Translations under genes and position numbers: made by a program | Assembly (NCBI GenBank): GCA_004362315.1 | Contig: SNWL01000005.1 | Location: 839,781 to 903,780, forward strand | Direction of reading: 5' to 3' | Length of the DNA stretch: 64,000 nt | Source of the DNA: Mycobacterium sp. BK086 | GTDB lineage: Bacteria > Actinomycetota > Actinomycetes > Mycobacteriales > Mycobacteriaceae | Shown: piece after piece, positions 1 to 64,000 of the stretch | How positions within the stretch are numbered: position 1 is the stretch's first letter | Layout of the letters: every line of letters starts with the position of its first letter | The notes under the pieces: generated by a model | The model's input: the letters and a program-made list of their open reading frames with translations, nothing else | What the model was told of the DNA's origin: nothing | The model's database searches: none

Positions 1-1148
1 AGCAGTGGCTGACCGAGTTCGAAGTGGTTGTAGGGCGCGATCGACGCGCCGTCGTCGACCACCAGGTAGGGCGCCGGCCAGAAGTTGCGGTCGATCGACT
101 GCCAGCAGCCCGGCGCGCCGCCAGGACCGCCCTGGCCGTTGGTCCGTGGAAGGTTGTCGGGATAGACATAGGGATTGGGTGCGCCGAGGATCTCGGTCAC
201 CGTGTCGAGCGAGTACCCGTTGCCGCCGAAGGCCGCCAGTGCCGCCGGTGAGGCCTGGGCGATATTGCGCAGGCCGCAGAAGAGTTCGGGGCTGTACTTG
301 TCGAGCAGCCGGGTACTGGTCACCAGATCCGCCATCGCGCGGACGAAATAGGGCTGCCCCCGCTCGAAGATGTCGGCACCGGTGTTGCCGAAGCCGATCG
401 AGGCCAGCAAGGCGGCGTCGATGTCCTTCTGCTGGGCATTGAGCGAGTGCGCGGTGACCGTCAGGTTGTCGAGCGCGTTCCACAGGTCCGGGCTGGCCTT
501 GGTGTAGACGTCGGCGAGATCGGACAGCCGCTGGATGTTCTGCCGGATCTGCGGCATCTGGGGGTTGACGTCGTCGAGCACGGCGTTGCCGTTGACGAGC
601 GACTGGCCGAACTTGGAGCCCAGCCCGTTCAGCGCCTCGGCGGTCGCCGACAGCGTCACGTTGAGCTTCACCGGGTCGACCTTCTCGGCAATCGACGTGA
701 CCGTCTCGAAGAGAGTGTTGAACTCGGTGGTGACCGTGGATGCGTCGATCACATCGGAACTCGTCAGCCGGGTTGAGGCCGGGTTCTTCGGCGACGTGAG
801 CGCGACGTACTTGTTGCCGAATACGGTGCTGGCCTTGATATCGGCGTCCACGTTGGACGGGATGTTGGACAGGAAACGGGGGTCGACCTCCAGCGTCACC
901 TTCGCGATCATCTTTCCGTCGCGTTCGGCCGAGGCCACCTTGGTGACGCGGCCGATGATCACCCCGTTGTAGGTGACCTTCGAACCCGCGTCCATCACCA
1001 GACCCGCGCGGCTCGACACCATGGTCAGAGCGGTCCGTGGGGTCAGGTCTCCACGGAATTGCAGATAGATCAGCGTGCAGACGGCGACGATGAGGACAAG
1101 GAAGATCGCACCGGCGGTCTTCAACGGAGGACGGTCGCGCCAGCTCAC
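1..1148 (-). CDS. mceA: Mce family protein MceA-like, 3' end outside window
   Basis: This is a substrate-binding (MlaD/Mce) subunit of a lipid importer; Mce complexes carry fatty acids, sterols or other lipids across the mycobacterial envelope. The minus strand is open from a GTG at 1148, preceded by an AGGAG-like site, to the window edge. The N-terminus (starting [16 protein letters not shown]) has one membrane anchor at about residues 10-30. The MlaD core follows ([18 protein letters not shown], then [11 protein letters not shown]), then the helical Mce region. Near the visible end come the PYVYPDNLP and [10 protein letters not shown] stretches that are typical of MceA rather than MceB-F. 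Canonical mce operons start with yrbEA-yrbEB before mceA. Here the upstream neighbour is a 399-nt gap and a divergent isocitrate lyase, so no permease gene precedes it. The lipid substrate cannot be read from the sequence. Confidence 0.88.
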
Positions 1149-1547
1149 CGCAGCGACTCCTATCCCCGACCCCGAGCGAAAGGGCGCCCGCCATACCGGC
1201 CCCGACCGGTGATGTGGACCACAGGAATGTACCCGATTTTGTACCCGCATCGGCGCAATTCGCCGCAGCGACTTTTGGCGAAATCCGGTTGCCGCCTCGT
1301 CAATTACCCATCGCCATCGCTTGAGTCACGGAAAAGCACTGGTGCACAGCACATTACGGAAACAGTTGCGACTGCCCGCCCGGGCGCATGCACACCCCGT
1401 GCAGGTGGGCTCGCTCAATTTGCTGGATTCACGACGCCTCCCGTGTGCTCCAAACCCACTCCAGCCGGAGGTGGAGTCGGGATAATTGACATCGCCGCCC
1501 GGGGGCAGCCGCCGGCGGGAACCGGCTCAGCGAGGAGCGTGAGATCC
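1149..1547. promoter_or_regulatory. Divergent intergenic region between mceA and isocitrate lyase
   Basis: This 399-nt stretch has no supported gene and is richer in A+T than its flanks. It must carry the promoters of both the mceA-like gene (minus) and the lyase gene (plus). A direct repeat TGTACCCG occurs at 1228-1235 and 1240-1247, 12 bp apart, and short arms TTCGCC/GGCGAA lie just downstream around 1259-1283. No convincing -35/-10 pair was found for either gene. The lyase gene has a GAGGAG ribosome-binding site at 1531-1536. Which regulator binds here is unknown. Confidence 0.5.
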
Positions 1548-3851
1548 ATGTCCATCATCGAAGCGGACGCAACCACCGAGTCCCCATTCGAGCGCGAGGT
1601 CGCCGAGACGCAGCGCTATATCGACAGTCCGCGGTTCGAGGGGATCACCCGGCTCTACACCGCACGACAGGTCGTCGAGCAGCGGGGCACGATTCCTGTC
1701 GACCACACCGTCGCCCGCGAGGCCTCCACCGCCTTCTACAAGCGCCTGCGTGAACTGTTCGCTGCCAAGAAGAGCATCACCACGTTCGGCCCGTACTCGC
1801 CGGGCCAGGCCGTGACGATGAAGCGGATGGGTATCGAGGGCATCTACCTCGGCGGCTGGGCGACGTCGGCCAAGGGCTCGACCACCGAAGACCCCGGCCC
1901 CGATCTCGCGAGCTATCCGTTGAGTCAGGTGCCCGACGAGGCGGCCGGCCTGGTGCGCGCGCTGCTGACCGCGGACCGCAATCAGCAGTACCTGCGCCTG
2001 CAGATGACCCCTGAACAGCGTGCGGCGCAACCCGCTGTCGACTACCGCCCGTTCATAATCGCCGACGCCGATACCGGCCACGGTGGAGATCCGCACGTGC
2101 GCAACCTGATTCGACGCTTCGTCGAGGCCGGTGTGGCCGGCTACCACATCGAGGACCAACGCCCCGGCACCAAGAAGTGTGGCCATCAGGGCGGCAAGGT
2201 GCTGGTGCCCTCTGACGAACAGCTCAAGCGGCTCAACACCGCTCGCTTCCAGCTCGACATCATGAACGTGCCGGGCATCATCGTCGCGCGCACCGACGCC
2301 GAGGCGGCCAACCTGATCGACACCCGCTCCGACGAACGCGATCAGCCGTTCCTGCTCGGAGCGACCAATCTCAAGGTCCCGCCGTACAAGTCGTGCTTCC
2401 TGGCCATGGTGCGCAAGTTCTACGAGAGCGGAGTCACCGAACTCAACGGGCATCTGCTCTATGCGCTGCCCGAGGGCGAGTATGCGGTGGCCGATGCGTG
2501 GCTACAGCGCCAGGGCATCTCCGATCTGATCGCCGCCCAGGCCGCCGCGTGGCGGGACGGCCAGGAGCATTCGCTGGACGCCCTGTTCGACAAGGTCGAG
2601 TCGAAGTTCGTCGACGCCTGGCAGGACGACGCCGGACTGGACACCTACGGCGACGCGGTGGCCGAACTTCTCAAGTTCCGCGAGGGTGAGGGCGAGCCGC
2701 ACGAGATGAGCGCGGCGGACTGGCTCGCTTTCGCCAAGACGGCGTCGCTGTACGCCGCCCGCGAGAAGGCTCGCGAGCTCGGAGTCGACGCACCGTGGGA
2801 TCCCGAACGCGCCAAGACTCCCGAGGGTTACTACCAGGTGCGCGGCGGCATTCCGTATGCGATCGCGAAATCCCTTGCCGCAGCGCCGTTTGCGGACCTG
2901 TTGTGGATGGAGACCAAGACCGCCGACCTGGCGGACGCGCGCGAGTTCGCCGAGGCTGTGCACGCGGTGTATCCGGACAAGATGCTGGCCTACAACCTCT
3001 CCCCCTCGTTCAACTGGGACACCACCGGCATGAGCGACGAAGAGATGCGCGCCTTCCCCGAAGAGCTCGCCAAGATGGGCTTCGTCTTCAACTTCATGAC
3101 CTATGGCGGTCACCAGATCGACGGCGTCGCCGCCGAGGAGTTCGCCACCGCGCTGCGCCAGGACGGCATGCTGGCGCTGGCCCGCCTGCAGCGCAAGATG
3201 CGCCTGGTCGAATCGCCTTACCGCACACCGCAAACCCTGGTCGGCGGTCCGCGCAGCGACGCGGCGCTGGCGGCATCCTCGGGTCGCACCGCGACCACGA
3301 AGTCGATGGGCAAGGGTTCCACGCAGCACCAGCACCTGGTGCAGACCGAAGTGCCCAAGAAGCTGCTCGAAGAGTGGCTCGCGTTGTGGAACGAGCATTA
3401 CCAGCTCGGCGAGAAGTTGCGGGTGACCCTGCGGCCGCGACGGGCCGGCGGCGAGGTGCTCGAACTCGGCATCTGGGGCACCCGGGACGACGGTGGCGAG
3501 GAGGAGCTGCTGGCCAACGTGCTCGTCGACCCGATCAAAGACCGGCACGGCCGCAGCATCCTCACGGTGCGCGACCAGAACACCTTCGCCGAGAAGCTGC
3601 GTCAGAAGCGACTGATGACGCTGATCCATCTGTGGATGGTGCACCGTTTCAAGGCCGATGCCGTCTACTACGTCACGCCGACCGAGGACAACATCTACCA
3701 GGCCGACAAGATGAAGGCGCACGGCATCTTCAGCGATGTGCACAAGGATGTCGGCGAGATCATCGTCGCCGACGTCAACCCCGACCGGATCGCCGAGCTG
3801 CTCGAGCCCGACCAGGCGGCCCTCAAGCGGCTGATCGCCAAAGAGGACTGA
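1548..3851 (+). CDS. aceA: Isocitrate lyase, long AceA2 type
   Basis: It cleaves isocitrate to glyoxylate and succinate in the glyoxylate shunt, and ICLs of this group can also act as methylisocitrate lyases in propionate metabolism. The product is 767 residues, the length of the mycobacterial AceA2 form rather than the ~430-residue AceA1. The family signature KKCGH with the catalytic Cys is at residues 209-213. The metal-binding stretch ADADTGHGG and the motifs YHIEDQ and NLSPSFNW are present. The ATG at 1548 was chosen because it has a GAGGAG site 11 nt upstream and matches the family N-terminus; the frame stays open to 1059 but that extension is low-complexity and unlike the family. It stops 6 nt before the converging SDR gene. 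Cytosolic, and expected to be important for growth on fatty acids or acetate. Confidence 0.95.
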
Positions 3852-3857
3852 ACCGGC

Positions 3858-4640
3858 TTACTTGCGCATCCCCCCACTAACGGTGAGGTCGTCGCCGGTG
3901 ACAAACGACGATGCCGCACTGGCCAGATACAGTGCCGGGCCGACGATCTCATGGGTGTCGCCGATCCGGTTCTGCGAGTTGAGACTGGCCAGCCAGGCCA
4001 GGGAACCGGGCTGAAATTCTTCAGCCCGTTCCAGGATGTCGGTCATGAACGAGCCGGGACTGAGGATGTTGGCGCGAATGTTCCACTGCGCCCACACCTT
4101 TGACATCATCACCGTCAGGTGCCGCAACGCCGCCTTCGACGCCCCGTAGGCCACGGCCTCGGGGCTGCCGTCGTAGCCCTGAGTGCTACCGATGTTGATG
4201 ATGGTGCCGCCACCGCCGTCACGCATGACCGGCGCCACGCATTGGCTCATCCGCAGCACGCCCTCGAGGTTGACGCTGAACACCTTGCGCCACAACTCGA
4301 GCGTGACGTCGTCGAGGAACTGCATTCCCGGATTGATGCCTGCGTTGTTGACCAGCACATCGATCCGGCCGAAATGGTCGACGACCCGCTCGACGCAGGC
4401 GGTGATGGCGTCCCAGTCCCCCATATGGCAGCCGATGCCGATGACGTCGCGGCCGGTAGACGTCCGAATCTCCTCGGCGGCAACGTCTGAGCGCTCCTGA
4501 TCACGCCCGGTCACCACGATCGACGCACCCGCCCGGGCGAATCCCTCAGCCATCGCCCGGCCGAGGCCACGCGTCGAGCCCGTCACGATGGCAACCTTCC
4601 CGGCCAGGGAGAACAGCTCGCGCGGATCCTGATAGCTCAT
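3858..4640 (-). CDS. SDR family oxidoreductase
   Basis: This is a classical short-chain dehydrogenase/reductase of 260 residues. It has the Rossmann glycine motif TGSTRGLG (residues 20-27), the NNAG motif (98-101), the catalytic triad Ser152, Tyr165 and Lys169 (S...YGASK), and the C-terminal VTGDDLTVSGGM stretch common in 3-oxoacyl-reductase-like SDRs. The enzyme should interconvert an alcohol and a ketone with NAD(P)H; the substrate is not readable from the sequence. It lies 55 nt downstream of a TetR gene on the same strand, so the two probably form an operon. Divergent from that TetR gene is a Rieske oxygenase, which suggests a shared role in breakdown or modification of a cyclic or steroid-like compound. 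The substrate assignment is inference. Confidence 0.9.
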   Translation of the reverse strand: MSYQDPRELFSLAGKVAIVTGSTRGLGRAMAEGFARAGASIVVTGRDQERSDVAAEEIRTSTGRDVIGIGCHMGDWDAITACVERVVDHFGRIDVLVNNAGINPGMQFLDDVTLELWRKVFSVNLEGVLRMSQCVAPVMRDGGGGTIINIGSTQGYDGSPEAVAYGASKAALRHLTVMMSKVWAQWNIRANILSPGSFMTDILERAEEFQPGSLAWLASLNSQNRIGDTHEIVGPALYLASAASSFVTGDDLTVSGGMRK

Positions 4641-4695
4641 GCCAGCACCATACTGGAAGTATTACGGTAAGCCGCACCCATTGATGTTCTCGGCG

Positions 4696-5316
4696 CTAAG
4701 ACGATCCCAGGTAGGCCACGATCGCGTTGGTCAGCCCTCGGCGGGCTTCGTCGAGATCGCCATAGCTGCCCAACTGTTTCTCCGAGGCGATACCGCGCAT
4801 GGCACCCGGAATCAACCAGGCCATCTCACGGATCCGCTGCGGGTCGACGTGCAAGTCCGCGAACGCCTTCTGGCAGGTCTCCTGCCAGCCCTGACCCCAG
4901 GAGAACAGCTCGGCCGCAGTCTGCGGATACTGCTGCTCGAGGTCGGCGTGCTCCCGCGGCAGCGCGGCACGCAGGTTTTCGATGGCCCGGGAGTCCCGGT
5001 TCGTCAGCCCGTCGTACAGCGTGTCGATGATGCCCGCCACGCGATCGCGCAGGCTCGCCGAGGTGTCCGGCGGAGTGAAGATGTTGGCCCGTCGCTCGGC
5101 GGTGTAGCGCAGCACCGCCGCCCAGAACCCGTCGGTATCACCGAATTGGTATTGCACCGTCCCCCAGGTCGCGCCGGCTTCTTTCGCGATGCGATTGGCC
5201 GATACCGCACCGGGCTGGCCGGACGCCAGCGCGGTCAACGCGGCCTCGAGCAGGCTCTCGCGGGTGGCCGAACCGCGCCGGTTCGGCCGTCGTCGCGCAC
5301 TGTCCGCTTCGGCCAC
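4696..5316 (-). CDS. TetR family transcriptional regulator
   Basis: A 206-residue one-component repressor with an N-terminal helix-turn-helix (about residues 15-60: SLLEAALTALASG, AVSANRIAKEAGAT, WGTVQYQFGDTDGFW) and a divergent ligand-binding C-terminus. It is transcribed away from the Rieske oxygenase gene and toward the SDR gene. The 59-nt gap between its start and the oxygenase start contains a clear promoter and an imperfect inverted repeat straddling the -35 box, so it most likely controls both directions. The ATG at 5316 is used; the GTG or ATG alternatives inside would cut into the HTH. The effector is unknown, but the context points to the oxygenase substrate or a CoA derivative. Confidence 0.88.
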   Translation of the reverse strand: MAEADSARRRPNRRGSATRESLLEAALTALASGQPGAVSANRIAKEAGATWGTVQYQFGDTDGFWAAVLRYTAERRANIFTPPDTSASLRDRVAGIIDTLYDGLTNRDSRAIENLRAALPREHADLEQQYPQTAAELFSWGQGWQETCQKAFADLHVDPQRIREMAWLIPGAMRGIASEKQLGSYGDLDEARRGLTNAIVAYLGSS

Positions 5317-5331
5317 CCCGGAAGCCTAACC

Positions 5332-5358
5332 CAGATTCATTGACACTTCTATGATCTG
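5332..5358. promoter_or_regulatory. Imperfect inverted repeat, candidate TetR operator
   Basis: The arms CAGATTCAT (5332-5340) and ATGATCTG (5351-5358) are reverse complements except for one extra T. They flank and overlap the TTGACA of the Rieske gene promoter. The position between the divergent TetR and oxygenase genes fits an operator; binding has not been shown. Confidence 0.45.
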
Positions 5359-5368
5359 TTTCTAGACT
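5340..5368 (+). promoter_or_regulatory. Promoter of the Rieske oxygenase gene (leaderless)
   Basis: A perfect -35 TTGACA (5340-5345) and a -10 TAGACT (5363-5368) are separated by 17 bp. The GTG start codon is 7 nt after the -10 box, so transcription should begin at the start codon itself and give a leaderless mRNA. Confidence 0.75.
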
Positions 5369-5375
5369 CGCCAGC

Positions 5376-6386
5376 GTGGCGAAACCGTCCCTGTCGATGA
5401 AGCCCACCGGCTGGTTCCAGGTGGCGTGGTCCGACGAGATCGCGGTGGGCGACGTCCACCGGATGAAGTACTTCGACACCGACATGGTGGCGTGGCGTGC
5501 TCAGTCCGGCGCGCTCACCGTGATGGACGCCTACTGCGAACACCTCGGCGCTCATCTCGGCTACGGCGGCCAGGTTGTCGGCGAGGTCATCCAGTGCCCG
5601 TTCCACGGCTGGCAGTGGAACCATGAGGGCCGCAACGTCTGTATTCCCTACCAGGACAGGCCAAATCGCGGCCGCCGCATCCCCACTTATCCTGTGGTCG
5701 AACGCAATTCGTCGGTGTACATCTGGCACGACGTCGCAGGTCGCGACCCGTACTTCGAGGCGCCCGACATCTTCGCCGACTTCGGCGACGACAGGACGGC
5801 CGACGACTACTACCCGCAGGCCCGCTTGTATCGGCCGCAGCTCGAGCTGCATCCGCAGTACGTCCTCGAAAACGGGGTCGACTTCGCACATTTCAAGTTC
5901 GTGCACCAGACGCCGATCGTGCCGCTGTTCACTCGCCACGACTTCGACGAGCCGGTGTCCTATGTCGACTTCACGATCACCTTCGAAGGGGACGAGGGCC
6001 AGATCATCGACGACATCAACAGTGGCGTCGAGGCGATCAACGGTGGACTCGGCGTGGCGGTCACCAAGAGCTGGGGCATGGTGGACAACCGGACGATCTC
6101 GGCGGTCACGCCGGTCGACGAGAACACCTCCGACGTCCGCTTCATGGTCTACATCGGGCGGAAGCCGAGCGATGACAGCCCGAAAGCCGAAGCCAAGGCG
6201 CAGGCCTTCGGCCAGGACGTGATCGATCAGTTCGCCGCCGACATCCAGATCTGGCAGCACCAGCGCTATACCCACCGGCCCGCGCTGGCCACCACCGAGT
6301 TCGACGGCTTCACTGCAATTCGCAAGTGGGCCAGCCAGTTCTACGCATCCGAGAGCCAAGGAGAACCTGCCCATGTCAGCCAATAG
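5376..6386 (+). CDS. Rieske non-heme iron oxygenase, KshA-like
   Basis: This is the terminal oxygenase component of a Rieske hydroxylase, 336 residues. The [2Fe-2S] ligands are visible as C54-x-H56 and C74-x2-H77 (CEH...CPFHGW). The mononuclear iron site is D169-x2-H172-x4-H177, in a context (ENGVDFAHFKFVH) like that of 3-ketosteroid 9-alpha-hydroxylase KshA. It would hydroxylate a ring compound using electrons from a separate reductase, and no reductase gene is in the window. It overlaps the next gene, a DapB-like dehydrogenase, by 14 nt, so the two are translated together. The GTG at 5376 is chosen because the promoter places the transcript start there; an in-frame ATG at 5397 is an alternative. 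It is shorter than KshA (~385 residues), so a steroid substrate is plausible but unproven. Confidence 0.88.
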   Translation: MAKPSLSMKPTGWFQVAWSDEIAVGDVHRMKYFDTDMVAWRAQSGALTVMDAYCEHLGAHLGYGGQVVGEVIQCPFHGWQWNHEGRNVCIPYQDRPNRGRRIPTYPVVERNSSVYIWHDVAGRDPYFEAPDIFADFGDDRTADDYYPQARLYRPQLELHPQYVLENGVDFAHFKFVHQTPIVPLFTRHDFDEPVSYVDFTITFEGDEGQIIDDINSGVEAINGGLGVAVTKSWGMVDNRTISAVTPVDENTSDVRFMVYIGRKPSDDSPKAEAKAQAFGQDVIDQFAADIQIWQHQRYTHRPALATTEFDGFTAIRKWASQFYASESQGEPAHVSQ

Positions 6387-7458
6387 CCCGATTCGGGTGT
6401 TCCAGGTGGCGACCGGAAACGTCGGCACCGAGATGATCAAGCGGATCGGCGCGCATCGCGGCCTGGAGCTCGTCGGCCTGCACTGCTACACCCCGGAGAA
6501 GGTCGGCCGCGATGCCGGCGAGATCGCCGGGATCGCGCCGAATGGTGTCACCGCAACGGGTTCCATTGACGAGATCATCGCCGCCAAGCCCGATGTGCTG
6601 ACCTTCCACGGTGTCTTCCCCGATGAGGACCTCTACGTGAAGGTGCTCGAGGCGGGGATCAACATCGTCACCACCGCCGACTGGATCACCGGCTGGCACC
6701 GTGACACGAACCACCCGCACCACTCCGGCAAGAAGGTCTCCCAGCTTCTGGAGGAAGCGTGCGGTCGGGGTGGATCTTCGTTCTACGGCACCGGCATGAA
6801 CCCCGGCGTCAACCAGATCCTCGGCGTGGTCTGCTCATCCGACGTCGCCGAGATCGAGAACATCACCACCATCGAGTCCGTCGACGTGTCCTGCCACCAT
6901 TCGGCGGACACCTGGAAAGAGGTCGGCTACGGCCTGCCGGTCGACGACCCGGCACTGCCCGGCATGCTCGAGAAGTACACCCGGGTCTTCGCCGACAGCG
7001 TGCTGATGATGGCCGACTGCTTCGACCTCGAACTCGACGAGGTCAAGTTCACCTATGAGCTCGGCGCCTGCACCAAGGACGTCGACCTGGGGTGGTACCA
7101 GCTGCCCAAGGGCTCACTGGGCGGCAACTACCTCAAATACCAGGGCATGGTGGACGGCGTGCCGCGGGTCGAGACGCATCTGGAATGGCAGATGACCCCG
7201 CACACCGATCCGAGCTGGGACATCAAGGGCTGCTACATCACGCAGATCACCGGCGATCCGCAGGTCTACAACAAGCACATGATCTTCCCGAAGCCGGGCG
7301 TCGATCTGTCCGACGTGGCGTCGTTCGCCTCCATCGGCATGACCGTCACCGGGTTGCCGGCCCTCAACGCGATCCCCGCTGTGGTGGCCGCCCCGCCCGG
7401 ATTGATCACGAGTGCGGACCTTCCGCTGCGCGGATTTGCGGGTCGTTTCAAGAAGTGA
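6373..7458 (+). CDS. DapB-like NAD(P)H-dependent dehydrogenase family protein
   Basis: A 361-residue protein with an N-terminal Rossmann fold (RVFQVATGNVGTEMIKRI; a G-N-V-G turn near residue 15) of the dihydrodipicolinate-reductase-like family found widely in mycobacterial catabolic clusters. The VGRDAGEIAG motif, an 'NIVTTADW' strand and the 'GMNPGVNQ' loop are shared with a second copy at 33433-34515. Biochemical roles in this family are poorly known; it is not lysine-pathway DapB, which is about 245 residues. It starts 14 nt inside the Rieske gene with a GGAG site in that gene's 3' end, which indicates translational coupling and a shared pathway. Cytosolic. Function beyond redox chemistry is not claimed. 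Confidence 0.82.
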   Translation: MSANSPIRVFQVATGNVGTEMIKRIGAHRGLELVGLHCYTPEKVGRDAGEIAGIAPNGVTATGSIDEIIAAKPDVLTFHGVFPDEDLYVKVLEAGINIVTTADWITGWHRDTNHPHHSGKKVSQLLEEACGRGGSSFYGTGMNPGVNQILGVVCSSDVAEIENITTIESVDVSCHHSADTWKEVGYGLPVDDPALPGMLEKYTRVFADSVLMMADCFDLELDEVKFTYELGACTKDVDLGWYQLPKGSLGGNYLKYQGMVDGVPRVETHLEWQMTPHTDPSWDIKGCYITQITGDPQVYNKHMIFPKPGVDLSDVASFASIGMTVTGLPALNAIPAVVAAPPGLITSADLPLRGFAGRFKK

Positions 7459-7483
7459 ATGAGGCCCGCGCGAGCGAACTGTA

Positions 7484-7502
7484 ATCCCGACGGTATCGGG
7501 AT
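7484..7502. terminator. Hairpin downstream of the Rieske/DapB-like operon
   Basis: The arms ATCCCGA and TCGGGAT pair perfectly (7 bp) around a 5-nt loop, 25 nt after the operon's stop codon. There is no T-tract, as is common for mycobacterial terminators, so it may only be an mRNA 3' stabiliser. Confidence 0.4.
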
Positions 7503-7691
7503 GGATTCGGTTAGATGAACAGAAGGTGAACACCCAGGTCAGTCCGTTCTTTCGGGCGTGATCGCAGTGCCGTCGGCGCCTCCGGTGGTCGCTCCGATAG
7601 CAACGATCGACACCGTGAACGGGGAACAAACGCCCGCCTCGCGGACGCCCGGAAGATAGCGAACGGAGTTCTACCAGCGGAATAGGCCAGG

Positions 7692-7697
7692 TAGAGT
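7692..7697 (+). promoter_or_regulatory. -10 box TAGAGT, leaderless start
   Basis: TAGAGT lies exactly 7 nt before the GTG at 7705, with a weak -35-like TTCTAC at 7669-7674 (17 bp spacing). This favours GTG 7705 over GTG 7696, which falls inside the -10 box. Confidence 0.5.
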
Positions 7698-7704
7698 GCC
7701 GTCC

Positions 7705-8373
7705 GTGGGCAGACACCGGTTAGCCAAGCCGCGGCGCCGTTGGTCGGTCGCCGTGGCTGCGCTCGCCGCACTTCCGGTGGCCGGGATCCTCACCGCCAGC
7801 ACCGGCGGGACGCCCGTCAAGGCGATCCCCGGAACCCTCGAATGTTGTGCCAAGCTCGTGGCCGCCAGTGCCCAGGATCTGGGCACCGTGCCGATCGGTG
7901 CGCACTACATCGCCATGACCCAGGCCGAGTTGGTGGCCAGCCGCAGCGCGGTCAACCGCACCACCCTGCACGCACTGCCCGCGGGTGTCGGCGTCGAGCA
8001 GGGTCTGCAGATCAAGACCATCCTGGCCGAACGTCTCGTCAGCGCGTACTTCCCCGAGATCCACAGCATCGGCGGCGTGCGCCCGGACTACTTGAAGTGG
8101 CATCCCAATGGCCAAGCCATCGACGTGATGATCCCGAACTATCAGAGCCCGGAAGGCAAGGAGTTGGGTGACCGCATCGCGGCCTTCGCTCTGGCCAACG
8201 CCGACCGGATTTCGCTGAATCACGTGATCTGGCGGCGCATCATGTACGACAAGGGCGGCAAGCCGTTCCTGATGGGCAATCTCGGTTCCGACGACGCCAA
8301 CCACTACACTCACGTTCACATCGCCACCGACGGTGGCGGCTATCCCACCGGTGACGAAAGTTATTTTGGCTGA
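7705..8373 (+). CDS. Secreted VanY/ARB_07466-like protein
   Basis: A 222-residue exported protein. The N-terminus has arginines (HRLAKPRRRW), then a hydrophobic segment (VAVAALAALPVAGILTA), so it is a signal peptide or anchor. The C-terminal half has the zinc-peptidase-like pattern WHPNGQAIDVMIPNY followed by HYTHVHIATDGGG. In the VanY/M15-like fold the first His and Asp and the final H-x-H bind metal. A D,D-carboxypeptidase-like or related cell-wall role is possible, but mycobacterial members of this family are uncharacterised. The start was set from the -10 box 7 nt upstream. The 3' end overlaps the next secreted-protein gene by 23 nt, so the two may be co-translated. Confidence 0.75.
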   Translation: MGRHRLAKPRRRWSVAVAALAALPVAGILTASTGGTPVKAIPGTLECCAKLVAASAQDLGTVPIGAHYIAMTQAELVASRSAVNRTTLHALPAGVGVEQGLQIKTILAERLVSAYFPEIHSIGGVRPDYLKWHPNGQAIDVMIPNYQSPEGKELGDRIAAFALANADRISLNHVIWRRIMYDKGGKPFLMGNLGSDDANHYTHVHIATDGGGYPTGDESYFG

Positions 8374-8860
8374 TCCCAAGCACTTCGGCGCTGTAGCGCT
8401 GCTGATGAGTGCTGCGTTGGCAGCCGCGCCGGTCGCGCACGCCGACGAAGCATTCTGGGGCGGGTGGTACAAGATCACCTTCCACACCGACCAGAAGTCG
8501 GGCACGTCCGTCGCGGCCACTCAGCAGGAAACGCCGTACACCGCCGCGTACAAGATCACCACGAACTGTTCGTCGGACATCTGCACCGCGTCGGTTCTCG
8601 ACGGGCCGACGCCCAAGGAGAACGCCACGCAGACAACCAGTTTCGTGTGGTCGGGTTCGCAATGGTCGCGGTCCAACAGCTGGCGGTGGGACTGCAACCT
8701 GCCGGACAGCACGATCACCTACGATCCAGCGCACTCGGTGACCACCTACAAGCCCCAGTCGGACGGCTCACTGGCCGGCACCTTCGAGACCACGATCGAG
8801 AGCGGCGCCTGCCAGGGCACGGTCGTCATCCCGGTGACAGCGGTCCCGTCTTCCTCCTGA
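8351..8860 (+). CDS. Secreted protein of unknown function
   Basis: A protein of about 169 residues with a typical Sec signal peptide (HFGAVALLMSAALAAAPVAHA, cleavage before DEAF). The mature part is rich in Thr, Ser and Trp and has four cysteines that could form disulfides (NCSSDIC, WDC, GAC). It resembles the many small exported beta-rich mycobacterial proteins of unknown function; no enzyme motif is seen. The GTG at 8351 is preferred because it sits directly before a clean signal sequence; a GTG at 8333 would add six residues. It overlaps the upstream VanY-like gene by 23 nt and ends 18 nt before the permease gene. Confidence 0.72.
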   Translation: MTKVILADPKHFGAVALLMSAALAAAPVAHADEAFWGGWYKITFHTDQKSGTSVAATQQETPYTAAYKITTNCSSDICTASVLDGPTPKENATQTTSFVWSGSQWSRSNSWRWDCNLPDSTITYDPAHSVTTYKPQSDGSLAGTFETTIESGACQGTVVIPVTAVPSSS

Positions 8861-8865
8861 CCCTC

Positions 8866-8871
8866 TAGGGT
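8866..8871 (+). promoter_or_regulatory. -10 box TAGGGT, leaderless start
   Basis: TAGGGT ends 7 nt before the ATG at 8879. A GTG at 8870 would start inside the -10 box, so ATG 8879 is preferred. No good -35 is visible. Confidence 0.45.
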
Positions 8872-8878
8872 GCGAAGG

Positions 8879-10294
8879 ATGAATCGTCTCGATCGCTTCT
8901 TCGAGGTCACTGCCCGCGGGTCAACCATCGGTGCCGAGGTCCGCGGCGGACTGGTCACCTTCATCGCGATGGCCTACATCGTCGTCCTGAATCCGATCAT
9001 TCTGTCCGGGGCCGCGGACGTGACGGGCAACAAGCTCGGCTTCGCACAAGTCTCGGCGACCACATCACTGGCGGCGGGCGTGATGACGATCCTGTTCGGG
9101 CTGTTCGCGCGAATGCCGTTCGCCTTCGCCGCGGGCCTGGGCATCAACTCGTTCCTGGCGACCACCGTGGTCGGGACCGTCAGCTGGCCCGAGGCGATGG
9201 GCCTGGTGGTGATCAACGGCCTCATCATCGTCGCGCTGGCCGTCACGGGGTTACGCAGGCTGGTCTTCGACGCCGTCCCCATGCAGCTCAAACTCGCGAT
9301 CACCGCGGGCATCGGTTTGTTCATCATGTTCATCGGCCTCGTCGACTCCGGCTTCATCTCGTCGACCGGATTGCCTTCTCCCCCGGTCGGATTGGGCGGC
9401 GGCGGCCATGGGTCGATCAGCACCGTGCCCACCGTGGTGTTCGTGTTCACCCTGCTGGTCACCGGCATTCTGGTGGTACGCCGAGTTCGGGGCGGCATTC
9501 TGATCGGGCTGGTGGCAGGAACCGTCGTCGCGGTGATCATCGAGGCGGTCTGGCATCTGGGGTCTGCCGTCGAAAAGCCGGGTGGCTGGACGTTGTCGGT
9601 GCCGACGCTGTCGGGGTCGCCGTTCGCCCTTCCAGACCTATCCTTGGTGGGCGCCTTCAGTTTTGACAGCTTCGGGCGGATCGGCATCCTGGCCGCCACG
9701 ATGCTGGTGTTCACCCTGGTGTTCGCCAACTTCTTCGACGCGATGGGAACGTTCACCGGGCTGTCGCGCGAAGCGGGCCTGGCCGACGAGAACGGCAACT
9801 TCCCGCGGCTGCGGTCGGCTCTCGTCGTCGAGGGCGCGGGCGCGGTGATCGGCGGCGCCGGTTCCGCATCGTCGAACACCGTCTTCATCGAGTCCGGCGC
9901 CGGTATCGAGGAAGGCGCCCGCACTGGACTGGCCAACCTCGTCACCGGCGCACTGTTCCTGGCTGCCATGTTCGTCGGGCCGCTGGCACAGATCGTGCCG
10001 ACGGAGGTCGCGGCCGCGGCGCTGGTGATCGTCGGCACGATGATGTTCTCCCAGCTGCGCCACGTGGACATCTCGGAATTCTCGATCGCGCTTCCCGTTG
10101 TGCTGACCATCGCGGTCATGCCGTTCAGCTATTCGATCGCCAACGGCATCGGCGTCGGGTTCGTGACGTGGGTCGTGGTGCGCTCCGCCGCGGGCAAGGC
10201 TCGTGAGATCAGTCCACTGCTGTGGATCGTGGCTGCCGGCTTCGTTATGTACTTCGCGCGCAGCGGGATCGAGTCCCTCCTGGGCTCGCACTGA
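8879..10294 (+). CDS. NCS2/AzgA-type purine permease
   Basis: A 471-residue membrane transporter of the AzgA/PbuG branch (adenine, guanine, hypoxanthine:proton symport). About 12-14 hydrophobic segments are visible. Family motifs are present: FIAMAYIVVLNP near the N-terminus, ANFFDAMGTFTGLSREAGL, and SASSNTVFIESGAGIEEGARTGL, which corresponds to the substrate-site motif. It probably salvages purine bases at the inner membrane. It is the only gene of its strand group with this role; the preceding gene is a secreted protein and the following one an acetyltransferase, so context adds little. ATG 8879 was chosen from the adjacent -10 box; GTG 8870 adds three residues. Confidence 0.88.
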   Translation: MNRLDRFFEVTARGSTIGAEVRGGLVTFIAMAYIVVLNPIILSGAADVTGNKLGFAQVSATTSLAAGVMTILFGLFARMPFAFAAGLGINSFLATTVVGTVSWPEAMGLVVINGLIIVALAVTGLRRLVFDAVPMQLKLAITAGIGLFIMFIGLVDSGFISSTGLPSPPVGLGGGGHGSISTVPTVVFVFTLLVTGILVVRRVRGGILIGLVAGTVVAVIIEAVWHLGSAVEKPGGWTLSVPTLSGSPFALPDLSLVGAFSFDSFGRIGILAATMLVFTLVFANFFDAMGTFTGLSREAGLADENGNFPRLRSALVVEGAGAVIGGAGSASSNTVFIESGAGIEEGARTGLANLVTGALFLAAMFVGPLAQIVPTEVAAAALVIVGTMMFSQLRHVDISEFSIALPVVLTIAVMPFSYSIANGIGVGFVTWVVVRSAAGKAREISPLLWIVAAGFVMYFARSGIESLLGSH

Positions 10295-10332
10295 CACCGA
10301 AAATTCGGATGCCCCGGGTGTGCACGGCCAAC

Positions 10333-10338
10333 TACTGT
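10333..10338 (+). promoter_or_regulatory. -10 box TACTGT, leaderless start
   Basis: TACTGT ends 8 nt before the in-frame GTG at 10347. No Shine-Dalgarno is present. Confidence 0.4.
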
Positions 10339-10346
10339 CTGCCCGT

Positions 10347-10787
10347 GTGACACGGATAGCGGAAATCCCTGCGGGTCAAACGAAGTGCGCCGCAGCGGCG
10401 ATGCTTACGCTTCGACCACGCTGGCAGACGGTCGAGGCACTGGTCGCGTTCATCGACACCGAGCTTCGGCCCGCTGGCTATCGACTGGCGGGTGTCTTCG
10501 ATGATGACCCGGACACGGCTCCATCGGTGATCGGATTCCGTCGGGCGTGGTCGACTGCTTGGGGACACCACCTCTATGTCGACGACGTATCCACCCTCCC
10601 GGAAGCACGCGGTCGCGGACATGCCGATGCGCTGATGCGGTGGGTCACCGCGGAGGCTCAGCGGCTGGATTGTGAAGCGATCCATCTGGATTCCGGTGTC
10701 GGTGCCGATCGGGCCGCCGCCCATCGCCTGTATATGCGCAATCGCCTTCACATCACCGCGCATCATTTCGAGCGCTCACTGCGCTAG
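10347..10787 (+). CDS. GNAT family N-acetyltransferase
   Basis: A 146-residue acetyl-CoA-dependent transferase. The core GNAT signature is visible: a beta-strand LYVDDVSTLPEARGRGHADALM, in which ARGRGHA is the Q/R-x-x-G-x-G/A pyrophosphate-binding loop, then an acidic strand (CEAIHLDSGV) and the terminal helix with RLYMRN. The acceptor substrate is unknown. The reading frame is open further upstream, but the GTG at 10347 is the first start with a promoter-like box at the right distance and gives a normal-length GNAT domain. Confidence 0.82.
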   Translation: MTRIAEIPAGQTKCAAAAMLTLRPRWQTVEALVAFIDTELRPAGYRLAGVFDDDPDTAPSVIGFRRAWSTAWGHHLYVDDVSTLPEARGRGHADALMRWVTAEAQRLDCEAIHLDSGVGADRAAAHRLYMRNRLHITAHHFERSLR

Positions 10788-10821
10788 CGACTCGACAAAA
10801 AACTCACGCTCGACGATCAAT

Positions 10822-10827
10822 TACGCT
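10822..10827 (+). promoter_or_regulatory. -10 box TACGCT, leaderless start
   Basis: TACGCT ends 6 nt before ATG 10834. No Shine-Dalgarno is present between them. Confidence 0.45.
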
Positions 10828-10833
10828 CTCGAC

Positions 10834-11523
10834 ATGCAGAAGCTCACGCTGGCGACAGTGATCACGGCGATCGCGGTCGCAGGTGTTCCCGGTAGCGCCG
10901 GGGCCGCACCAAAGGATTACTGCGCCGACTTCAAGGGCGTCAACGACGGTCAGAACTGCCAGATCCAGCAGTCCGATCCGGCCTACCAAGTCAGCATCAG
11001 CTTCCCCAGCACCTACCCGGATTTGAAGTCGGTCGCCGACTACGTCGGCCAGACCAGAGACGGCTTCCTCAACGTCGCGAAGAGCTCCAACCCGCTCAAT
11101 GTGCCCTATGAGCTCGACATCACCGCGACCAGCTACAGCTCGGCGGTTCCGCCGCGCGCCACGCAATCCGTGGTGCTGCAGAACTACGAGAACATCGGCG
11201 GCGCTCATCCGACGACGTCGTTCAAGGCGTTCAACTGGGATCAGACCCAACGCAAGCCGATCAGCTACGACACGTTGTGGCAGCCGGGCTCCGACCCGCT
11301 GAAGGTGGTCTTTCCCATCGTCGTCGCCGAACTGCAGAAGCAGACCGGCCAGCCCGTCTTCGTCGACCCGACATTGGGCATGGACCCGGCGAGCTACCAG
11401 GATTTCGCGATCACCGACGACGGGGTGATCTTCTTCTTCAGCCAGGGCCAACTGCTTCCCGAGGCGGCCGGCGCCACCCAGGTGACGGTGCCGCGTTCCG
11501 CGATCGACCCGCTACTGGCCTGA
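10834..11523 (+). CDS. Secreted RsiV/DUF3298-like protein
   Basis: A 229-residue exported protein with a signal peptide (LATVITAIAVAGVPGSAGA, cleavage before APKD). The mature region matches the pattern of the RsiV/DUF3298 group: a first half with QVSISFPSTYPDL, then ENIGGAHPTTSFKAFNWD and YQDFAITDDGVIFFFSQGQLLPEAAG near the end. Several exported mycobacterial proteins have this fold; some bind sugars or lysozyme in other bacteria, but the role here is unknown. Two cysteines near the mature N-terminus (DYC, QNC) may pair. The gene overlaps the converging methyltransferase gene by 12 nt. Confidence 0.78.
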   Translation: MQKLTLATVITAIAVAGVPGSAGAAPKDYCADFKGVNDGQNCQIQQSDPAYQVSISFPSTYPDLKSVADYVGQTRDGFLNVAKSSNPLNVPYELDITATSYSSAVPPRATQSVVLQNYENIGGAHPTTSFKAFNWDQTQRKPISYDTLWQPGSDPLKVVFPIVVAELQKQTGQPVFVDPTLGMDPASYQDFAITDDGVIFFFSQGQLLPEAAGATQVTVPRSAIDPLLA

Positions 11524-12366
11524 GCCACCCGGCGGGGTCACACACGCGACCGCGCTCCACATCTTGTTGCCCGGGTTGCGGGGATTGGGCTGCGGCAAGA
11601 GCGCCGCGATCCGCAACAGCGGCGGCAGCCGACGAAACCGGCGGGCGGCCGTCAGCAGCGATTCCGCCTCGGCAACCGACCAGCCCAGGCCTTCGAAGAA
11701 AGCCAGCCCGTTGGCAGGCGCGAACTGGATCGGCGCGTTGCGCATCATGCCCTCGGTCTTGTCGTTCATCGTCGTCTTGATCCCGCCGGAGCCGAAGTCA
11801 AAAGTCCACCAAGCGATTTCAGGCCGCTGAAACGCCTCGGACAGACCGATGACGTCCGCCTCCGTCAGGTACATCAGCAGACCTTCGGTCAGCACGAAGG
11901 CTTTGGTGGCACCGGCCAACGCGTCGTCGAGGAACGCGTCCCGGGCAGCCGGGTCGGCGAGGTCGACGGCATGGCGGGACAACCGGCAGCGCGGGGTCTG
12001 GTCGGCCAGCAGCTGCTCTTTCTCGGCGACCAGCGGTGCCAGATCGGCCTCCACCCATTCCAGTTCGGGCGGGAGGTCGAGCCGGTAGGGACGGGTGTCC
12101 AGACCGGCGGCCAAGTTCAGCACCCGGTCGCACCCTTGACTGATCGCCTCGGCGATGAGGTCGTCGATGATCTTGGTGCGGGCGACCAGCCACCAGCCGT
12201 CACGGATGCTGCGGGGCGCGGCGGCGACGATCGCGTGGCCCTGCTGACCCGCGAGCCGTTCGGCCAACGGATCATGGAACAGGGCGTCGGGTCGCGCCGA
12301 TTCCTTGGCGCGGTGCGCGGTCACCCAGCGGGCGGTGTCGGAGACGTTCGAGACGAGCGAGTCCAT
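11512..12366 (-). CDS. SAM-dependent methyltransferase, PF04072/LCM type
   Basis: A 284-residue member of the large mycobacterial family of putative SAM methyltransferases related to leucine carboxyl methyltransferase. Visible features are VSDTARWVTAHRA at the N-terminus, the DPLAERL motif, the SAM loop VLNLAAGLDTRPYRL, WVEADLAPLVAEKE, and the post-loop strand FVLTEGLLMYLTEADV. Family members lack assigned substrates; roles in polyketide or lipid methylation are proposed. The ATG at 12366 gives the family length; the frame is open to 13131 but that extension has no family similarity. A small ORF with a good ribosome-binding site lies 26 nt upstream on the same strand. Confidence 0.88.
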   Translation of the reverse strand: MDSLVSNVSDTARWVTAHRAKESARPDALFHDPLAERLAGQQGHAIVAAAPRSIRDGWWLVARTKIIDDLIAEAISQGCDRVLNLAAGLDTRPYRLDLPPELEWVEADLAPLVAEKEQLLADQTPRCRLSRHAVDLADPAARDAFLDDALAGATKAFVLTEGLLMYLTEADVIGLSEAFQRPEIAWWTFDFGSGGIKTTMNDKTEGMMRNAPIQFAPANGLAFFEGLGWSVAEAESLLTAARRFRRLPPLLRIAALLPQPNPRNPGNKMWSAVACVTPPGGSGQ

Positions 12367-12392
12367 GCTTGGAAGCTTTCCAGACCGCCGGC

Positions 12393-12578
12393 TCAGAAGA
12401 CCGGCAGGTGCGCGGCGGCCACCAGCGGCAGACGCCCGGCGCTGCGGTCGCGGCCTTCGTCCAGTGCTGCAACGCCCCACCAGGACGCGCCGTAGGACGC
12501 ATCGATCGGGGTCAGCGGCGTCGCGCCACCGAAGCTGCGGCCGGCTCGCTCCAACCAGTGTGTGAGTCGAGTCTTCAT
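12393..12578 (-). CDS. Small protein of 61 residues, unknown
   Basis: A short ORF (MKTRLTHWLERAGRSFGG...) with a strong GGAGG site 6 nt before its ATG, ending 26 nt before the methyltransferase start. The ribosome-binding site and operon position support real translation. The product has no signal peptide and no recognisable motif, with a Trp-rich middle (YGASWWGV) and a hydrophobic tail. It could be a leader peptide or a small partner of the methyltransferase. It was accepted on the strength of the translation signals only. Confidence 0.5.
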   Translation of the reverse strand: MKTRLTHWLERAGRSFGGATPLTPIDASYGASWWGVAALDEGRDRSAGRLPLVAAAHLPVF

Positions 12579-12720
12579 GGCTGACCTCCTTGTTCGGGTT
12601 TTTGTCGTTGGGACTGACTCTCCTCGGTTGGGAACTCCGGCGGGATCGGGCGGCTGGTGGATATCGAGGAGGAATCGCGTGTCCGCCGATCGGGGGACGT
12701 TGTGCTGCCATGCTGGTCTC

Positions 12721-13881
12721 ATGCCCCGACTCCCCCGCCGGATCGCGTCGGACCTGACCGCGAGGCTGCGCAGCCCCGAGACCGCCGCGGTGGTGGCGGG
12801 ACTGGAGAGCAAGCTGACCGAGCGTCGCCGCGATTTCAAGGTGCAGTCCGGAGCGTTCCGCGGGGTACGGGTGGTCATCTACCACGGGTTCGTCGCCGAC
12901 GATGTGGCCAAGGTGCGGGTGCGGGTGATGGAGACTCCGGAATTGCCCGGTGACAGCCGCATTCCGTACTGGGACGTCGCCCAGAGCAATGTGCGTCGCC
13001 ATGCGGCGCTGTCCATCGTCGGCGCGGAGGTGGAGCTGAGGATCGGCAAGCACACCGGCACCGCGGTGACCGACAGCCACGGCTTCGCCAACTTCTCGCT
13101 GCCGGTCCCCAAGCTTCGGGTCGGCTGGCACGAGGCCGAGGCGGTCGCCGCCGGGATCGGCGACGACGAACCCGCGGTTGGCGCCGGATGGGTGGTCAAA
13201 CCGTCACTGGCAGCACCGTTTCTGGTGATCTCCGATATCGACGACACGATCCTGCTCACCGGTCTGACCGAGGGCTTGACCATGGTGGCCCGGACCCTGC
13301 TGCGAGATGTGGAGCAGCGCAGCGCAATTCCCGGGATGTCGGCGCTGTACCGCGGACTGGCTCGCGGCGTTCCTGGCCGCACGGGCAAGCCCCGCCCGGA
13401 GCCGGCGTTCTTCTACGTGTCGACGGGCAGCTGGGCGTTCTATTCGATGCTCGAACAGTTCGTCGAGCTGCGCGCCTTCCCCAAGGGGCCGATGTTCCTC
13501 ACCGACTGGGGACCGACCGAGCGGTACCTGAGGCGAAGCGGTGCCGAGCACAAACGCGCGGCCGTCCGACGGCTGTTCGAGTCCTATCCGGGAATGCGAT
13601 TCGTTCTGATCGGCGACAGCGGCCAGCGCGATCCGCTGATCTATGAGGAGATGGCCCGCGAGTTCCCCGGCCGGGTACTGCTGGCCATGATCAGGCAGGT
13701 CGGCTCGGACGCCGACGAGCGCAACACCCAGTTGCGGGAGCACGCCGAAGCGCTTCGCGCCGAAGGCATACCCCTGCACTTGGTGGCCGATGCCGCGCAG
13801 GCCGCGGAACTGGCTCACGAGCTGGGGCTGTGCGGCGCCGACGCGGTGACGGAGGCCCGCGCCGAGGTCGACGATTCCTGA
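12721..13881 (+). CDS. App1-family phosphatase domain protein (DUF2183)
   Basis: A 386-residue protein. The C-terminal half is the App1 phosphatidate phosphatase catalytic domain: the DxDxT nucleophile motif DIDDT (about residues 174-178, preceded by PFLVIS), VSTGSWAFY as the second HAD motif, and FVLIGDSGQRDP as the motif with the metal-binding acids. The N-terminal half is an all-beta region (VVIYHGFVADDVAKVRVRV) common to bacterial App1-like proteins. It probably removes phosphate from a lipid or another phosphoester; bacterial members are not characterised. No signal peptide is seen. The following gene, starting 69 nt on, is an unrelated secreted protein. Confidence 0.85.
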   Translation: MPRLPRRIASDLTARLRSPETAAVVAGLESKLTERRRDFKVQSGAFRGVRVVIYHGFVADDVAKVRVRVMETPELPGDSRIPYWDVAQSNVRRHAALSIVGAEVELRIGKHTGTAVTDSHGFANFSLPVPKLRVGWHEAEAVAAGIGDDEPAVGAGWVVKPSLAAPFLVISDIDDTILLTGLTEGLTMVARTLLRDVEQRSAIPGMSALYRGLARGVPGRTGKPRPEPAFFYVSTGSWAFYSMLEQFVELRAFPKGPMFLTDWGPTERYLRRSGAEHKRAAVRRLFESYPGMRFVLIGDSGQRDPLIYEEMAREFPGRVLLAMIRQVGSDADERNTQLREHAEALRAEGIPLHLVADAAQAAELAHELGLCGADAVTEARAEVDDS

Positions 13882-13949
13882 CACAACTATTTGCTGAGCT
13901 GATAGTCTCTGCTGGCAGTTGTCAGGGACATCATTGCTCAGGAGGTGGG

Positions 13950-15077
13950 GTGCGGGCGTCGGGCTACGTCGGAGGTGCGGTGATCGCGCTCGGGATCGGT
14001 GCCGCGTTCTTCGTCGGCCACGGTGTCGCGTCGGCCGCCCCCGACACTGCCTCGGTCCACACTTCCGTCGCGGGCCCGGCCCGGGCGCACAAGCAGACGC
14101 ACAAGCCGGCGAATCGACCGAGTGGACGCATCGTCCCTAAGACGGCCCGTCGCGAACTGTCCATCGCGGTGCATCTGCCGCCGATGCCGGTGCGCAACGG
14201 CCTGTCGTTCACCGTCTCCCCCGATTTCATGAAGGGATTCGCCACCGACTACGTCGACGCGGGAGGGGATCCCGCCGACAGTGCGCGATTCTTCTTCGGC
14301 GACCTTGCGGTGAAGAGCCTCGACGCCCTCGCCGAGCCGAGTATTCCGTCCCAACAGGCTCGCCTGCTGCTCGGGAATCTGGCGGCATCGGGCTACTTCG
14401 GGGGAATCTGGTTGCGGGACAACCTCAGTGGGACCACCGCAGGCGCAGCCACGATCGCGTCGGTGGGCATTCGCCTCTTCGACGCATTGTCAGCCGGCCT
14501 GACGGGCGCGTCGGCACGCGCGCCGGACTGGCTCGTCTCGACCGTCGCGCACGCGTCGGTGCCCGTGCTGCTGGCGCTCTACGGGTACAACCGGGGTTAT
14601 CTGCAGGTGGTGCTGGAGCACCCGCCGGCCGGTGTGCCCTCGATGCAGGACACGTTGACCTGTCAGGGATTCCTGGACTGCAATTCGACCGCCTTCCCGC
14701 TGGAATTGGCCACCCGCTACGACAGTGTGCTTGGCGAGCTCGATCATCCGGACACCCCCGGCTGGGCGGAGATGGCGCTGTGGACCACCGTGCTCAACGG
14801 CGCGACGAGTGCGGGTCGATTCGTGTGGGAGGGAATCGCACGTTCGGGCTTCTCACCGGCCTCCTACACCGCACTCGTCGAATTGAGTTCGGCCTATCTG
14901 ATGGTCAGCAAGGCGGCAGTGCTGTCCAGCATGGCCGCGTACGCCGACGGTGACGCCGCGACAGGTCGCAGCTCACTACGGCTGCAGGCCGGCCTGTGGA
15001 TGTGGTCTGGTGCCTACTTTTCCGGGCTCGCCTCGGGCGCGGGTCGCGGCACGATCCCGACCATCACGGTGTCCTGA
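13950..15077 (+). CDS. Exported protein of unknown function
   Basis: A 375-residue protein with a signal peptide (YVGGAVIALGIGAAFFVGHGVASA, cleavage before APDT), a short basic Ala/His/Lys linker, and a hydrophobic alpha-helical body of about 300 residues (for example SVPVLLALYGYNRGYLQVVLEHPPAG). It has one cysteine pair (TCQGFLDC). The body looks membrane-associated, but no transporter or enzyme motif is recognised. The GTG at 13950 follows AGGAGG at 13940-13945 with a short 4-nt spacer and gives a complete signal sequence. It stops 1 nt before the converging SLC13 gene's stop codon. Confidence 0.7.
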   Translation: MRASGYVGGAVIALGIGAAFFVGHGVASAAPDTASVHTSVAGPARAHKQTHKPANRPSGRIVPKTARRELSIAVHLPPMPVRNGLSFTVSPDFMKGFATDYVDAGGDPADSARFFFGDLAVKSLDALAEPSIPSQQARLLLGNLAASGYFGGIWLRDNLSGTTAGAATIASVGIRLFDALSAGLTGASARAPDWLVSTVAHASVPVLLALYGYNRGYLQVVLEHPPAGVPSMQDTLTCQGFLDCNSTAFPLELATRYDSVLGELDHPDTPGWAEMALWTTVLNGATSAGRFVWEGIARSGFSPASYTALVELSSAYLMVSKAAVLSSMAAYADGDAATGRSSLRLQAGLWMWSGAYFSGLASGAGRGTIPTITVS

Positions 15078-16745
15078 CTACCGCGACATCAGCCAGGCAA
15101 CGCCGAAGGCGGTGGCCACTGAGATGACAGTCAACGGAATACCGAAACGCACGAACGTCGACGTGCTGTAGCCGCCCGGCTTCATGACCATCAGATTGGA
15201 CTGATGGCTGAACGGGTTGAGGAACGTGAACGAGATACACGTACCGATCAGCGTCAGGAGCGCAATGGCGTCCAGCCCGGTGGCGGCGGCGATGGTCAAC
15301 GCCACCGGCGTCACAATTGCCGCGGCGGCGGCATTGGTGACCACGTTGGTGAGCACCGTGGTGACGACCGCGATCACGAGCAAGACCAGCGCGGTGCTCC
15401 CAGTGGACAGCGCCAAGATTGCCGACGAAATGTGGTCGCCCAGACCGCTGTTCACGACGATCACGCCCAAGCCGATCGAGCCGGCGATGATTGCCAGGAT
15501 GTTCCAGTTCAGTGCCCGCACGGCCGAGCGAGGGGTGAGGACGCCGGTGAGCACCATCAAGGTGGCGCCGGTGACGGCGATCAACTCGATCGGGGCGACG
15601 TTGAACGCCGCGCTGGTGACGACCCCGACCAGGATGGCCAGCGCGATCCACGTCTTCGCGGTCTGCGGCGCCTTACCCGCAACCGTCTGCCACAGACCGA
15701 CCAGCGGATGATCGGCCAGCACCGATGCGGAACTCGTTGTGACGAGACACATTTCGCCGGGCAGCGCCGGGGTGTCACGCAATCGTTTGGTGGACTGCGC
15801 GGCGACCACGTGAACGTCCTCTTCCTCCTCGAGGTCGCGCACGCTGGCCGATTCGTCGGTGGCGATCGACACCATGTAGAGCGCCTGCGCCGCGTGGCCG
15901 AAACGCGGACTGGCCCAGAGCATCCGAACGCCTGACTCGGTGGCGCGGTAGACCAGGATGTCGTCGGTCTGAACCAAGCTGTCCGGCCCGATGACGTCCC
16001 CCCAGCGCTGGATCTCCACCAACTCGAATTCGGGGGTGGCACGCACCCCGAGTTCAGCACAGGTGCGGCCCACCGCGTTAGCGCCGGCGGCAACGGGAAT
16101 CTCGGCCCGCCAGTCCAGCTTTCGCGCGGTCTGCTCGGTACGGCCCCGCAGCATCAGCGGCGCGGCGATCAGCAACACGAGCCACCCGACGAGCGCGACC
16201 GGCACCGCGATCGGCACGAACGAGAACATCTTGACCTGGACACCGGCCGGTGCCGCGATACCGGCGATCAGCAGGTTGGAGCTGGTTCCGATCAGGGTCG
16301 CCGAGCCGGCCAGCGTGGTGGCGTGCGCGATGGGCAACAGCACCCCGCGGGCCGGGACGCCGGACTGCTGTTCGAGTTCCTTGGTGGCCGGGATCAGCAT
16401 CGCCACGATGGGGGTGGTGTTGATCAGTGCCGAGACGATGCCGACCGGCGGGATGAGCCGGCGCAGTACCTGTCCGGTGCTCTGCACCCCGGCAAGCAGG
16501 CGATGGGTGACGCGGGTGATGACCCCGGTGTAGAGCACCCCCTTCGCGATCACGAGCATGGCCGCGATGGTGACGACCCCGCCGTTGCTCAAGCCGCTGA
16601 ACAACTCTGCCGGAGTGGCGATGCCCGCCAGGCCGGCGACCACGAGCGCACAGATCAGTGCGAGCACCGCCGGCTGCCTGCCTGTCGTCATCACGATCAG
16701 GGTGACGACGACGATCACCGCGGCCAGGATTGTCATGGCGTTCAT
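15078..16745 (-). CDS. SLC13/DASS-type transporter with central cytosolic domain
   Basis: A 555-residue transporter of the Na+/dicarboxylate-sulfate (ArsB/NhaD-like) superfamily. Two homologous membrane halves are separated by about 170 cytosolic residues (roughly 205-375) with a TrkA-C/RCK-C-like segment (CAELGVRATPEFELVEIQRWG then GPDSLVQTDDILVYRA). The substrate-loop signatures SALINTTPIVAMLIP and ITPVALTIAAATG flanked by TNVVTNAAA are visible, as is GTSSNLLIAG. Sulfate or a small carboxylate is the likely substrate; it cannot be decided from sequence. The start at 16745 has an alternative ATG at 16736. It is divergent from the DyP-peroxidase operon. Confidence 0.85.
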   Translation of the reverse strand: MNAMTILAAVIVVVTLIVMTTGRQPAVLALICALVVAGLAGIATPAELFSGLSNGGVVTIAAMLVIAKGVLYTGVITRVTHRLLAGVQSTGQVLRRLIPPVGIVSALINTTPIVAMLIPATKELEQQSGVPARGVLLPIAHATTLAGSATLIGTSSNLLIAGIAAPAGVQVKMFSFVPIAVPVALVGWLVLLIAAPLMLRGRTEQTARKLDWRAEIPVAAGANAVGRTCAELGVRATPEFELVEIQRWGDVIGPDSLVQTDDILVYRATESGVRMLWASPRFGHAAQALYMVSIATDESASVRDLEEEEDVHVVAAQSTKRLRDTPALPGEMCLVTTSSASVLADHPLVGLWQTVAGKAPQTAKTWIALAILVGVVTSAAFNVAPIELIAVTGATLMVLTGVLTPRSAVRALNWNILAIIAGSIGLGVIVVNSGLGDHISSAILALSTGSTALVLLVIAVVTTVLTNVVTNAAAAAIVTPVALTIAAATGLDAIALLTLIGTCISFTFLNPFSHQSNLMVMKPGGYSTSTFVRFGIPLTVISVATAFGVAWLMSR

Positions 16746-16811
16746 TCTGGTGCTTGGCGTGCGCCGGTGTTACGTTCCGTCCGTAATCACTGCGGTGATC
16801 GGGGGCAAGAA

Positions 16812-17366
16812 ATGTCAGATCAGGATTGGTCGAAGCCTGCCGCGCGGGCCATTCCCGAGGAGGGCTACTTCGAGCTGGAGCGGGGACGCTACGGGCCGGT
16901 CTTTCCGCGCACGCCCGCGTGCTACGGCTTCTCTATCATCGCCAAGGTCAAAGAGGGCCGCGAGGAGACCGTCCGGGCCTACGGAAAGCAGATCGAGGAG
17001 GCGATTGCTGCCAGCCCCGATGTGCTGGCACCGCTTCGCCTGCACTATCTGCGGTGGGTGCTTTTCGACGTCGGCTCCGGGCTGCATTTTCAATACCAGG
17101 GCATCTTCGATACCGACTTCGACAAGTACACCGAGGACGCGGTGCAACTGTTCAGCCAGACCGGTATCACCACAGTCTTCACCAATCTCGAAGGCTTCCC
17201 GGAGGATTGGAAGGAGAATCCCGACGCCTTCGTGAAGTTCGTGCGTGATCATCAGTGCCCGAGCTTCCTCGAGTACGGCGAATACCCTTACGTCACCGCC
17301 GACGAGATCAAGAAGGCGTTACGGCTCAAGGACGCATTCTCGACGATGCTCGACCAGATGCAATGA
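16812..17366 (+). CDS. Hypothetical protein, first gene of the DyP operon
   Basis: A 184-residue soluble protein with no signal peptide. It is rich in aromatic and acidic residues (YGFSIIAKVKEGREETVRAYG, LHYLRWVLFDVG, LHFQYQGIFDTDFDKYTEDAV). The first part reads like a dimeric alpha-beta (ferredoxin-like) barrel of the antibiotic-monooxygenase or Dyp type, but no family is assigned with confidence. Its stop overlaps the next start as ATGA, so it is translated with the SnoaL-like and DyP-peroxidase genes. A GGGGG ribosome-binding stretch precedes the ATG. By context it may help the peroxidase; this is inference. Confidence 0.75.
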   Translation: MSDQDWSKPAARAIPEEGYFELERGRYGPVFPRTPACYGFSIIAKVKEGREETVRAYGKQIEEAIAASPDVLAPLRLHYLRWVLFDVGSGLHFQYQGIFDTDFDKYTEDAVQLFSQTGITTVFTNLEGFPEDWKENPDAFVKFVRDHQCPSFLEYGEYPYVTADEIKKALRLKDAFSTMLDQMQ

Positions 17367-17671
17367 CCTCGACGGCACGCGGAGCCGTCCAGCGCTACAT
17401 CGACGGCTTCAATGCGGGCGACGCCGACGCGATGGCCGCGGTCTTGGACGTCAGCGGGTCCATTCTCGACGGCATGGCACCCCCCGTATGGCAGGGTCCG
17501 GCTGCGGACCGGGATTGGTACCGCGATGTCTTGACCGAGGCCGAGAATCACGGCGCCGCAAACTATCTAGTGACCGTAACCCAGGTAGGCGCCGTGATCA
17601 CGATGGCCCCGCGGCAACGGCCCGAGGGTTGGCGGATTGCGGCCAGGGCGTGGACGAAGGGCACCCAATGA
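17363..17671 (+). CDS. SnoaL-like/DUF4440 small protein
   Basis: A 102-residue protein. The start MTSTARGAVQRYIDGFNAGDADAMAAVL is the classic helix of the NTF2-like/SnoaL cone fold, followed by the W-x-G-P-A strand and a C-terminal beta-strand (GWRIAARAWTKG). NTF2-like proteins can be isomerases, hydrolases or small binding partners, so no reaction is claimed. It overlaps both neighbours by 4 nt (ATGA), which places it firmly in the DyP operon. Confidence 0.78.
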   Translation: MTSTARGAVQRYIDGFNAGDADAMAAVLDVSGSILDGMAPPVWQGPAADRDWYRDVLTEAENHGAANYLVTVTQVGAVITMAPRQRPEGWRIAARAWTKGTQ

Positions 17672-18993
17672 CTGCACTGGAGCTCGACGACATCCAGCAC
17701 ATCCTGCTGACGCGCACACCGGCCATCACCGGCCGCTACGAGTTCCTGACCTTCGACACCCCGGCGGGCGGACGCGCCTGGCTGACCGAACTGCTCGACA
17801 AGGTGCAGTCGGCCGCCGACGTGCGGGCGACGATGGACAGCTCCGATCGCTGGGTCACGCTGGCGTTCACGTGGACTGGGCTGCGGGCACTCGGGGTGCC
17901 CGAGGATTCGCTGGCGTCGTTCCCGGACGCATTTCGGGAAGGCATGCCGGCGCGGGCGGAGATCCTGGGCGATACCGGGGCCGCGGCGCCGGAGAAGTGG
18001 GTCGGCGGACTGGCCGGCGACGATCTGCATGCGATCGCCATCCTGTTCTCCCGCACTGACGATCAGTGCGCGCGCTCGATCGACGAGCATGACAAACTGC
18101 TCGCCAGGACCCACGGTGTGCGCAGCCTGTCGTATCTGGACCTCAACGCAACCCCGCCGTTCAACTACGCCCACGACCACTTCGGTTTCCGGGACCGGTT
18201 GTCGCAGCCGGTGATGAAGGGCGCGGGTGAAGATCCGACGCCGGGCTCGGGAGACCCGCTGGAACCGGGTGAGTTCATCCTCGGCTATCCCGACGAGAAC
18301 GGCCCGGTGATCAACCTTCCCCGGCCGGAAGTGCTGTCGCGCAACGGAAGCTACATGGCCTACCGGCGGCTGGAAGAACATGTCGCGGTGTTCCGCGACT
18401 ATCTACGTGCCAATGCCGACACTCCCGAGGGTGCGGAGCTGCTGGCCGCGAAATTCATGGGCCGTTGGCGCAGCGGCGCACCGCTGGTGCTGGCGCCTGA
18501 CAAGGACGATCCCGAGTTGGGTGCCGATCCGATGCGCAACAACGACTACAACTACAAGGAGATGGACCCGTTCGGCTACGCATGTCCGCTGGGGTCACAT
18601 GCCCGCAGGCTCAATCCGCGCGACACCGCGCACTACATGAACCGTCGCAGGATGATCCGGCGCGGTGCCACCTACGGCCCCGCGCTCCCCGACAACGCGC
18701 CCGACGACGGTGTCGAACGCGGTATCGCGGCGTTTATCATCTGCGCGGACCTGGTGCGTCAGTTCGAATTCGCCCAGAACGTCTGGATCAACGACAAGAC
18801 CTTCCACGAACTTGGCAACGAACATGACCCGATCTGCGGAACACAGGACGGCACACTCGATTTCACCGTACCGAAGCGACCCATCCGCAAGGTCCACAAA
18901 GGTATTCCGGCATTCACGACACTCACCGGCGGGGCGTACTTCTTCTTGCCGGGGCTCAACGCGTTGCGATATCTCGCGACGCTCGGCACGTAA
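17668..18993 (+). CDS. Dyp-type heme peroxidase with altered GxxDG motif
   Basis: A 441-residue DyP-type peroxidase, a ferredoxin-like-fold heme enzyme that oxidises dyes, phenols or other bulky substrates with peroxide. The proximal heme ligand is His311 in CPLGSHARRLNPRD. The distal motif, normally GxxDG, reads GFRDR here: the catalytic Asp176 is kept but the Gly is Arg177. The SRNGSYMAYRRLEE helix and the CGTQDGTLDFTVPKRPIR tail are as in long DyPs. No twin-arginine signal or encapsulin-targeting tail is evident, so it should be cytosolic. It is coupled by ATGA to the SnoaL-like gene and followed 8 nt later by an uncharacterised gene. Confidence 0.88.
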   Translation: MTALELDDIQHILLTRTPAITGRYEFLTFDTPAGGRAWLTELLDKVQSAADVRATMDSSDRWVTLAFTWTGLRALGVPEDSLASFPDAFREGMPARAEILGDTGAAAPEKWVGGLAGDDLHAIAILFSRTDDQCARSIDEHDKLLARTHGVRSLSYLDLNATPPFNYAHDHFGFRDRLSQPVMKGAGEDPTPGSGDPLEPGEFILGYPDENGPVINLPRPEVLSRNGSYMAYRRLEEHVAVFRDYLRANADTPEGAELLAAKFMGRWRSGAPLVLAPDKDDPELGADPMRNNDYNYKEMDPFGYACPLGSHARRLNPRDTAHYMNRRRMIRRGATYGPALPDNAPDDGVERGIAAFIICADLVRQFEFAQNVWINDKTFHELGNEHDPICGTQDGTLDFTVPKRPIRKVHKGIPAFTTLTGGAYFFLPGLNALRYLATLGT

Positions 18994-19001
18994 GGATCAC
19001 G

Positions 19002-20003
19002 ATGCGCGCACGCACCTACAACCAGAGCCACGTCGCACGCAACCATGACGGGCGCCGGCGGGTCAGCATCTACTGGACGTGGAGCTATCCGTGGGAGTCT
19101 CAACGTGATCCAGCCGGAATCTACAACCGGTTCTCGACGATGACCGAAGTGCGCAATGTCGCCTGGCCCGCCTATGAGACGCCCGAGTACGCCGCCGAGA
19201 ACTTCCTGCAGGGCATCGCCGGAACGCTGGAGCTGTTTCACCGATCCACACTGTCGTTCCAGGAACTCACCGAAGAGGCCACCGGCCACCCCGTCGCGGT
19301 GTTCCAGCGCATCGACCAGGCCGGCTACCGCCTACCGATCGACGAACGCGTCCTGGCCGACACCGACACGCTGATGGTGTTCGGACTGGACCATCTGCTC
19401 TCCGAACAGGAGGCCGCGCCGGAAGAGATCGCCGCCATTGAAGATTGGCTGACACGCGAAGGCACCTGCCTGCTGCTCGCTCCGCATCACGATGTGGGAT
19501 TCACCGAGGACTTCGCCCAGCGCCAAGTCGAATATGAACATCATGGCGACCGGCTGGTCCCCCGGCAGCAGCGCTTCGGTCAGTACACCCGCTCGCTCAT
19601 GAAGGCGCTACAGGTGCCCGTGCACAACACCTGGGGACTGCGGCCCGCAGTAGTCGAAGGGACGCGGGAGATCGCACCGCTCACCGGTTTTCGCGATCTG
19701 GACTCGGCACGGCTGCTCGATAACGTGACGACGTTCAACTTCCACCCACATCTTCCGCACTACGAACTCACCGCACCCGAGAGTGCGAACGTTCGCGTGC
19801 TGGGCCGCCAGAAGGTCGACCCGAACCGCCCGCATCCGTTCACGCAGGCGGGTGAGACGGAGTTCAACGCGCTGATCTGGATGCCGCCGTCGGGCCCGCG
19901 GGCAGGTGACATTGTGCTGATCGACTCGACGCACTTCACGACGCTGTTCGGCGGCACCGACAGCTTGCGCAACCTATGGCACAACCTGGTCACGATGGGC
20001 TAG
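19002..20003 (+). CDS. Hypothetical protein, last gene of the DyP operon
   Basis: A 333-residue soluble protein that I do not recognise. It starts with a polar segment (YNQSHVARNHDG), then VSIYWTWSYPWESQRDPAG. A central alpha/beta part (DTLMVFGLDHLLS, then CLLLAPHHDVGF) resembles a Rossmann or glutamine-amidotransferase-like fold. It ends with DIVLIDSTHFTTLFGGTDSLRNLW. His residues are frequent (LAPHHD, NFHPHLPHYE) and could bind metal or heme, but no known signature is present. The gap to the peroxidase gene is 8 nt, so it belongs to the same operon and presumably the same pathway. Confidence 0.7.
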   Translation: MRARTYNQSHVARNHDGRRRVSIYWTWSYPWESQRDPAGIYNRFSTMTEVRNVAWPAYETPEYAAENFLQGIAGTLELFHRSTLSFQELTEEATGHPVAVFQRIDQAGYRLPIDERVLADTDTLMVFGLDHLLSEQEAAPEEIAAIEDWLTREGTCLLLAPHHDVGFTEDFAQRQVEYEHHGDRLVPRQQRFGQYTRSLMKALQVPVHNTWGLRPAVVEGTREIAPLTGFRDLDSARLLDNVTTFNFHPHLPHYELTAPESANVRVLGRQKVDPNRPHPFTQAGETEFNALIWMPPSGPRAGDIVLIDSTHFTTLFGGTDSLRNLWHNLVTMG

Positions 20004-20092
20004 TGAGCAATTGACAGGAATTTCACAGCTCCGCTGGTACCGTGCGGTCTGAGCCGCCAAGCCACGCGCGGCCGGATGAGGAGATCAACGTC

Positions 20093-20737
20093 ATGAAATC
20101 TGCTCGCTCGATCGTCCCCGTCACCGCCGCCGCACTGGCACTCGGACTGGTCGTCGCCGGCTGCGGCAAAGATGATTCGAAATCCGAGTCGTCGTCGGCC
20201 AGCTCGACCTCGGCGACCTCTGCGGCGGCATCGGCCACCAGCACCGAAACCAGCGCCGCGCCTGCGTCGAAGGACTACACGACGCTGCTGATGAAGCCCG
20301 AAGACATTCCGCCTACCCCGGACGGCCCGTTCGTCGCTGCCGAGGATCCGAAGCTGAGCACGACTCCCCCGCCAACCGACGTGTCCCGCATCTACACGTC
20401 CGGGCCCAACGTCATCAACGCGTCGGTCGTGATCAATGACAGCGCCGCCGCCGCCGCGACGTGGCTCGGCGGTGTCGCCGCGAGCCTGCCGACGCATCAG
20501 ACCGGGACGCCTGTGCCCGTGCCGTCGGTGACACCCGACGCGATGCTGACCACCGGAACCGATCCGGAGAACAAGCACGCGTCGTCCGCTCTGCTGTTCA
20601 CGGTCGACAACTACTCGTCGATGATCCTGTTCGTCAGCCCAGACGGTGACCTCAACCCGGTGCCGCAGGATTACGTGGAGTCCGTGGGCAAGGCTCAGGT
20701 CGCCGCGATCCAGGCAGCTGCACCCGCCCTGAAGTAG
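20093..20737 (+). CDS. Putative lipoprotein
   Basis: A 214-residue exported lipoprotein. The signal sequence (IVPVTAAALALGLVVAGC) ends in a lipobox VAGC with the lipidated Cys at residue 24, followed by a Ser/Ala/Thr linker of about 35 residues. The mature domain (MKPEDIPPTPDGPFVAAEDP..., then SALLFTVDNYSSMILFVSPDGDL) resembles the substrate-binding-like domains of several mycobacterial Lpq lipoproteins of unknown role. A GAGGAG site lies 9 nt before the ATG. Its stop is directly adjacent to the stop of the converging anti-sigma-like gene. Confidence 0.82.
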   Translation: MKSARSIVPVTAAALALGLVVAGCGKDDSKSESSSASSTSATSAAASATSTETSAAPASKDYTTLLMKPEDIPPTPDGPFVAAEDPKLSTTPPPTDVSRIYTSGPNVINASVVINDSAAAAATWLGGVAASLPTHQTGTPVPVPSVTPDAMLTTGTDPENKHASSALLFTVDNYSSMILFVSPDGDLNPVPQDYVESVGKAQVAAIQAAAPALK

Positions 20738-21442
20738 TCAGAGAGCCCGCTCCAGGAGCACGGCGCCCGCATCGGCAGTGACGATCTGGACCGACGCGAT
20801 CTGGTCGATCGGCATCGAGGTGCTGGCGCCCAGTGACGCCGGTGTACCGGAGTGTGCGGTCCACGTCGCCAACTGAACGTGGCTGCCGTCGCGCCCCACC
20901 GCCACCATGGCCAGCTTGCCGTCGGCGTCGTCGGCGTAGACGCAGTTCATGTCGACGCGGGTGCCCCACGCCCGGCTGCTGAGTGTGACTGTGGCAGTGA
21001 GCGGTACGGGTTTGGTGGGTGTCATGGCGAGTGCCGCCGGCTGATCCTGCACCGGTGCCATCGCCATCGGGTTGGATTCGATGGCCACGAAGACGCCGAT
21101 CGCCACCGCGGCGGCGGTTGTCAGCGTCCACGTCACCGCACGGGAGCGACGCCGATGCGAATTCACCTTGGCCAGAACCTGATCCCGTAGCGGCGGCAGT
21201 GCCGCGGACGCCGGTGTGCCGTGGTCGTCGATGGTGTCGACATAGCCGCGCTCGATCTGCGAGAGCAGCGCCGGCATGCCACTCAGCTCACCGACGGACT
21301 CGGCGCACTGCGGACAGGAACGCAGATGGGACTCGAATTCGCGCCGTTCCGAACACGACAACGAACCCAGCACGTACGCCGCGTCCCAGAGCGCGTACTC
21401 GTGGGTCCCGCCGGGCGACGGCGAGCCGTCGAGCGTCGTCAT
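20738..21442 (-). CDS. Anti-sigma-factor-like protein with zinc finger
   Basis: A 234-residue membrane protein of the RskA/ZAS type. The cytosolic N-terminus has the H-x3-C-x2-C zinc motif (His39, Cys43, Cys46 in HLRSCPQC), followed by one transmembrane segment (about residues 98-118, WTLTTAAAVAIGVFVAI) and an extracytoplasmic RskA-like domain (VPLTATVTLSSRAWGTRVDMNC). Such proteins bind and hold an ECF sigma factor. No sigma gene is next to it; instead it begins 4 nt after a TetR gene on the same strand. The ATG at 21442 has a GAGGTG site upstream; a GTG at 21445 is the other option. Confidence 0.82.
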   Translation of the reverse strand: MTTLDGSPSPGGTHEYALWDAAYVLGSLSCSERREFESHLRSCPQCAESVGELSGMPALLSQIERGYVDTIDDHGTPASAALPPLRDQVLAKVNSHRRRSRAVTWTLTTAAAVAIGVFVAIESNPMAMAPVQDQPAALAMTPTKPVPLTATVTLSSRAWGTRVDMNCVYADDADGKLAMVAVGRDGSHVQLATWTAHSGTPASLGASTSMPIDQIASVQIVTADAGAVLLERAL

Positions 21443-21446
21443 CACG

Positions 21447-22106
21447 TCACCTCGAGGCCATTCCTTCGATCATCCGGGTGATCAGCATGAGGACGAAGCG
21501 ATCGAAGTCGCCCCGAAAGCGCGGCGCGTCGGTCACGAACGGGCGCTGCATCGACATGCCGAGGAGCACGATCTCCATCAGCCGCACCGACTCGTCGATC
21601 AGGTCCTCGGGCGCATCGGCTCCCGTGATGGATCCCAGCAACCCGGCGAACTGCTGGCGCTGCCGGTCGCGAAAATCGAGGTACGCGGTTCGGAGGAACT
21701 CGTTGTGGTTGGCCGCCGCGCCGAACTCGACGACGAAAGTGACCGTGTCGAGGTTGTCGATGAACAGCGTGTAGAGCAGACCGGCCGCATCGGCCAAACC
21801 GTCGGGCACGGTCGTGGCTTGCGTCAACTGAGCTTCGGCCGTCGCGAACAGCTTCGTCGCCACATCGTTGATGGCGGCGTCGAACAGCTTCTCTTTGGTC
21901 TCGTAGTGGTAGTGGAGCAGCGTCTGGGACACCTTGGCGGTGGTCGCGATCAGCCGCATCGAGGATTTCTCATAGCCGTGGGCACGGAAGCACTCGACTG
22001 TGGCTTGCAGGATGCGCTGACGCGCGTCGACGGGCGTGACCTCAGGCACCCCGACACGGTCGTCCGCCGAAACCGATGGTGTCAACGTCAACACTCCTTG
22101 TTCCAC
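21447..22106 (-). CDS. TetR family transcriptional regulator
   Basis: A 219-residue TetR protein. The HTH lies at about residues 28-75 (QRILQATVECFRAHGYEKSSMRLIATTAKVS then QTLLHYHYETKEKL). The C-terminal effector domain is helical. The GTG start at 22106 has GGAG 9 nt upstream. It is 4 nt from the anti-sigma-like gene and apparently co-transcribed with it, which is unusual. Upstream is a gap of 83 nt with short inverted repeats, then the end of a CcdA-like gene transcribed in the same direction. Confidence 0.87.
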   Translation of the reverse strand: MEQGVLTLTPSVSADDRVGVPEVTPVDARQRILQATVECFRAHGYEKSSMRLIATTAKVSQTLLHYHYETKEKLFDAAINDVATKLFATAEAQLTQATTVPDGLADAAGLLYTLFIDNLDTVTFVVEFGAAANHNEFLRTAYLDFRDRQRQQFAGLLGSITGADAPEDLIDESVRLMEIVLLGMSMQRPFVTDAPRFRGDFDRFVLMLITRMIEGMASR

Positions 22107-22133
22107 GATGACTTTCTCCTGATCAGACAGTCA

Positions 22134-22152
22134 GTGTCCCCTAGTGAGACAC
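22134..22152. promoter_or_regulatory. Candidate operator for the TetR/anti-sigma pair
   Basis: The arms GTGTC (22134-22138) and GACAC (22148-22152) are separated by 9 bp. A perfect palindrome CTGATCAG lies nearby at 22119-22126. Both are just upstream of the TetR start. This is a weak, pattern-only call. Confidence 0.3.
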
Positions 22153-22189
22153 GTGTGACGGCAGGAATCGGTTCAGTTGCCCGTTCGGA

Positions 22190-23098
22190 CTACGAAGAAG
22201 ACGCGCTGAGTTCGCCGGCGTGCAGCTTCAGCACCCGGCGGACCTTGGCCGTGCGGCGCAACGTCCTGCCCCAAGCCACCCCGAACGCGCTGAGCACCAG
22301 CACCGACAACGCCACAAGCCACGGATAGCCACCATGCCCGTGGACCCACATGACCAAGGCGCTCTGAATACGCCCGGCGGCTGAGATCACCGGATCGTCG
22401 GGCGCGGTGGCGCCGTTGAAGATGCGGATCTCATAGACCCCGTAGTAGGCGACATACAGTCCGACGAACAGGACCAGCGCGCCGCCGATCCTGTTGGTGT
22501 ACGGCAGGATTCGGCGCATCCGATACATCCCGACCGGGTTGGCGAATGCTGCGGCAATGGCAAGCACACCGACGATCAGCGACATTCCCGCCGCGTAGAC
22601 GAGATAGGTCAGCAGACCGTCGACGATGAGACCGCTACGGAAGCTGGCCGCGGTGACCGCCAGGAACGGCCCGATGGTGCACGACAGTGACGCGATCGCA
22701 TAGCCGATCCCGTAGCCGAACATCGAGCCACCGCGCACCGTCGGCGCCCACCGGCCGCTGCGGACGACCGGATTGAGTCCCGGAAGGTGACGGCCGGCCA
22801 ACGACCAGACCCCCAGGCCGACAAGCACGACGCCGATCAGCACCGTGACGTACGGCAGATACTGCTGGACGGCCGACGCCGCGGACACGGTGAGCAATCC
22901 AAAGGCACCGAACACCGTCATGAAGCCCAAGACCATCTCGATGGTGGCAACGACAGCGCGGCGTAGTGCGCTGAGCTCACCGGTAGCGTCACCGCGCACG
23001 ACCAGAGTCATATAGACGGGCAGCATCGCGAAGCCGCACGGATTGAGTACTGCTACCAATCCGGCTCCGAAAGCAAGTCCGATCAGACTCTGTTCCAC
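22190..23098 (-). CDS. CcdA/DsbD-type cytochrome c biogenesis membrane protein
   Basis: A 302-residue integral membrane protein with about 7-8 TM segments, of the CcdA family that passes reducing power from cytosolic thioredoxin across the membrane. The two conserved half-repeats each carry a Cys: NPCGFAMLPVYM near residue 20 and LSCTIGPF near residue 140. This is the redox pair of CcdA. It could supply electrons to a cytochrome c maturation or disulfide system, but no thioredoxin-like partner is adjacent. The GTG start overlaps no neighbour; the 3' end is 83 nt from the TetR start. Confidence 0.87.
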   Translation of the reverse strand: MEQSLIGLAFGAGLVAVLNPCGFAMLPVYMTLVVRGDATGELSALRRAVVATIEMVLGFMTVFGAFGLLTVSAASAVQQYLPYVTVLIGVVLVGLGVWSLAGRHLPGLNPVVRSGRWAPTVRGGSMFGYGIGYAIASLSCTIGPFLAVTAASFRSGLIVDGLLTYLVYAAGMSLIVGVLAIAAAFANPVGMYRMRRILPYTNRIGGALVLFVGLYVAYYGVYEIRIFNGATAPDDPVISAAGRIQSALVMWVHGHGGYPWLVALSVLVLSAFGVAWGRTLRRTAKVRRVLKLHAGELSASSS

Positions 23099-23248
23099 GG
23101 GGTGCGCCGCGCTAGCTCATTCGGGTCACTCTGTCGGTCTCCGCATCGCAAACCCCTGTCTCTCGGCGGCCCGGGAACGTCGTCTGGGTAAGACACGAAC
23201 CAGAGCGCTCCCGGGTTCAACCAAAAGTCAGCGGATTTTCGCGGCGCG

Positions 23249-23539
23249 CTAGTCGGCGTCGAGGTACTGACTCACCCGAGCCAGCGCCTCGTCGAAGACC
23301 TCGACTTTTTCGCCGCGCTTCTCGTTGGCGGGCTGGGCGGCTCCGCGGGCACCTTCGGCCTCGACCCGGGCGGCTCCCTCGCGACGCAACAGGCTGAAGT
23401 TCTTCTCACGTGCTTGCCTGAGCCGATTCTGCAGCTCCTTGAGCTGCTTGGCGTCCATCCGCGCCAGAGCTTCAGGATGGCTTTCGGCGATCAACGAGTC
23501 TTCCTGCGGGGTCAGATTCACGTGGTGGTTGCTCACCAT
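23249..23539 (-). CDS. Small conserved helical protein, unknown
   Basis: A 96-residue, highly charged, probably coiled-coil protein (residues 25-75 include AKQLKELQNRLRQAREKNFS and many Arg, Glu and Lys). There is no signal peptide or membrane segment. It looks like a small conserved mycobacterial protein of unknown function. The start could be ATG 23539 or the next codon, GTG 23536. It is flanked by a 150-nt gap (23099-23248, nothing seen) and by the divergent PGRS gene. Confidence 0.7.
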   Translation of the reverse strand: MVSNHHVNLTPQEDSLIAESHPEALARMDAKQLKELQNRLRQAREKNFSLLRREGAARVEAEGARGAAQPANEKRGEKVEVFDEALARVSQYLDAD

Positions 23540-23659
23540 GAATTCATAACCCGTCCCGGCCGCGGCTATGCACCGAATCGCCGACCGTTCACGTGGCCGA
23601 AGTCGGCCATCGGTTCAAGATGGCCGGGCCAGGCGATGCGGGCGAAGACGGTGCACTCG

Positions 23660-23665
23660 TAGTTT
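23660..23665 (+). promoter_or_regulatory. -10 box TAGTTT, leaderless start
   Basis: TAGTTT ends 6 nt before the ATG of the PGRS gene. There is no Shine-Dalgarno. Confidence 0.45.
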
Positions 23666-23671
23666 TCGCTC

Positions 23672-24994
23672 ATGACTGCACGCAGCACGTCGCCATTCCC
23701 CTGTGTTCGGGGCGCGATCGCCGGGCTCGCCATCATCGGGAGCGGCTATCTCTTGGCCGCGACGAACGCCGCGGTGGCGGTCGGCGCACCGGAAAGTGCT
23801 TCGGGCCCTTGCGATTTCGACGTGGCACGATGCGATGGCCCTGGACCCATTGCTGCCTCCCCCGCCGTCGCGGGCAGCCCGATCATGCTCATCGGCAACG
23901 GGACCGTCGACCATCCCGACGGCGGGCTGTTGGTCGGCAACGGATACAGCCCCGATCCGGACACCTGCGGCACGGCGTGCGACGCCGGCAACGGCGGGTG
24001 GTTCGCCGGCAATGGTGGCAACGGCGCGAACGGCGGTAGGGGCGGTGACGCCGGCCTGTTCGGCGCCGGCGGTAGAGGTGGCAGCGGGACGACTCAACAC
24101 ATCGACGGTGGATCGGGCGGACACGGCGGCGCACTGGCCGGCAGCGGCGGCGACGGGGGAAGCGGTGCCGCGGGCGGCGGCAACGGCGGCGCCGGCGGAT
24201 CGGCCGGCTTGTTCGGCGGTGACGGCGGCAGTGGTGGATCGGGCGGCGGCGGATCGGCGGGCGCCAACGGGGGCAACGGCGGTGGCGGGGGCGACGCGGG
24301 CCTGTTCGGCGGCCGCGGAGGCAGCGGTGGCGACGGCGGCAATGGATCTGTGAGCAACGGCGGCGCGGGTGGCGACGGTGGCCGCGGCGGCCTGATGACC
24401 GACGGCGGAGCCGGTGGCGGTGGTGGAAATGGGGGCGCGAATGCCGCCGGCGGGGCGGGCGGTCGGGGCGGAGATGGTGGTGTGCTCACCGGCAACGGCG
24501 GGCACGGAGGTACCGGTGGGAATGCCGGCAGTGGTGGCGGTTTCCGCGGCGGCCGCGGCGCCGACGGCGGTAACGGTGGCGTGTTGGGAGTCGGCGGGGC
24601 CGGCGGCGACGGCGGTGTCGGGGGTGGGGGCACAGGAAAGGGTGGCACCGGCGGTGACGGCGGCACTGGTGGCCGCGGAGGAATTTCCGGCGTTAGCGGC
24701 GGATTCGGCGGCCGGGGTGGCAGCGTCACGATCGGCACCGGTGGTCAGGGCGGCGCCGCCGGCTACGGCGGCGCCGGCGCCATCTTCGGTGGTCACGGCG
24801 GCGACGGCGGCAGAGGTGGGAACAGCAACTCCGGCTCGGGAGGCAACGGCGGCACCGGCGCCAACGGCGGCACGGGCGTGGGCGGAACCGTCGCGGGTAG
24901 CGGTGCACACGCGGGCAGCCCTCCGGTCGGGGGCACCGGGGGCAACGGTGGTCTCGGCGGTCGGGGCGGCCGCCCGGGAGACAGCCCGCTGTAG
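23672..24994 (+). CDS. PGRS glycine-rich secreted protein lacking a PE domain
   Basis: A 440-residue protein. Residues 1-38 are a Sec-type signal peptide (GAIAGLAIIGSGYLLAATNAAVAVG), not the PE domain that normally precedes PGRS sequence. Residues about 40-105 hold two Cys pairs (PCDFDVARC and CGTAC) and strands with IMLIGNGTVDHPDGGLLVGNG. From about residue 105 to the end there are tandem GGxGGx repeats, with three clear AGLFGG-type modules. The fold expected from PGRS repeats is a polyglycine-II-like sandwich; the role is probably at the cell surface, but no function is known for this subtype. Transfer is not indicated: base composition is that expected for Gly codons in high G+C DNA. Confidence 0.85.
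   Translation: MTARSTSPFPCVRGAIAGLAIIGSGYLLAATNAAVAVGAPESASGPCDFDVARCDGPGPIAASPAVAGSPIMLIGNGTVDHPDGGLLVGNGYSPDPDTCGTACDAGNGGWFAGNGGNGANGGRGGDAGLFGAGGRGGSGTTQHIDGGSGGHGGALAGSGGDGGSGAAGGGNGGAGGSAGLFGGDGGSGGSGGGGSAGANGGNGGGGGDAGLFGGRGGSGGDGGNGSVSNGGAGGDGGRGGLMTDGGAGGGGGNGGANAAGGAGGRGGDGGVLTGNGGHGGTGGNAGSGGGFRGGRGADGGNGGVLGVGGAGGDGGVGGGGTGKGGTGGDGGTGGRGGISGVSGGFGGRGGSVTIGTGGQGGAAGYGGAGAIFGGHGGDGGRGGNSNSGSGGNGGTGANGGTGVGGTVAGSGAHAGSPPVGGTGGNGGLGGRGGRPGDSPL
23990..24970 (+). repeat. GGxGGx-coding tandem repeat tract
   Basis: About 1 kb of degenerate GGC-GGN repeats encodes the PGRS domain. Repeat units vary from 9 to about 45 nt. Modules encoding AGLFG(G/A) recur three times between about 24050 and 24320. 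The tract is a likely site of replication slippage and of assembly or alignment error. Confidence 0.85.
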
Positions 24995-25069
24995 ATCTAC
25001 ATCATTTGACCCATCGGTGAGCTCGGAGAACACATAGTTCGACCGAAGTTGTGGACGTGACCGGGGCCA

Positions 25070-25075
25070 TAGGTT
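25070..25075 (+). promoter_or_regulatory. -10 box TAGGTT, leaderless start
   Basis: TAGGTT ends 7 nt before ATG 25083, with a TTGTGG at 25049-25054 (15 bp spacing) as a weak -35. Confidence 0.45.
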
Positions 25076-25082
25076 CATTCGC

Positions 25083-25313
25083 ATGAACACCCTCACTGGC
25101 ATCAAGAAGCTCGCAGCCTACGGCGCACTCCTCGGCGGCATCAGCGCCGCCGCGCTGGGTATCGGAACCGGGTTGGCACATGCCGACTCGCCGACCAACG
25201 CCGCCCCGGCGACCCACCAGTCGGCCCCGCGGCACGACGGCGACCAAGACGTCGTTCGGCGCGGCACCGTCATCCCGATTCACGGCGACGACTCCACGCA
25301 TCGCGGCCAGTGA
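25083..25313 (+). CDS. Small secreted protein, unknown
   Basis: A 76-residue exported peptide. The signal peptide (LAAYGALLGGISAAALGIGTGLAHA) is cleaved before DSPTN. The 42-residue mature part is polar and rich in His, Asp and Pro (APRHDGDQDVVRRG) with no cysteine, and is likely disordered. Such tiny exported proteins are common in mycobacteria. The His/Asp content could bind metal, but that is speculative. It stops 28 nt before the APC permease gene. Confidence 0.68.
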   Translation: MNTLTGIKKLAAYGALLGGISAAALGIGTGLAHADSPTNAAPATHQSAPRHDGDQDVVRRGTVIPIHGDDSTHRGQ

Positions 25314-25328
25314 ACGCCCACCACAACC

Positions 25329-25334
25329 TAAGGT
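25329..25334 (+). promoter_or_regulatory. -10 box TAAGGT, leaderless start
   Basis: TAAGGT ends 7 nt before ATG 25342. The intervening CAGAGAA is not a good Shine-Dalgarno. Confidence 0.4.
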
Positions 25335-25341
25335 CAGAGAA

Positions 25342-26826
25342 ATGACGGAAGCTCTTGCAGCCAACCAGGCCGCTGACGAATTCTGCGAAGACTGCGGCTA
25401 CGAGCCGGAACTCAAGCGAACGCTGAATGGCTTTCAGGTGTTTGCCATTTCGTTCGCTTCGCTCTCCGTCGCGGTCGGCATCTTCGCCACCTACGACGAC
25501 GTCCTGCGCGACTCCGGCCCCGTCGGAATCTGGTTGTTCCCCATCGTCGCGATCGGCCAGATCCTGGTCGCCTTGGTCTACGCACAGTTCGCGGCACGCA
25601 TTCCGCTGAGCGGATCGTCCTATGCGTGGGCGTCCCGACTGGCCAGCCCCAAGATCGGGTGGGCGTTCGGCTGGCTTGCCGTCATCAGCGCACTCGCCAG
25701 CCCGGTCACGATCGACAACGCCTTGGCCAGTCAATGCCTGATGCCACTGCTGAATATGGAACCGAATGAGACGACCGCCCGGATCATCACGGTGATCCTC
25801 CTGGCCATTCAGGCGGTGCTCGCCATCGCCGCCACCCGCATCGTGGGGTGGGTCAACTCGCTGTCGGTGGGCGTGGAACTGGGCATCCTGCTCGTGATCG
25901 GCATCGCGCTGACGGTCGCGATCGTGGTGACCGGAACCGGCACACCGGCCAACCTGTTCTCCCGAGGCATCACCGAGGGTGACCCCAACTTCCTCGCCAT
26001 CGGCGGTGGCCTGATGGCCGCATCGATCATGGGCCTGTCCACCCTCGTCGGTTTCGAAACGGCGTCGAATATGGCTGAAGAGGCGAAGAATCCGACCCGC
26101 AGCGTGCCGCGCGCGATCATCGGGTCCGTGACGGCGGCATCGGTCCTGGGCATGCTGTTCGTGATCATCTTGACCATCTCGATCACCGACATGGCCAAGG
26201 CGTCCAACTCCGAGTCGCCGGTCGCCGAGATCATGAACGAACGATTCGGCCCCGCGTTCGAGCGGCCACTGCTCGCCGCGATCACGCTCGCGTTCTTCGG
26301 AGCGGCTCTGGTCAGCATGGTGTCGGGGGCCCGGTACATCTATGCGATGTCGCGGGATGGACGCTTCCCTGCCTACAAGGTCATGCGCCGGGTGAATCCG
26401 AAGACCCGCACACCGATCCCGGCCACGCTGCTGGTGCTCGCGGTCGGCGTCATCCTGATGGCTCTCATGCCGGGTGATGCACTGCTGCAACTGATCTTGG
26501 CCGGCGCCATTGTCACCATGATCCCGTATCTACTGACGATCATTCTGTACCTGGCGACGCGTCACAAGCTCGACCGCAAGCCGGGCGGTTTCGACCTCGG
26601 GCGCTGGGAGTGGCCCGTCGCGATCGGAGCGCTTGTCTGGGTGGTCATTTCACTGTTCGTAGTCATCGCGTCATCCACGACACCGGCGCCGATCGTGATC
26701 GCCGTCGGGCTCTCCGCGGTGGGCGCGCTCTACTTCGCCTACATGTGGAAGTTCGACCGCGAAGTGCTCGAGAACGAACCCGGCGACCCCAACATGTTCG
26801 ACGAAGAGAAGGTGGAGCAATCGTGA
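25342..26826 (+). CDS. APC family amino acid/amine permease
   Basis: A 494-residue 12-TM permease of the amino acid-polyamine-organocation superfamily. The N-terminal cytosolic part has ELKRTLNGFQVFAISFASLS, and TM1 carries the unwound-helix region (SFASLSVAVGIF). The segment PLSGSSYAWASRL and GFETASNMAEEAKNPTRSVPRAI are typical of the GABA/ethanolamine/choline-type branch. The substrate is probably an amine or amino acid. The stop overlaps the start of the FAD oxidoreductase gene (GTGA), so uptake and oxidation of one compound are likely linked. Confidence 0.9.
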   Translation: MTEALAANQAADEFCEDCGYEPELKRTLNGFQVFAISFASLSVAVGIFATYDDVLRDSGPVGIWLFPIVAIGQILVALVYAQFAARIPLSGSSYAWASRLASPKIGWAFGWLAVISALASPVTIDNALASQCLMPLLNMEPNETTARIITVILLAIQAVLAIAATRIVGWVNSLSVGVELGILLVIGIALTVAIVVTGTGTPANLFSRGITEGDPNFLAIGGGLMAASIMGLSTLVGFETASNMAEEAKNPTRSVPRAIIGSVTAASVLGMLFVIILTISITDMAKASNSESPVAEIMNERFGPAFERPLLAAITLAFFGAALVSMVSGARYIYAMSRDGRFPAYKVMRRVNPKTRTPIPATLLVLAVGVILMALMPGDALLQLILAGAIVTMIPYLLTIILYLATRHKLDRKPGGFDLGRWEWPVAIGALVWVVISLFVVIASSTTPAPIVIAVGLSAVGALYFAYMWKFDREVLENEPGDPNMFDEEKVEQS

Positions 26827-28169
26827 ACGCCGTACTCACCGGCCGGGTGGTTCGTCCCGGCGACGCCGACTACCCCGATGCGAGCAGGGGCTGGAATCAC
26901 TTCTTCACGCACAAGCCTTCGGCTGTCGTGTTCGCCGAGAGCACCCAGGATGTCGTCAACGCGCTGACCTGGGCCCGTCAAAGCGGACTCCCGTTCCGGG
27001 TGCGCAGCGGCGGCCACGCGCTGGAAGGCTGGTCGGGTCTCGACGACGGCGTGGTGATCGACGTCAGTGGGTTGAAGTCGGTGGTGATCGACGCGGCGGC
27101 GCAGACCGCGACCGTAGGCGCAGGGCTCAAGCAGTTGGAGGCGGTCACCGCCTTGGGTGCGGCCGGCTTCGCGGCACCCACTGGCACCGAAGGAACCGTC
27201 GGGCTCACCGGCGCGACGCTGGGCGGTGGCTTTGGCCTGCTCACCCGGCTCTACGGCATGGCATCGGACAATCTGCTCGCGGCCGAGGTCGTTCTCGCAT
27301 CAGGCGAAGTAGTGGTCGCCGACGAGACCAACAACCCCGATCTGCTCTGGGCGTTGCGCGGTGCGGGCAATGGCAACTTCGGCATCGTCAGCTCGCTGAC
27401 GTATCGGATTCGCCCACTGACACAGGCGATTTTCGTGGTGGCGACGTGGACCGGGCTCGAAGACCTCGAAGCGGTCTTCGAGCTGTGGCAGCACTCTGCC
27501 CCCTATGTCGACAATCGCCTGACCAGCCAGCTCGAGATCGAGCGGGACACGTTCGCGATGCACGCTGTCCTCGCCTCCGGGACGGAAGCCGAAGCGTTGC
27601 AGCTTCTTTCACCAATGCTGTCCATCGGAGACCCGGACGTGGTGGTGCAGGACGCGGGGTGGGCTCAGATCTACGCGGGCTTCCAGATTCCCATCGAAAA
27701 CGAGCCGGCGAACTGGAAGTTCACCTCGCAGTTCATGACCGAGCAGCTGCCGCCCGAGGCGATCCACACCATCGCCACGTTCGTGGCGAAGGCACCGCCG
27801 GGCTGCAACTACTTCACCAATGCCCTCGCCGGCGCGGTACTCTCCAGCGAGCCGGCGGGTGGGTCGGCGTACGCGCACCGAAAAGCGCTGTACTACGCCG
27901 AACCCGGCGCCGGCTGGGGTGTCCGCGGCGGGCAGCCCGCATCCGAGGAGGAAACGCAGAGGTATCTGACGTGGGTCGCGGAGTTCACCGAAGCAATGCA
28001 GCCCTACGCCAACGGCGCCTATGTGAACGTACCCAATGCCGGTGTGCCGGAATGGGAATGCGACTACTGGGGCGCCAACGTCGAACGGTTGCGGGAGATC
28101 AAGGCGGCATACGACCCCGACAATGTCTTCTCCTACGAACAGAGCATTCGGCCGGTCAGCTCCCGTTGA
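26823..28169 (+). CDS. FAD-binding oxidoreductase, berberine-bridge-enzyme type
   Basis: A 448-residue flavoprotein of the PCMH/BBE family. The FAD-binding motif RSGGH includes His65, the residue that carries 8-alpha-N1-histidyl FAD. The second attachment Cys of true BBEs is absent (GTEGTVGLTG where a GxCxxVG motif would be), so FAD is probably singly linked. The C-terminal BBE element YWGANVERLREIKAAYDPDNVF is present. Relatives oxidise sugars, alkaloids or other alcohols and amines with oxygen. It is translationally coupled to the APC permease. It overlaps the converging PPOX gene by 14 nt. Confidence 0.9.
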   Translation: MNAVLTGRVVRPGDADYPDASRGWNHFFTHKPSAVVFAESTQDVVNALTWARQSGLPFRVRSGGHALEGWSGLDDGVVIDVSGLKSVVIDAAAQTATVGAGLKQLEAVTALGAAGFAAPTGTEGTVGLTGATLGGGFGLLTRLYGMASDNLLAAEVVLASGEVVVADETNNPDLLWALRGAGNGNFGIVSSLTYRIRPLTQAIFVVATWTGLEDLEAVFELWQHSAPYVDNRLTSQLEIERDTFAMHAVLASGTEAEALQLLSPMLSIGDPDVVVQDAGWAQIYAGFQIPIENEPANWKFTSQFMTEQLPPEAIHTIATFVAKAPPGCNYFTNALAGAVLSSEPAGGSAYAHRKALYYAEPGAGWGVRGGQPASEEETQRYLTWVAEFTEAMQPYANGAYVNVPNAGVPEWECDYWGANVERLREIKAAYDPDNVFSYEQSIRPVSSR

Positions 28170-28641
28170 TCAGTTCCGCCAGGAATGCCGGCAACCGCCC
28201 CGCTCCGAAGTCGTAGAACCGCGCCCACACCGGTTCGATCGAGATTCGGACCATCTGTGGGTAGGTCGCCTGGACGTTCTTCTCGAACTCGGCGAGTTCC
28301 TCGCCGTCCATCGAGTTCCGCGCCGACGCGAGGTACTCCTCGGTGACGCCGTCGACGGTCTCCAGCGTGGCGAGGCCCCGGATCAGCAACGCTCGCGCCT
28401 CTTCCGGCGTTGAGCCGCCGTCGATGGTCAAGGCCACCTGAGGACGGGACGCCAGTGCGCGAGCCTTCGGAGACGTGGGTGCCGTGGAGACGACGATGCG
28501 CTCGCCGGTCCAGTGGAACCCGACCGGGATCACGCGCGGAAAGCCGTCATGTCCGTTGTAGGCCAGTCTGGCCATCGCACCGGAGAGCAATTCCTGGGCA
28601 CCCGGCTCACCAAGCTCGCGAGCCAATTCCTCGGCGTTCAT
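28156..28641 (-). CDS. Pyridoxamine 5'-phosphate oxidase-like (PPOX) protein
   Basis: A 161-residue split-barrel flavin/F420-binding protein. Features are LARLAYNGHDGFPRVIPVGFHWTG, then ERIVVSTAPTSPKARAL and VALTIDG, the strands of the PPOX fold. Mycobacterial relatives bind FMN or F420 and reduce diverse substrates; true PdxH residues cannot be identified. Its ATG overlaps the stop of the upstream DUF4232 gene (ATGA), so the two form an operon. Confidence 0.83.
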   Translation of the reverse strand: MNAEELARELGEPGAQELLSGAMARLAYNGHDGFPRVIPVGFHWTGERIVVSTAPTSPKARALASRPQVALTIDGGSTPEEARALLIRGLATLETVDGVTEEYLASARNSMDGEELAEFEKNVQATYPQMVRISIEPVWARFYDFGAGRLPAFLAELINGS

Positions 28642-29144
28642 TCAGTCGCGGGCTGAAACGGTCCGATGTAGGTCCCGGGGTGGGTAGCCCCGTCCTGCCG
28701 GGCGAGCGGAACGCCGCCGGCGATCCAGGGCGTCTCCATCCGGCCCGGCCCGTTCGGCAGGGTCACCGCGATGGTGTTGGGCACCCAGCCTTCTGCGTCG
28801 GCAAGGAAAGTCAACCGGCTGGTCGCTGACGCGCCGGGCGCCAGCGCGACGGGCTGCGGATCGCCCGCCTGTTGCGGGAGCTGATAGTCCGGACCCCACA
28901 TCGGGTCGTCGGGACCGATGAGATCGACGCCTGGATAGCCCATCAGCTCGCAGGACTGCGCGGAGATGTTCGTGACGATCACATCGAAATGGATCTGGCT
29001 CTGGTCGCCCGGCGAAGCGGGCGCACTGGTACTCAGGCTCAGCGTGTCGATGGCGCACGACGGCAGCGCGAACGCGCAGGGACTGGCGAGCACTGGAACG
29101 ATGAGAGCCGTGGCGGCCGCTGCGACAGAGTATTTCGAGAACAT
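28638..29144 (-). CDS. Secreted DUF4232 protein
   Basis: A 168-residue exported protein with a signal peptide (VAAAATALIVPVLASPCAFA) and a DUF4232 beta-sandwich (TSAPASPGDQSQIHFDVIVTN, SCELMGYPGVDLIGPD, VALAPGASATSRLTF, NTIAVTLPNGPG). Cysteines at SCAID and SCELM could pair. The role of DUF4232 proteins is unknown. It is the first gene of a two-gene operon with the PPOX protein. Confidence 0.8.
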   Translation of the reverse strand: MFSKYSVAAAATALIVPVLASPCAFALPSCAIDTLSLSTSAPASPGDQSQIHFDVIVTNISAQSCELMGYPGVDLIGPDDPMWGPDYQLPQQAGDPQPVALAPGASATSRLTFLADAEGWVPNTIAVTLPNGPGRMETPWIAGGVPLARQDGATHPGTYIGPFQPATE

Positions 29145-29229
29145 CTCTTCGACCCTTCCTCGTCCGCAACCCTTTCGACGTCGGCATGAACCTTAGCGCG
29201 GCGCGCCGTCGGGTATGAGGCGATCGACG

Positions 29230-31548
29230 TCAGCCCGCTGCGACACCGGTCGGCGGTTCATCCACCTCCGGCGGGACCGGAACAACGATCGTGATGGCCG
29301 TGCTGCCACCATGCCCGTCCGAGGCCCAGATGGTGAAGCTGTCGTGCGTGACGGCGAAGGGGGCGCCGAGCGCGGCCGCGAGGTGACGTTGGTCGGCCGT
29401 CGGGTTGTAGGTGAACGTTCCATCGTCGTACACGTCGACCACGCCGCCGCCCACGCTCGCCCCACTCGTGCTGTAACTCAACGCGTCCAGGTCGGGATCA
29501 GTGACACCGGTGACGGAACCGGTCACCACTCCTACGATGTCGTCGATTTGTAGGCCCGTTATTGCACCACCAGCGGGGTTGCCGTTGACGGGGCTGACGG
29601 GCACGGTGATCGTCGCGGTGGCGACACCACCGTAGGCGTCGCTGGCGTTGACGGTGAAACTGTCGATCGTCGCGGCCTCGGGGGCGTTGATCGCGGCCGC
29701 CGCATGGCGGATCTGAGTGGAGGGCAGATACGTGAATGAACCGTCGGTGTTGATGGTGACAACTCCTCCGAGGGCGCTCGTCGCGGTCCCGGTGAAGGTC
29801 ACACTGTCCTGGTTGGGGTCGGCGGCTTGGATCTGGCCGCTTACCGATCCGTCCGCCTCGGATGTGCCACCGGTATAGCCGGAAATAGCCGGTGGCTTGT
29901 TGGTCGCGGCGATGTCGACGGTCACCACGGTTGTAACTGTGTCAGCTCCACTGAGACCGAATCGCCTTGCCAGGGAATGGATTACGGCTTGGAGCCGACC
30001 CAGCGGCCCGGGGAGACGATACTGCCCGCCATTGTCCACCACGACCGTGAAAGTGACCGTTCCGCCCAAGTGCCCGGTGTGCGAGTCCGGCGTGACCGTG
30101 AAGGTCCCGTCGGGGTTCACGTGCACGCGTGCGTTCTCGGGTTGGTTCACGGTGTACGTCAACCTGCCGCCCGAGCCGTGGAGGTCGCCGGTGACGACAC
30201 CGCTGAGAGGATCTTGGGACTGCTGAACCGGCGCGACAGCAGGAGTCTCGTTGAACAGCGTGTAGCCCACGACGCGGCGGACCCAGCTCAGCACCCGCCC
30301 AGGAGAAGGTGACGCTTGGCGCGCCGCGCCCCTCGGGTCGCTGAAAACCGCCGGACGGGGCGGATTCGCCCTGCGTGACTTCGCAGATGCCGTCGAGTGC
30401 TGGCCCGGCGCAGCGGGTCCGGTATTCGCACCCGCGGCGCTCTCGCTCTTGCCGGAGCGCGCCGTATCGGCGTGCGCCACCGACGATCCGGCGGCCAACG
30501 CCGCACCGATACCGAGCGTGATCGCGCCTACCCCAAGCCAGGCTGCGACAGTCCTGAATGCCGCGATCCCGAAAAGTGTTGATCCACATATCACCCACCA
30601 GATCAGGACGGTGATCGCGCTGCCGGCACCTGCACCGTCGAAGAACGCCGAAGACCGTAGCAGGCTTGCGGTTGCCCCTTGGGGTAGGTATTGGCCGAAT
30701 GCTCCCCAACCACTTGGCAACATCTCTGGCGCGCTGGCCAACCCGGACAGCGGGTTGCCCAGCAGCAATCCCAGTGCCGACCCCGCGATGAGCCCGATAC
30801 GCCCGAACAGGGAGCCAAGACCGAACGTGGTCAGACCGGCGGCACTGATGCCCAACAGAAGTCCCGAGGCAACACCCCAGAAGTTCGCGTCGATCGCACC
30901 CACGACGCCGAGTGCCAGCGTGACAAATACCGCCGCAATAACCGAAAACAGCAACAGTGCAGCCAGTTTCACCCAGCGATTGCGCGGCGGGAGAAGTATC
31001 AGCACTATCGCGGGCAGCAGCCCGGCGACCGTGATCGGTAGACCGGCCGCAACCAGCCCAGACCCGCGCGAGTCTTTCGCCGTCGGCGGCGCCAGGTCCT
31101 CCAGGTGCAGAGCCACGCCCATGCTTTTGGCCATGTCATTACCGACCTGCGTAAGCGACTGAGCCACAGCGGGACTGGCTCCACTTGCTATCAGGAGGAC
31201 GGGGCCGGTCGGGCCGAATGAAATCCCGCCGTACTGGTCGCGATTACGAATCGCGGCGTGAAGTGCGTCGACGTCTGCGTAAGTCGTCACCCGGAACACT
31301 CCAGGTGCCCTCTGCTGCAACACCGAAATCATTTGCCCACCAGCGGAACCCGCCACGCCGATGGGTACGTCGTGCGGCTTGCTGCGAGCCGCAGGAAGTG
31401 CGAACGCGATGGTGAGGATCCCGATCGCCAGCGCGAGGAGGACAGCGGCTCCGATCGCCCGCATCGCCATCACGCCGCCGCGTGCCGTGGGCGGTGCAGC
31501 TGCATGTCGAACGCCGTCGGCACTTTTTTCAACCGTCGGTGAAATCAT
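29230..31548 (-). CDS. ABC-2-type membrane protein fused to VCBS-like repeats
   Basis: A 772-residue single ORF. Residues about 27-50 form TM1, followed by an extracellular loop of about 115 residues (DVPIGVAGSAGGQMISVL, YGGISFGPTGPVLLIAS), then five TM helices to about residue 330, as in ABC-2/DUF3533-type permeases. Residues about 333-360 (GVGAITLGIGAALAAGSSVAHA then DTARSG) look like an Ala-x-Ala signal peptide. After a Pro/Ala/Ser linker, residues about 430-772 contain three VCBS/cadherin-like repeats of about 100 residues, each with a DGTFTY-x-P or DGSFTYLP strand. With seven TM segments and N-in topology the repeats would lie outside. It is divergent from a TetR gene. Confidence 0.78.
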   Translation of the reverse strand: MISPTVEKSADGVRHAAAPPTARGGVMAMRAIGAAVLLALAIGILTIAFALPAARSKPHDVPIGVAGSAGGQMISVLQQRAPGVFRVTTYADVDALHAAIRNRDQYGGISFGPTGPVLLIASGASPAVAQSLTQVGNDMAKSMGVALHLEDLAPPTAKDSRGSGLVAAGLPITVAGLLPAIVLILLPPRNRWVKLAALLLFSVIAAVFVTLALGVVGAIDANFWGVASGLLLGISAAGLTTFGLGSLFGRIGLIAGSALGLLLGNPLSGLASAPEMLPSGWGAFGQYLPQGATASLLRSSAFFDGAGAGSAITVLIWWVICGSTLFGIAAFRTVAAWLGVGAITLGIGAALAAGSSVAHADTARSGKSESAAGANTGPAAPGQHSTASAKSRRANPPRPAVFSDPRGAARQASPSPGRVLSWVRRVVGYTLFNETPAVAPVQQSQDPLSGVVTGDLHGSGGRLTYTVNQPENARVHVNPDGTFTVTPDSHTGHLGGTVTFTVVVDNGGQYRLPGPLGRLQAVIHSLARRFGLSGADTVTTVVTVDIAATNKPPAISGYTGGTSEADGSVSGQIQAADPNQDSVTFTGTATSALGGVVTINTDGSFTYLPSTQIRHAAAAINAPEAATIDSFTVNASDAYGGVATATITVPVSPVNGNPAGGAITGLQIDDIVGVVTGSVTGVTDPDLDALSYSTSGASVGGGVVDVYDDGTFTYNPTADQRHLAAALGAPFAVTHDSFTIWASDGHGGSTAITIVVPVPPEVDEPPTGVAAG

Positions 31549-31576
31549 TTCAGGAGCGTAAGCGACCGTGTCAAAT

Positions 31577-31596
31577 ATTTCAATGGTTGTTTAAAT
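31577..31596. promoter_or_regulatory. Candidate TetR operator
   Basis: The arms ATTTCAA (31577-31583) and TTTAAAT (31590-31596) match at 6 of 7 positions with a 6-bp spacer. They are centred in the 62-nt gap between the ABC-2/VCBS gene and the TetR gene, just upstream of the TetR -10 box. This is the expected position for autoregulation and control of the divergent gene. Confidence 0.45.
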
Positions 31597-31598
31597 GA

Positions 31599-31604
31599 TA
31601 TTCT
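31599..31604 (+). promoter_or_regulatory. -10 box TATTCT, leaderless start
   Basis: TATTCT ends 6 nt before ATG 31611. No Shine-Dalgarno precedes this ATG. Confidence 0.5.
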
Positions 31605-31610
31605 CGATAC

Positions 31611-32249
31611 ATGCCCTCACGTGCAGCGATGGACAAGAGACGGGGTCGACGCCTTGGTGAACCGGTCTCCCGGGATGTTGTGCTGCGCGCCGCCAAGCGC
31701 GAGTTCGCCAAGCACGGATACGACAAGACGACGCTGCGAGCGATCGCCGAAGAAGCGCGCGTAGACGCGTCGATGGTGCTGTATCTGTTCGGCTCAAAGG
31801 CCGAACTGTTCCGGGAATCGATGAAGCTGGTTCTCGACCCTCAACTCTTCACGGCCCAACTGGCGGCAGGTGCCGACGGCGAACTGGGATTTCGCATTGT
31901 GCGCGCCTACCTCACCATCTGGGAACAGCCCGATACCGCGGCCAGCATGGTGTCGATGCTGCAATCCGCGACGTCGAACAGCGATGCTCACCAGGCATTT
32001 CGGGAATTTCTGCAGAACTACGTCATGACCGCGGTGGCCGAAGCACTCGGCGGTGGCGACGACGCGCGATTACGTGCGATGCTTGCCGCGACCAACCTCG
32101 TTGGTACGGCGATGCTTCGATACGTCATGCAAGTGCCACCGTTGTCCACGTTGGACGTCGAACAGGTGGTCACCCTGATAGGGCCATCCGTCCAGCGATA
32201 TCTCAGCGCTCCGGCAGAGGACCTTGGACTAGACACGCCGTCGCACTGA
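31611..32249 (+). CDS. TetR family transcriptional regulator
   Basis: A 212-residue TetR regulator. The HTH spans about residues 20-65 (DVVLRAAKREFAKHGYDKTTLRAIAEEARVD then ASMVLYLFGSKAELF). The C-terminal domain (FRIVRAYLTIWEQPDTAASMVSML) resembles the TetR_C subgroup often found beside ABC-2/DrrB-like exporters. It is divergent from the ABC-2/VCBS fusion gene and probably represses it through the inverted repeat in the shared gap. An ATG at 31629 is a possible alternative start, but the promoter favours 31611. Confidence 0.87.
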   Translation: MPSRAAMDKRRGRRLGEPVSRDVVLRAAKREFAKHGYDKTTLRAIAEEARVDASMVLYLFGSKAELFRESMKLVLDPQLFTAQLAAGADGELGFRIVRAYLTIWEQPDTAASMVSMLQSATSNSDAHQAFREFLQNYVMTAVAEALGGGDDARLRAMLAATNLVGTAMLRYVMQVPPLSTLDVEQVVTLIGPSVQRYLSAPAEDLGLDTPSH

Positions 32250-32311
32250 GTTCTTCTCCCCCCCTTAGGTTTTGCCGAGCAATAATTCGAAACCCTTCTG
32301 CAAGTTGCCCC

Positions 32312-32340
32312 TTGCGCTCGATCTCGCGCGGCGTTACGGT
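32312..32340 (+). promoter_or_regulatory. Promoter of the O-methyltransferase gene (leaderless)
   Basis: TTGCGC (32312-32317) and TACGGT (32335-32340) are spaced 17 bp apart, and the GTG start lies 7 nt downstream. This gives a complete promoter with a leaderless start. Confidence 0.6.
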
Positions 32341-32347
32341 CCGTCAC

Positions 32348-33436
32348 GTGACGTCGACCAGAGTGCCACCGCCGAGGGTCTCCCGAGCGATCGAGCGGAC
32401 CCGGCATCATTTGTTCCGGCTCCACCAACGCGCCGCGCCGCCGGCAGCGGCGATGATGGAGCTGATCATGGGCGCGTGGATTGCCCAAACAATCTCTGCT
32501 GCAGCCGATTTAGGTATCGCCGATGTTCTTGCCGACGGTCCCGCTTCGGGCGAAGAACTAGCACGGCAGCTCAATGCGGATGCGGACGCGTTGCGGCGCA
32601 TGCTCCGGGCACTGATCGGGGTCGGCATCTTTCGGCAACGGCGTGACGGCCGTTTCGAGCTGACCCCGCTCGCGGACACGTTGCGTACCGACTCCCCCAT
32701 GTCGATGGCCGGCATGGCCCGATGGGTTGGCTCGCCGCAGCATCGTGAGCACTGGAGCCACCTGGGCGACGCGATACGATCCGGAACCGCGACGGTTCCC
32801 GGATTGCGAGGCAAACCGATATTCGAGTACCTCGCCGACGAGCCCGAACTCGCCGAAATTTTCAACGCTGCCATGACAGGTGTGTCCGACTTCGCGATCG
32901 CACCAGTGATCGCCGCCTATGATTTCAGCTGCTTCAGCACGATCGCCGACATCGGCGGCGGCCATGGCCGACTGCTCGCTGCAATCCTCGAATCAGCCTC
33001 GCAAACAAAGGGGGTGCTCTTCGATCTCCCACAGGTCGTGGCGAAAGCGCCAGCGCTGCTTCGAAAACATCAGGTCGAAAGGCGCGTTCAGATCGTGGGC
33101 GGGTCGTTCTTCGATTCCGCACCGGCCGGCGCTGACGCTTATGTGCTCAAGCACGTGATCCACGATTGGCCCGATGAGGACGCTGTACGGATTCTTCGGA
33201 CAGTGCGCGCCGCGGCCCACCCAGGCGCCCGAATCCTGTTGGTCGAGTTCGTGATACCCGAACATGCCAGAAATTTTCACGGCAAATGGGTTGACCTTGA
33301 GATGCTCGTCGTCGCTGATGCTCGCGAGCGCACCGCTTCCGAATACAGCAGATTGCTCAGTCAGGCCGCCTTCAGGCTCGATCGAATTGTGAGCACGGTC
33401 GGGCCGATCAGCATCATCGAGGGCACCGCGCTCTAG
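32348..33436 (+). CDS. O-methyltransferase, hydroxyneurosporene/COMT-like
   Basis: A 362-residue SAM-dependent O-methyltransferase of the plant-COMT-like type found in polyketide and phenol methylation. The N-terminal dimerisation domain (MMELIMGAWIAQTISAAADLG) contains a winged helix (SGEELARQLNADADALRRML). The SAM loop is IADIGGGHGRLLAAIL. The catalytic region KHVIHDWPDEDAVRIL contains the general-base His (HDWPDE), and a RERTASEYSRLLSQAAF tail follows. Substrates in mycobacteria may be halogenated phenols or secondary metabolites; this is not decidable here. The GTG 32348 start follows the promoter. The stop codon overlaps the stop of the converging DapB-like gene in a shared CTAG. Confidence 0.88.
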   Translation: MTSTRVPPPRVSRAIERTRHHLFRLHQRAAPPAAAMMELIMGAWIAQTISAAADLGIADVLADGPASGEELARQLNADADALRRMLRALIGVGIFRQRRDGRFELTPLADTLRTDSPMSMAGMARWVGSPQHREHWSHLGDAIRSGTATVPGLRGKPIFEYLADEPELAEIFNAAMTGVSDFAIAPVIAAYDFSCFSTIADIGGGHGRLLAAILESASQTKGVLFDLPQVVAKAPALLRKHQVERRVQIVGGSFFDSAPAGADAYVLKHVIHDWPDEDAVRILRTVRAAAHPGARILLVEFVIPEHARNFHGKWVDLEMLVVADARERTASEYSRLLSQAAFRLDRIVSTVGPISIIEGTAL

Positions 33437-34515
33437 CTGTGCCGCGTCAGGCCGGGAAGGGGCAGCACGCCCAGATCGAGGTGCGTCTTGAGACCAGGCG
33501 GGGCAGCACACACTGCGGGAATCACGTTGACCGCGGACATCGCGGTCCAGGCGTAGCCGGGATGCGCGATGTCGCCGTTCTCGTCGGGCTCGCCTTGCAG
33601 GGTGATCTCGGTCGACGGATCCCCCTTGATGACAACGCGATATTTGTTGGTACCCCAGACCCATCGCGGTTCGATCACGTCATCGCCCATCGTATAGAGC
33701 GCGTGAAACTGCACCAGCGGCCTGCCGCCACATAGAGCCGTCCACGTGTGATGCTGCGCGGCAACGGTTCCCGCAGAAATTACCCCGCGAAGGTCCGGAA
33801 CGTCGCTGTCGGGCGTTCCGGCGTAGACGATGTCGGCCGTGGCGACCGCGACCTCGACCTCGGAGGTCATGTCGTCGATGGACTCCCCCAGCGCCTGCGC
33901 GACCATCGTCATGGACTGCGCGAAGTACGGCAGCGACGATCCCAGAAGGCTGGGCTGCGAAGCGAATACGTCTGGGTCGAGGCCGAAGCCCATGAGCTGG
34001 ATGTATTTGGAGGGATAGTCGCTGAAGTTGACGACCTCGGACACCTGCACCTGATCGACGCGACTGACCAGCCGGGCCGCGATCAAGGCAAGCAAGTCCC
34101 CGGCGAAGCCCGGATGAATTCCGCCCGCATGGTATGACACGCCGCCGTCGATGCAGGCCCGCCCGATCCGCTCCGCATCGGCGGCGGTGATATCGGTCGG
34201 GTAGTACACCCCCGCGGTGGTGACGACGTTCTTGCCCGATCGCAGCAGCCGGCATACCACATCCGTGTCGGGCCAGATCGGCGTGTAGAACACGCAATCC
34301 GCTTCCGTCGCAACAATCGCCTCGATGTCGTCGGTCGCCAGCACGCCCGCGGGTTCACAGCCGGCGATGTCACCGGCGTCCCTGCCCACTTTGTCGGCGT
34401 CGTAGACCAGCACGCCGACCAGTTCGTAGGCCGGGCTGTGCACGAAGTGCCGCAGCGCCGCCTTACCCACGCTCCCGGTGGCCCACTGAATCACCCGGTA
34501 CGGTCGCTCGCCCAC
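33433..34515 (-). CDS. DapB-like NAD(P)H-dependent dehydrogenase, operon-terminal
   Basis: A 360-residue paralogue of the 6373-7458 protein. Shared features are the Rossmann start RVIQWATGSVGKAALRHF, the VGRDAGDIAG motif, NVVTTAGVYYP and IHPGFAGD, with the same length. It is the last gene of a five-gene operon (36889 to 33433) with orphan cytochrome-oxidase subunits III and IV and two 6-TM proteins. The gap to the CoxIV-like gene is 9 nt. A cytosolic redox step feeding or depending on the membrane proteins is a reasonable hypothesis; the substrate is unknown. Confidence 0.82.
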   Translation of the reverse strand: MGERPYRVIQWATGSVGKAALRHFVHSPAYELVGVLVYDADKVGRDAGDIAGCEPAGVLATDDIEAIVATEADCVFYTPIWPDTDVVCRLLRSGKNVVTTAGVYYPTDITAADAERIGRACIDGGVSYHAGGIHPGFAGDLLALIAARLVSRVDQVQVSEVVNFSDYPSKYIQLMGFGLDPDVFASQPSLLGSSLPYFAQSMTMVAQALGESIDDMTSEVEVAVATADIVYAGTPDSDVPDLRGVISAGTVAAQHHTWTALCGGRPLVQFHALYTMGDDVIEPRWVWGTNKYRVVIKGDPSTEITLQGEPDENGDIAHPGYAWTAMSAVNVIPAVCAAPPGLKTHLDLGVLPLPGLTRHS

Positions 34516-34524
34516 GCATCTCTC

Positions 34525-34803
34525 CTATAGATAGACAAAGTAGAACCCCAGCAAGAGCGCGAAAAGGCCGACCAGCCAACTGATCGTGGTGACCTTCAGC
34601 CACACCGGGGCTCGGCGCACTTCCATGAAGTGCCAGATGACCAGTTGCGTCTTCGCCGCGGCGATCAGCAGCACGACGACCGTCACCGTCGGGTTGAGCA
34701 CATGCGCGGCGCCACCGTCGCGTGCGGTCAGCCAGGACACAGCGGTGACCAGCGTCAGTACCGCCCACACGATGATCAGCGGATTACGCAGGTAGGACGT
34801 CAC
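34525..34803 (-). CDS. Cytochrome c oxidase subunit IV family protein
   Basis: A 92-residue membrane protein with three TM segments (PLIIVWAVLTLVTAVSWL, NPTVTVVVLLIAAAKTQLVIW, and the C-terminal ISWLVGLFALLLGFYFVYL). The AAAKTQLVIWHFMEVRRAPVWL motif is the hallmark of prokaryotic cytochrome oxidase subunit IV (CoxD/CyoD/NorF-like). It starts with GTG, 3 nt after the CoxIII-like gene's stop. No subunit I or II gene is in the window, so it is an orphan accessory subunit. Confidence 0.85.
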   Translation of the reverse strand: MTSYLRNPLIIVWAVLTLVTAVSWLTARDGGAAHVLNPTVTVVVLLIAAAKTQLVIWHFMEVRRAPVWLKVTTISWLVGLFALLLGFYFVYL

Positions 34804-34806
34804 AGT

Positions 34807-35406
34807 TCACCTCATCAGGTAGAGCAGCGCGAACAGGACAAGCCACAGAACGTCGACCATGTGCCAGTAGGTCGCACCCGTCTCCACGAACGAAATCCTG
34901 GGCGCCGCGGGACCCCGCAGGTTCCGGATGACGAAGCCGAGGATCACCACGCCCAGCAGAACGTGACACAGATGCATGCCCGTCATCACGAAGTAGTACA
35001 TGAAGAACAGGCTGGTTCCCGGCGTCAATCCCGCCATGATCTCGGGAACGTATTCGAACACCTTGAACACCGGGAAGGCGATGCCGAAGCCCAGCGCTAT
35101 GCCGAAGAACCGCACCGCATCCGGGACCCTGCCCGTCCGGGCCGCCGATGTCCCGAGCGCCACAAAGAGCGAACTGGTGAGCAGGACGACGGTGTTGATC
35201 GCGCCGATGTCGAGGTTCAGCCGCGCCTGGCCCTGCAGGAACAGGTCATGGTCTTGCCCGCGGTAGTACATGTAGGCGACGAAGTAGACGCCGAAGATGA
35301 GCAGGTCGCCGATGACGAAGAACCACATACTGGGCTCGCCGGGAATGTGATTGCGCACCTTGTTGTCTGGCTGCGGGGTGTTGACACTATCCGCGACGTC
35401 GGTCAC
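34807..35406 (-). CDS. Heme-copper oxidase subunit III family protein (NorE/CtaE-like)
   Basis: A 199-residue, five-TM subunit III-like protein. Typical motifs are PGEPSMWFFVIGDLLIFGVYFVAYMYYR near the N-terminus, NTVVLLTSSLFVALG, and the TGMHLCHVLLGVVIL/YWHMVDVLWLVLFALLYL end. It is short, like NorE or CyoC rather than full CtaE. Subunit III has no redox centres, so it needs a catalytic partner encoded elsewhere or has a different role. It overlaps the preceding membrane-protein gene by GTGA. Confidence 0.87.
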   Translation of the reverse strand: MTDVADSVNTPQPDNKVRNHIPGEPSMWFFVIGDLLIFGVYFVAYMYYRGQDHDLFLQGQARLNLDIGAINTVVLLTSSLFVALGTSAARTGRVPDAVRFFGIALGFGIAFPVFKVFEYVPEIMAGLTPGTSLFFMYYFVMTGMHLCHVLLGVVILGFVIRNLRGPAAPRISFVETGATYWHMVDVLWLVLFALLYLMR

Positions 35407-36179
35407 GCGGTCGCCTTCAGCCGGGGGTCGGTCGTCGCCGAATCGGCGTCGGGCCAGGCGTTCTCGAGTTCCTCGTCAGGCTGCTTCTTGATGGATCGGT
35501 AGATGCAGACGTAGACGATGATCTGCCACGACACATAGAGCACCATCGCGAACCAGAAGGTCATCAGACCGTTCCACGCGAAGGGGCCCGATTTGGCGAT
35601 CCACACCGGTGCCGCGATGAGTTCGGTGACGTACTGCCAGATGGTGTAGTAGCCAAGCCATTTCGGCAGGATATTGTTCTGGTCGAGCAGGATCGCCAGC
35701 CCGAACGACATCCACATGACGCAGAAACAACCCAGCGAGCCGATATAGGCCAGGTAGCCGAAGTCGTAGAGCATCTCCAGCGTTGACGCCGAGTATCCGG
35801 ATCGGAACGCGCCGAGGCCGAAGCAGAACATCGGGAACAGCATGCCGACGATCGCGCCGGTCATGGAGCCGACCATGATCGAGTAGCGGAAGACCGGACT
35901 GACCGACATCCGTTTGACCTGAATCAGATAGACGGCGTTCGAGACCGGCGCCAAGCCGAACGACAGCGTCAAGATGGCGCAGGCGATCAGCAGATTGTGC
36001 GACTGCATGAAGTCGACGATCTGTGACGTGGAGGCACTCGGTGACCGCGGCGGCATCATCCAGCTCAGCGGGACGAAGACGATGCCGAAGAGGTTGAAGA
36101 AGAACGGGACGCTCCAAAAGGCAATCCACTGATCGAGTTTCCGGTTCTTGCGCGGCGCGGTCGCGATGCCGTCGCTCAC
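35403..36179 (-). CDS. Six-TM membrane protein, paralogue of the upstream gene
   Basis: A 258-residue integral membrane protein. Six or seven hydrophobic segments are visible (IAFWSVPFFFNLFGIVFVPLSW, NLLIACAILTLSFGLAPVSNAVYLI, SIMVGSMTGAIVGMLFPMFCFGLGAF, LAYIGSLGCFCVMWMSFGLAILL, YYTIWQYVTELIAAPVWI, MTFWFAMVLYVSWQIIVYVCIY). It shares with the 36176-36889 protein the pattern G-x-x-AFR, a conserved LD before P(K/R)W, and KSGP-x-AWNG. The GTG at 36179 overlaps the upstream stop (GTGA); the longer frame to 36299 would run into that gene. Family and function are not recognised. Confidence 0.8.
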   Translation of the reverse strand: MSDGIATAPRKNRKLDQWIAFWSVPFFFNLFGIVFVPLSWMMPPRSPSASTSQIVDFMQSHNLLIACAILTLSFGLAPVSNAVYLIQVKRMSVSPVFRYSIMVGSMTGAIVGMLFPMFCFGLGAFRSGYSASTLEMLYDFGYLAYIGSLGCFCVMWMSFGLAILLDQNNILPKWLGYYTIWQYVTELIAAPVWIAKSGPFAWNGLMTFWFAMVLYVSWQIIVYVCIYRSIKKQPDEELENAWPDADSATTDPRLKATA

Positions 36180-36889
36180 GCGAGAACCTCCCGTTCGGCC
36201 CCCTGCTTGTTGACGATTCGAAGCAGAACCACGAACGTCACCGCGATGAACGTGGCGAGCACGACGAGCCGCAGGGTGTAGGACACGGCCCCGTTCCACG
36301 CCAGCGGGCCGGACTTGTACAGAACCGAGAACGCGCTGGGCGCCAGCAGCACGGCGATCACGATGCTGAAATGCGCCATCCAGCGCGGGAAGATCGGATC
36401 GGGGCGGGCGTCGAGATAGATGCTCACCGCAAGACAGAGGTTCTGCACGATGATGGTGCCGACCGGCGCGATGAAGAAGAACCAGGCCATATCGTTCAGG
36501 AGGCTGATGAGCTCGGGATTGCGGTCGGGCCGGAAGGCAGCCACCCCCCAGCAGTAGTCGGCGAGGATGAATGCCGTGGTGCCGATGCCGACGCAGATGA
36601 TGTAGGCGTAGGTGAAGACGCTGCTCGAGGTGGCGATGCGGGAGATCTGTACGGCGGTGACGGCGAACAGCGGAACCAGCGATCCGGCGATCAGGTTGCA
36701 GAGGATCACGACGCCCAGGATGCCGGTGTTGTTGTCCCGGAAGAACGTTGCGACCTCATCGGGGGTGAGCGTCGGCGACAGGGGCGGAGAGAAGATCGGG
36801 AACAGCAGATACGCGAGCACCAGCAGTGCCGCCGCAGGTGGGGTCGTCCAGAGCAGTATTCGTTGGCCTCGGGTGTTCATCGACACCAT
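36176..36889 (-). CDS. Six-TM membrane protein, first gene of the CoxIII/IV operon
   Basis: A 237-residue protein with six TM segments (LLWTTPPAAALLVLAYLLFP, GILGVVILCNLIAGSLVPLF, FTYAYIICVGIGTTAFILADY, AWFFFIAPVGTIIVQNLCLAV, HFSIVIAVLLAPSAFSVLY, SYTLRLVVLATFIAVTFVVLL). It is clearly related to the next gene through GVAAFR, the LD-x-PRW region and YKSGPLAWNG. No heme- or copper-ligand pattern of a catalytic oxidase subunit is seen. The ATG at 36889 or the one at 36880 is the start. The start lies 13 bp from a long palindrome, and the divergent TetR gene faces it. Confidence 0.8.
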   Translation of the reverse strand: MVSMNTRGQRILLWTTPPAAALLVLAYLLFPIFSPPLSPTLTPDEVATFFRDNNTGILGVVILCNLIAGSLVPLFAVTAVQISRIATSSSVFTYAYIICVGIGTTAFILADYCWGVAAFRPDRNPELISLLNDMAWFFFIAPVGTIIVQNLCLAVSIYLDARPDPIFPRWMAHFSIVIAVLLAPSAFSVLYKSGPLAWNGAVSYTLRLVVLATFIAVTFVVLLRIVNKQGAEREVLA

Positions 36890-36902
36890 CCAGGTCTAAC
36901 AC

Positions 36903-36926
36903 TTTCACTGTCAGATGACAATGAAA
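36903..36926. promoter_or_regulatory. Palindromic operator O1 for the CoxIII/IV operon
   Basis: The arms TTTCACTGTCA (36903-36913) and TGACAATGAAA (36916-36926) match at 10 of 11 positions around a 2-bp centre. It lies 13 bp upstream of the operon's first ATG, where a repressor would block the promoter. Confidence 0.65.
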
Positions 36927-36966
36927 TCGGCATAAAGCCAGGAAATCACTCAGGTGGAACTGGAAT

Positions 36967-36988
36967 TTCACTGACATCCTTCAGTGAA
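36967..36988. promoter_or_regulatory. Palindromic operator O2 next to the TetR gene
   Basis: The arms TTCACTGA (36967-36974) and TCAGTGAA (36981-36988) are a perfect 8-bp inverted repeat with a 6-bp spacer. It is 26 bp upstream of the TetR GTG. It shares the TTCACTG half-site with O1, so one regulator probably binds both. Confidence 0.65.
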
Positions 36989-37014
36989 GGCCAGAATTGC
37001 GGCACAATGGTCGT

Positions 37015-37635
37015 GTGCAAGAGAGCCCAACAGGCCGCGAAGCCCAACGACGCAGAACGCGTGCCCGCGTGCTCGGTGCCGCCATCGAGGAGTTCCAGCG
37101 CGCCGGTACCAGCTCTGCCGACATCAATGCGATTGTGGAGGCGGCGGGTGTCTCGCGCAGCACGTTCTACTTCCACTTCCCGACCAAGGAGCACGTGCTT
37201 CTCGAGCTGATTCGCGGCGACGAGGATCGTCTGGCCGAGGAGCTCAGCCGATTCCTCGACGCACCGCATGATTTCGCCGAGGTACTGCCCGAGATCGTGC
37301 GACTCGTGCTGGCGCTCGAAGAGCAATGGGGCATAGCACTTTTCCGCGACACCACCAGCCTTTACTTCTCGCCGACGCTGCCGCAAGAGGAAAACTGGCT
37401 ACAGCACCCGACTTTCGTGCTGCTGGCTGCCGAGATCGAGCGGGCGCGCCATCGCGGCGAACTCTACGACGATGTCGACGCCTACCACAGTGCGGCCTTC
37501 TTTCTCGTCGGTCTGTATGCGTTGCTGACCACGAACCGGGAATCGAATGCCGAACGCCACGAGGTCTTGCGGAAGTTCGTGAAAAGCAGCCTGCGCAGTA
37601 TGCAGCCGATGCCGATGCCCGCTAAACAACACTGA
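37015..37635 (+). CDS. TetR family regulator of the CoxIII/IV operon
   Basis: A 206-residue TetR protein. The HTH lies at about residues 15-62 (RVLGAAIEEFQRAGTSSADINAIVEAAGVS then RSTFYFHFPTKEHVLLE). It is divergent from the operon at 36889-33433, with two palindromes sharing TTCACTG half-sites in the gap, so autoregulation and control of the operon are likely. The GTG at 37015 is the first plausible start; a CACAAT box 6 nt upstream suggests a leaderless message. The stop codon is inside a strong terminator hairpin. Confidence 0.87.
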   Translation: MQESPTGREAQRRRTRARVLGAAIEEFQRAGTSSADINAIVEAAGVSRSTFYFHFPTKEHVLLELIRGDEDRLAEELSRFLDAPHDFAEVLPEIVRLVLALEEQWGIALFRDTTSLYFSPTLPQEENWLQHPTFVLLAAEIERARHRGELYDDVDAYHSAAFFLVGLYALLTTNRESNAERHEVLRKFVKSSLRSMQPMPMPAKQH

Positions 37636-37673
37636 GGCCCCCTCCCGTCTGCATTCGGGAGACGGCCTCAGTG
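37630..37673. terminator. Bidirectional terminator between convergent genes
   Basis: The outer arms CACTGAGGCC (37630-37639) and GGCCTCAGTG (37664-37673) pair perfectly, with inner CTCCCG/CGGGAG arms extending the stem. The TetR stop codon TGA is within the 5' arm. The stem also lies beyond the stop of the small secreted-protein gene on the minus strand, so it can serve both. Confidence 0.75.
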
Positions 37674-37682
37674 AGGCTTGTG

Positions 37683-37916
37683 TTATCGCTCGTCGAAGGC
37701 GGGCGAGGTGTTCTGGAGCTTGCCCCACTTCTTGCCGCCGTGATTCGCAATCGCGGGCGGTGCGTAGACCTTCGGGGTGGCGATGAAACTGGAACGCACG
37801 CGCTGATCACCCGATGCCATGCTGTCCGCACTGGCCATGCCGGCCAGTCCGAGGGCGGCGCCACCGAGGATGCCTGCCGAGATGAAGGGCAGTGCAAGGC
37901 GGGCGGTGATGTTCAC
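37683..37916 (-). CDS. Small secreted protein, unknown
   Basis: A 77-residue exported protein. The signal peptide (ARLALPFISAGILGGAALGLAGMASA) is cleaved before DSMAS. The mature 47 residues (RVRSSFIATPKVYAPPAIANHGGKKWGKL) are basic with no Cys. The GTG at 37916 has AGGAG 6 nt upstream, which sets the start; the frame is open to 38144 without a sensible N-terminus. Similar short 'HGGKKWG'-type proteins occur in mycobacteria, with no known role. Confidence 0.72.
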   Translation of the reverse strand: MNITARLALPFISAGILGGAALGLAGMASADSMASGDQRVRSSFIATPKVYAPPAIANHGGKKWGKLQNTSPAFDER

Positions 37917-38076
37917 GTCAATCTCCTGTTTCACAGTGTTCTTGGTGTCTGGCGCCGTTGTGGCGATGCCATAAGACTGCCTGCCAGCAGGGGGGTTGTC
38001 TGTCCGCCGGCCGGAGGGGGACGCGGCTGAATCGGATGTCCCCCGATCGGTGGACACGTGACGCCTATCCCTCACG

Positions 38077-39006
38077 TCAGTTCTGCGCTGACCGGGGAAT
38101 GAGCGATTTGCGGGGGCGCAACAGCAGCACCGCGACTCCTGCAATCACAATGCCAACCAGATTCACCAGAAGCTGAAGGGCGGAGCGTCCCGCGACCGAC
38201 CAGTCCCCCAATACCGCTGCAACAACGGCGAATCCGGCGGCGGGCACCGTCGTCACCGAGATAAAAACACCGACCAGCACACCCGATTTTGATGAGATCA
38301 GTGAGAGCATCCCAGCCGCACCGGCCAGCAGGGCGACGATGAACGACGCGGGCCCGACCCGGTAGATGAAGTCGACCTGATGGACGTTGGTGACGTCCTC
38401 GATGCTGATCCAGCCGATCGCCGCCGCTCCCATCGTGACGAACGCGGTGACCGCCATCGCGAAGGGAAGTCCGACGAGCAGAGCCAGCGCGGCCCGGCGG
38501 GCAAGCTGCGCACGCCGCTGAACCAGTGCCACCGATAGCGCGGCCAGGGGCCCGAACTCGGGACCGACCACCATGGCGCCGACAATGGTGACCGATGAAT
38601 CGGTGGCAACACCGATGGCAGCGAGCAGACACGCCAGCGTCATGAACATGACAAACGTCATCGTCAGCGTCGCGTCTTCGCGAGTCCGGGCGATCAACTC
38701 GTCCCAGACCAGGGCATCAGCCCCCTCGCCCTCGGCCTCCTCCTCGGCGCGGTGCGCTGTCGTCGACAGGACCGTTTCGAGATTGTGCAGGGTTATCGCA
38801 CCCTCATGTTGGACGTCGAGTTCCTTGAGCTTGCGGATCACGCCGTTGACGGATTCACGGGCCACGTCGGCGGTGATTTCGTCGCCCTCGGGCACGAGTG
38901 CGGCGCCCGGGAACAGCAGCAGATTGCCCACGCCCGGCTCCGCGCGCAGTACATCGAGGACCTGTTCGCGCAGACGCTTCGGTGCGATCACCCGCAAGTG
39001 CAGCAT
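38077..39006 (-). CDS. DUF389 family membrane protein
   Basis: A 309-residue protein. Residues 1-85 are a cytosolic ferredoxin-like domain (MLHLRVIAPKRLREQVLDVLRAEPGVGNLLLFPGAAL). Residues about 115-305 hold the DUF389 membrane domain with five or six TM helices and the signature SSVTIVGAMVVGPEFGPLAALSVALV. DUF389 proteins are uncharacterised; the GAM(V/L)(V/I)xPxxGP motif suggests a channel or transporter. It is followed by a 160-nt gap and the small secreted gene. No operon partner is seen. Confidence 0.86.
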   Translation of the reverse strand: MLHLRVIAPKRLREQVLDVLRAEPGVGNLLLFPGAALVPEGDEITADVARESVNGVIRKLKELDVQHEGAITLHNLETVLSTTAHRAEEEAEGEGADALVWDELIARTREDATLTMTFVMFMTLACLLAAIGVATDSSVTIVGAMVVGPEFGPLAALSVALVQRRAQLARRAALALLVGLPFAMAVTAFVTMGAAAIGWISIEDVTNVHQVDFIYRVGPASFIVALLAGAAGMLSLISSKSGVLVGVFISVTTVPAAGFAVVAAVLGDWSVAGRSALQLLVNLVGIVIAGVAVLLLRPRKSLIPRSAQN

Positions 39007-39104
39007 GCAGTCGAATTATGCTCAAAGCGTCTCTGCCGCACTGACAAACTCGCCGATATCAGCGGCTGAGAAAACTTGTCGTACCTCGCTGTCATGATGT
39101 CGTT

Positions 39105-40331
39105 ATGTCCTCGACCACAGCGCAGCCGGTGAAGCGTATTGAGGTGTTGTTCGAGGAGTTGTCGGAGTTGGCTGGTCAGCGTAATGCGATTGATGGGCGC
39201 ATTGTGGAGATCGTGGCCGAGATCGATCACGACGGGATCTGGGGCAATACCGGGGCGCGGTCGGTGTCGGCGTTGGTGGCCTGGAAGCTGGGTACGTCGT
39301 CGACGAATGCCGACACCATTGCCACGATCGCGCACCGGCTCGATGAATTCCCGCGCTGCACAGAAGGGATGCGGCAGGGTCGGCTCTCGGCTGATCAGGT
39401 CGGTGTCATCGCCGCCCGTGCCGCCGACGGTTCTGATGAGCACTATGCGGAGCTGGCGTCGGTCGCCACGGTCAGCCAGCTGCGTAAAGCGGTGAAGTTG
39501 GAGCCGCGTCCTGGCCCCGATCGCCGGCCCGAACCGAAACGCAGGATCACCAAAACCTCGGGTGAGGACACGACGACCTGGACCATCACCCTGCCCCACG
39601 TCGAAGCGGCGCCCTTCGACGCCGCGTTGCAATCCCATCACGACGCACTGGTCGCGGAGTGGAAACGCGAGCACGGCGCCGACTCCTCGGAGGTCGCGCC
39701 ACCCATGCCGAATACCACCGATGCGTTCATGAGCTTGGTCGAGGCCGGCTGGGATGCCGACGTCGCGCGCCGTCCGCACGGGCAGCGCACCACCGTCGTC
39801 GTGCACGTCGATGTCGAAAAGCGCACCGGGGAACTGCATCTGGGTCCGCTGCTCACCGACGCCGATCGCCAATACTTGACCTGTGATGCCACCTGCGAGG
39901 TCTGGTTCCAACGCGACGGTCAACCCCTCGGTGCCGGCCGCAGCACCCGCACCGTCAATCGGCGGCTGCGTCGCGCGCTGGAACACCGCGACGCCACCTG
40001 CGCGGTCCCCGGGTGTAGCGCCACCCGCGGACTGCATGCCCACCACATTCAGCACTGGGAAGACGGCGGCCCCACCAACCTCACCAATCTTGTCCTGCTG
40101 TGCCCCTATCACCACCGGGCCCATCACCGCGGCGACATCACCATCACCGGACCCGCCGAGCACCTCACGGTCACCGACTGCGATGGCGACCCACTCACGC
40201 CAGGATCGCTAGCCCGCCCGCCCAACCACTCCCCGCCCGACGTCCCGCCGTGTCCCGGCCCGATCGGCGAACGCGCGCAATGGAAGTGGTATCACCCCTT
40301 CGAACCACAACCACCGCCGTCAACCAACTAG
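39105..40331 (+). CDS. 13E12-repeat family protein with HNH nuclease domain
   Basis: A 408-residue member of the REP13E12/DUF222 family that is multicopy in mycobacteria. The DUF222 part covers residues about 10-260 (AQPVKRIEVLFEELSELAGQRNAIDGRI, then GARSVSALVAWKLG). The C-terminal HNH domain (about 295-345) has CAVPGC, LHAHHIQHWEDGGPTN and LVLLCPYHHRAHHRG: the zinc Cys pair and the H-N-H core are intact. In M. tuberculosis some 13E12 copies are integration sites for prophage-like elements; this copy has no flanking phage genes. The function is unknown; nuclease activity is likely from the intact motif. Confidence 0.9.
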   Translation: MSSTTAQPVKRIEVLFEELSELAGQRNAIDGRIVEIVAEIDHDGIWGNTGARSVSALVAWKLGTSSTNADTIATIAHRLDEFPRCTEGMRQGRLSADQVGVIAARAADGSDEHYAELASVATVSQLRKAVKLEPRPGPDRRPEPKRRITKTSGEDTTTWTITLPHVEAAPFDAALQSHHDALVAEWKREHGADSSEVAPPMPNTTDAFMSLVEAGWDADVARRPHGQRTTVVVHVDVEKRTGELHLGPLLTDADRQYLTCDATCEVWFQRDGQPLGAGRSTRTVNRRLRRALEHRDATCAVPGCSATRGLHAHHIQHWEDGGPTNLTNLVLLCPYHHRAHHRGDITITGPAEHLTVTDCDGDPLTPGSLARPPNHSPPDVPPCPGPIGERAQWKWYHPFEPQPPPSTN

Positions 40332-40342
40332 CCCGGTTCGGG

Positions 40343-41032
40343 TCAGAATTGCACGCGCTTCAGAAAGCGTTGCAGCACAGCCACGTTCCTGTCGACGTGC
40401 ACATGGTCGAGCGAGCGGCGGCGCCATAGGAAGAGCAGCAGGTCAGAAATCGGCGCGCTCACTGTCGCGTCAACCTGCCCATCCGCCGGGATGAGACTCG
40501 AGGCTCCTTCTCCGATTCGGACGGTCCACTGATCGCCGGTGTCGTCGGCGCGAAAGCGGATGGTGTGGGCTGCACCGTCGAGGTCGGGTGAGAGGCCGGG
40601 CAGTACTTCGTCGAGGAACTCGTCGACCCCGTCGACGGCGATGTCCCGATCTATCGGCTCATCGGCCCCGATCGCATTCGTGGCATCCCAGCAATGCACG
40701 GCACTCTCTTGGGCCACGCGACGCCTGACGAAACGCACCGTCTTTCGCCGTCCCCACGTCCACGCCGGCGTCTCCGGGTCTAGACCGTCGAGGACTGTTG
40801 CGGTCAGGACCACGCCGGTGCGATACCAGGCCAACAAGGCATCGTCGGCAGGCCGCTCGGGCTCACTCCACTCCTTCGGGCCCGACAGCTCCCCGCACGC
40901 CACCTTCCGCCAGAACATCTGCACGATGCCCACATGCCACACCAGATCCGCAAGCCGCCAACCCGGACAGCTGGGAACTGCGCAGTCGAGTCGCCCCTCG
41001 GCAGCACTGGCGATGCGATCGGCGGGATTCAT
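40343..41032 (-). CDS. Maleylpyruvate isomerase-family (DinB/MDMPI) protein
   Basis: A 229-residue protein with an N-terminal DinB-like four-helix metal domain (PGWRLADLVWHVGIVQMFW and VAQESAVHCWDATNAIG, the His residues expected to bind zinc) and an MDMPI C-terminal domain (DGAAHTIRFRADDTGDQWTVRIG, DATVSAPISDLLLFLWRRRSLDHVHVD). This is the family of mycothiol-dependent maleylpyruvate isomerase and related mycothiol transferases, which fits an actinobacterium. The specific reaction is not known. It converges with the 13E12 gene, 11 nt away. Confidence 0.85.
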   Translation of the reverse strand: MNPADRIASAAEGRLDCAVPSCPGWRLADLVWHVGIVQMFWRKVACGELSGPKEWSEPERPADDALLAWYRTGVVLTATVLDGLDPETPAWTWGRRKTVRFVRRRVAQESAVHCWDATNAIGADEPIDRDIAVDGVDEFLDEVLPGLSPDLDGAAHTIRFRADDTGDQWTVRIGEGASSLIPADGQVDATVSAPISDLLLFLWRRRSLDHVHVDRNVAVLQRFLKRVQF

Positions 41033-41098
41033 ACCGCGGCCATCATAGGAAAAGATCCGTGTGGATGGACCTCACGCCGAATACGGGGTGCACCCTGA

Positions 41099-41117
41099 TT
41101 GACAGCCACTTGACAGC
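41099..41117 (+). promoter_or_regulatory. Tandem TTGACAGC upstream of the asparagine synthetase gene
   Basis: TTGACAGC occurs at 41099-41106 and 41110-41117, with 11 bp between repeat starts. Either could be a -35, or the pair a regulator site; no convincing -10 follows at 17 bp from either. Confidence 0.4.
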
Positions 41118-41198
41118 AAACCGGCGGAATCGTGACCGAAATCCCGGCGTTGGCCCAAAGAGGTAGCTGGGCGACAACGATGTCGAAGGAGACGACGC

Positions 41199-43115
41199 AT
41201 GTGCGGGATTTTCGCCACCATGACGCGCCAGGGGCTCGCTCCGGATCGACGAGATGCAGCCCTGAAACTCCTGGAGCATCGCGGCCCCGACGGCACGGGT
41301 ACCTGGACTTCGCATGACGGCCAGTGGACGCTCGGCCACACCCGGTTGTCGATCATCGGCCTGAACAACGGCACCCAGCCCATGACCAGTCCCGACGGCG
41401 CTGTCCACATGGTGGTCAACGGTGAGTTCTACGGCTACCGCGAGATCCGGGAACGCCTGCGCGCGAACGGCTATCGCTTCACCACTGACAGCGACAGCGA
41501 GATCGCATTGCATCTATATCACGAACTCGGAATGGAAGCGCCGCAACATCTTCGGGGTGAGTTCGCAGTGATCATCGCCGACGAACGCCAGCGCGCGATG
41601 TTCGCGATCCGCGACCGCTTCGGGGTCAAACCGCTCTACTACGCCGTGGTCAATGGCGAGGTGTTCTTCGCCTCGGAGATCAAAGCCCTTTTAGCACTTG
41701 GGGTGCCGGCCAGGTGGGACCTTGAAGGTGCCATCGGCGGGATCGGCAGATCGCACGAGAAGACGGATTTCGCCGGGATCAGCACGGTGCCGCCGGGCTG
41801 CTATGCGATCGCCCGCGACGGCGCAGTCCGCATCTATCCGTACTGGGATTGGGAGATCCCGACGGCCGAGGAGATGCGGACCGACCGTCGCACTGAAGCC
41901 GAGGTCGTGGCCGATTTCCGGGAAGCGCTGCGTGATTCCGTGCGGCAACGTCTGGTCGCCGACGTGGAGGTCGCGTCGTATCTGAGCGGGGGCATCGACT
42001 CGTGCGCGGTGCTCGGGCTGGCGCAGCAGGAGACGGCCCGCCCGATTCGCGCGTTCACGCTGACGTTTGAGAATCCCCTGTACGACGAGGCCAGGATCGC
42101 CGAAGCGCAGGCCAAACACGTTGGCGCGACATATCACCCGATCCCGATCACCGGCCGGGAGATCGCCGAGGCGTTCGGAGACGCGATCTGGCATGCCGAG
42201 ACACAGATGTTCAACGGCCACGGGGTGGCCAAGTATCTGCTGAGCCGTGCCGTGCGCGCGGCGGGTATCAAGGTGGTGTTCACCGGCGAGGGTTCCGACG
42301 AAATGCTGGGCGGCTATCCGTATTTCCGCGTCGATGCACTGAACGACGATGCGACGCTGAGCGCCGCCGAGCGTTCAGCGCAGCTCGATGAGATGCTCGG
42401 CACCAATGCGGCGACACGGGCATTCATGCTGCCGGAGCAAGTGAGTAGCCCCGAGATGCAGGCCATCGAACGTAGGCTCGGATGGTTGCCGGCAACGCTC
42501 AATATCAGTGCAGCCCAGACCAATAGCGTGGCCCCGCTGTTCCGCGACGACCTGCCGGCATGGGCTCTGGGGTATCAGCCGCTGGTGTCCGCACTGGATC
42601 GGTTACCGCTGGCCCAGCAGATCGCCGGGCGTGATCGTCTGAACCAGATGCTGTACGTCAATGCCAAGACCGTGATGCCGAACTTCATTCTGAACTATCT
42701 GGCAGATCGGATGGAGATGGCGCACTCCATCGAGGGGCGGGTGCCGTTCCTGGACCACCACGTCGCCGAAGCGGCCGCCCGGGTGCCGGTGGGCATGAAG
42801 GTCAAGGGGATTCGCGAGAAGCACGTGCTACGGGAGGCGACGAAGGACGTGCTGATCCCCGAGGTGTATGACCGCCAGAAGCATCCGTTCACGACTCCCC
42901 CGACGCGCAACCCCGACGATCCGATGCTGGGCTTCTACCGGGATACGTTCGCATCGCAGGCGGCCAAGGATCAACCGATCTACGACATGAAGAAGGTCAC
43001 GGCGGCGCTCGACAGCCTGCTCGATGTTCCCGACGATCAGCGCATCGCGGTCGAGGGTGGTCTGCAGCGCGCCGCGAGTGTTGTGGTGATGCATCAGCAG
43101 TTCTCGATGGCCTGA
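41199..43115 (+). CDS. asnB: Asparagine synthase (glutamine-hydrolysing) family protein
   Basis: A 638-residue class II glutamine amidotransferase/ATP-pyrophosphatase. The nucleophile Cys2 (MCGIFATM) and the glutaminase loops RLSIIGLNNG and NGEFYG are present. The PP-loop SGGIDS at residues 263-268 binds ATP. A downstream GEGSDEMLGGY and the YVNAKTVMPNFILNYLADRMEMAHSIEGRVPF stretch are typical of AsnB. The N-terminus differs from the mycobacterial AsnB/LtsA that amidates peptidoglycan, so this is a paralogue that may amidate another acid. AAGGAG lies 9 nt before the ATG. Tandem TTGACAGC repeats lie upstream. Confidence 0.9.
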   Translation: MCGIFATMTRQGLAPDRRDAALKLLEHRGPDGTGTWTSHDGQWTLGHTRLSIIGLNNGTQPMTSPDGAVHMVVNGEFYGYREIRERLRANGYRFTTDSDSEIALHLYHELGMEAPQHLRGEFAVIIADERQRAMFAIRDRFGVKPLYYAVVNGEVFFASEIKALLALGVPARWDLEGAIGGIGRSHEKTDFAGISTVPPGCYAIARDGAVRIYPYWDWEIPTAEEMRTDRRTEAEVVADFREALRDSVRQRLVADVEVASYLSGGIDSCAVLGLAQQETARPIRAFTLTFENPLYDEARIAEAQAKHVGATYHPIPITGREIAEAFGDAIWHAETQMFNGHGVAKYLLSRAVRAAGIKVVFTGEGSDEMLGGYPYFRVDALNDDATLSAAERSAQLDEMLGTNAATRAFMLPEQVSSPEMQAIERRLGWLPATLNISAAQTNSVAPLFRDDLPAWALGYQPLVSALDRLPLAQQIAGRDRLNQMLYVNAKTVMPNFILNYLADRMEMAHSIEGRVPFLDHHVAEAAARVPVGMKVKGIREKHVLREATKDVLIPEVYDRQKHPFTTPPTRNPDDPMLGFYRDTFASQAAKDQPIYDMKKVTAALDSLLDVPDDQRIAVEGGLQRAASVVVMHQQFSMA

Positions 43116-43730
43116 CTGCATCGTGCAACAGCACGCCATTGAGACACACGTTCGCCCGATGCTGCGTCTTGAGACCTGGCCGTACCGTTTCTCCATACGT
43201 CACAAAGCCCGCAGCCGCCGCCGCTGTCAGGTTGGAGTCCTCTGCCTTGGCAACGGCACGGCGGCCCCGGATACGTCGACAGATACCGATTGCATCAGGC
43301 TCGCCCAATCCGACTGACCGCCGGCAATCGAGGCATCGGTGGTGGCGTATGTTCCCGATCTTTCAGCCATAACTGCAATTGTTATTTCGGCAATTTCGCA
43401 CCAGAGCCGGGTTGAGCTTTCACGCGTATCTAACAACTCCCGCCTTTGCTCCTTTCAGATTCGTGATTCAAGAGCCTGACGGGCATCGGCTGAGATGGGC
43501 GGTACGCAAACACTGGGTGTGCTCGCCAAAAGGCTTCCGCCGTTGGCGCAAGTCACCATTCCGTTTGTGGAACCTGCCTCCACATGGGCGCTTTCAAGCC
43601 CGAACAAATTCAAAATCGTAGCCTCATGAATACCATTAGTAACTTTTGACTCAGTATTAACTTGACCTCCCGCCGAGAGCAATTCCAGGGTAACTTTCTT
43701 CGAAGTATTTCCAGCTCAGCGGGGGTAGTT
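43116..43730. other. Gene-poor region, lower G+C, two weak minus-strand ORFs
   Basis: This 615-nt stretch has no supported gene. Its second half (about 43370-43730) is visibly richer in A+T than the window average. The minus strand carries two short frames (43682-43455 and 43436-43227). Each has a TTG start and a purine-rich site upstream of it or in its 5' end; the second ends near TYATTDASIAGGQSDWASLMQ. They could be a decayed pair of small genes. The promoter of the CDGP-domain gene must lie at the right edge. Confidence 0.5.
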
Positions 43731-44123
43731 ATGAAAGCAAAATTAGCTGTCATTGCCATGTTGGGTGCCGCTGCGAGCATCACATGGATGCCGCAGGCAA
43801 ACGCCGATGTTCAACCAGGCTGCCAAAACGATCGTTGGGGATTCCTCGGCACTCAAACGCGAACTATCTGCGACGGGCCGCAATCGCCCGACGGCAGTTG
43901 GGTGCGGTATCGCATTGTCTGGATTCCGGCACATAACGTGCCGATCAGCACGAGCTGCGGCTCCTACAGTTGCACCACGAGCGGCGGCTACTTCCAGGAC
44001 GAGCAGGTCTTCGAAAAGGTGAAATATCCGGTTACACCCGACACCGTCGTGCCAGGTGAACCCGGCTGGCTGCCACCGACCTACACCGATGCAGGCGGTT
44101 TCACCCCGGTGAATTTCAACTAA
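43731..44123 (+). CDS. Secreted CDGP-domain protein
   Basis: A 130-residue exported protein. The signal peptide (KAKLAVIAMLGAAASITWMPQANA) is cleaved before DVQPG. The mature domain has the ICDGP motif after GFLGTQTRT, the SCGSYSCTTSGGYF cysteine cluster and the VPGEPGWLPPTY tail. This is the mycobacterial CDGP-domain family of short exported proteins of unknown function. Four cysteines are consistent with disulfide bonds outside the membrane. A GGGGG stretch 5 nt before the ATG may serve as a ribosome-binding site. Confidence 0.82.
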   Translation: MKAKLAVIAMLGAAASITWMPQANADVQPGCQNDRWGFLGTQTRTICDGPQSPDGSWVRYRIVWIPAHNVPISTSCGSYSCTTSGGYFQDEQVFEKVKYPVTPDTVVPGEPGWLPPTYTDAGGFTPVNFN

Positions 44124-44243
44124 CGGCGTCCCAATAGGACCGCTATGCGGCGGGCGCTTGTTTGCACATGCCCGCTCGCAGACGCTGCGTAGCCCAACGG
44201 GCATAGGGCATACCCACCGCGGGGTCACAACTCCCCGCCCATG

Positions 44244-44280
44244 AAAAAACTCGCTCGGCTTACGCCGGCGAGTTTCTTTT
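44244..44280. terminator. Bidirectional intrinsic terminator after tRNA-Pro
   Basis: The arms ACTCGC and GCGAGT, extended by inner CGGC/GCCG pairing, are flanked by A-runs on one side and T-runs on the other. On the minus strand it ends the tRNA-Pro transcript with TTTTTTC; on the plus strand it could stop transcription from the CDGP gene. A second hairpin GCGGGG/CCCCGC lies at 44219-44238. Confidence 0.75.
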
Positions 44281-44282
44281 CA

Positions 44283-44359
<77 letters not shown>

Positions 44360-44436
44360 TTGCCCCCGACTGACGTCGGCAGCAGCGTCGAAAGCCTACC
44401 GCAGGCCCCGGTGCGGACCCGAATCGGCCACACCTG

Positions 44437-45222
44437 TCACACCGTCAACAGCCGATACAGCCCGATGAGCCCCACCACCACGATCACCGCGCGCAGCACG
44501 TTCGGGGACAGCCGCCGTCCGTAGTGCGCGCCCAGCCACCCACCGATCAGCGATCCGGCGGCGATCAGCCCGGCCGCCTCCCAGCTCACCCGGTCGAACG
44601 CCACCACCGTGTAGCCGACCGCCGCGACAATGTTCACCAGCAGCGACAGCAGGTTCTTGGCCGCATTCATCCGCTGCATGTCCTCGGGCAGCAGCGCCCC
44701 CATCACCCCGATCAGCAGGATCCCTTGCGCCGCGGTGAAGTAGCCGCCGTAGATCCCGACCGCGAACGTGCCCAACACCAGCGCCGCCATCCGCTTCGGC
44801 GACACATGCTCGGCCGACCGCCCGGCCGCCTCGGCACGTGCCCGCGCGTACGCCTGAATCCGCGGCCCGATCACCACCAACACCAGCGCGCCGATCAGCA
44901 GCACCGGCACGATCTGGGTGAACACCTTCTCCGGCAGATGCAGCAGCAGAAACGCCCCGATCGCCGCCCCGATCAGCGAGGCCGGGATCTGCCAGCGCAG
45001 CCGATCCCCTTGCCCGCCGAGTTCCTTGCGATACCCCCAGGTCCCCGACACCCCGCCGGCCACCAGGCCGATCGCGTTCGACATCGTTGCCGTCACCGGC
45101 GGGAAGCCCAGCGCCACCAGCGTCGGAAACGTGATCAGCGTGCCCGACCCGACCAGAGCGTTGATCGCGCCAGCCCCCATCCCGGCCAAGGCGATCACGA
45201 TCATGTGGGTAACAGACACCAC
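44437..45222 (-). CDS. TauE/SafE family sulfite exporter-like permease
   Basis: A 261-residue membrane protein with about 8 TM helices. Both half-repeats of the TauE/SafE family carry the signature (GMGAGAINALVGSGTLITFPTLVALGFPP at the start; GIYGGYFTAAQGILLIGVMGALLP in the second half). These permeases export sulfite, sulfoacetate or other organosulfur anions; the substrate is not decidable here. It begins with GTG 45222 (a second GTG follows) and is divergent from the nitroreductase gene, with a 63-nt gap. Confidence 0.87.
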   Translation of the reverse strand: MVSVTHMIVIALAGMGAGAINALVGSGTLITFPTLVALGFPPVTATMSNAIGLVAGGVSGTWGYRKELGGQGDRLRWQIPASLIGAAIGAFLLLHLPEKVFTQIVPVLLIGALVLVVIGPRIQAYARARAEAAGRSAEHVSPKRMAALVLGTFAVGIYGGYFTAAQGILLIGVMGALLPEDMQRMNAAKNLLSLLVNIVAAVGYTVVAFDRVSWEAAGLIAAGSLIGGWLGAHYGRRLSPNVLRAVIVVVGLIGLYRLLTV

Positions 45223-45271
45223 GAAACCCTACCGAGACAGCCTGATTGCTCCGCACAGGCCGGAAGACCAA

Positions 45272-45277
45272 TAACCT
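45272..45277 (+). promoter_or_regulatory. -10 box TAACCT, leaderless start
   Basis: TAACCT ends 8 nt before ATG 45286 of the nitroreductase gene. There is no Shine-Dalgarno. Confidence 0.4.
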
Positions 45278-45285
45278 CAAACCCT

Positions 45286-45969
45286 ATGAGCGACATTCCG
45301 ACCACCGACGAGGCGCTGGCCGCCCTGAGCATGCCCCTGCTCGACGCGATGATGACCCAACGTGCCATCCGCCGCGTGAAACCCGACCCGGTCGACGACG
45401 CGATCGTCGTCAAATGCATCGAACTCGCGCTGCGAGCCCCCACCGGATCCAACGGCCAAAACTGGGAATTCATCGTCGTCAGGGATCAGCGCGTCAAGGA
45501 CAAGCTGGGCAAGCGCTACCGCCAGGGCTGGTCGCTTTACGGCGCCATGGGTGAGCGGATGGCCGCCGGCGACGAGTCGATGCTGAAGATCCTGAAGTCG
45601 GTCAAATGGCAGGTCGAGCACTTCAGCGAGATCCCGGTGCTGGTCATCCCCTGCCTGCGCGGCGGAATGCGACTGCCCTATGTGCCGACGCCGTTCGTCG
45701 GCGAGTCGTCGTTCTTCGGGTCGATCTATCCCAGCGTGCAGAACCTGCTGCTCGCAGCCCGCGCGATGGGCCTTGGTGCATCGCTGATCACCATGCCGTT
45801 GTGGAGCGTGACATCGGCGCGCAAGACGCTCGGCCTACCGCTGTCGGTGACCCCGGTCTGCGTGGTTCCCCTCGGTTGGCCGAAGGGGCGCTACGGCCCG
45901 ACCACCCGCAAGCCGGTCGAAGACGTCGTGCACCTCGACTCGTACGGAAAGCGGTGGCTCAAGGCCTAG
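45286..45969 (+). CDS. Nitroreductase family protein
   Basis: A 227-residue FMN-dependent oxidoreductase. The start TQRAIRRVKPDPVDDAIV is the FMN phosphate-binding arm, followed by LRAPTGSNGQNWEFIVV, and SIYPSVQNLLLAARAMGLGASLITMPL is the core helix. The C-terminal GWPKGRYGPTTRKPVEDVV is typical. It may reduce nitro or quinone compounds or act on F420-like cofactors. Its stop shares CTAG with the stop of the converging secreted-protein gene. Confidence 0.88.
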   Translation: MSDIPTTDEALAALSMPLLDAMMTQRAIRRVKPDPVDDAIVVKCIELALRAPTGSNGQNWEFIVVRDQRVKDKLGKRYRQGWSLYGAMGERMAAGDESMLKILKSVKWQVEHFSEIPVLVIPCLRGGMRLPYVPTPFVGESSFFGSIYPSVQNLLLAARAMGLGASLITMPLWSVTSARKTLGLPLSVTPVCVVPLGWPKGRYGPTTRKPVEDVVHLDSYGKRWLKA

Positions 45970-46268
45970 CGGTGTCCGCCGCTGCCCGGTCCGCCACCGG
46001 CCGGGCCGCCGCCGTGATCGCCACCGTTCCAGCCGGGTTCGGCCACCTCGGCTTCGGTCAGCACGTCACTGGTGTCGGGAATGACTGACGGCGCGCAGTT
46101 CATCGAGAAGCTGTCCTCGGTGTCGGTCTCCTGGCAAGCCAGCACCCGCGGCGCAGCGCCGTCGAACGCACCGCTGAACGCGGCGACCGCGGGCGCCGCG
46201 GCGATCATCAAGCCGGCGATCCCATAAACCAGACGCCGGGTGGGAAGCGAAGACGCAGCAAACTCCAT
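45966..46268 (-). CDS. Small membrane-anchored or secreted protein
   Basis: A 100-residue protein with an N-terminal hydrophobic signal (RLVYGIAGLMIAAAPAVAA), a mature part with two cysteines (VLACQETD, SMNCAPSV) and a Gly/His-rich tail (GGDHGGGPAGGGPGSGGH). No family is recognised. The tail could bind metal; this is speculative. ATG 46268 is chosen because a TAGATT -10 box lies 7 nt upstream. It precedes the der gene on the same strand but is 3' of it, so it is not in that operon's start. Confidence 0.68.
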   Translation of the reverse strand: MEFAASSLPTRRLVYGIAGLMIAAAPAVAAFSGAFDGAAPRVLACQETDTEDSFSMNCAPSVIPDTSDVLTEAEVAEPGWNGGDHGGGPAGGGPGSGGHR

Positions 46269-46275
46269 AGCTGGC

Positions 46276-46281
46276 AATCTA
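46276..46281 (-). promoter_or_regulatory. -10 box TAGATT, leaderless start
   Basis: On the minus strand TAGATT ends 7 nt before ATG 46268. There is no Shine-Dalgarno. Confidence 0.5.
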
Positions 46282-46318
46282 CTGGGCGGAAGCCGTGAAA
46301 TCGCGGCAAACCCGCCGA

Positions 46319-47725
46319 TTAACGCGGCTTGAGCTTGCGTTTTTCCCGGACCCGGACGTTGATCCGGATCGGACTGCCCTCGAAACCGAACGTCTCACGT
46401 AGCCGGCGCTCCAGGAATCGCCGATAACCGGCCTCCAGAAAACCGCTGGTGAACAGCACAAACGTCGGCGGACGCGAGGTGGCCTGGGTGGCGAACAGGA
46501 TGCGCGGCTGCTTTCCGCCGCGCACCGGCGGCGGCGTGGCCGCGACGACTTCCTTGATCCACGTATTCAACTGGCCGGTGGAGATGCGGGCGTCCCAGGA
46601 TGCCAGCGAGGTCTCCATCGCGGGCACCAGCTTCTGCACCGCGCGCCCGCTCTTCGCCGAGATGTTCACCCGCGGCGCCCACTGCAGCTGGGCCAGCTCG
46701 CGGTCGATCTCCCGGTCCAGCAGGTAGCGCCGGTCCTCGTCGACGAGATCCCATTTGTTGAATGCCAGCACCAGCGCCCGGCCCGCCTCGATCACCATCG
46801 AAAGCACCCGCTGGTCCTGTTCGGTCAGTGGCTGCGACGCGTCGATCAACACGACCACCACCTCGGCGGCGTCGATCGCGCTGTGCGTGCGCACCGAGGC
46901 GTAGAACTCATGGCCGCTGGCTTGCCCGACCCGCCGGCGTAATCCTGCGGTATCGACGAAACGCCATGTCTTGCCGCCCAATTCGATCAGCGAGTCGACG
47001 GGGTCCACTGTGGTGCCCGCGACATCGTGCACCACCGAGCGCTCGGCACCCACCAGCCGGTTCAGCAGCGAGCTCTTGCCGACATTCGGCTTGCCCACCA
47101 GCGCCACGCGCCGCGGGCCACCCGGTCCAGGCGTGACCTCGGACGCCGCGGGCAGCGCGGCAATCAGCTCGTCGAGCAGATCGGCGACCCCGCGACCGTG
47201 CATGGCGCTGATCGGGTGCGGCTCCCCCAACCCTAGCGACCACAGTGCCGCGGCATCGGCCTCGCCCTTCTCGTTGTCAACCTTGTTGGCCGCCAAGAAC
47301 ACTGGCTTGCCCGACCGGCGCAGGATTCGCGCGGCCGCCTCGTCGCCGGACGTGGCTCCGACGGTGGCGTCCACCACCAGGATGATCGCGTCCGCGGTCT
47401 GCATCGCCACCGAGGCCTGGTCGGCCACCAGCTGTTGCAGACCTTTGGCGTCGGGCTCCCACCCGCCGGTGTCCTGCACGACGAACCGCCGCCCGATCCA
47501 GGACGCGTCGTAGGACACTCGGTCGCGGGTCACCCCCGGCAGGTCTTGGACGACGGCTTCGCGCCGGCCCAGGATCCGGTTCACCAACGTCGACTTGCCG
47601 ACGTTGGGGCGTCCGACAATCGCGACGACCGGTGGCGGCGCGAACGCTTCACCGTCCTCGCCCTCGAATCCGTCGTCGGTGAGTTCCCAGTCGCTTTCGT
47701 CGGACCAGGTGCCGTCTTCGCTCAT
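46319..47725 (-). CDS. der: Ribosome-biogenesis GTPase Der
   Basis: A 468-residue protein with two tandem GTPase domains, which defines Der (EngA); it is needed for 50S subunit assembly. G1 motifs are GRPNVGKST (about residue 38) and GKPNVGKSS (about residue 211). G3 DTGGW and DTAGL, G4 NKVD and NKWD, and a C-terminal KH-like domain ([30 protein letters not shown]) follow. The N-terminal ~30 acidic residues are a mycobacterial addition. The ATG overlaps the cmk stop by 4 nt. It is the last gene of the conserved minus-strand block. Confidence 0.96.
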
Positions 47726-48402
47726 CGCACTGCCCCACTTCGCTGTTCGACCAACTGCAGCAGGTGGGCCACCACTTCGGCTTCGGTCATGTCACTGGTA
47801 TCGACGATCACCGCGTCGTCGGCCGGGCGCAGTGGCGACACCGCACGGGTGGAATCCAGGTGATCGCGGCGCCGCACATCGGCCAGGACGGTCTCGTATT
47901 CGTCGGGCAGTCCGGCAGCGACGTTCTGGTCGTTGCGTCGCCGGGCTCGGGTCTCGGCCGAGGCGGTCAGGAAGATCTTCACGTCCGCGTCCGGCAGCAC
48001 GACAGTGCCGATATCGCGGCCCTCGACAACGACATTGTCTGGGCCCGAGGCCAATTCCTGCTGCAATGCCACCAGTCGGGCACGAACCTGCGGGACCGCC
48101 GACACCGCCGACACGGCGCGAGTCACCTCGTCACCGCGAATCTCGTCCGAAACATCTTCGCCGCCGAGGTAAGCGCGATTGGAGTTCGGGTCGTAGCCGA
48201 CCGACAGCGGCACATCGGCAACGGCCGCAATCGCCTCCGGATCGGTCAGGTCGATGTCCGCGCGCAGCATAGACAGCGTCACGATGCGGTACATCGCCCC
48301 GGTGTCCAAGTAGTGGGCGTTCAGTGCGCGCGCCAATCCCCTTGATACCGAGGATTTTCCAGTCCCGGCCGGCCCGTCGACCGCGACGACTACACCCCTC
48401 AC
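47722..48402 (-). CDS. cmk: Cytidylate kinase
   Basis: A 226-residue nucleoside monophosphate kinase that phosphorylates CMP and dCMP. The P-loop [16 protein letters not shown] (residues 8-23), the CMP-binding [13 protein letters not shown] and [29 protein letters not shown] are all intact. It overlaps rluB at the start (GTGA) and der at the end (ATGA). Cytosolic. Confidence 0.96.
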
Positions 48403-49142
48403 AGACCTACCGCCTTGTACAAATCCCCAACTTCCTTGCGGGTCAGCGCGCGGATGCTGCCCGGCCGCTGCTCACCGAGAGCCACCTCACCGATATTGGT
48501 GCGAACCAGCCCCTCCACCGGGAAGCCCGCCGCCGCCAGCAGTCGGCGCACGATGTGCTTGCGGCCCTCGTGCAGTGTCACTCGCACCAACGTCTTGCCC
48601 GGCACCGCGTCGACCACCGCGAAGTCGTCGACCGCGGCCGGGCCGTCGTCCAGCTCGATACCTGCCCGCAGCGTCTTACCCAAACCCCTTGGCACGGAGC
48701 CGGTTACCGTCGCCAGGTAGGTCTTGGGCACCTCGAACGACGGATGCATCAGCCGATGCGCCAGCTCGCCGTCGTTGGTCAGCAGCAGCAGACCCTCGGT
48801 GTCGGCGTCCAGCCGCCCGACATGAAACAGGTTCTTGTTGCCGCGCACCCGATGCTCCACCAGATCGCCGACACACGGCCGGCCGCGGTCGTCCGACATC
48901 GTCGAATGCATCCCGAGGGGCTTGTTGATCGCCAGATACATCATCGTGTCGTCCACGATGATCCGCGTTCCGTCGACCCGAATATCGCTGCGGGACGGAT
49001 CAACTCGAGTACCCAGCTCGGTGACGATCCGCCCGTCGACCTCGACCCGACCGTCGGTGATCATCCGTTCGGCCACCCGTCGCGAGGCGACTCCCGCCTG
49101 CGACAGGACCTTCTGCAGCCGCACTCCTTCTGGCTCAGGCAT
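48399..49142 (-). CDS. rluB: 23S rRNA pseudouridine synthase RluB
   Basis: A 247-residue RsuA/RluB-type pseudouridine synthase. The N-terminal S4 RNA-binding domain ([22 protein letters not shown]) is followed by the catalytic [17 protein letters not shown] motif with the nucleophilic Asp. The ATG at 49142 overlaps the scpB end by 8 nt. It modifies the 23S rRNA peptidyl-transferase region by homology to RluB. Cytosolic. Confidence 0.94.
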
Positions 49143-49830
49143 CGGTGTCCACATCAAAGGCGATCTTCTGATCGGCAGCGCCGCCACCGGAGAGCTTGGC
49201 GAAACGCGGTTCGTCGTCCAGGTTTTCACTGATGTCATCGATTACATCGACGTCGGGCAGCAGCGGCGCGATATCGGGAAGATCGGTCAGCGACGACAGT
49301 CCGAGGCGCTCGAGGAACAGCTCGGTGGTCGCGAATGTCGTTGCGCCGGTGTCCTCGTCGGTGCCGGCCTCGGTGATCAGCCCGCGGGCCACCAACGTCC
49401 GGATCACCGCGTCGACGTTGACACCGCGCACCGCGCTGACCCGCGCCCGGGTGACCGGCTGCCGATAGGCCACCACGGCCAGCGTCTCGAGTGCTGCCCG
49501 GGTGAGCTTGGAGCGCGACCCGTCCAGCAGCAGCCGCTCCACGTACGGCGCCAGCCGCGCGCGGGTGTACATCCGCCAGCCGCCACCGGCTTCGCGCAGG
49601 TCGATACCGCTGTCGCGGGCCGCCAATTCGGAGGCCATCACTTCGAGCTTGGCCGTGATGCGATACACCGGCTGCTCGGTCACCGACGCCAGGGTCTCGG
49701 CGTTGACCGGGGTATCGACCACCAGCAGCAGCGCCTCCAGCACACGACCCAGTTCGTCGTCGTCCAGATCTGCGTGGGCGACGTCGATATCCAGGTCCAC
49801 GTCGGATACTTCGCCTACGTCATCGGTCAT
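49135..49830 (-). CDS. scpB: Segregation and condensation protein B
   Basis: A 231-residue kleisin-associated protein with the two winged-helix domains of ScpB (ELGRVLEALLLVVDTPVNAETLA and LTRAALETLAVVAYRQPVTRARVSAVRGVNVDAVIRTLVARGLI). It works with ScpA and SMC in chromosome compaction and segregation. The ATG at 49830 overlaps the scpA stop (ATGA). The C-terminus is acidic, as in mycobacterial ScpB. Confidence 0.95.
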   Translation of the reverse strand: MTDDVGEVSDVDLDIDVAHADLDDDELGRVLEALLLVVDTPVNAETLASVTEQPVYRITAKLEVMASELAARDSGIDLREAGGGWRMYTRARLAPYVERLLLDGSRSKLTRAALETLAVVAYRQPVTRARVSAVRGVNVDAVIRTLVARGLITEAGTDEDTGATTFATTELFLERLGLSSLTDLPDIAPLLPDVDVIDDISENLDDEPRFAKLSGGGAADQKIAFDVDTDA

Positions 49831-50648
49831 GGTTGGTTCTGCTCTTCTTCCCACTCGGCTTTGACCAGCTCATCGTCTACCTGCCGGTCCCCGGTCCACG
49901 AAACCTGGAGCACACCAAGCGGTTCTAACTGCTCAAATGCTACCGTCCTGGCCCGGTACAGTTCGAGCAGCGCCAGGAAGCGCCCGACGATCTGGATCGG
50001 CTCGTCACAGTCGGCGACCAGCTCCTTGAACGACGCCCACTGCCCCACCCCGCGTGCCGAGAGGAACTCCAGCAGCCGCTCGGCCTGCTCGGGCACCGAG
50101 ACGCCTGGGTTGTGCAGATGGTCGGTGCGCACGGCAGGCACCGGTCTTGGGGTGAACGCGGCGGCCGCGATCTCGGCGAAGCTGACGGCGTCGACACCCA
50201 GCATGACCTCGGGAAGCAGGTCGGAAAACCGGTCCTCCAGCGCAACGGCGCGCGGGTAGCTCCGCAGCGCCGCCGCCTCCAGTTCCGCGAACATCTCGGC
50301 GACATGCTTGAACGCGCGGTACTGCAGCAGCCGCGCGAACAACAGATCGCGCACCTCCAGCAGCGCGAGATCTTCCTCGTCCTGCACCTCGCCGGCAGGC
50401 AGCAACCGGGCGGCTTTGAGATCGAGAAGAGTGGCGGCAATCACCAAAAACGTGGTGGTTTCATCGAGCTCGAGCTCGGGCCCGATCTCTTTGGTGTAGG
50501 CGATGAACTCGTCGGTCACCTGATGCAGCGCGACCTCGGTCACATCGAGGCGGTGGGCGAAGATCAGCTGCAACAGCAGATCGAACGGACCCTCGAAGTT
50601 GGTCAGCCTGACTCGGAAGCCCTTTTCGGGCGCCGGCTGTTCGGTCAC
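49827..50648 (-). CDS. scpA: Segregation and condensation protein A
   Basis: A 273-residue kleisin. The N-terminal SMC-head contact region (RLTNFEGPFDLLLQLIFAHRLDVTEVALHQV) is the family hallmark. The middle has LLDLKAARLLP and the C-terminus a winged-helix part (QIVGRFLALLELYRARTVAFEQLEPLGVLQV). It bridges the two SMC heads. Coupled to parA upstream and scpB downstream by 4-nt overlaps. Confidence 0.96.
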   Translation of the reverse strand: MTEQPAPEKGFRVRLTNFEGPFDLLLQLIFAHRLDVTEVALHQVTDEFIAYTKEIGPELELDETTTFLVIAATLLDLKAARLLPAGEVQDEEDLALLEVRDLLFARLLQYRAFKHVAEMFAELEAAALRSYPRAVALEDRFSDLLPEVMLGVDAVSFAEIAAAAFTPRPVPAVRTDHLHNPGVSVPEQAERLLEFLSARGVGQWASFKELVADCDEPIQIVGRFLALLELYRARTVAFEQLEPLGVLQVSWTGDRQVDDELVKAEWEEEQNQP

Positions 50649-51508
50649 TTGCCGAAGCGGTCGATGACCTCACGGGCCAGCGATCGATAGGCCTGTGCGC
50701 CAGCGGATTTCGGTGCCCACGTGGTGATGGGCTCGCCGGCGACACTGGTCTCGGGGAAGCGCACGGTACGGGTGATGACGGTGTCGAACACCAGGTCGCC
50801 GAAACGTTCCAGGACGCGGGCCATCACCTCACGGGCGTTGACCGTGCGGTTGTCGTAGCGGGTGATCAGAATGCCGCTGATCGCCAGCCGTGGGTTGAGC
50901 CGCTCGCGCACCTTGTCGACGGTGTCGGTCAGCAGGGCCAGACCGCGCAGCGAGAAGTACTCGCATTCGGTCGGGATGACCACCCCGTCGGAGCAGGCCA
51001 GCGCGTTGACGGTGAGCAGGCCCAGCGACGGCTGGCAGTCGATGAGCACGTAGTCGTAGCGGTCGAGCACCGGATGCAGCGCGCGGGCCAGGGTCTGCTC
51101 GCGGCCGACCTCGTTGACCAGCTGGATCTCGGCGGCCGACAGGTCGATATTGCTGGGTACCAGGTCCAGGTTCTTGACCCGGGTGTTGATCAGCACCTCA
51201 TCGATGCTCACCCGCGGTTCGATCATCAGGTTGTGCACGGTGTGCGCCAGCTCGTAGTGCGGCACGCCGAGGCCCGCCGACAGCGCGCCCTGCGGATCGA
51301 GGTCGACCAGAAGCACCCGGCGGCCGTACTCGGCCAGCGCGGCGCCCAGGTTGATCGTGGAGGTGGTCTTGCCCACGCCACCCTTCTGATTACACATCGA
51401 GATGACCGTGGCCGGCCCGTGCGAGGTCAGCGGCTGTGGTTCGGGAATGTGTCGGGGTGGGCGGCCGGTGAGACCGATAGCGGCGTCGTCTGAAGCCTCG
51501 TCGGTCAC
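50645..51508 (-). CDS. ParA/Soj-like chromosome partitioning ATPase
   Basis: A 287-residue deviant Walker-type ATPase. The P-loop KGGVGKTT is at residues 42-49 with the signature Lys. VLLVDLDPQGALSAGLG follows, then the switch motif YDYVLIDCQPSLGLLTVNAL. This is the Rv1708-type ParA homologue fixed upstream of scpA-scpB in mycobacteria, distinct from the origin-proximal ParA beside parB. It probably acts with ScpA/ScpB in nucleoid organisation. GTG 51508 start; a TAGACT box lies upstream at 51560-51565 on the minus strand, giving a leader of about 45 nt. The gap to xerD is 94 nt. Confidence 0.92.
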   Translation of the reverse strand: MTDEASDDAAIGLTGRPPRHIPEPQPLTSHGPATVISMCNQKGGVGKTTSTINLGAALAEYGRRVLLVDLDPQGALSAGLGVPHYELAHTVHNLMIEPRVSIDEVLINTRVKNLDLVPSNIDLSAAEIQLVNEVGREQTLARALHPVLDRYDYVLIDCQPSLGLLTVNALACSDGVVIPTECEYFSLRGLALLTDTVDKVRERLNPRLAISGILITRYDNRTVNAREVMARVLERFGDLVFDTVITRTVRFPETSVAGEPITTWAPKSAGAQAYRSLAREVIDRFGK

Positions 51509-51602
51509 GCCGTGCCCCCCGTCATCAGGCGATTCGGCGGCGTGGCGAACATCCGCGAAAGTCTAACGGTGTGTCGGCGCTCCGAATGGCAGACCCGCGA
51601 CT

Positions 51603-52543
51603 TCATGCGCGCGGATGTGCGCCGGCCCAGACCTCGCGCAGCGCGTGCACGGTGACCAGGGTGTAGATCTGCGTCGTGGTGACCGACGCGTGTCCGAGCA
51701 GCTCCTGGACCACGCGGACGTCGGCCCCGCCGTCCAGGAGGTGGGTGGCGAACGAATGCCTCAGCGTGTGCGGCGACACCGCCGCCGAGATACCGGCTCG
51801 TTCGGCTGCGTCCTGCAAGACCTGCCACGCACTCTGCCGAGACAGCTGCCCGCCGCGCGCGTTGAGGAAGATCTTCGGCGTGCCGCGGCCCCGGCGCGCC
51901 AGCTCGGGGCGGCCCCGCACCAGGTAGGCGTCCAGCGCCGCGATCGCCGGCCTGCCGACGGGCACCAGGCGCTGCTTGCCGCCCTTGCCGCGCAACAGCA
52001 CCGACCGGGCCTCGGTGTCGACATCGTCGACGTCCAGGCCAACCGCCTCGGAGATGCGGGCGCCCGTCGAATACAGCAGCTCCAGCATCGCGCGGTTGCG
52101 CAACGTCAGCGGTCCGTCGGACGGGCTGTCTCCGCCGGCTCCCTCGAGCAGGGCCAGGACTTCGTCCAGGGTCAGGCTCTTGGGCAGCCGCCGACTCGGG
52201 GTGGGCGGCTTGACCGCCCTGGCGACGTCGACGCCGATGATGCCTTCGGCAGCCGCGAAGCGGTGAAACCCGCGAACCGCGATCAGCGCCCGCGCCGCCG
52301 AGACCGCCGACAGCGGAACCGCTCCGGAGTCCGGGTCGCCGCGGCGCAGCGCCACGAGGAAGTCGCTGACGTCGTTTTCGGTGACGTTGGCCAGATCGCC
52401 GATGCCGCGCAGGCTCAGGTGCTCGACGTAGCGTCGTAGATCGCGCCGATACGAGCTGATCGTGTTGGCCGCCACCCCGCGCTCGATCGTCAGGTGGTCG
52501 AGGTAGCCCTGCAGCTGCCCGTCGAGCGCGGGCCGGAAGGTCG

Positions 52544-52547
<4 letters not shown>
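51603..52547 (-). CDS. xerD: Tyrosine recombinase XerD
   Basis: A 314-residue site-specific recombinase that resolves chromosome dimers at dif with XerC. The N-terminal SAM-like domain ([29 protein letters not shown]) is followed by catalytic Arg in [40 protein letters not shown] with His and the nucleophile Tyr. It is adjacent to chromosome-segregation genes, which suits its role. ATG 52547 overlaps the nudix stop by 4 nt. Confidence 0.95.
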
Positions 52548-54956
<2,409 letters not shown>

Positions 54957-55064
54957 CTAGCTGGGGCCTGCCGACCCACGGAATCTCACCCTAACACCGA
55001 CGCCGACAAGGTGGCGCTAACACGCCAGTGGGCTGCGTTACTTCGGGGTTACTCCCCGGCCGGG

Positions 55065-56006
55065 TTACTGCGGCAGCGTGATCGACGTCGCACCGGGCCC
55101 GATGCCGTACTTCCCGGCCGGCACGCCGTTGATCAAGCTCTGCAGGGCCAGCACGGTTGTGATGCGGCCGGACTCGACGTTGATGTCGTCGACGGTCGTG
55201 ACATCGGCGGCCATGCCGGCGTCGGCGCGGGCCACCGCCACCGCCGAGGTTCCGGCGGCCGATCCGTCGCGGCCGGCCAGCACGGTCCCCGCGCCGTGCG
55301 GGGCCATGGCCGCGGCGAAGCGGGCGACGGTGGAGCCCTGGTTGCCGGCATCGTCGCCGAGCGCTCCCCCGGTGACGATCACCGCGGTGTTGGCCGCGCC
55401 GACGTGATCGCCCTGGTAGGTCACGAAGCCGGTCTCGCGCAGCGCGGCCAGCACGGTGTCGCGCTGCCCGTCGTCGGCGGGTTTGATCTCCGGCTTGCGG
55501 TTGATCAGCAGTGTGATGCCCAGCAGGTCTCCGGCTTGGGAACCCTGGTCGACCATCGTCGTGCTCAGCTGCGCCCCGGCGGGAACGATCGAGGAGTTGA
55601 CCACCGAGCGCAGCTTCTCCGCCGAGTTGGCGTCGACGAACTGCTGAGTCAGTGCGATCGTCCCGGTGACCGTGCCGCCGGCCTGGCCGACGATCCGGCT
55701 CATCGCCGACATGTCATCGTTGTCGGCGTCGGGTGTGCGGATCAGCACGACCGACTTGCCGGCCAGTACGTCGCGCACCATCCGGCCCGCCATCTGAGTG
55801 TCGAAATCATCAGCGGCAGCCAGCTTTTCGTTCACCGCGTTGCGCTGGTCGGTGAGCGTGGTGATCTGCTTGTTCAGATCCTGCTTCTCGGCGCGCAGCC
55901 CCGACAGCAACGTGTCGGACAGCACGCCTGAGCCCAAGAACACCCCGACGGCCAGCGCAAGGAACACCGCTGCCAGCGAAATGGCATGGTGGCGTAGCGT
56001 AATCAC
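55065..56006 (-). CDS. steB: SteB (MctB/Rv1698 family) envelope protein
   Basis: A 313-residue protein of the Rv1698 family. It has an N-terminal membrane anchor (RHHAISLAAVFLALAVGVFLGSGVL), a short coiled coil (LRAEKQDLNKQITTLTDQRNAVNEKLAAADD) and an extracytoplasmic domain. The family was described as a copper-related protein (MctB). Its corynebacterial counterpart SteB partners SteA in daughter-cell separation through RipA-type hydrolases, which fits the adjacent steA. GTG 56006 start. The gap to steA is 25 nt. Confidence 0.9.
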   Translation of the reverse strand: MITLRHHAISLAAVFLALAVGVFLGSGVLSDTLLSGLRAEKQDLNKQITTLTDQRNAVNEKLAAADDFDTQMAGRMVRDVLAGKSVVLIRTPDADNDDMSAMSRIVGQAGGTVTGTIALTQQFVDANSAEKLRSVVNSSIVPAGAQLSTTMVDQGSQAGDLLGITLLINRKPEIKPADDGQRDTVLAALRETGFVTYQGDHVGAANTAVIVTGGALGDDAGNQGSTVARFAAAMAPHGAGTVLAGRDGSAAGTSAVAVARADAGMAADVTTVDDINVESGRITTVLALQSLINGVPAGKYGIGPGATSITLPQ

Positions 56007-56031
56007 AGCGGTGAGCCTTTCTGCCCGTCGC

Positions 56032-57216
56032 CTAGGTCACCCAGCTCTGCACCCACAGCGAGAAGCGGTTCCAGTAAGTCACGATCCAGTCGATGACGAA
56101 GGTGTCAGCGCGCGAAACCCACAGTGCGGCAATGATTGCGAGCAGCACCGCCAGGATCAGCATGGCGATCGCGCCGCCGGAGATGTGGTTGCGGTACAGC
56201 GTGGCAACGGCTTTCGCGTCGACGAGCTTCTCGCCCACCTTGAGCCGGGTGAGGAAGGTCGACGGGTTGCTCTGCTGTCGAGACCGGTCGAAGAACTCTT
56301 CGATGCTGGCCGAATGGCCCGCGGTGACGATCAGCGCGGCGCCGTGGTGGTCGACCAACAACAGCGCCAGGTCGGCGGCCGAGCCGGCGGCCGGGAACGT
56401 CATCGCTCCGATGCCCAGATCCTGAATGCGCTCCAGGCCGTTGGCGTGTCCGTCGGAGTCCGCAGGCAGGACCACCTGCGCACCGCTCTTGAGCACGTCG
56501 GCGCTCATCTGGTCGGGGTTGCCGACGATCAGCTGCGGGCGGTAGCCGCACTTCTGCAGGACGTCGGCGCCGCCCTCCACACCGACCAGCACCGGCTGGT
56601 ACTCCTTGATGAACGGTTTGAGCGCCTTGAGGTCTTCGGCGGCACCCGGCCCGTCGGACACCACCACGACGTGGCGTCGGTAGACGTCGACGTCGATGTC
56701 GGGGATGCCGATCCCGTCGATCAGCAGCGGGCTCTCGCTCCGGATGAACTCGATGGTGTTGCCGGCGAACGCCTCCAAATGCGCGACGAGTCCGGTCTTG
56801 GCGTCCTGCATGAGATCGGCGATCTCTTCGTCGCTGCGCTCCACACCGTGGGCCAGGCGGCGATCGCCCGCATACACACCGCCGTTGTGCAGCCGGATCT
56901 TCGCGCCGTCCTTGATCTTCTTGAAGACCTCGTCACTGGCACTGTCGATCAACGTGATGTTGTTGGCCACCAACACCTCCGGGCCGAGGTTCGGGTAGCG
57001 GCCCGAAATCGACGGAGAGGCGTTGACCACGCCGGCGACGTTGGCGTCGACCAGCGCGTCGGCGGTCATCCGGTCCAGGTCGAGGATGTCGAGCACCACG
57101 ATGTCGCCCGGGCCGATGCGGCGCAGCAGGCGGTCGATGTCGCGGTCGACGCGGGCCGTACCCGTGACGCCTGGTCGTGCACCGGTGTTTCGCGAGAGGA
57201 GCGCTGACATCTTCAT
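56032..57216 (-). CDS. steA: SteA, cytosolic partner of SteB
   Basis: A 394-residue protein of the Rv1697 family. Its N-terminal and central part resembles thiamin pyrophosphokinase-like nucleotide-binding folds (VASP-style LVANNITLIDSASDE, AHLEAFAGNTIEFIRSESPLLIDGIGIPD, PFIKEYQPVLVGVEGGADVLQ), and a C-terminal TM helix (AIAMLILAVLLAIIAALWVS) anchors it near SteB. SteA/SteB are needed for proper cell separation in Corynebacterium. The start at 57216 matches the 393-residue homologue; ATG 57210 is an alternative. Upstream is an array of MtrA-like boxes. Confidence 0.9.
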   Translation of the reverse strand: MKMSALLSRNTGARPGVTGTARVDRDIDRLLRRIGPGDIVVLDILDLDRMTADALVDANVAGVVNASPSISGRYPNLGPEVLVANNITLIDSASDEVFKKIKDGAKIRLHNGGVYAGDRRLAHGVERSDEEIADLMQDAKTGLVAHLEAFAGNTIEFIRSESPLLIDGIGIPDIDVDVYRRHVVVVSDGPGAAEDLKALKPFIKEYQPVLVGVEGGADVLQKCGYRPQLIVGNPDQMSADVLKSGAQVVLPADSDGHANGLERIQDLGIGAMTFPAAGSAADLALLLVDHHGAALIVTAGHSASIEEFFDRSRQQSNPSTFLTRLKVGEKLVDAKAVATLYRNHISGGAIAMLILAVLLAIIAALWVSRADTFVIDWIVTYWNRFSLWVQSWVT

Positions 57217-57262
57217 GGGCCGATTCTGTCGGCGACGCGACGGATATCCGCGGAGGCGCGCC

Positions 57263-57305
57263 GTAACACCAGCCACACAAGTCACATTTTGTCACAGCAG
57301 TAACA
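57263..57305. promoter_or_regulatory. Tandem MtrA-like boxes between steA and a secreted-protein gene
   Basis: Five related 6-mers recur at near-helical spacing: GTAACA (57263), GCCACA (57272), GTCACA (57281), GTCACA (57291) and GTAACA (57300), with steps of 9, 9, 10 and 9 bp. The known MtrA target is a direct repeat of 9-mers beginning GTCACA; the box at 57291 reads GTCACAGCA, near the reported GTCACAGCG. The array is centred between divergent steA (47 bp away) and the 57353 gene. Confidence 0.6.
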
Positions 57306-57340
57306 CGATTTGATCGCGGAAAAATGGCGGTTCCGGCAGG

Positions 57341-57346
57341 TACCGT
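57341..57346 (+). promoter_or_regulatory. -10 box TACCGT, leaderless start
   Basis: TACCGT ends 6 nt before ATG 57353. There is no Shine-Dalgarno. The MtrA-like array ends 35 bp upstream, overlapping the expected -35 and its upstream region. Confidence 0.5.
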
Positions 57347-57352
57347 CAGCTG

Positions 57353-58303
57353 ATGTCCTGGAGGGGCGGGCTACTCGTTGCATGTGGGGTCGGTGCGGCG
57401 CTCATCGGCGGCGCCGGCCTCGCGAGCGCCGACTCGTCCGGCACGGGCTCGTCGCCCAAAGACTCGGCACACTCGGTGGCGCATTCGCGCCCGGCGTCGC
57501 ACCGCGCGGTCAAGAAGCCGGCTCGGCTCGGCACGATGCGGTCAACTCCCCCAATGCTTTCCGCCCGCCGCGAACCCGGCTCCGGTCTGGCCGGGCCCGC
57601 CCCGCGGCCACCTGTGCAGCCGCCGGGAACCGACCCGGTCGCGGCCGTCACGCGGTGGTTCGACGACCTGCACTACTACCTGACCGGCGCCCCGGAGACA
57701 CATCCCACTCCTGCCGACACCACCGCGACTGTGTACGGCGACATCGGCAAATGGATGCTCGAACGCGACGGCTCGCTCGCCGACTGGCCCAGCCCCGCCT
57801 ACCCCTTCAAGACCCTCTACCAGCCGATCAACGTCATCGTCGTCGACCGGACGTCGACCACCGCCGCCGAGTCGGCACAGAAGATCAACGCCGCGATGGC
57901 CGCCGCGGGCTTCCCGGCCCAGCAGATCCACTCCACGGGCTATCAGGGCCTCATCGACGGCGTCCTGTACGGCCAGCAGCCCGCCGGGCCGCAGGAGGCG
58001 TTCTCGAATGCGCACTGGTTGTTGATCAACGACCACGGCCGGCTCTTCGGGCCTTCGCCAGATGCCGCCGACAGCGGCTTCGTGTGGACGGCGTCATTCA
58101 GCCGCGAGCAGCCCGGCCTGTCGAACCTGAATCCCACCCACATCTACGTGTCGTTCGACAAAGCCCGCGACGCCGTACGCGCCGGGCTGGTCGGCAGTGG
58201 CGCGATCGATCTGGGTCTGGTGGCGTTGGACAACAAACTCTCCGGGCGCACGATCACCACCGGCGACCATGACGGCTACGCCGTCGTGATCTCACTCGGC
58301 TGA
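57353..58303 (+). CDS. Secreted protein, possible cell-wall-related role
   Basis: A 316-residue exported protein. The signal peptide (RGGLLVACGVGAALIGGAGLASA) is cleaved before DSSGT. A basic Ser/Pro/Ala linker of about 70 residues precedes a folded C-terminal domain (residues about 100-316: WFDDLHYYLTGAPETHP, PINVIVVDRTSTTAAESAQKINAAMAAAGFPAQQIHSTGYQ, THIYVSFDKARDAVRAGLVGSGAIDLG). No family is recognised. It is divergent from steA under a shared MtrA-like array, so it may be co-regulated with cell-division genes. Its end overlaps recN by 12 nt. Confidence 0.72.
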   Translation: MSWRGGLLVACGVGAALIGGAGLASADSSGTGSSPKDSAHSVAHSRPASHRAVKKPARLGTMRSTPPMLSARREPGSGLAGPAPRPPVQPPGTDPVAAVTRWFDDLHYYLTGAPETHPTPADTTATVYGDIGKWMLERDGSLADWPSPAYPFKTLYQPINVIVVDRTSTTAAESAQKINAAMAAAGFPAQQIHSTGYQGLIDGVLYGQQPAGPQEAFSNAHWLLINDHGRLFGPSPDAADSGFVWTASFSREQPGLSNLNPTHIYVSFDKARDAVRAGLVGSGAIDLGLVALDNKLSGRTITTGDHDGYAVVISLG

Positions 58304-60043
58304 GTCCGCCTGCGCGGCTTCCAGCAGTTCGCGGGCATGCGCACGGCCGGTGTCGGATTCCCCGAGCCCGGCCAGCATGCGGGCCAACTCGGCTACCCGT
58401 TGTTCGGTGTCGAGGCGGCGAACCTCGCTGGTCCCCTTACCTGAGCTGTCGACCACGAGGTGACTGTCGGCGTAGGCGGCGACCTGCGGCAGATGGGTGA
58501 CGACGATGACCTGATGACTGCGGGCCAGCCGTGCCAGCCGGCGACCGATCTGGACCGCGGCCCGGCCACCGACTCCGGCGTCGACCTCGTCGAACACCAT
58601 CGTGGTGCCCTCGGCCGATGCTGCCAACACCACCTCCAGTGCGAGCATGACGCGCGACAGCTCACCGCCGGAGGCGCTCTTGTTCAACGGCAGCACGTCG
58701 CTGCCGCGGTGCGCGGTGAAGCCGAACTCGACCAGGTCGATGCCTTCGCCGCCGGCGTGCACGGTCTCACCGGACGGCAACCGCAGCGGCGCGCTGTCGT
58801 CTTCGCGCGCCGGCATCAGCGATACGGTCACCGTGAAGTCGGCGTGCGTCATGGCCAGCCCGGTGAGCTCGGCGGTGATCGCCTTCGCCAGCCCCTTGGC
58901 GGCCTTGGCCCGCACCTTGGACACCTCCAGCGCGGCGGTGGCCACCTGCCCGGCGAGCTCGTCGACCCGGCGGGCCAGCCCGGCCAGTGCGTCCTCGGAG
59001 ACGTCCAGTTGTGCGAGGCGTTCCCGCGACTCCTTGGCCCAGGCCAGCACACCGTCGACGTCGGCGGCGTACTTGCGGGTCAGGCTGCGCAGTTCGGCCT
59101 GGCGGGCGAGTTTGGTTTCCAAAGCACTCGCGTCGTCGGGCAGGTCACCGAGGAAATCGCCGAGTTCGCGGGCGACATCACCGACGACGGTCAGGGCGTC
59201 GGCAAGCTGACGGGCCAGGGCACCAAGCGCCGGGTCGTCGGTCGATTGCAGCAGTGACACCGCACGGCCCAAAGTGTCTGTCGCAGAATGGGGTTCACCG
59301 TCGGCGAGCTCGTCGATCGACAGGTTGGCCCGCGCACCGGCGACCGCCTCACGCAGGGCGTCGAGTTCCGACAGCCGACGAATGTCGGCGACCAGCGACT
59401 CGTCCTCGCCGGGCGCGGGGTCGACTCCGTCGATCTCGGTGAGGGCGAACTTCAGCCGGTCGGCCTCCTGGGCCAGTTCGCGGGCACGGTTGGTCCGGTC
59501 GACGAGATCGCGGCGGGCCACCAGCCACTGATCGCGCACCTTCGTGTAGCGCTCGAGCTTGGCGTCGACATCGGCGAACCGGTCCAGCGCGCCGCGCTGC
59601 TCCTCGGGGCGCATGAGCCGCAACTGGTCGTTCTGCCCGTGCAGGGTCAGCAGCCCGGTGGTGAACGTGGTCAGCGACTTGGCCGGCACACTGCGCCCAC
59701 CAAGGTAGGCCCGCGACGGTCCCTCCTTGCTGACGGTGCGCAGCGCGATGATGCTGCCGTCGTCGTCGCGGTCGGCGCCGGACGAATCGAGGATCTCGTC
59801 GATCTGGGCCGCGGTTGCGTCGTCGAGTTCCGCGGTGGCGAACCGGCCTTCGACGACGGCCCGCTCGGCACCCGAACGCACGCGGGTGGCATCGGCACGG
59901 GCCCCGCCCAGCAGATGAAGTCCGGTCACCACCATGGTCTTGCCGGTGCCCGTCTCGCCGGTCAGCACGGTCAGGCCGCGGTCGAACTCCGCGGTCGCGG
60001 CGCTGATGGCGCCCAGTGATTCGATCCGGATCTCAGCCAGCAT
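58292..60043 (-). CDS. recN: DNA repair protein RecN
   Basis: A 583-residue SMC-like ATPase in double-strand-break repair. Walker A GETGTGKT is at residues 29-36. LLTLHGQNDQLRLMRPEEQRGALDRF and a central coiled coil follow. The C-terminal signature SASGGELSRVMLALE, Walker B TMVFDEVDAGVGG and VTHLPQVAAYADSH complete the head. ATG 60043 gives the family length; the frame stays open to 60118 but lies over the nadK end. It begins 7 nt after nadK and overlaps the end of the 57353 gene on the opposite strand. Confidence 0.95.
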   Translation of the reverse strand: MLAEIRIESLGAISAATAEFDRGLTVLTGETGTGKTMVVTGLHLLGGARADATRVRSGAERAVVEGRFATAELDDATAAQIDEILDSSGADRDDDGSIIALRTVSKEGPSRAYLGGRSVPAKSLTTFTTGLLTLHGQNDQLRLMRPEEQRGALDRFADVDAKLERYTKVRDQWLVARRDLVDRTNRARELAQEADRLKFALTEIDGVDPAPGEDESLVADIRRLSELDALREAVAGARANLSIDELADGEPHSATDTLGRAVSLLQSTDDPALGALARQLADALTVVGDVARELGDFLGDLPDDASALETKLARQAELRSLTRKYAADVDGVLAWAKESRERLAQLDVSEDALAGLARRVDELAGQVATAALEVSKVRAKAAKGLAKAITAELTGLAMTHADFTVTVSLMPAREDDSAPLRLPSGETVHAGGEGIDLVEFGFTAHRGSDVLPLNKSASGGELSRVMLALEVVLAASAEGTTMVFDEVDAGVGGRAAVQIGRRLARLARSHQVIVVTHLPQVAAYADSHLVVDSSGKGTSEVRRLDTEQRVAELARMLAGLGESDTGRAHARELLEAAQADSAE

Positions 60044-60050
60044 CCGCGAC

Positions 60051-60929
60051 TCACTGCCCCCGCCAGCCGGTGACCGGCAGGCGGAATTTGCGCACCAAGC
60101 GGTCGGTGAACGGTGCACTGTCCAGTCGCACCCACTTCAGCGGTGTCGTGCATTTGGTGACCTCGAGGCGACCACCGGCAGGCACCCGCATCTCGCGGCG
60201 GCCGTCGCAGAACACCAGCGCCTCGTGGCTGTCGTCCTCGATCTCGATGGCGATCAGGGCGGTCGGGCTGGTGACCATCGGTCGGGCGAACAACGCGTGA
60301 GCGTTGTTGGGCACCACCAGGATTGCCTCCAGGTCCGGCCACACCACCGGGCCGCCTGCCGAGAACGCATAGGCCGTGGATCCGGTCGGGCTGGAGACCA
60401 GGACGCCGTCGCAGCCGAACGCAGACACCGGGCGGCCGTCGATCTCCAGGACGACGCCGATGACCCCCAGCCGGGCGCCCTTCTCCAGGCTGGCCTCATT
60501 GAGCGCCCAGCCGTGCGAGACGACCTTGTCGTTGGCGCGGACGGTGATGTCGAGCGTCATTCGGTTCTCGACGCGATAGTCGCGGGCGACGACGTGTTCG
60601 AGGACGGTGTCGATGACCTCGGCTTCGGCCTCGGCCAAGAAGCCAATGCGGCCCAGGTTGATTCCCAGCACCGGGATTTCAGCGTTGCGTGCCAATTCAG
60701 CGGCACGCAGGAAGGTGCCGTCGCCGCCGAGCACCAGCACGAGCTCGCAGCCGATGGCCGCGTTGGCGTCGTCGTCGACGACCTCGGCATCCGAGCCGAG
60801 TGTCTCGGCGGAGAGCACCCGCAGTCCGATCCCGTTGTCGCCCAGCACTTTCTCGACCCGGCGAGCCGTCTCGGTGGCCTCGTCGCGGCCAGTGTGCACG
60901 ACGAGCAGGATCAACCGCTCAGAAGTCAT
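60051..60929 (-). CDS. nadK: NAD kinase
   Basis: A 292-residue NAD kinase that makes NADP+ from NAD+. The GGDG motif is in [16 protein letters not shown], the NE/D motif in [12 protein letters not shown], and the Gly-rich [16 protein letters not shown] loop is intact. ATG 60929 overlaps the tlyA stop (ATGA). Mycobacterial NadK can use polyphosphate as well as ATP. Confidence 0.95.
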
Positions 60930-61735
60930 TGCGGTCCTTCCGCGACGGCGCCGCGTACCGCGGCGTCCAATTCGTCTCCGTGTAGCCCGCGCTCGGTCTT
61001 GGCGCGCAGCCACAGGAAGTATTCGACATTGCCCGACGGCCCGGGCAGCGGGCTCGCGGTCGCGCCGACGGTCTGCCAGCCCAGCTCGCCGGCGCGGGCG
61101 GCGACGGCCAGCACTGCGGCGGCGCGCAGCTCCGGATCGGAGACGACGCCGCCGGCGCCGACCTGCTCCCGCCCCACCTCGAACTGTGGCTTCACCATGG
61201 GAACGATATCGGCGTCCACCGACGCGCTCGCGGTCAGTGCGGGCAGCACCGTGGCCAGCGAGATGAACGACAGGTCGGCGACCACCACCTGAACAGGACC
61301 GCCGATGGCCTCCGCGGTGAGGTCGCGCACGTTGGTGCGCTCGATGACCACCACTCGTTCGTCGGAACGCAACGACCAGGCCAGCTGCCCGTAGCCGACG
61401 TCGACAGCCACCACTTCGGACGCGCCGCGGTCCAGCAGCACCTCAGTGAAGCCACCGGTCGAGGCGCCCGCGTCGAGGCACCGGCGGCCCGTCACGTCGA
61501 TACCGAAGGCGTCCAGCGCACCGATCAGCTTGTGGGCGCCGCGGGACACCCAGGTGCGCTCGTCGCTGGCTTCGACAGTGAGATTCGCGGTGACCGCGAC
61601 CGCGGTCGCGGGCTTGACTGCCCGCATACCGTCGATGCTGACCTTGCCGGCGCCGATGAGTTCGGCGGCCTGCTGCCGCGACCGCGCCAATCCTCGCCGG
61701 ACCAGCTCAGCGTCAACCCGGGCACGCCGCGTCAT
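60926..61735 (-). CDS. tlyA: TlyA, rRNA 2'-O-methyltransferase
   Basis: A 269-residue methyltransferase with an N-terminal S4 RNA-binding domain ([33 protein letters not shown]) and an FtsJ-like domain ([14 protein letters not shown], then the SAM loop [20 protein letters not shown]). It methylates C1409 of 16S and C1920 of 23S rRNA in M. tuberculosis, which confers capreomycin susceptibility. It is 8 nt from the small Rv1693-like gene upstream and overlaps nadK. Confidence 0.95.
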
Positions 61736-61743
61736 ACGCGAAC

Positions 61744-61932
61744 TCAGCCCTTCTCCACCGATTCCAGCGCGTCGACCAGGATCTGGTGCGCTTCCTCGAG
61801 CTGGCGTCCGACCGCGTCGATATCGACACCGGTGACGTCGGCGCTGTCCGGGTCGACGCTGGGCAGCTGAGCCAGTACAGCGTCGATATCGGTGCGGATC
61901 TGTTCGGGGTCGGTACTCATATCGCCATTCAC
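61744..61932 (-). CDS. Small Rv1693-like protein
   Basis: A 62-residue acidic helical protein (DPEQIRTDIDAVLAQLPSVDPDSADVTGVDIDAVGRQLEEAHQILVDALESVEKG). A homologue of similar size occupies the same place in M. tuberculosis (Rv1693). The GTG at 61932 overlaps the stop of the HAD gene (GTGA); the ATG at 61920 is the other start. Function unknown. It sits between the HAD phosphatase and tlyA. Confidence 0.8.
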   Translation of the reverse strand: MNGDMSTDPEQIRTDIDAVLAQLPSVDPDSADVTGVDIDAVGRQLEEAHQILVDALESVEKG

Positions 61933-62954
61933 GCTAGCCGATCAGACGCCGTCAGCAGGGACCAGCGCTGTAGCGCGGCGCGTGCGGTGTCGTCGCCGGC
62001 ATGCACGGCGATGCGACGCCCGTCTGACGACGCCGTCCACACCGCCCGCGCGGTGGCCCGGACCACCGAGAGCCCGTCGAGCCCGGGATCGCCGCCGGCC
62101 GCGGCGACGGTGACCGCACCGTCGCCGACCTCGATGCGCCAGGCCGGCTGCTCGACGACTGCAAGCGCCTCGGCCGCGGTGTGCAGATCCCGCAGGTCGG
62201 CAGCGATATACGTGGGGCGCTGATCCGGAACGGCATGGACCGCCTCGGCCGCGGTGCTGACTCCGCACAGCACCATGAGGCTCGGCAGATCCGCGGCGTT
62301 CGCACCCTCGATATCGGTGTCCAGGCGATCGCCCACCACGAGCGGCGTATCAAATGAGCCACGTGCCAAGGCATCTCGCATCAACGTGGGAGCGGGTTTG
62401 CCGGCCACCTGCGGCTCGGCGTCGGTCGCGGCGCGCAGTGCTGCGACCATCGATCCGTTTCCCGGCAGCAGCCCACGCTCGGTGGGCAACGTGCGGTCGA
62501 CATTGGCGGCTACCCACAGTGCGCCGGCCCGGATCGCCAGGGCCGCTTCGGCCAGGTTGGGCCAGCCCGTGGTCGTGGAGTGTCCCTGCACGACGGCGAC
62601 GGGCTCGTCGTCGAATGTGCGCACCGGCACCAGGCCGACGGCCTCGATTTCGCCGGCCAGTGCGTCGGTTCCGACGATCAGCACCTTCGAGCCAGGTGCG
62701 AGCTGATCGGCGAGCAGGTGTGCCGCACTCTGGGCGCTGGTCACCACATCGTCGGCGTGTGCGACGAACCCGAGCTCACGAAGGTGAGCGGCCACGTCGT
62801 CGGCGGCACGGGAGGCATTGTTGGTGACGAACAGTTTGCGGATGTGCGCCGCTTCGAGGGCACCAATAGCTCCCTCGGTAGGCTCATGGCCGCGGAACAC
62901 GGTGCCGTCGAGATCGAGCAGCAGGCAATCATGCTGCTGCGCAAGGGTTGTCAC
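61929..62954 (-). CDS. HAD-IIA phosphatase, Rv1692/NagD type
   Basis: A 341-residue HAD hydrolase. The nucleophile motif DLDGTVFRG (starting near residue 14) and NNASRAADDVAAHL are at the N-terminus. GKPAPTLMRDALARG and VVGDRLDTDIEGANAADL are the C-terminal metal motif. The M. tuberculosis homologue dephosphorylates glycerol 3-phosphate in phospholipid recycling. GTG 62954 starts 1 nt after the TPR gene's stop. The frame is open further but runs into the TPR gene. Confidence 0.92.
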   Translation of the reverse strand: MTTLAQQHDCLLLDLDGTVFRGHEPTEGAIGALEAAHIRKLFVTNNASRAADDVAAHLRELGFVAHADDVVTSAQSAAHLLADQLAPGSKVLIVGTDALAGEIEAVGLVPVRTFDDEPVAVVQGHSTTTGWPNLAEAALAIRAGALWVAANVDRTLPTERGLLPGNGSMVAALRAATDAEPQVAGKPAPTLMRDALARGSFDTPLVVGDRLDTDIEGANAADLPSLMVLCGVSTAAEAVHAVPDQRPTYIAADLRDLHTAAEALAVVEQPAWRIEVGDGAVTVAAAGGDPGLDGLSVVRATARAVWTASSDGRRIAVHAGDDTARAALQRWSLLTASDRLA

Positions 62955-62955
62955 G

Positions 62956-63789
62956 TCAGGCCAACTCGCTGACCCGGTCTTCGGCGTCGGTGACACCGTC
63001 GATGTCAGCCGCGGCCGCATTGATGAACCACTGCAACGCCTCGTCTCCGCGATCGAGCGCCAACAGTGTCTCGGCATAGGCGTAGAACAGTCGCGCAGCC
63101 GTGGAGCCGGTGCGCGACGGGTCCGGCTGCGGGCTGGTGAGCACGGCCAAGGCCTGTTCGAGCTGGCCGAGATCGGCGCGGGCGCCGGCGGCCACGATCC
63201 GCAGCTCGTCGGCATCGTCGCCGGTGAGCTGCGCGGCCTCGGGGCTGCGGGCCAGCTCGATGGCACGCTCGGGGCGGCCCACACCGCGTTCGCAGTCCGC
63301 GATCAGCGGGAGGAGCTGCGACTTGCTGCCCATCCGGCGCGCGGCGCGGAACTCCGAGAGCGCCTGCGCCCAGTCGCCACACTGATAGGCGGCAATACCG
63401 ACCGCTTCCCGCACGGCCGCGATCCGCCCGGAACGAGCACGGGCGGCCTGTGCGTGTTCGAGGGCGGCCTGCGGATCATCGTCGAGCAATTCGCCCGCCG
63501 CGACCAGATGGCGGGCCACCGTGTCGGCGGTCGACTTATCCAAAGTCGTGAGTTCGCCCCGTATTTCGGGCGACAGCTGTTTGGCTTCGATGGTCGACGG
63601 GATGATCGGACCGCTGGGCCGCGCGTCACCATCGCCGTCGGTCACGTGCTGAGGTTGGGCCTGACGGGCTCGCCCGGGACCCGAGCGGCGCGGGGCGCCG
63701 CCGCCGCGGCGATCGCGGCCCGGGGCACCCGCTCCCGCGGGACGACGCGGTGGACGCCCGCTGGAATTACCTTGCCTGTCATCGACCAC
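62956..63789 (-). CDS. Tetratricopeptide-repeat protein, Rv1691-like
   Basis: A 277-residue protein. The first ~55 residues are Arg/Gly/Pro-rich and disordered. Residues about 75-277 form TPR-like helical hairpins (TVARHLVAAGELLDDDPQAALEHAQAARARSG, AYQCGDWAQALSEFRAARRMG, YAYAETLLALDRGDEALQWFINAA). It is the first gene of the large minus-strand block, with its own promoter and a leaderless GTG. Function unknown; probably a protein-protein scaffold. Confidence 0.85.
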   Translation of the reverse strand: MVDDRQGNSSGRPPRRPAGAGAPGRDRRGGGAPRRSGPGRARQAQPQHVTDGDGDARPSGPIIPSTIEAKQLSPEIRGELTTLDKSTADTVARHLVAAGELLDDDPQAALEHAQAARARSGRIAAVREAVGIAAYQCGDWAQALSEFRAARRMGSKSQLLPLIADCERGVGRPERAIELARSPEAAQLTGDDADELRIVAAGARADLGQLEQALAVLTSPQPDPSRTGSTAARLFYAYAETLLALDRGDEALQWFINAAAADIDGVTDAEDRVSELA

Positions 63790-63795
63790 CCGTAA

Positions 63796-63825
63796 AGGAT
63801 ACGGGTAGCGGTCAGACCGTCACAA
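63796..63825 (-). promoter_or_regulatory. Promoter of the housekeeping block (leaderless)
   Basis: On the minus strand TTGTGA (63825-63820) and TATCCT (63801-63796) are spaced 18 bp, and the GTG start at 63789 is 6 nt further. It lies just after the rRNA terminator, so this operon does not depend on rRNA read-through. Confidence 0.6.
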
Positions 63826-63874
63826 TTGGAGACATTTGAATTGCCGCAATGGAATTGAAGAATGAGAAATGGAA

Positions 63875-63900
63875 ACGCCCCCCGATTTCTCGGGGGGCGT
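63875..63900 (-). terminator. Intrinsic terminator of the rRNA operon
   Basis: The arms ACGCCCCCCGA and TCGGGGGGCGT form a perfect 11-bp stem around a 4-nt loop, followed on the minus strand by TTTCC. It lies 13 nt after the 5S rRNA 3' end. Confidence 0.88.
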
Positions 63901-63913
63901 TTCACTAAATTGT

Positions 63914-64000
63914 GTTCGGCGGTGTCCTACTTTTCCACCCGTGTTGGGTAGTATCATCGGCGCTGGCAGGCTTAGCTTCCGGGTTCGGGATGGGTCCGGG
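63914..64000 (-). rRNA. rrf: 5S ribosomal RNA, 3' part (gene runs off the window)
   Basis: The minus strand gives the conserved 5S body: CCCATCCCGAACCCGGAAG, then CTAAGCCTGCCAGCGCCGA, TGATACTACCC, GGTGGAAAAGTAGGACACC and GCCGAAC at the 3' end. About 87 nt of the ~115-nt gene is inside the window; its 5' end and the rest of the rRNA operon lie beyond 64000. The gene is transcribed toward the Rv1691-like block. Confidence 0.94.

Follow-up and report, generated by a model that had tools for sequence, protein, structure and literature searches.

The closest described systems to the locus reported here are the norEF genes of norCBQDEF clusters, which encode a CoxIII-like and a COX4_pro protein in this order, and the subunits CtaE/CyoC and CtaF/CyoD, which belong to the same two Pfam families. 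We analyzed a stretch of 64,000 nucleotides from Mycobacterium sp. BK086 (hereafter the window), in which a homologous pair, C and D, follows two genes for related membrane proteins and precedes a gene for a dehydrogenase. This unit was found neither in open-access literature listings nor in Pfam/NCBIfam, in line with the initial annotation, which had regarded it as undescribed.

Five genes lie on the minus strand, and our ORF calls reproduced the positions and spacing first given for them. They encode A, a 6-TM protein of the 6TMa type (36176..36889, 237 aa), B, its paralogue of the 6TMb type (35403..36179, 258 aa, GTG start), C, a NorE-type homologue of heme-copper oxidase subunit III (34807..35406, 199 aa; PF00510, 1.9e-11), D, a COX4_pro homologue of the NorF type (34525..34803, 92 aa; PF03626, 5.7e-11), and E, a DAP_DH_C/DapB-like dehydrogenase (33433..34515, 360 aa; PF19328, 6.8e-14). 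These family matches bear out the CoxIII-, CoxIV- and DapB-like identities proposed earlier. Overlaps of 4 nt join A to B and B to C, and gaps of 3 nt and 9 nt separate C from D and D from E. A TetR-family regulator gene (36997..37635, plus strand; TetR_N, 1.5e-12) is divergent from the operon, with an uncertain TTG start. Gene calls were made by a custom script instead of a standard gene finder, and starts and short genes may be wrong; the true start of A is probably the second ATG, at 36880, because many relatives begin with MN.R.Q at that point. A scan for sigma-70-type promoters returned 0 candidates versus 0.9 expected, and no Rfam match was present within 31000-40000 of the window.

The conserved unit consists of four genes in the order 6TMa-6TMb-NorE-like-NorF-like, mostly beside a TetR gene and in varied surroundings. 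The gene order described initially thus holds for A-B-C-D (69 modules) and does not extend to a five-gene unit, as only 2 of these 69 have E behind D on the same strand. The exact order was seen for 69 of 116 distinct C genes among all fetched loci, a proportion biased upward since most loci were reached through a search with the 6-TM protein (best 80 of 381 kept). In the search with C, close C-type genes occurred in 21 of 41 genomes, and each of the 42 had a 6-TM gene no more than 1.2 kb away; "close" means here an E-value of 4.7e-24 or lower, an internal stop interrupts one of the 42, and the rows left out (2.2e-17 or higher) were mostly CtaE-like proteins with 26-33% identity, together with fragments. 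Pairwise distances among A to D were correlated across 58 modules (r = 0.92-0.97), a figure that includes shared species history. Two loci of Pseudomonadota (L118, L148) show this order as well. Besides, we observed a shorter version of the module with a single 6-TM protein and C-D, and many C genes sit in islands of catabolic-looking genes.

C scored 44.8 bits against PF00510 (cut-off 23.8) and D 43.1 bits against PF03626 (cut-off 28.9), which places them in the CoxIII superfamily and in COX4_pro. Among solved structures, C matched oxidase subunit III chains (best 2.8e-15), and D gave a single chance hit in the PDB. The presumed real CtaE of the strain is encoded at C3:205390 and shares 28% identity with C. 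By sequence, C is closer to NorE than to this CtaE: the motifs K..E(Y/W), TG.H..HV.G and WH.VD are common to C and NorE, and the lysine of the first is a glutamine in the CtaE of the strain. Nine plasmid records were chosen by hand from 77 matching C (60 listed); five carried C homologues in norB-bearing clusters, three had a 6-TM gene close by (L181-L183), and the ninth, from Thiothrix, showed neither within the stretch displayed. D homologues adjoin NorE in nor clusters, one of them, in Labrenzia, being annotated as "nitric oxide reductase F protein". In a tree built from 76 of 119 rows, 42 of the 45 C rows of two-6TM modules clustered together, as did, separately, five of the six NorE rows sampled; the sixth (Thiothrix, L178) was placed with a 6-TM module, and the deep forks of this tree are open. 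As far as sequence comparison goes, C and D are kin to NorE and NorF.

The genome of the strain has one match to PF00115 (COX1), on contig C1, the window being on C3, and one to PF00116 (COX2), at C3:198924, about 675 kb from the window. No catalytic subunit I or subunit II was found near the module in this genome, as first described, and no ordinary oxidase is encoded just outside these genes; an ordinary oxidase operon was rejected, both sole matches being distant. Six C-type genes are orphans in the sense of this COX1 search, which covered the genome of the strain. The sole PF00115 match contains the stretch WFFGHPEVY, which we take to be typical of CtaD, and therefore no NorB was found; accordingly, C-D have no norB/norC linkage in this genome. 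These data bear on a role with nitric oxide or oxygen, where the NorEF-like and 6-TM pairs would aid the single aa3-type oxidase or remove NO, much as norEF accompanies NO reductase in denitrifiers. The presence of C and D homologues in nor clusters is in favor of it, as is the occurrence of NorQ/NorD-type genes close to a 6-TM or C gene at L025, L122, L194 and L200, but the lack of NorB, the six orphan C genes here and ten close ones in a single other genome (G018), many of them in catabolic-looking islands, make this explanation improbable.

A and B are paralogous (phmmer 9e-22 and 2e-21) and share KSGP-x-AWNG, which corroborates their initial description as two related membrane proteins. 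At E 0.01, neither had a match in Pfam or NCBIfam, and a 6-TM profile had no PDB match up to E = 5. When 70 members were compared with Pfam/NCBIfam (E up to 1), matches were scattered and weak, none was convincing, and A itself had none; nothing recognizable as a transporter family or motif turned up. In the annotated plasmid records examined, 6-TM members are labelled "hypothetical protein". No alignment column reaches more than 43% histidine among the 70 members, and the absence of a conserved histidine argues against a heme or copper subunit; hence the earlier remark that ligand patterns are missing stands, and we rejected the idea that A/B are heme proteins, be it a diverged subunit I or another. 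No known catalytic subunit was recognized in the 6-TM proteins. Twelve of the 14 well-conserved polar positions fall outside the predicted TM cores, which are short by hydropathy, so that "outside" takes in helix ends; conserved R, D and W residues sit mostly in loops, and the conserved positions include R120, D133, D160 and W198-N199. Kinship with AveC-like proteins, "M250" membrane proteins or CoxIII was rejected (hhalign probability <1%), and the same value was obtained for NnrU, a weak test with a single sequence, and for the 231/236-aa proteins near the NorDQ locus of the strain, also weak with two sequences.

The membrane family outlined here has 31 matches in the genome of the strain, a number which agrees with ligand-specific proteins. 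In a quick tree of 83 of the 270 rows, computed with no bootstrap, A-type rows formed one group (SH-aLRT 86) and B-type rows another (SH-aLRT 96), and the single-6TM label changed at least six times, as forced by the starred branches.

The nearest solved chain to E is an amine dehydrogenase (4e-21). E scored 24.7 bits for the DapB equivalog TIGR00036, far from the cut-off of 122, and 105.9 bits for Ord, below the cut-off of 400. An AGGAG stretch precedes its GTG start, and E is probably co-transcribed with A-D in this strain. From sequence comparisons, E is a lineage-specific local add-on, because of its position after D in 2 of 69 modules and because it is one of 17 matches in the genome; E-type genes were also not significantly enriched near C (7/13, P = 0.13), and E as a core part was rejected on these three grounds. 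A membrane redox unit, in which electrons would pass from E into an A-D complex, could be suggested by the short distance between D and E, by the AGGAG stretch, and by E-type genes elsewhere, which occur downstream of a single 6-TM gene, C and D in Hydrocarboniphaga (L155), ahead of A in L122, and, in convergent orientation, beyond D in L075 and L077. However, the scarcity and multiplicity of E, with its non-significant association with C, and the lack of conserved histidine in A and B render such a unit extremely doubtful. A redox role of the module, as put forward originally, is therefore not supported.

A TetR_N match was obtained for the upstream neighbor of A in 51 of 69 modules, the other 18 having a different kind of gene there, and the upstream genes are divergent in 51 of 69. 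Two palindromes, putative operators, lie in the intergenic region of the window. The first (36903..36926), separated by 13 nt from the start annotated for A, was the source of the search pattern; the second (36966..36989) is imperfect, 7 nt from the TetR start, with perfect 8-nt arms and three mismatches to the pattern. Two matches in the window compare with 0.00 expected, and with up to three mismatches the pattern was found in the genome of the strain only at these two places. The window-type palindrome gave four sites in 3 of 4 genomes, every one upstream of a module, and a second kind, TAGCCGATCGGCTA, gave 11 sites in 8 of 12 genomes, each within about 170 nt upstream of a match to A. The module was present and the pattern missing in 4 of 12 genomes for TAGCCGATCGGCTA and in 1 of 4 for the window-type palindrome; a simple palindrome scan, run with no shuffle control, left 29 of 75 loci without any palindrome upstream of A. 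That the palindromes are operators of the adjacent TetR protein is an assumed pairing. In the genomes searched, exact or near-exact copies of both kinds occurred only ahead of modules, and thus the unit looks self-contained, which strengthens the link to a TetR neighbor proposed at the outset.

We tentatively propose, at somewhat less than an even chance, that the module forms an inducible membrane complex that deals with some hydrophobic organic compound, C and D contributing to it by packing or lipid binding. The 6-TM proteins would be the working core, an A-B heterodimer here and a single protein in the shorter version, and would bind such a molecule or move it within the membrane. C and D would pack on this core as CoxIII/CoxIV on subunit I, providing a lipid-binding and structural surface and not redox chemistry. 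When the compound or a derivative is present, TetR would free the operon. We lean towards transport or sequestration for the 6-TM core, because the operator patterns indicate no co-regulated enzyme.

The surroundings of stand-alone 6-TM genes were counted in favor of this proposal as well. From 135 proteins (at least 100 aa, within two genes) next to 60 such genes, a random 130 were kept, and the rough control comprised 130 proteins minus two very long ones, 128 in all, mostly from other loci and containing orthologues. TetR accounted for 21/130 neighbors against 5/128 in this control; Amino_oxidase (17/130) and AveC_like (8/130) were absent from the 25 families listed for the control. FAD oxidoreductases, AveC-like proteins (PF17198, named spirocyclase), RPE65-type and acyl-CoA enzymes adjoin stand-alone 6-TM genes, and Rieske, acyl-CoA or SDR catabolic genes surround the 6-TM match in four of six plasmid records, less clearly in the other two. 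This expansion beside catabolic genes suits a membrane enzyme equally with a transporter. The 6-TM proteins might then act without a cofactor as a membrane isomerase, cyclase or lyase on terpenoid- or lipid-like substrates, stabilized by C-D. The adjoining enzyme genes and the conserved R, D and W would suit such a function, and one of the 70 members matches EBP (EXPERA) at 2e-6. This match is nevertheless single, A and B have no family match, the palindrome patterns mark no co-regulated pathway enzymes for A-B-C-D, and hhalign showed no kinship with AveC-like proteins or four other membrane sets, so that we consider an enzymatic function rather unlikely.

NorD-NorQ pairs beside AveC-like and 6-TM genes were detected in several islands (C4 of the strain at about 270 kb, L153, L154, L159, L164, L194 and L200). 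They could indicate that the module matures or assembles some other membrane metalloenzyme, in the way NorQD serves NO reductase. Such a role is very improbable for the module, since neither NorQ nor NorD is encoded in the window module, only one of six NorQ/NorD loci (L122) has A-B-C-D, and the palindrome patterns point to no client gene.

Returning to the proposed membrane complex, a broader reading comes close to an even chance: NorE/NorF-type proteins may form, with the 6-TM family, a separate class of cofactor-free complexes, in a partnership gained or lost repeatedly. If so, "oxidase" accessory subunits would be general modules of membrane complexes, respiration being one of their jobs. 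Our data hint at a role of NorE/NorF helper subunits outside respiration. An annotation as "cytochrome c oxidase subunit 3" does not by itself signal respiration, and the module offers a self-regulated-looking setting, with a defined partner family and no NO reductase, for probing NorE/NorF-type subunits.

Compared with described systems, E resembles native amine dehydrogenases and 2,4-diaminopentanoate dehydrogenase in its DAP_DH_C match and its likeness to amine dehydrogenase chains, and differs in its score below the Ord cut-off. The 6-TM family approaches DUF4386 and EXPERA only through weak matches in 4 of 70 (best 2e-4) and 1 of 70 members, the other 66 and 69 having none. With CtaE/CyoC and CtaF/CyoD, the module shares TG.H..HV and YWH.VD, presumably CoxIII hallmarks, but it has no subunit I or II nearby, and C reaches 85.5 bits for aa3_CtaE_Actin, below the cut-off of 190. 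The likeness to norEF extends to motifs and similar length, the best plasmid NorE match examined (Azospirillum) showing 42% identity over 82% of C, whereas the module lacks norC/norB and has the 6-TM family as its constant neighbor.

The conserved system is a set of four genes, A to D, usually with a TetR regulator. In the window, five genes (A to E, 36889-33433) were read on the minus strand, and a TetR gene matching TetR_N (36997-37635) diverges from them on the plus strand. Genes A and B overlap by 4 nt, as do B and C, and gaps of 3 nt and 9 nt separate C from D and D from E, in agreement with the figures of the initial annotation, which had described the five genes correctly. Protein C matched COX3, D matched COX4_pro, and the DapB-like dehydrogenase E matched DAP_DH_C. 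Proteins A and B, which sequence comparison identified as paralogues and which belong to the 6-TM membrane family, matched nothing in Pfam and NCBIfam at E 0.01. A terminator-like hairpin lies directly 3′ of the TetR gene (37664-37678); it is the sole one in 33300-37800, a number not above chance.

Close C-type genes were present in 21 of 41 genomes searched (BK086 and 40 relatives), and all 42 of them have a 6-TM gene at most 1.2 kb away. Over the fetched loci, the majority of which were reached via a 6-TM protein, 116 distinct C genes were counted. The order a-b-C-D surrounds 69 of them and a-b-C, with D not seen, 2; in 27, C comes immediately after a lone 6-TM gene of the same orientation, and other arrangements, nor clusters included, account for 18. 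Across 58 non-redundant modules, correlations of 0.92-0.97 link the distances of A, B, C and D, as expected from a jointly inherited unit, shared species history being partly responsible. Sets with a single 6-TM gene were found on plasmids of Diaphorobacter, Novosphingobium, Sphingobium, Azoarcus, Pseudonocardia, Mycobacterium branderi and Rhodococcus, and on contigs of Verrucomicrobiaceae, Myxococcota and Cellvibrionales. The Azoarcus set has the order C-D-6TM, and in Sphingobium herbicidovorans the 6-TM gene is three genes from C-D, on the opposite strand. As far as the open-access literature and Pfam/NCBIfam searches go, the A-D unit is undescribed.

Gene order is thus conserved for A-B-C-D, and the proposal of a conserved five-gene unit failed at E. 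Of the 69 a-b-C-D modules, one of which stops at the locus edge, only 2 have this gene next to D in the same orientation, namely those of the window and of Mycolicibacterium vinylchloridicum (L093); in 2 further modules it comes after D on the opposite strand. The module of Mycolicibacterium rhodesiae JS60 (L092), whose A is 96% identical to that of the window, has a different gene behind D. E-type genes are common, with 17 matches in the BK086 genome, and their enrichment beside C was not significant (7/13, P = 0.13). One is located behind a single-6TM set in Hydrocarboniphaga (L155). The window also holds a second DapB-like gene (6373-7458, plus strand), 32% identical to E.

In the BK086 genome (6.93 Mb, 11 contigs), the C-type genes are orphans. 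Seven matches were detected: window C, five others with 41-49% identity, and one with 28% (C3:205390), presumably the genuine CtaE. Since there is one COX1 match, on contig C1 and carrying WFFGHPEVY, and a single COX2 match, some 675 kb away from the window operon, six subunit III homologues are without their own catalytic partner. The earlier suggestion of accessory oxidase subunits lacking a catalytic subunit therefore holds in this genome.

A and B each matched 31 places in the BK086 genome, of which 26 are confined to C4:236-289 kb or C1:1152-1207 kb. Hydropathy averaged over a 70-member 6-TM alignment gave six hydrophobic stretches, and 12 of the 14 well-conserved polar positions are outside them. 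Three positions, W170, G194 and G200, never vary, and conservation reaches 90% at P35, P36, P39, R120, D133, D160, P168, P195, A197 and W198. The top histidine column of this alignment attained only 43% and E is not conserved, which leaves the redox reading of the initial annotation unsupported. Pfam has no family spanning the set: 4 of the 70 proteins match DUF4386 (best 2e-4) and 1 matches EBP (2e-6). NCBIfam gave three matches, each to a single member, and the 6-TM profile found no PDB chain up to E = 5. The distribution across the phylum is patchy, the family being present at E 1e-10 or lower in 8 of 119 evenly drawn genomes.

Genes beside stand-alone 6-TM genes (n = 130) were compared with a rough control (n = 128). 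TetR_N was found in 21 against 5, and Acyl-CoA_dh_1 in 11 against 8; Amino_oxidase (17), AveC_like (8) and the NorQ-like CbbQ_C (4) were absent from the 25 control families listed. Rieske, acyl-CoA or SDR genes surround the 6-TM match in 4 of 6 plasmid records, less clearly in the other 2. These neighbours suggest that the 6-TM family may serve the catabolism of hydrophobic compounds. Many of the 31 matches of BK086 (C4:215-300 kb and C1:1130-1220 kb) and of the 39 of a second genome (G018, contig C4) are in gene islands that also hold AveC-like, FAD amine-oxidase-type, RPE65-type, P450-like and ecdysteroid-kinase-like genes and that might break down complex compounds resembling terpenoids or steroids. 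Also, AveC-like membrane genes adjoin NorD-/NorQ-type (VWA and MoxR) chaperone genes at C4 ~268-272 kb of BK086 (L189) and at L153, L154, L164 and L194, 6-TM genes being close to most of these sites; at L159 a 6-TM gene sits between AveC-like and NorD. A metal-insertion chaperone may have the AveC-like proteins as its clients. Another BK086 cluster (L191, C1:2029000-2045000, at 7214-11812) combines two similar membrane proteins of 231 and 236 aa, a NorD-NorQ pair and a TetR that by eye looks like that of the window.

The TetR switch proposed earlier is usual, the gene upstream of A matching TetR_N in 51 of 69 modules and giving no match in 18. The interval between the TetR gene and A contains a pair of related palindromes, one at 36903-36926 and one at 36966-36989. 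The pattern derived from the former had 2 matches in the 64 kb against 0 in 100 shuffles, so independent support comes only from the second site and from other genomes. At 3 mismatches or fewer, it matched these two sites alone in the whole BK086 genome, one site each in G021 and G004, both upstream of modules, and none in G024. A palindrome unlike that of the window is found at other modules. Upstream of A in 75 loci, counted without shuffle control, the palindrome core GCCGATCGGC occurred in 22 (e.g., L077, L084, L086, L091, L109, L125, L135), in several of them as a tandem palindrome, and the 14-mer TAGCCGATCGGCTA in 15; a scan for any palindrome gave nothing in 29. Among 12 module-holding genomes, TAGCCGATCGGCTA had 11 sites in 8, each of them preceding an A match by no more than ~170 nt, and none in the other 4, BK086 included. 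The same four genes thus appear to be guarded by different regulators which, by these patterns, guard nothing else, though degenerate sites elsewhere might escape. Such confinement to the front of modules argues that A-D act without a co-regulated enzyme.

CoxIII-type subunits carry no cofactors; they bind lipids and are packed onto subunit I. Together with the anatomy of the unit, this leads us to infer that the 6-TM proteins would build a cofactor-free membrane complex in which C and D serve for packing. A hydrophobic compound would induce the complex through TetR, and the complex would move or hold that compound; the strongest rival is that it would instead be a cofactor-free membrane enzyme.

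C and D are NorE/NorF-like, and the A-D unit bears on the role of NorE and NorF. The tree of C, built from 76 rows, places 42 of the 45 rows with two 6-TM genes in a 44-row group (support 91/84, not starred) and 5 of 6 nor rows in another (99/80). CtaE is a very long branch and the deep forks are unsettled, as are consequently the root and descent order. In the 6-TM tree, A forms one group (SH-aLRT 86), B another (96), and both join (92); the single-6TM label requires at least 6 changes, therefore the partnership of 6-TM and C-D formed or was lost repeatedly. NorE has K..E(Y/W), TG.H..HV.G and WH.VD in common with the consensuses of the C groups; the CtaE of BK086 has Q in place of the lysine of K..E(Y/W). 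A Thiothrix fructosivorans plasmid (L178, 3980-7775) carries norE-like, norF-like, hemerythrin, norQ and norD genes in a row, with neither norB nor a 6-TM gene in the 8.5-kb stretch. C homologues also sit inside nor clusters on plasmids of Azospirillum, Ruegeria (two), Labrenzia and Ensifer, with norB, NorQ-type or NorD-type genes, and in each a D homologue comes next, annotated in Labrenzia as 'nitric oxide reductase F protein'.
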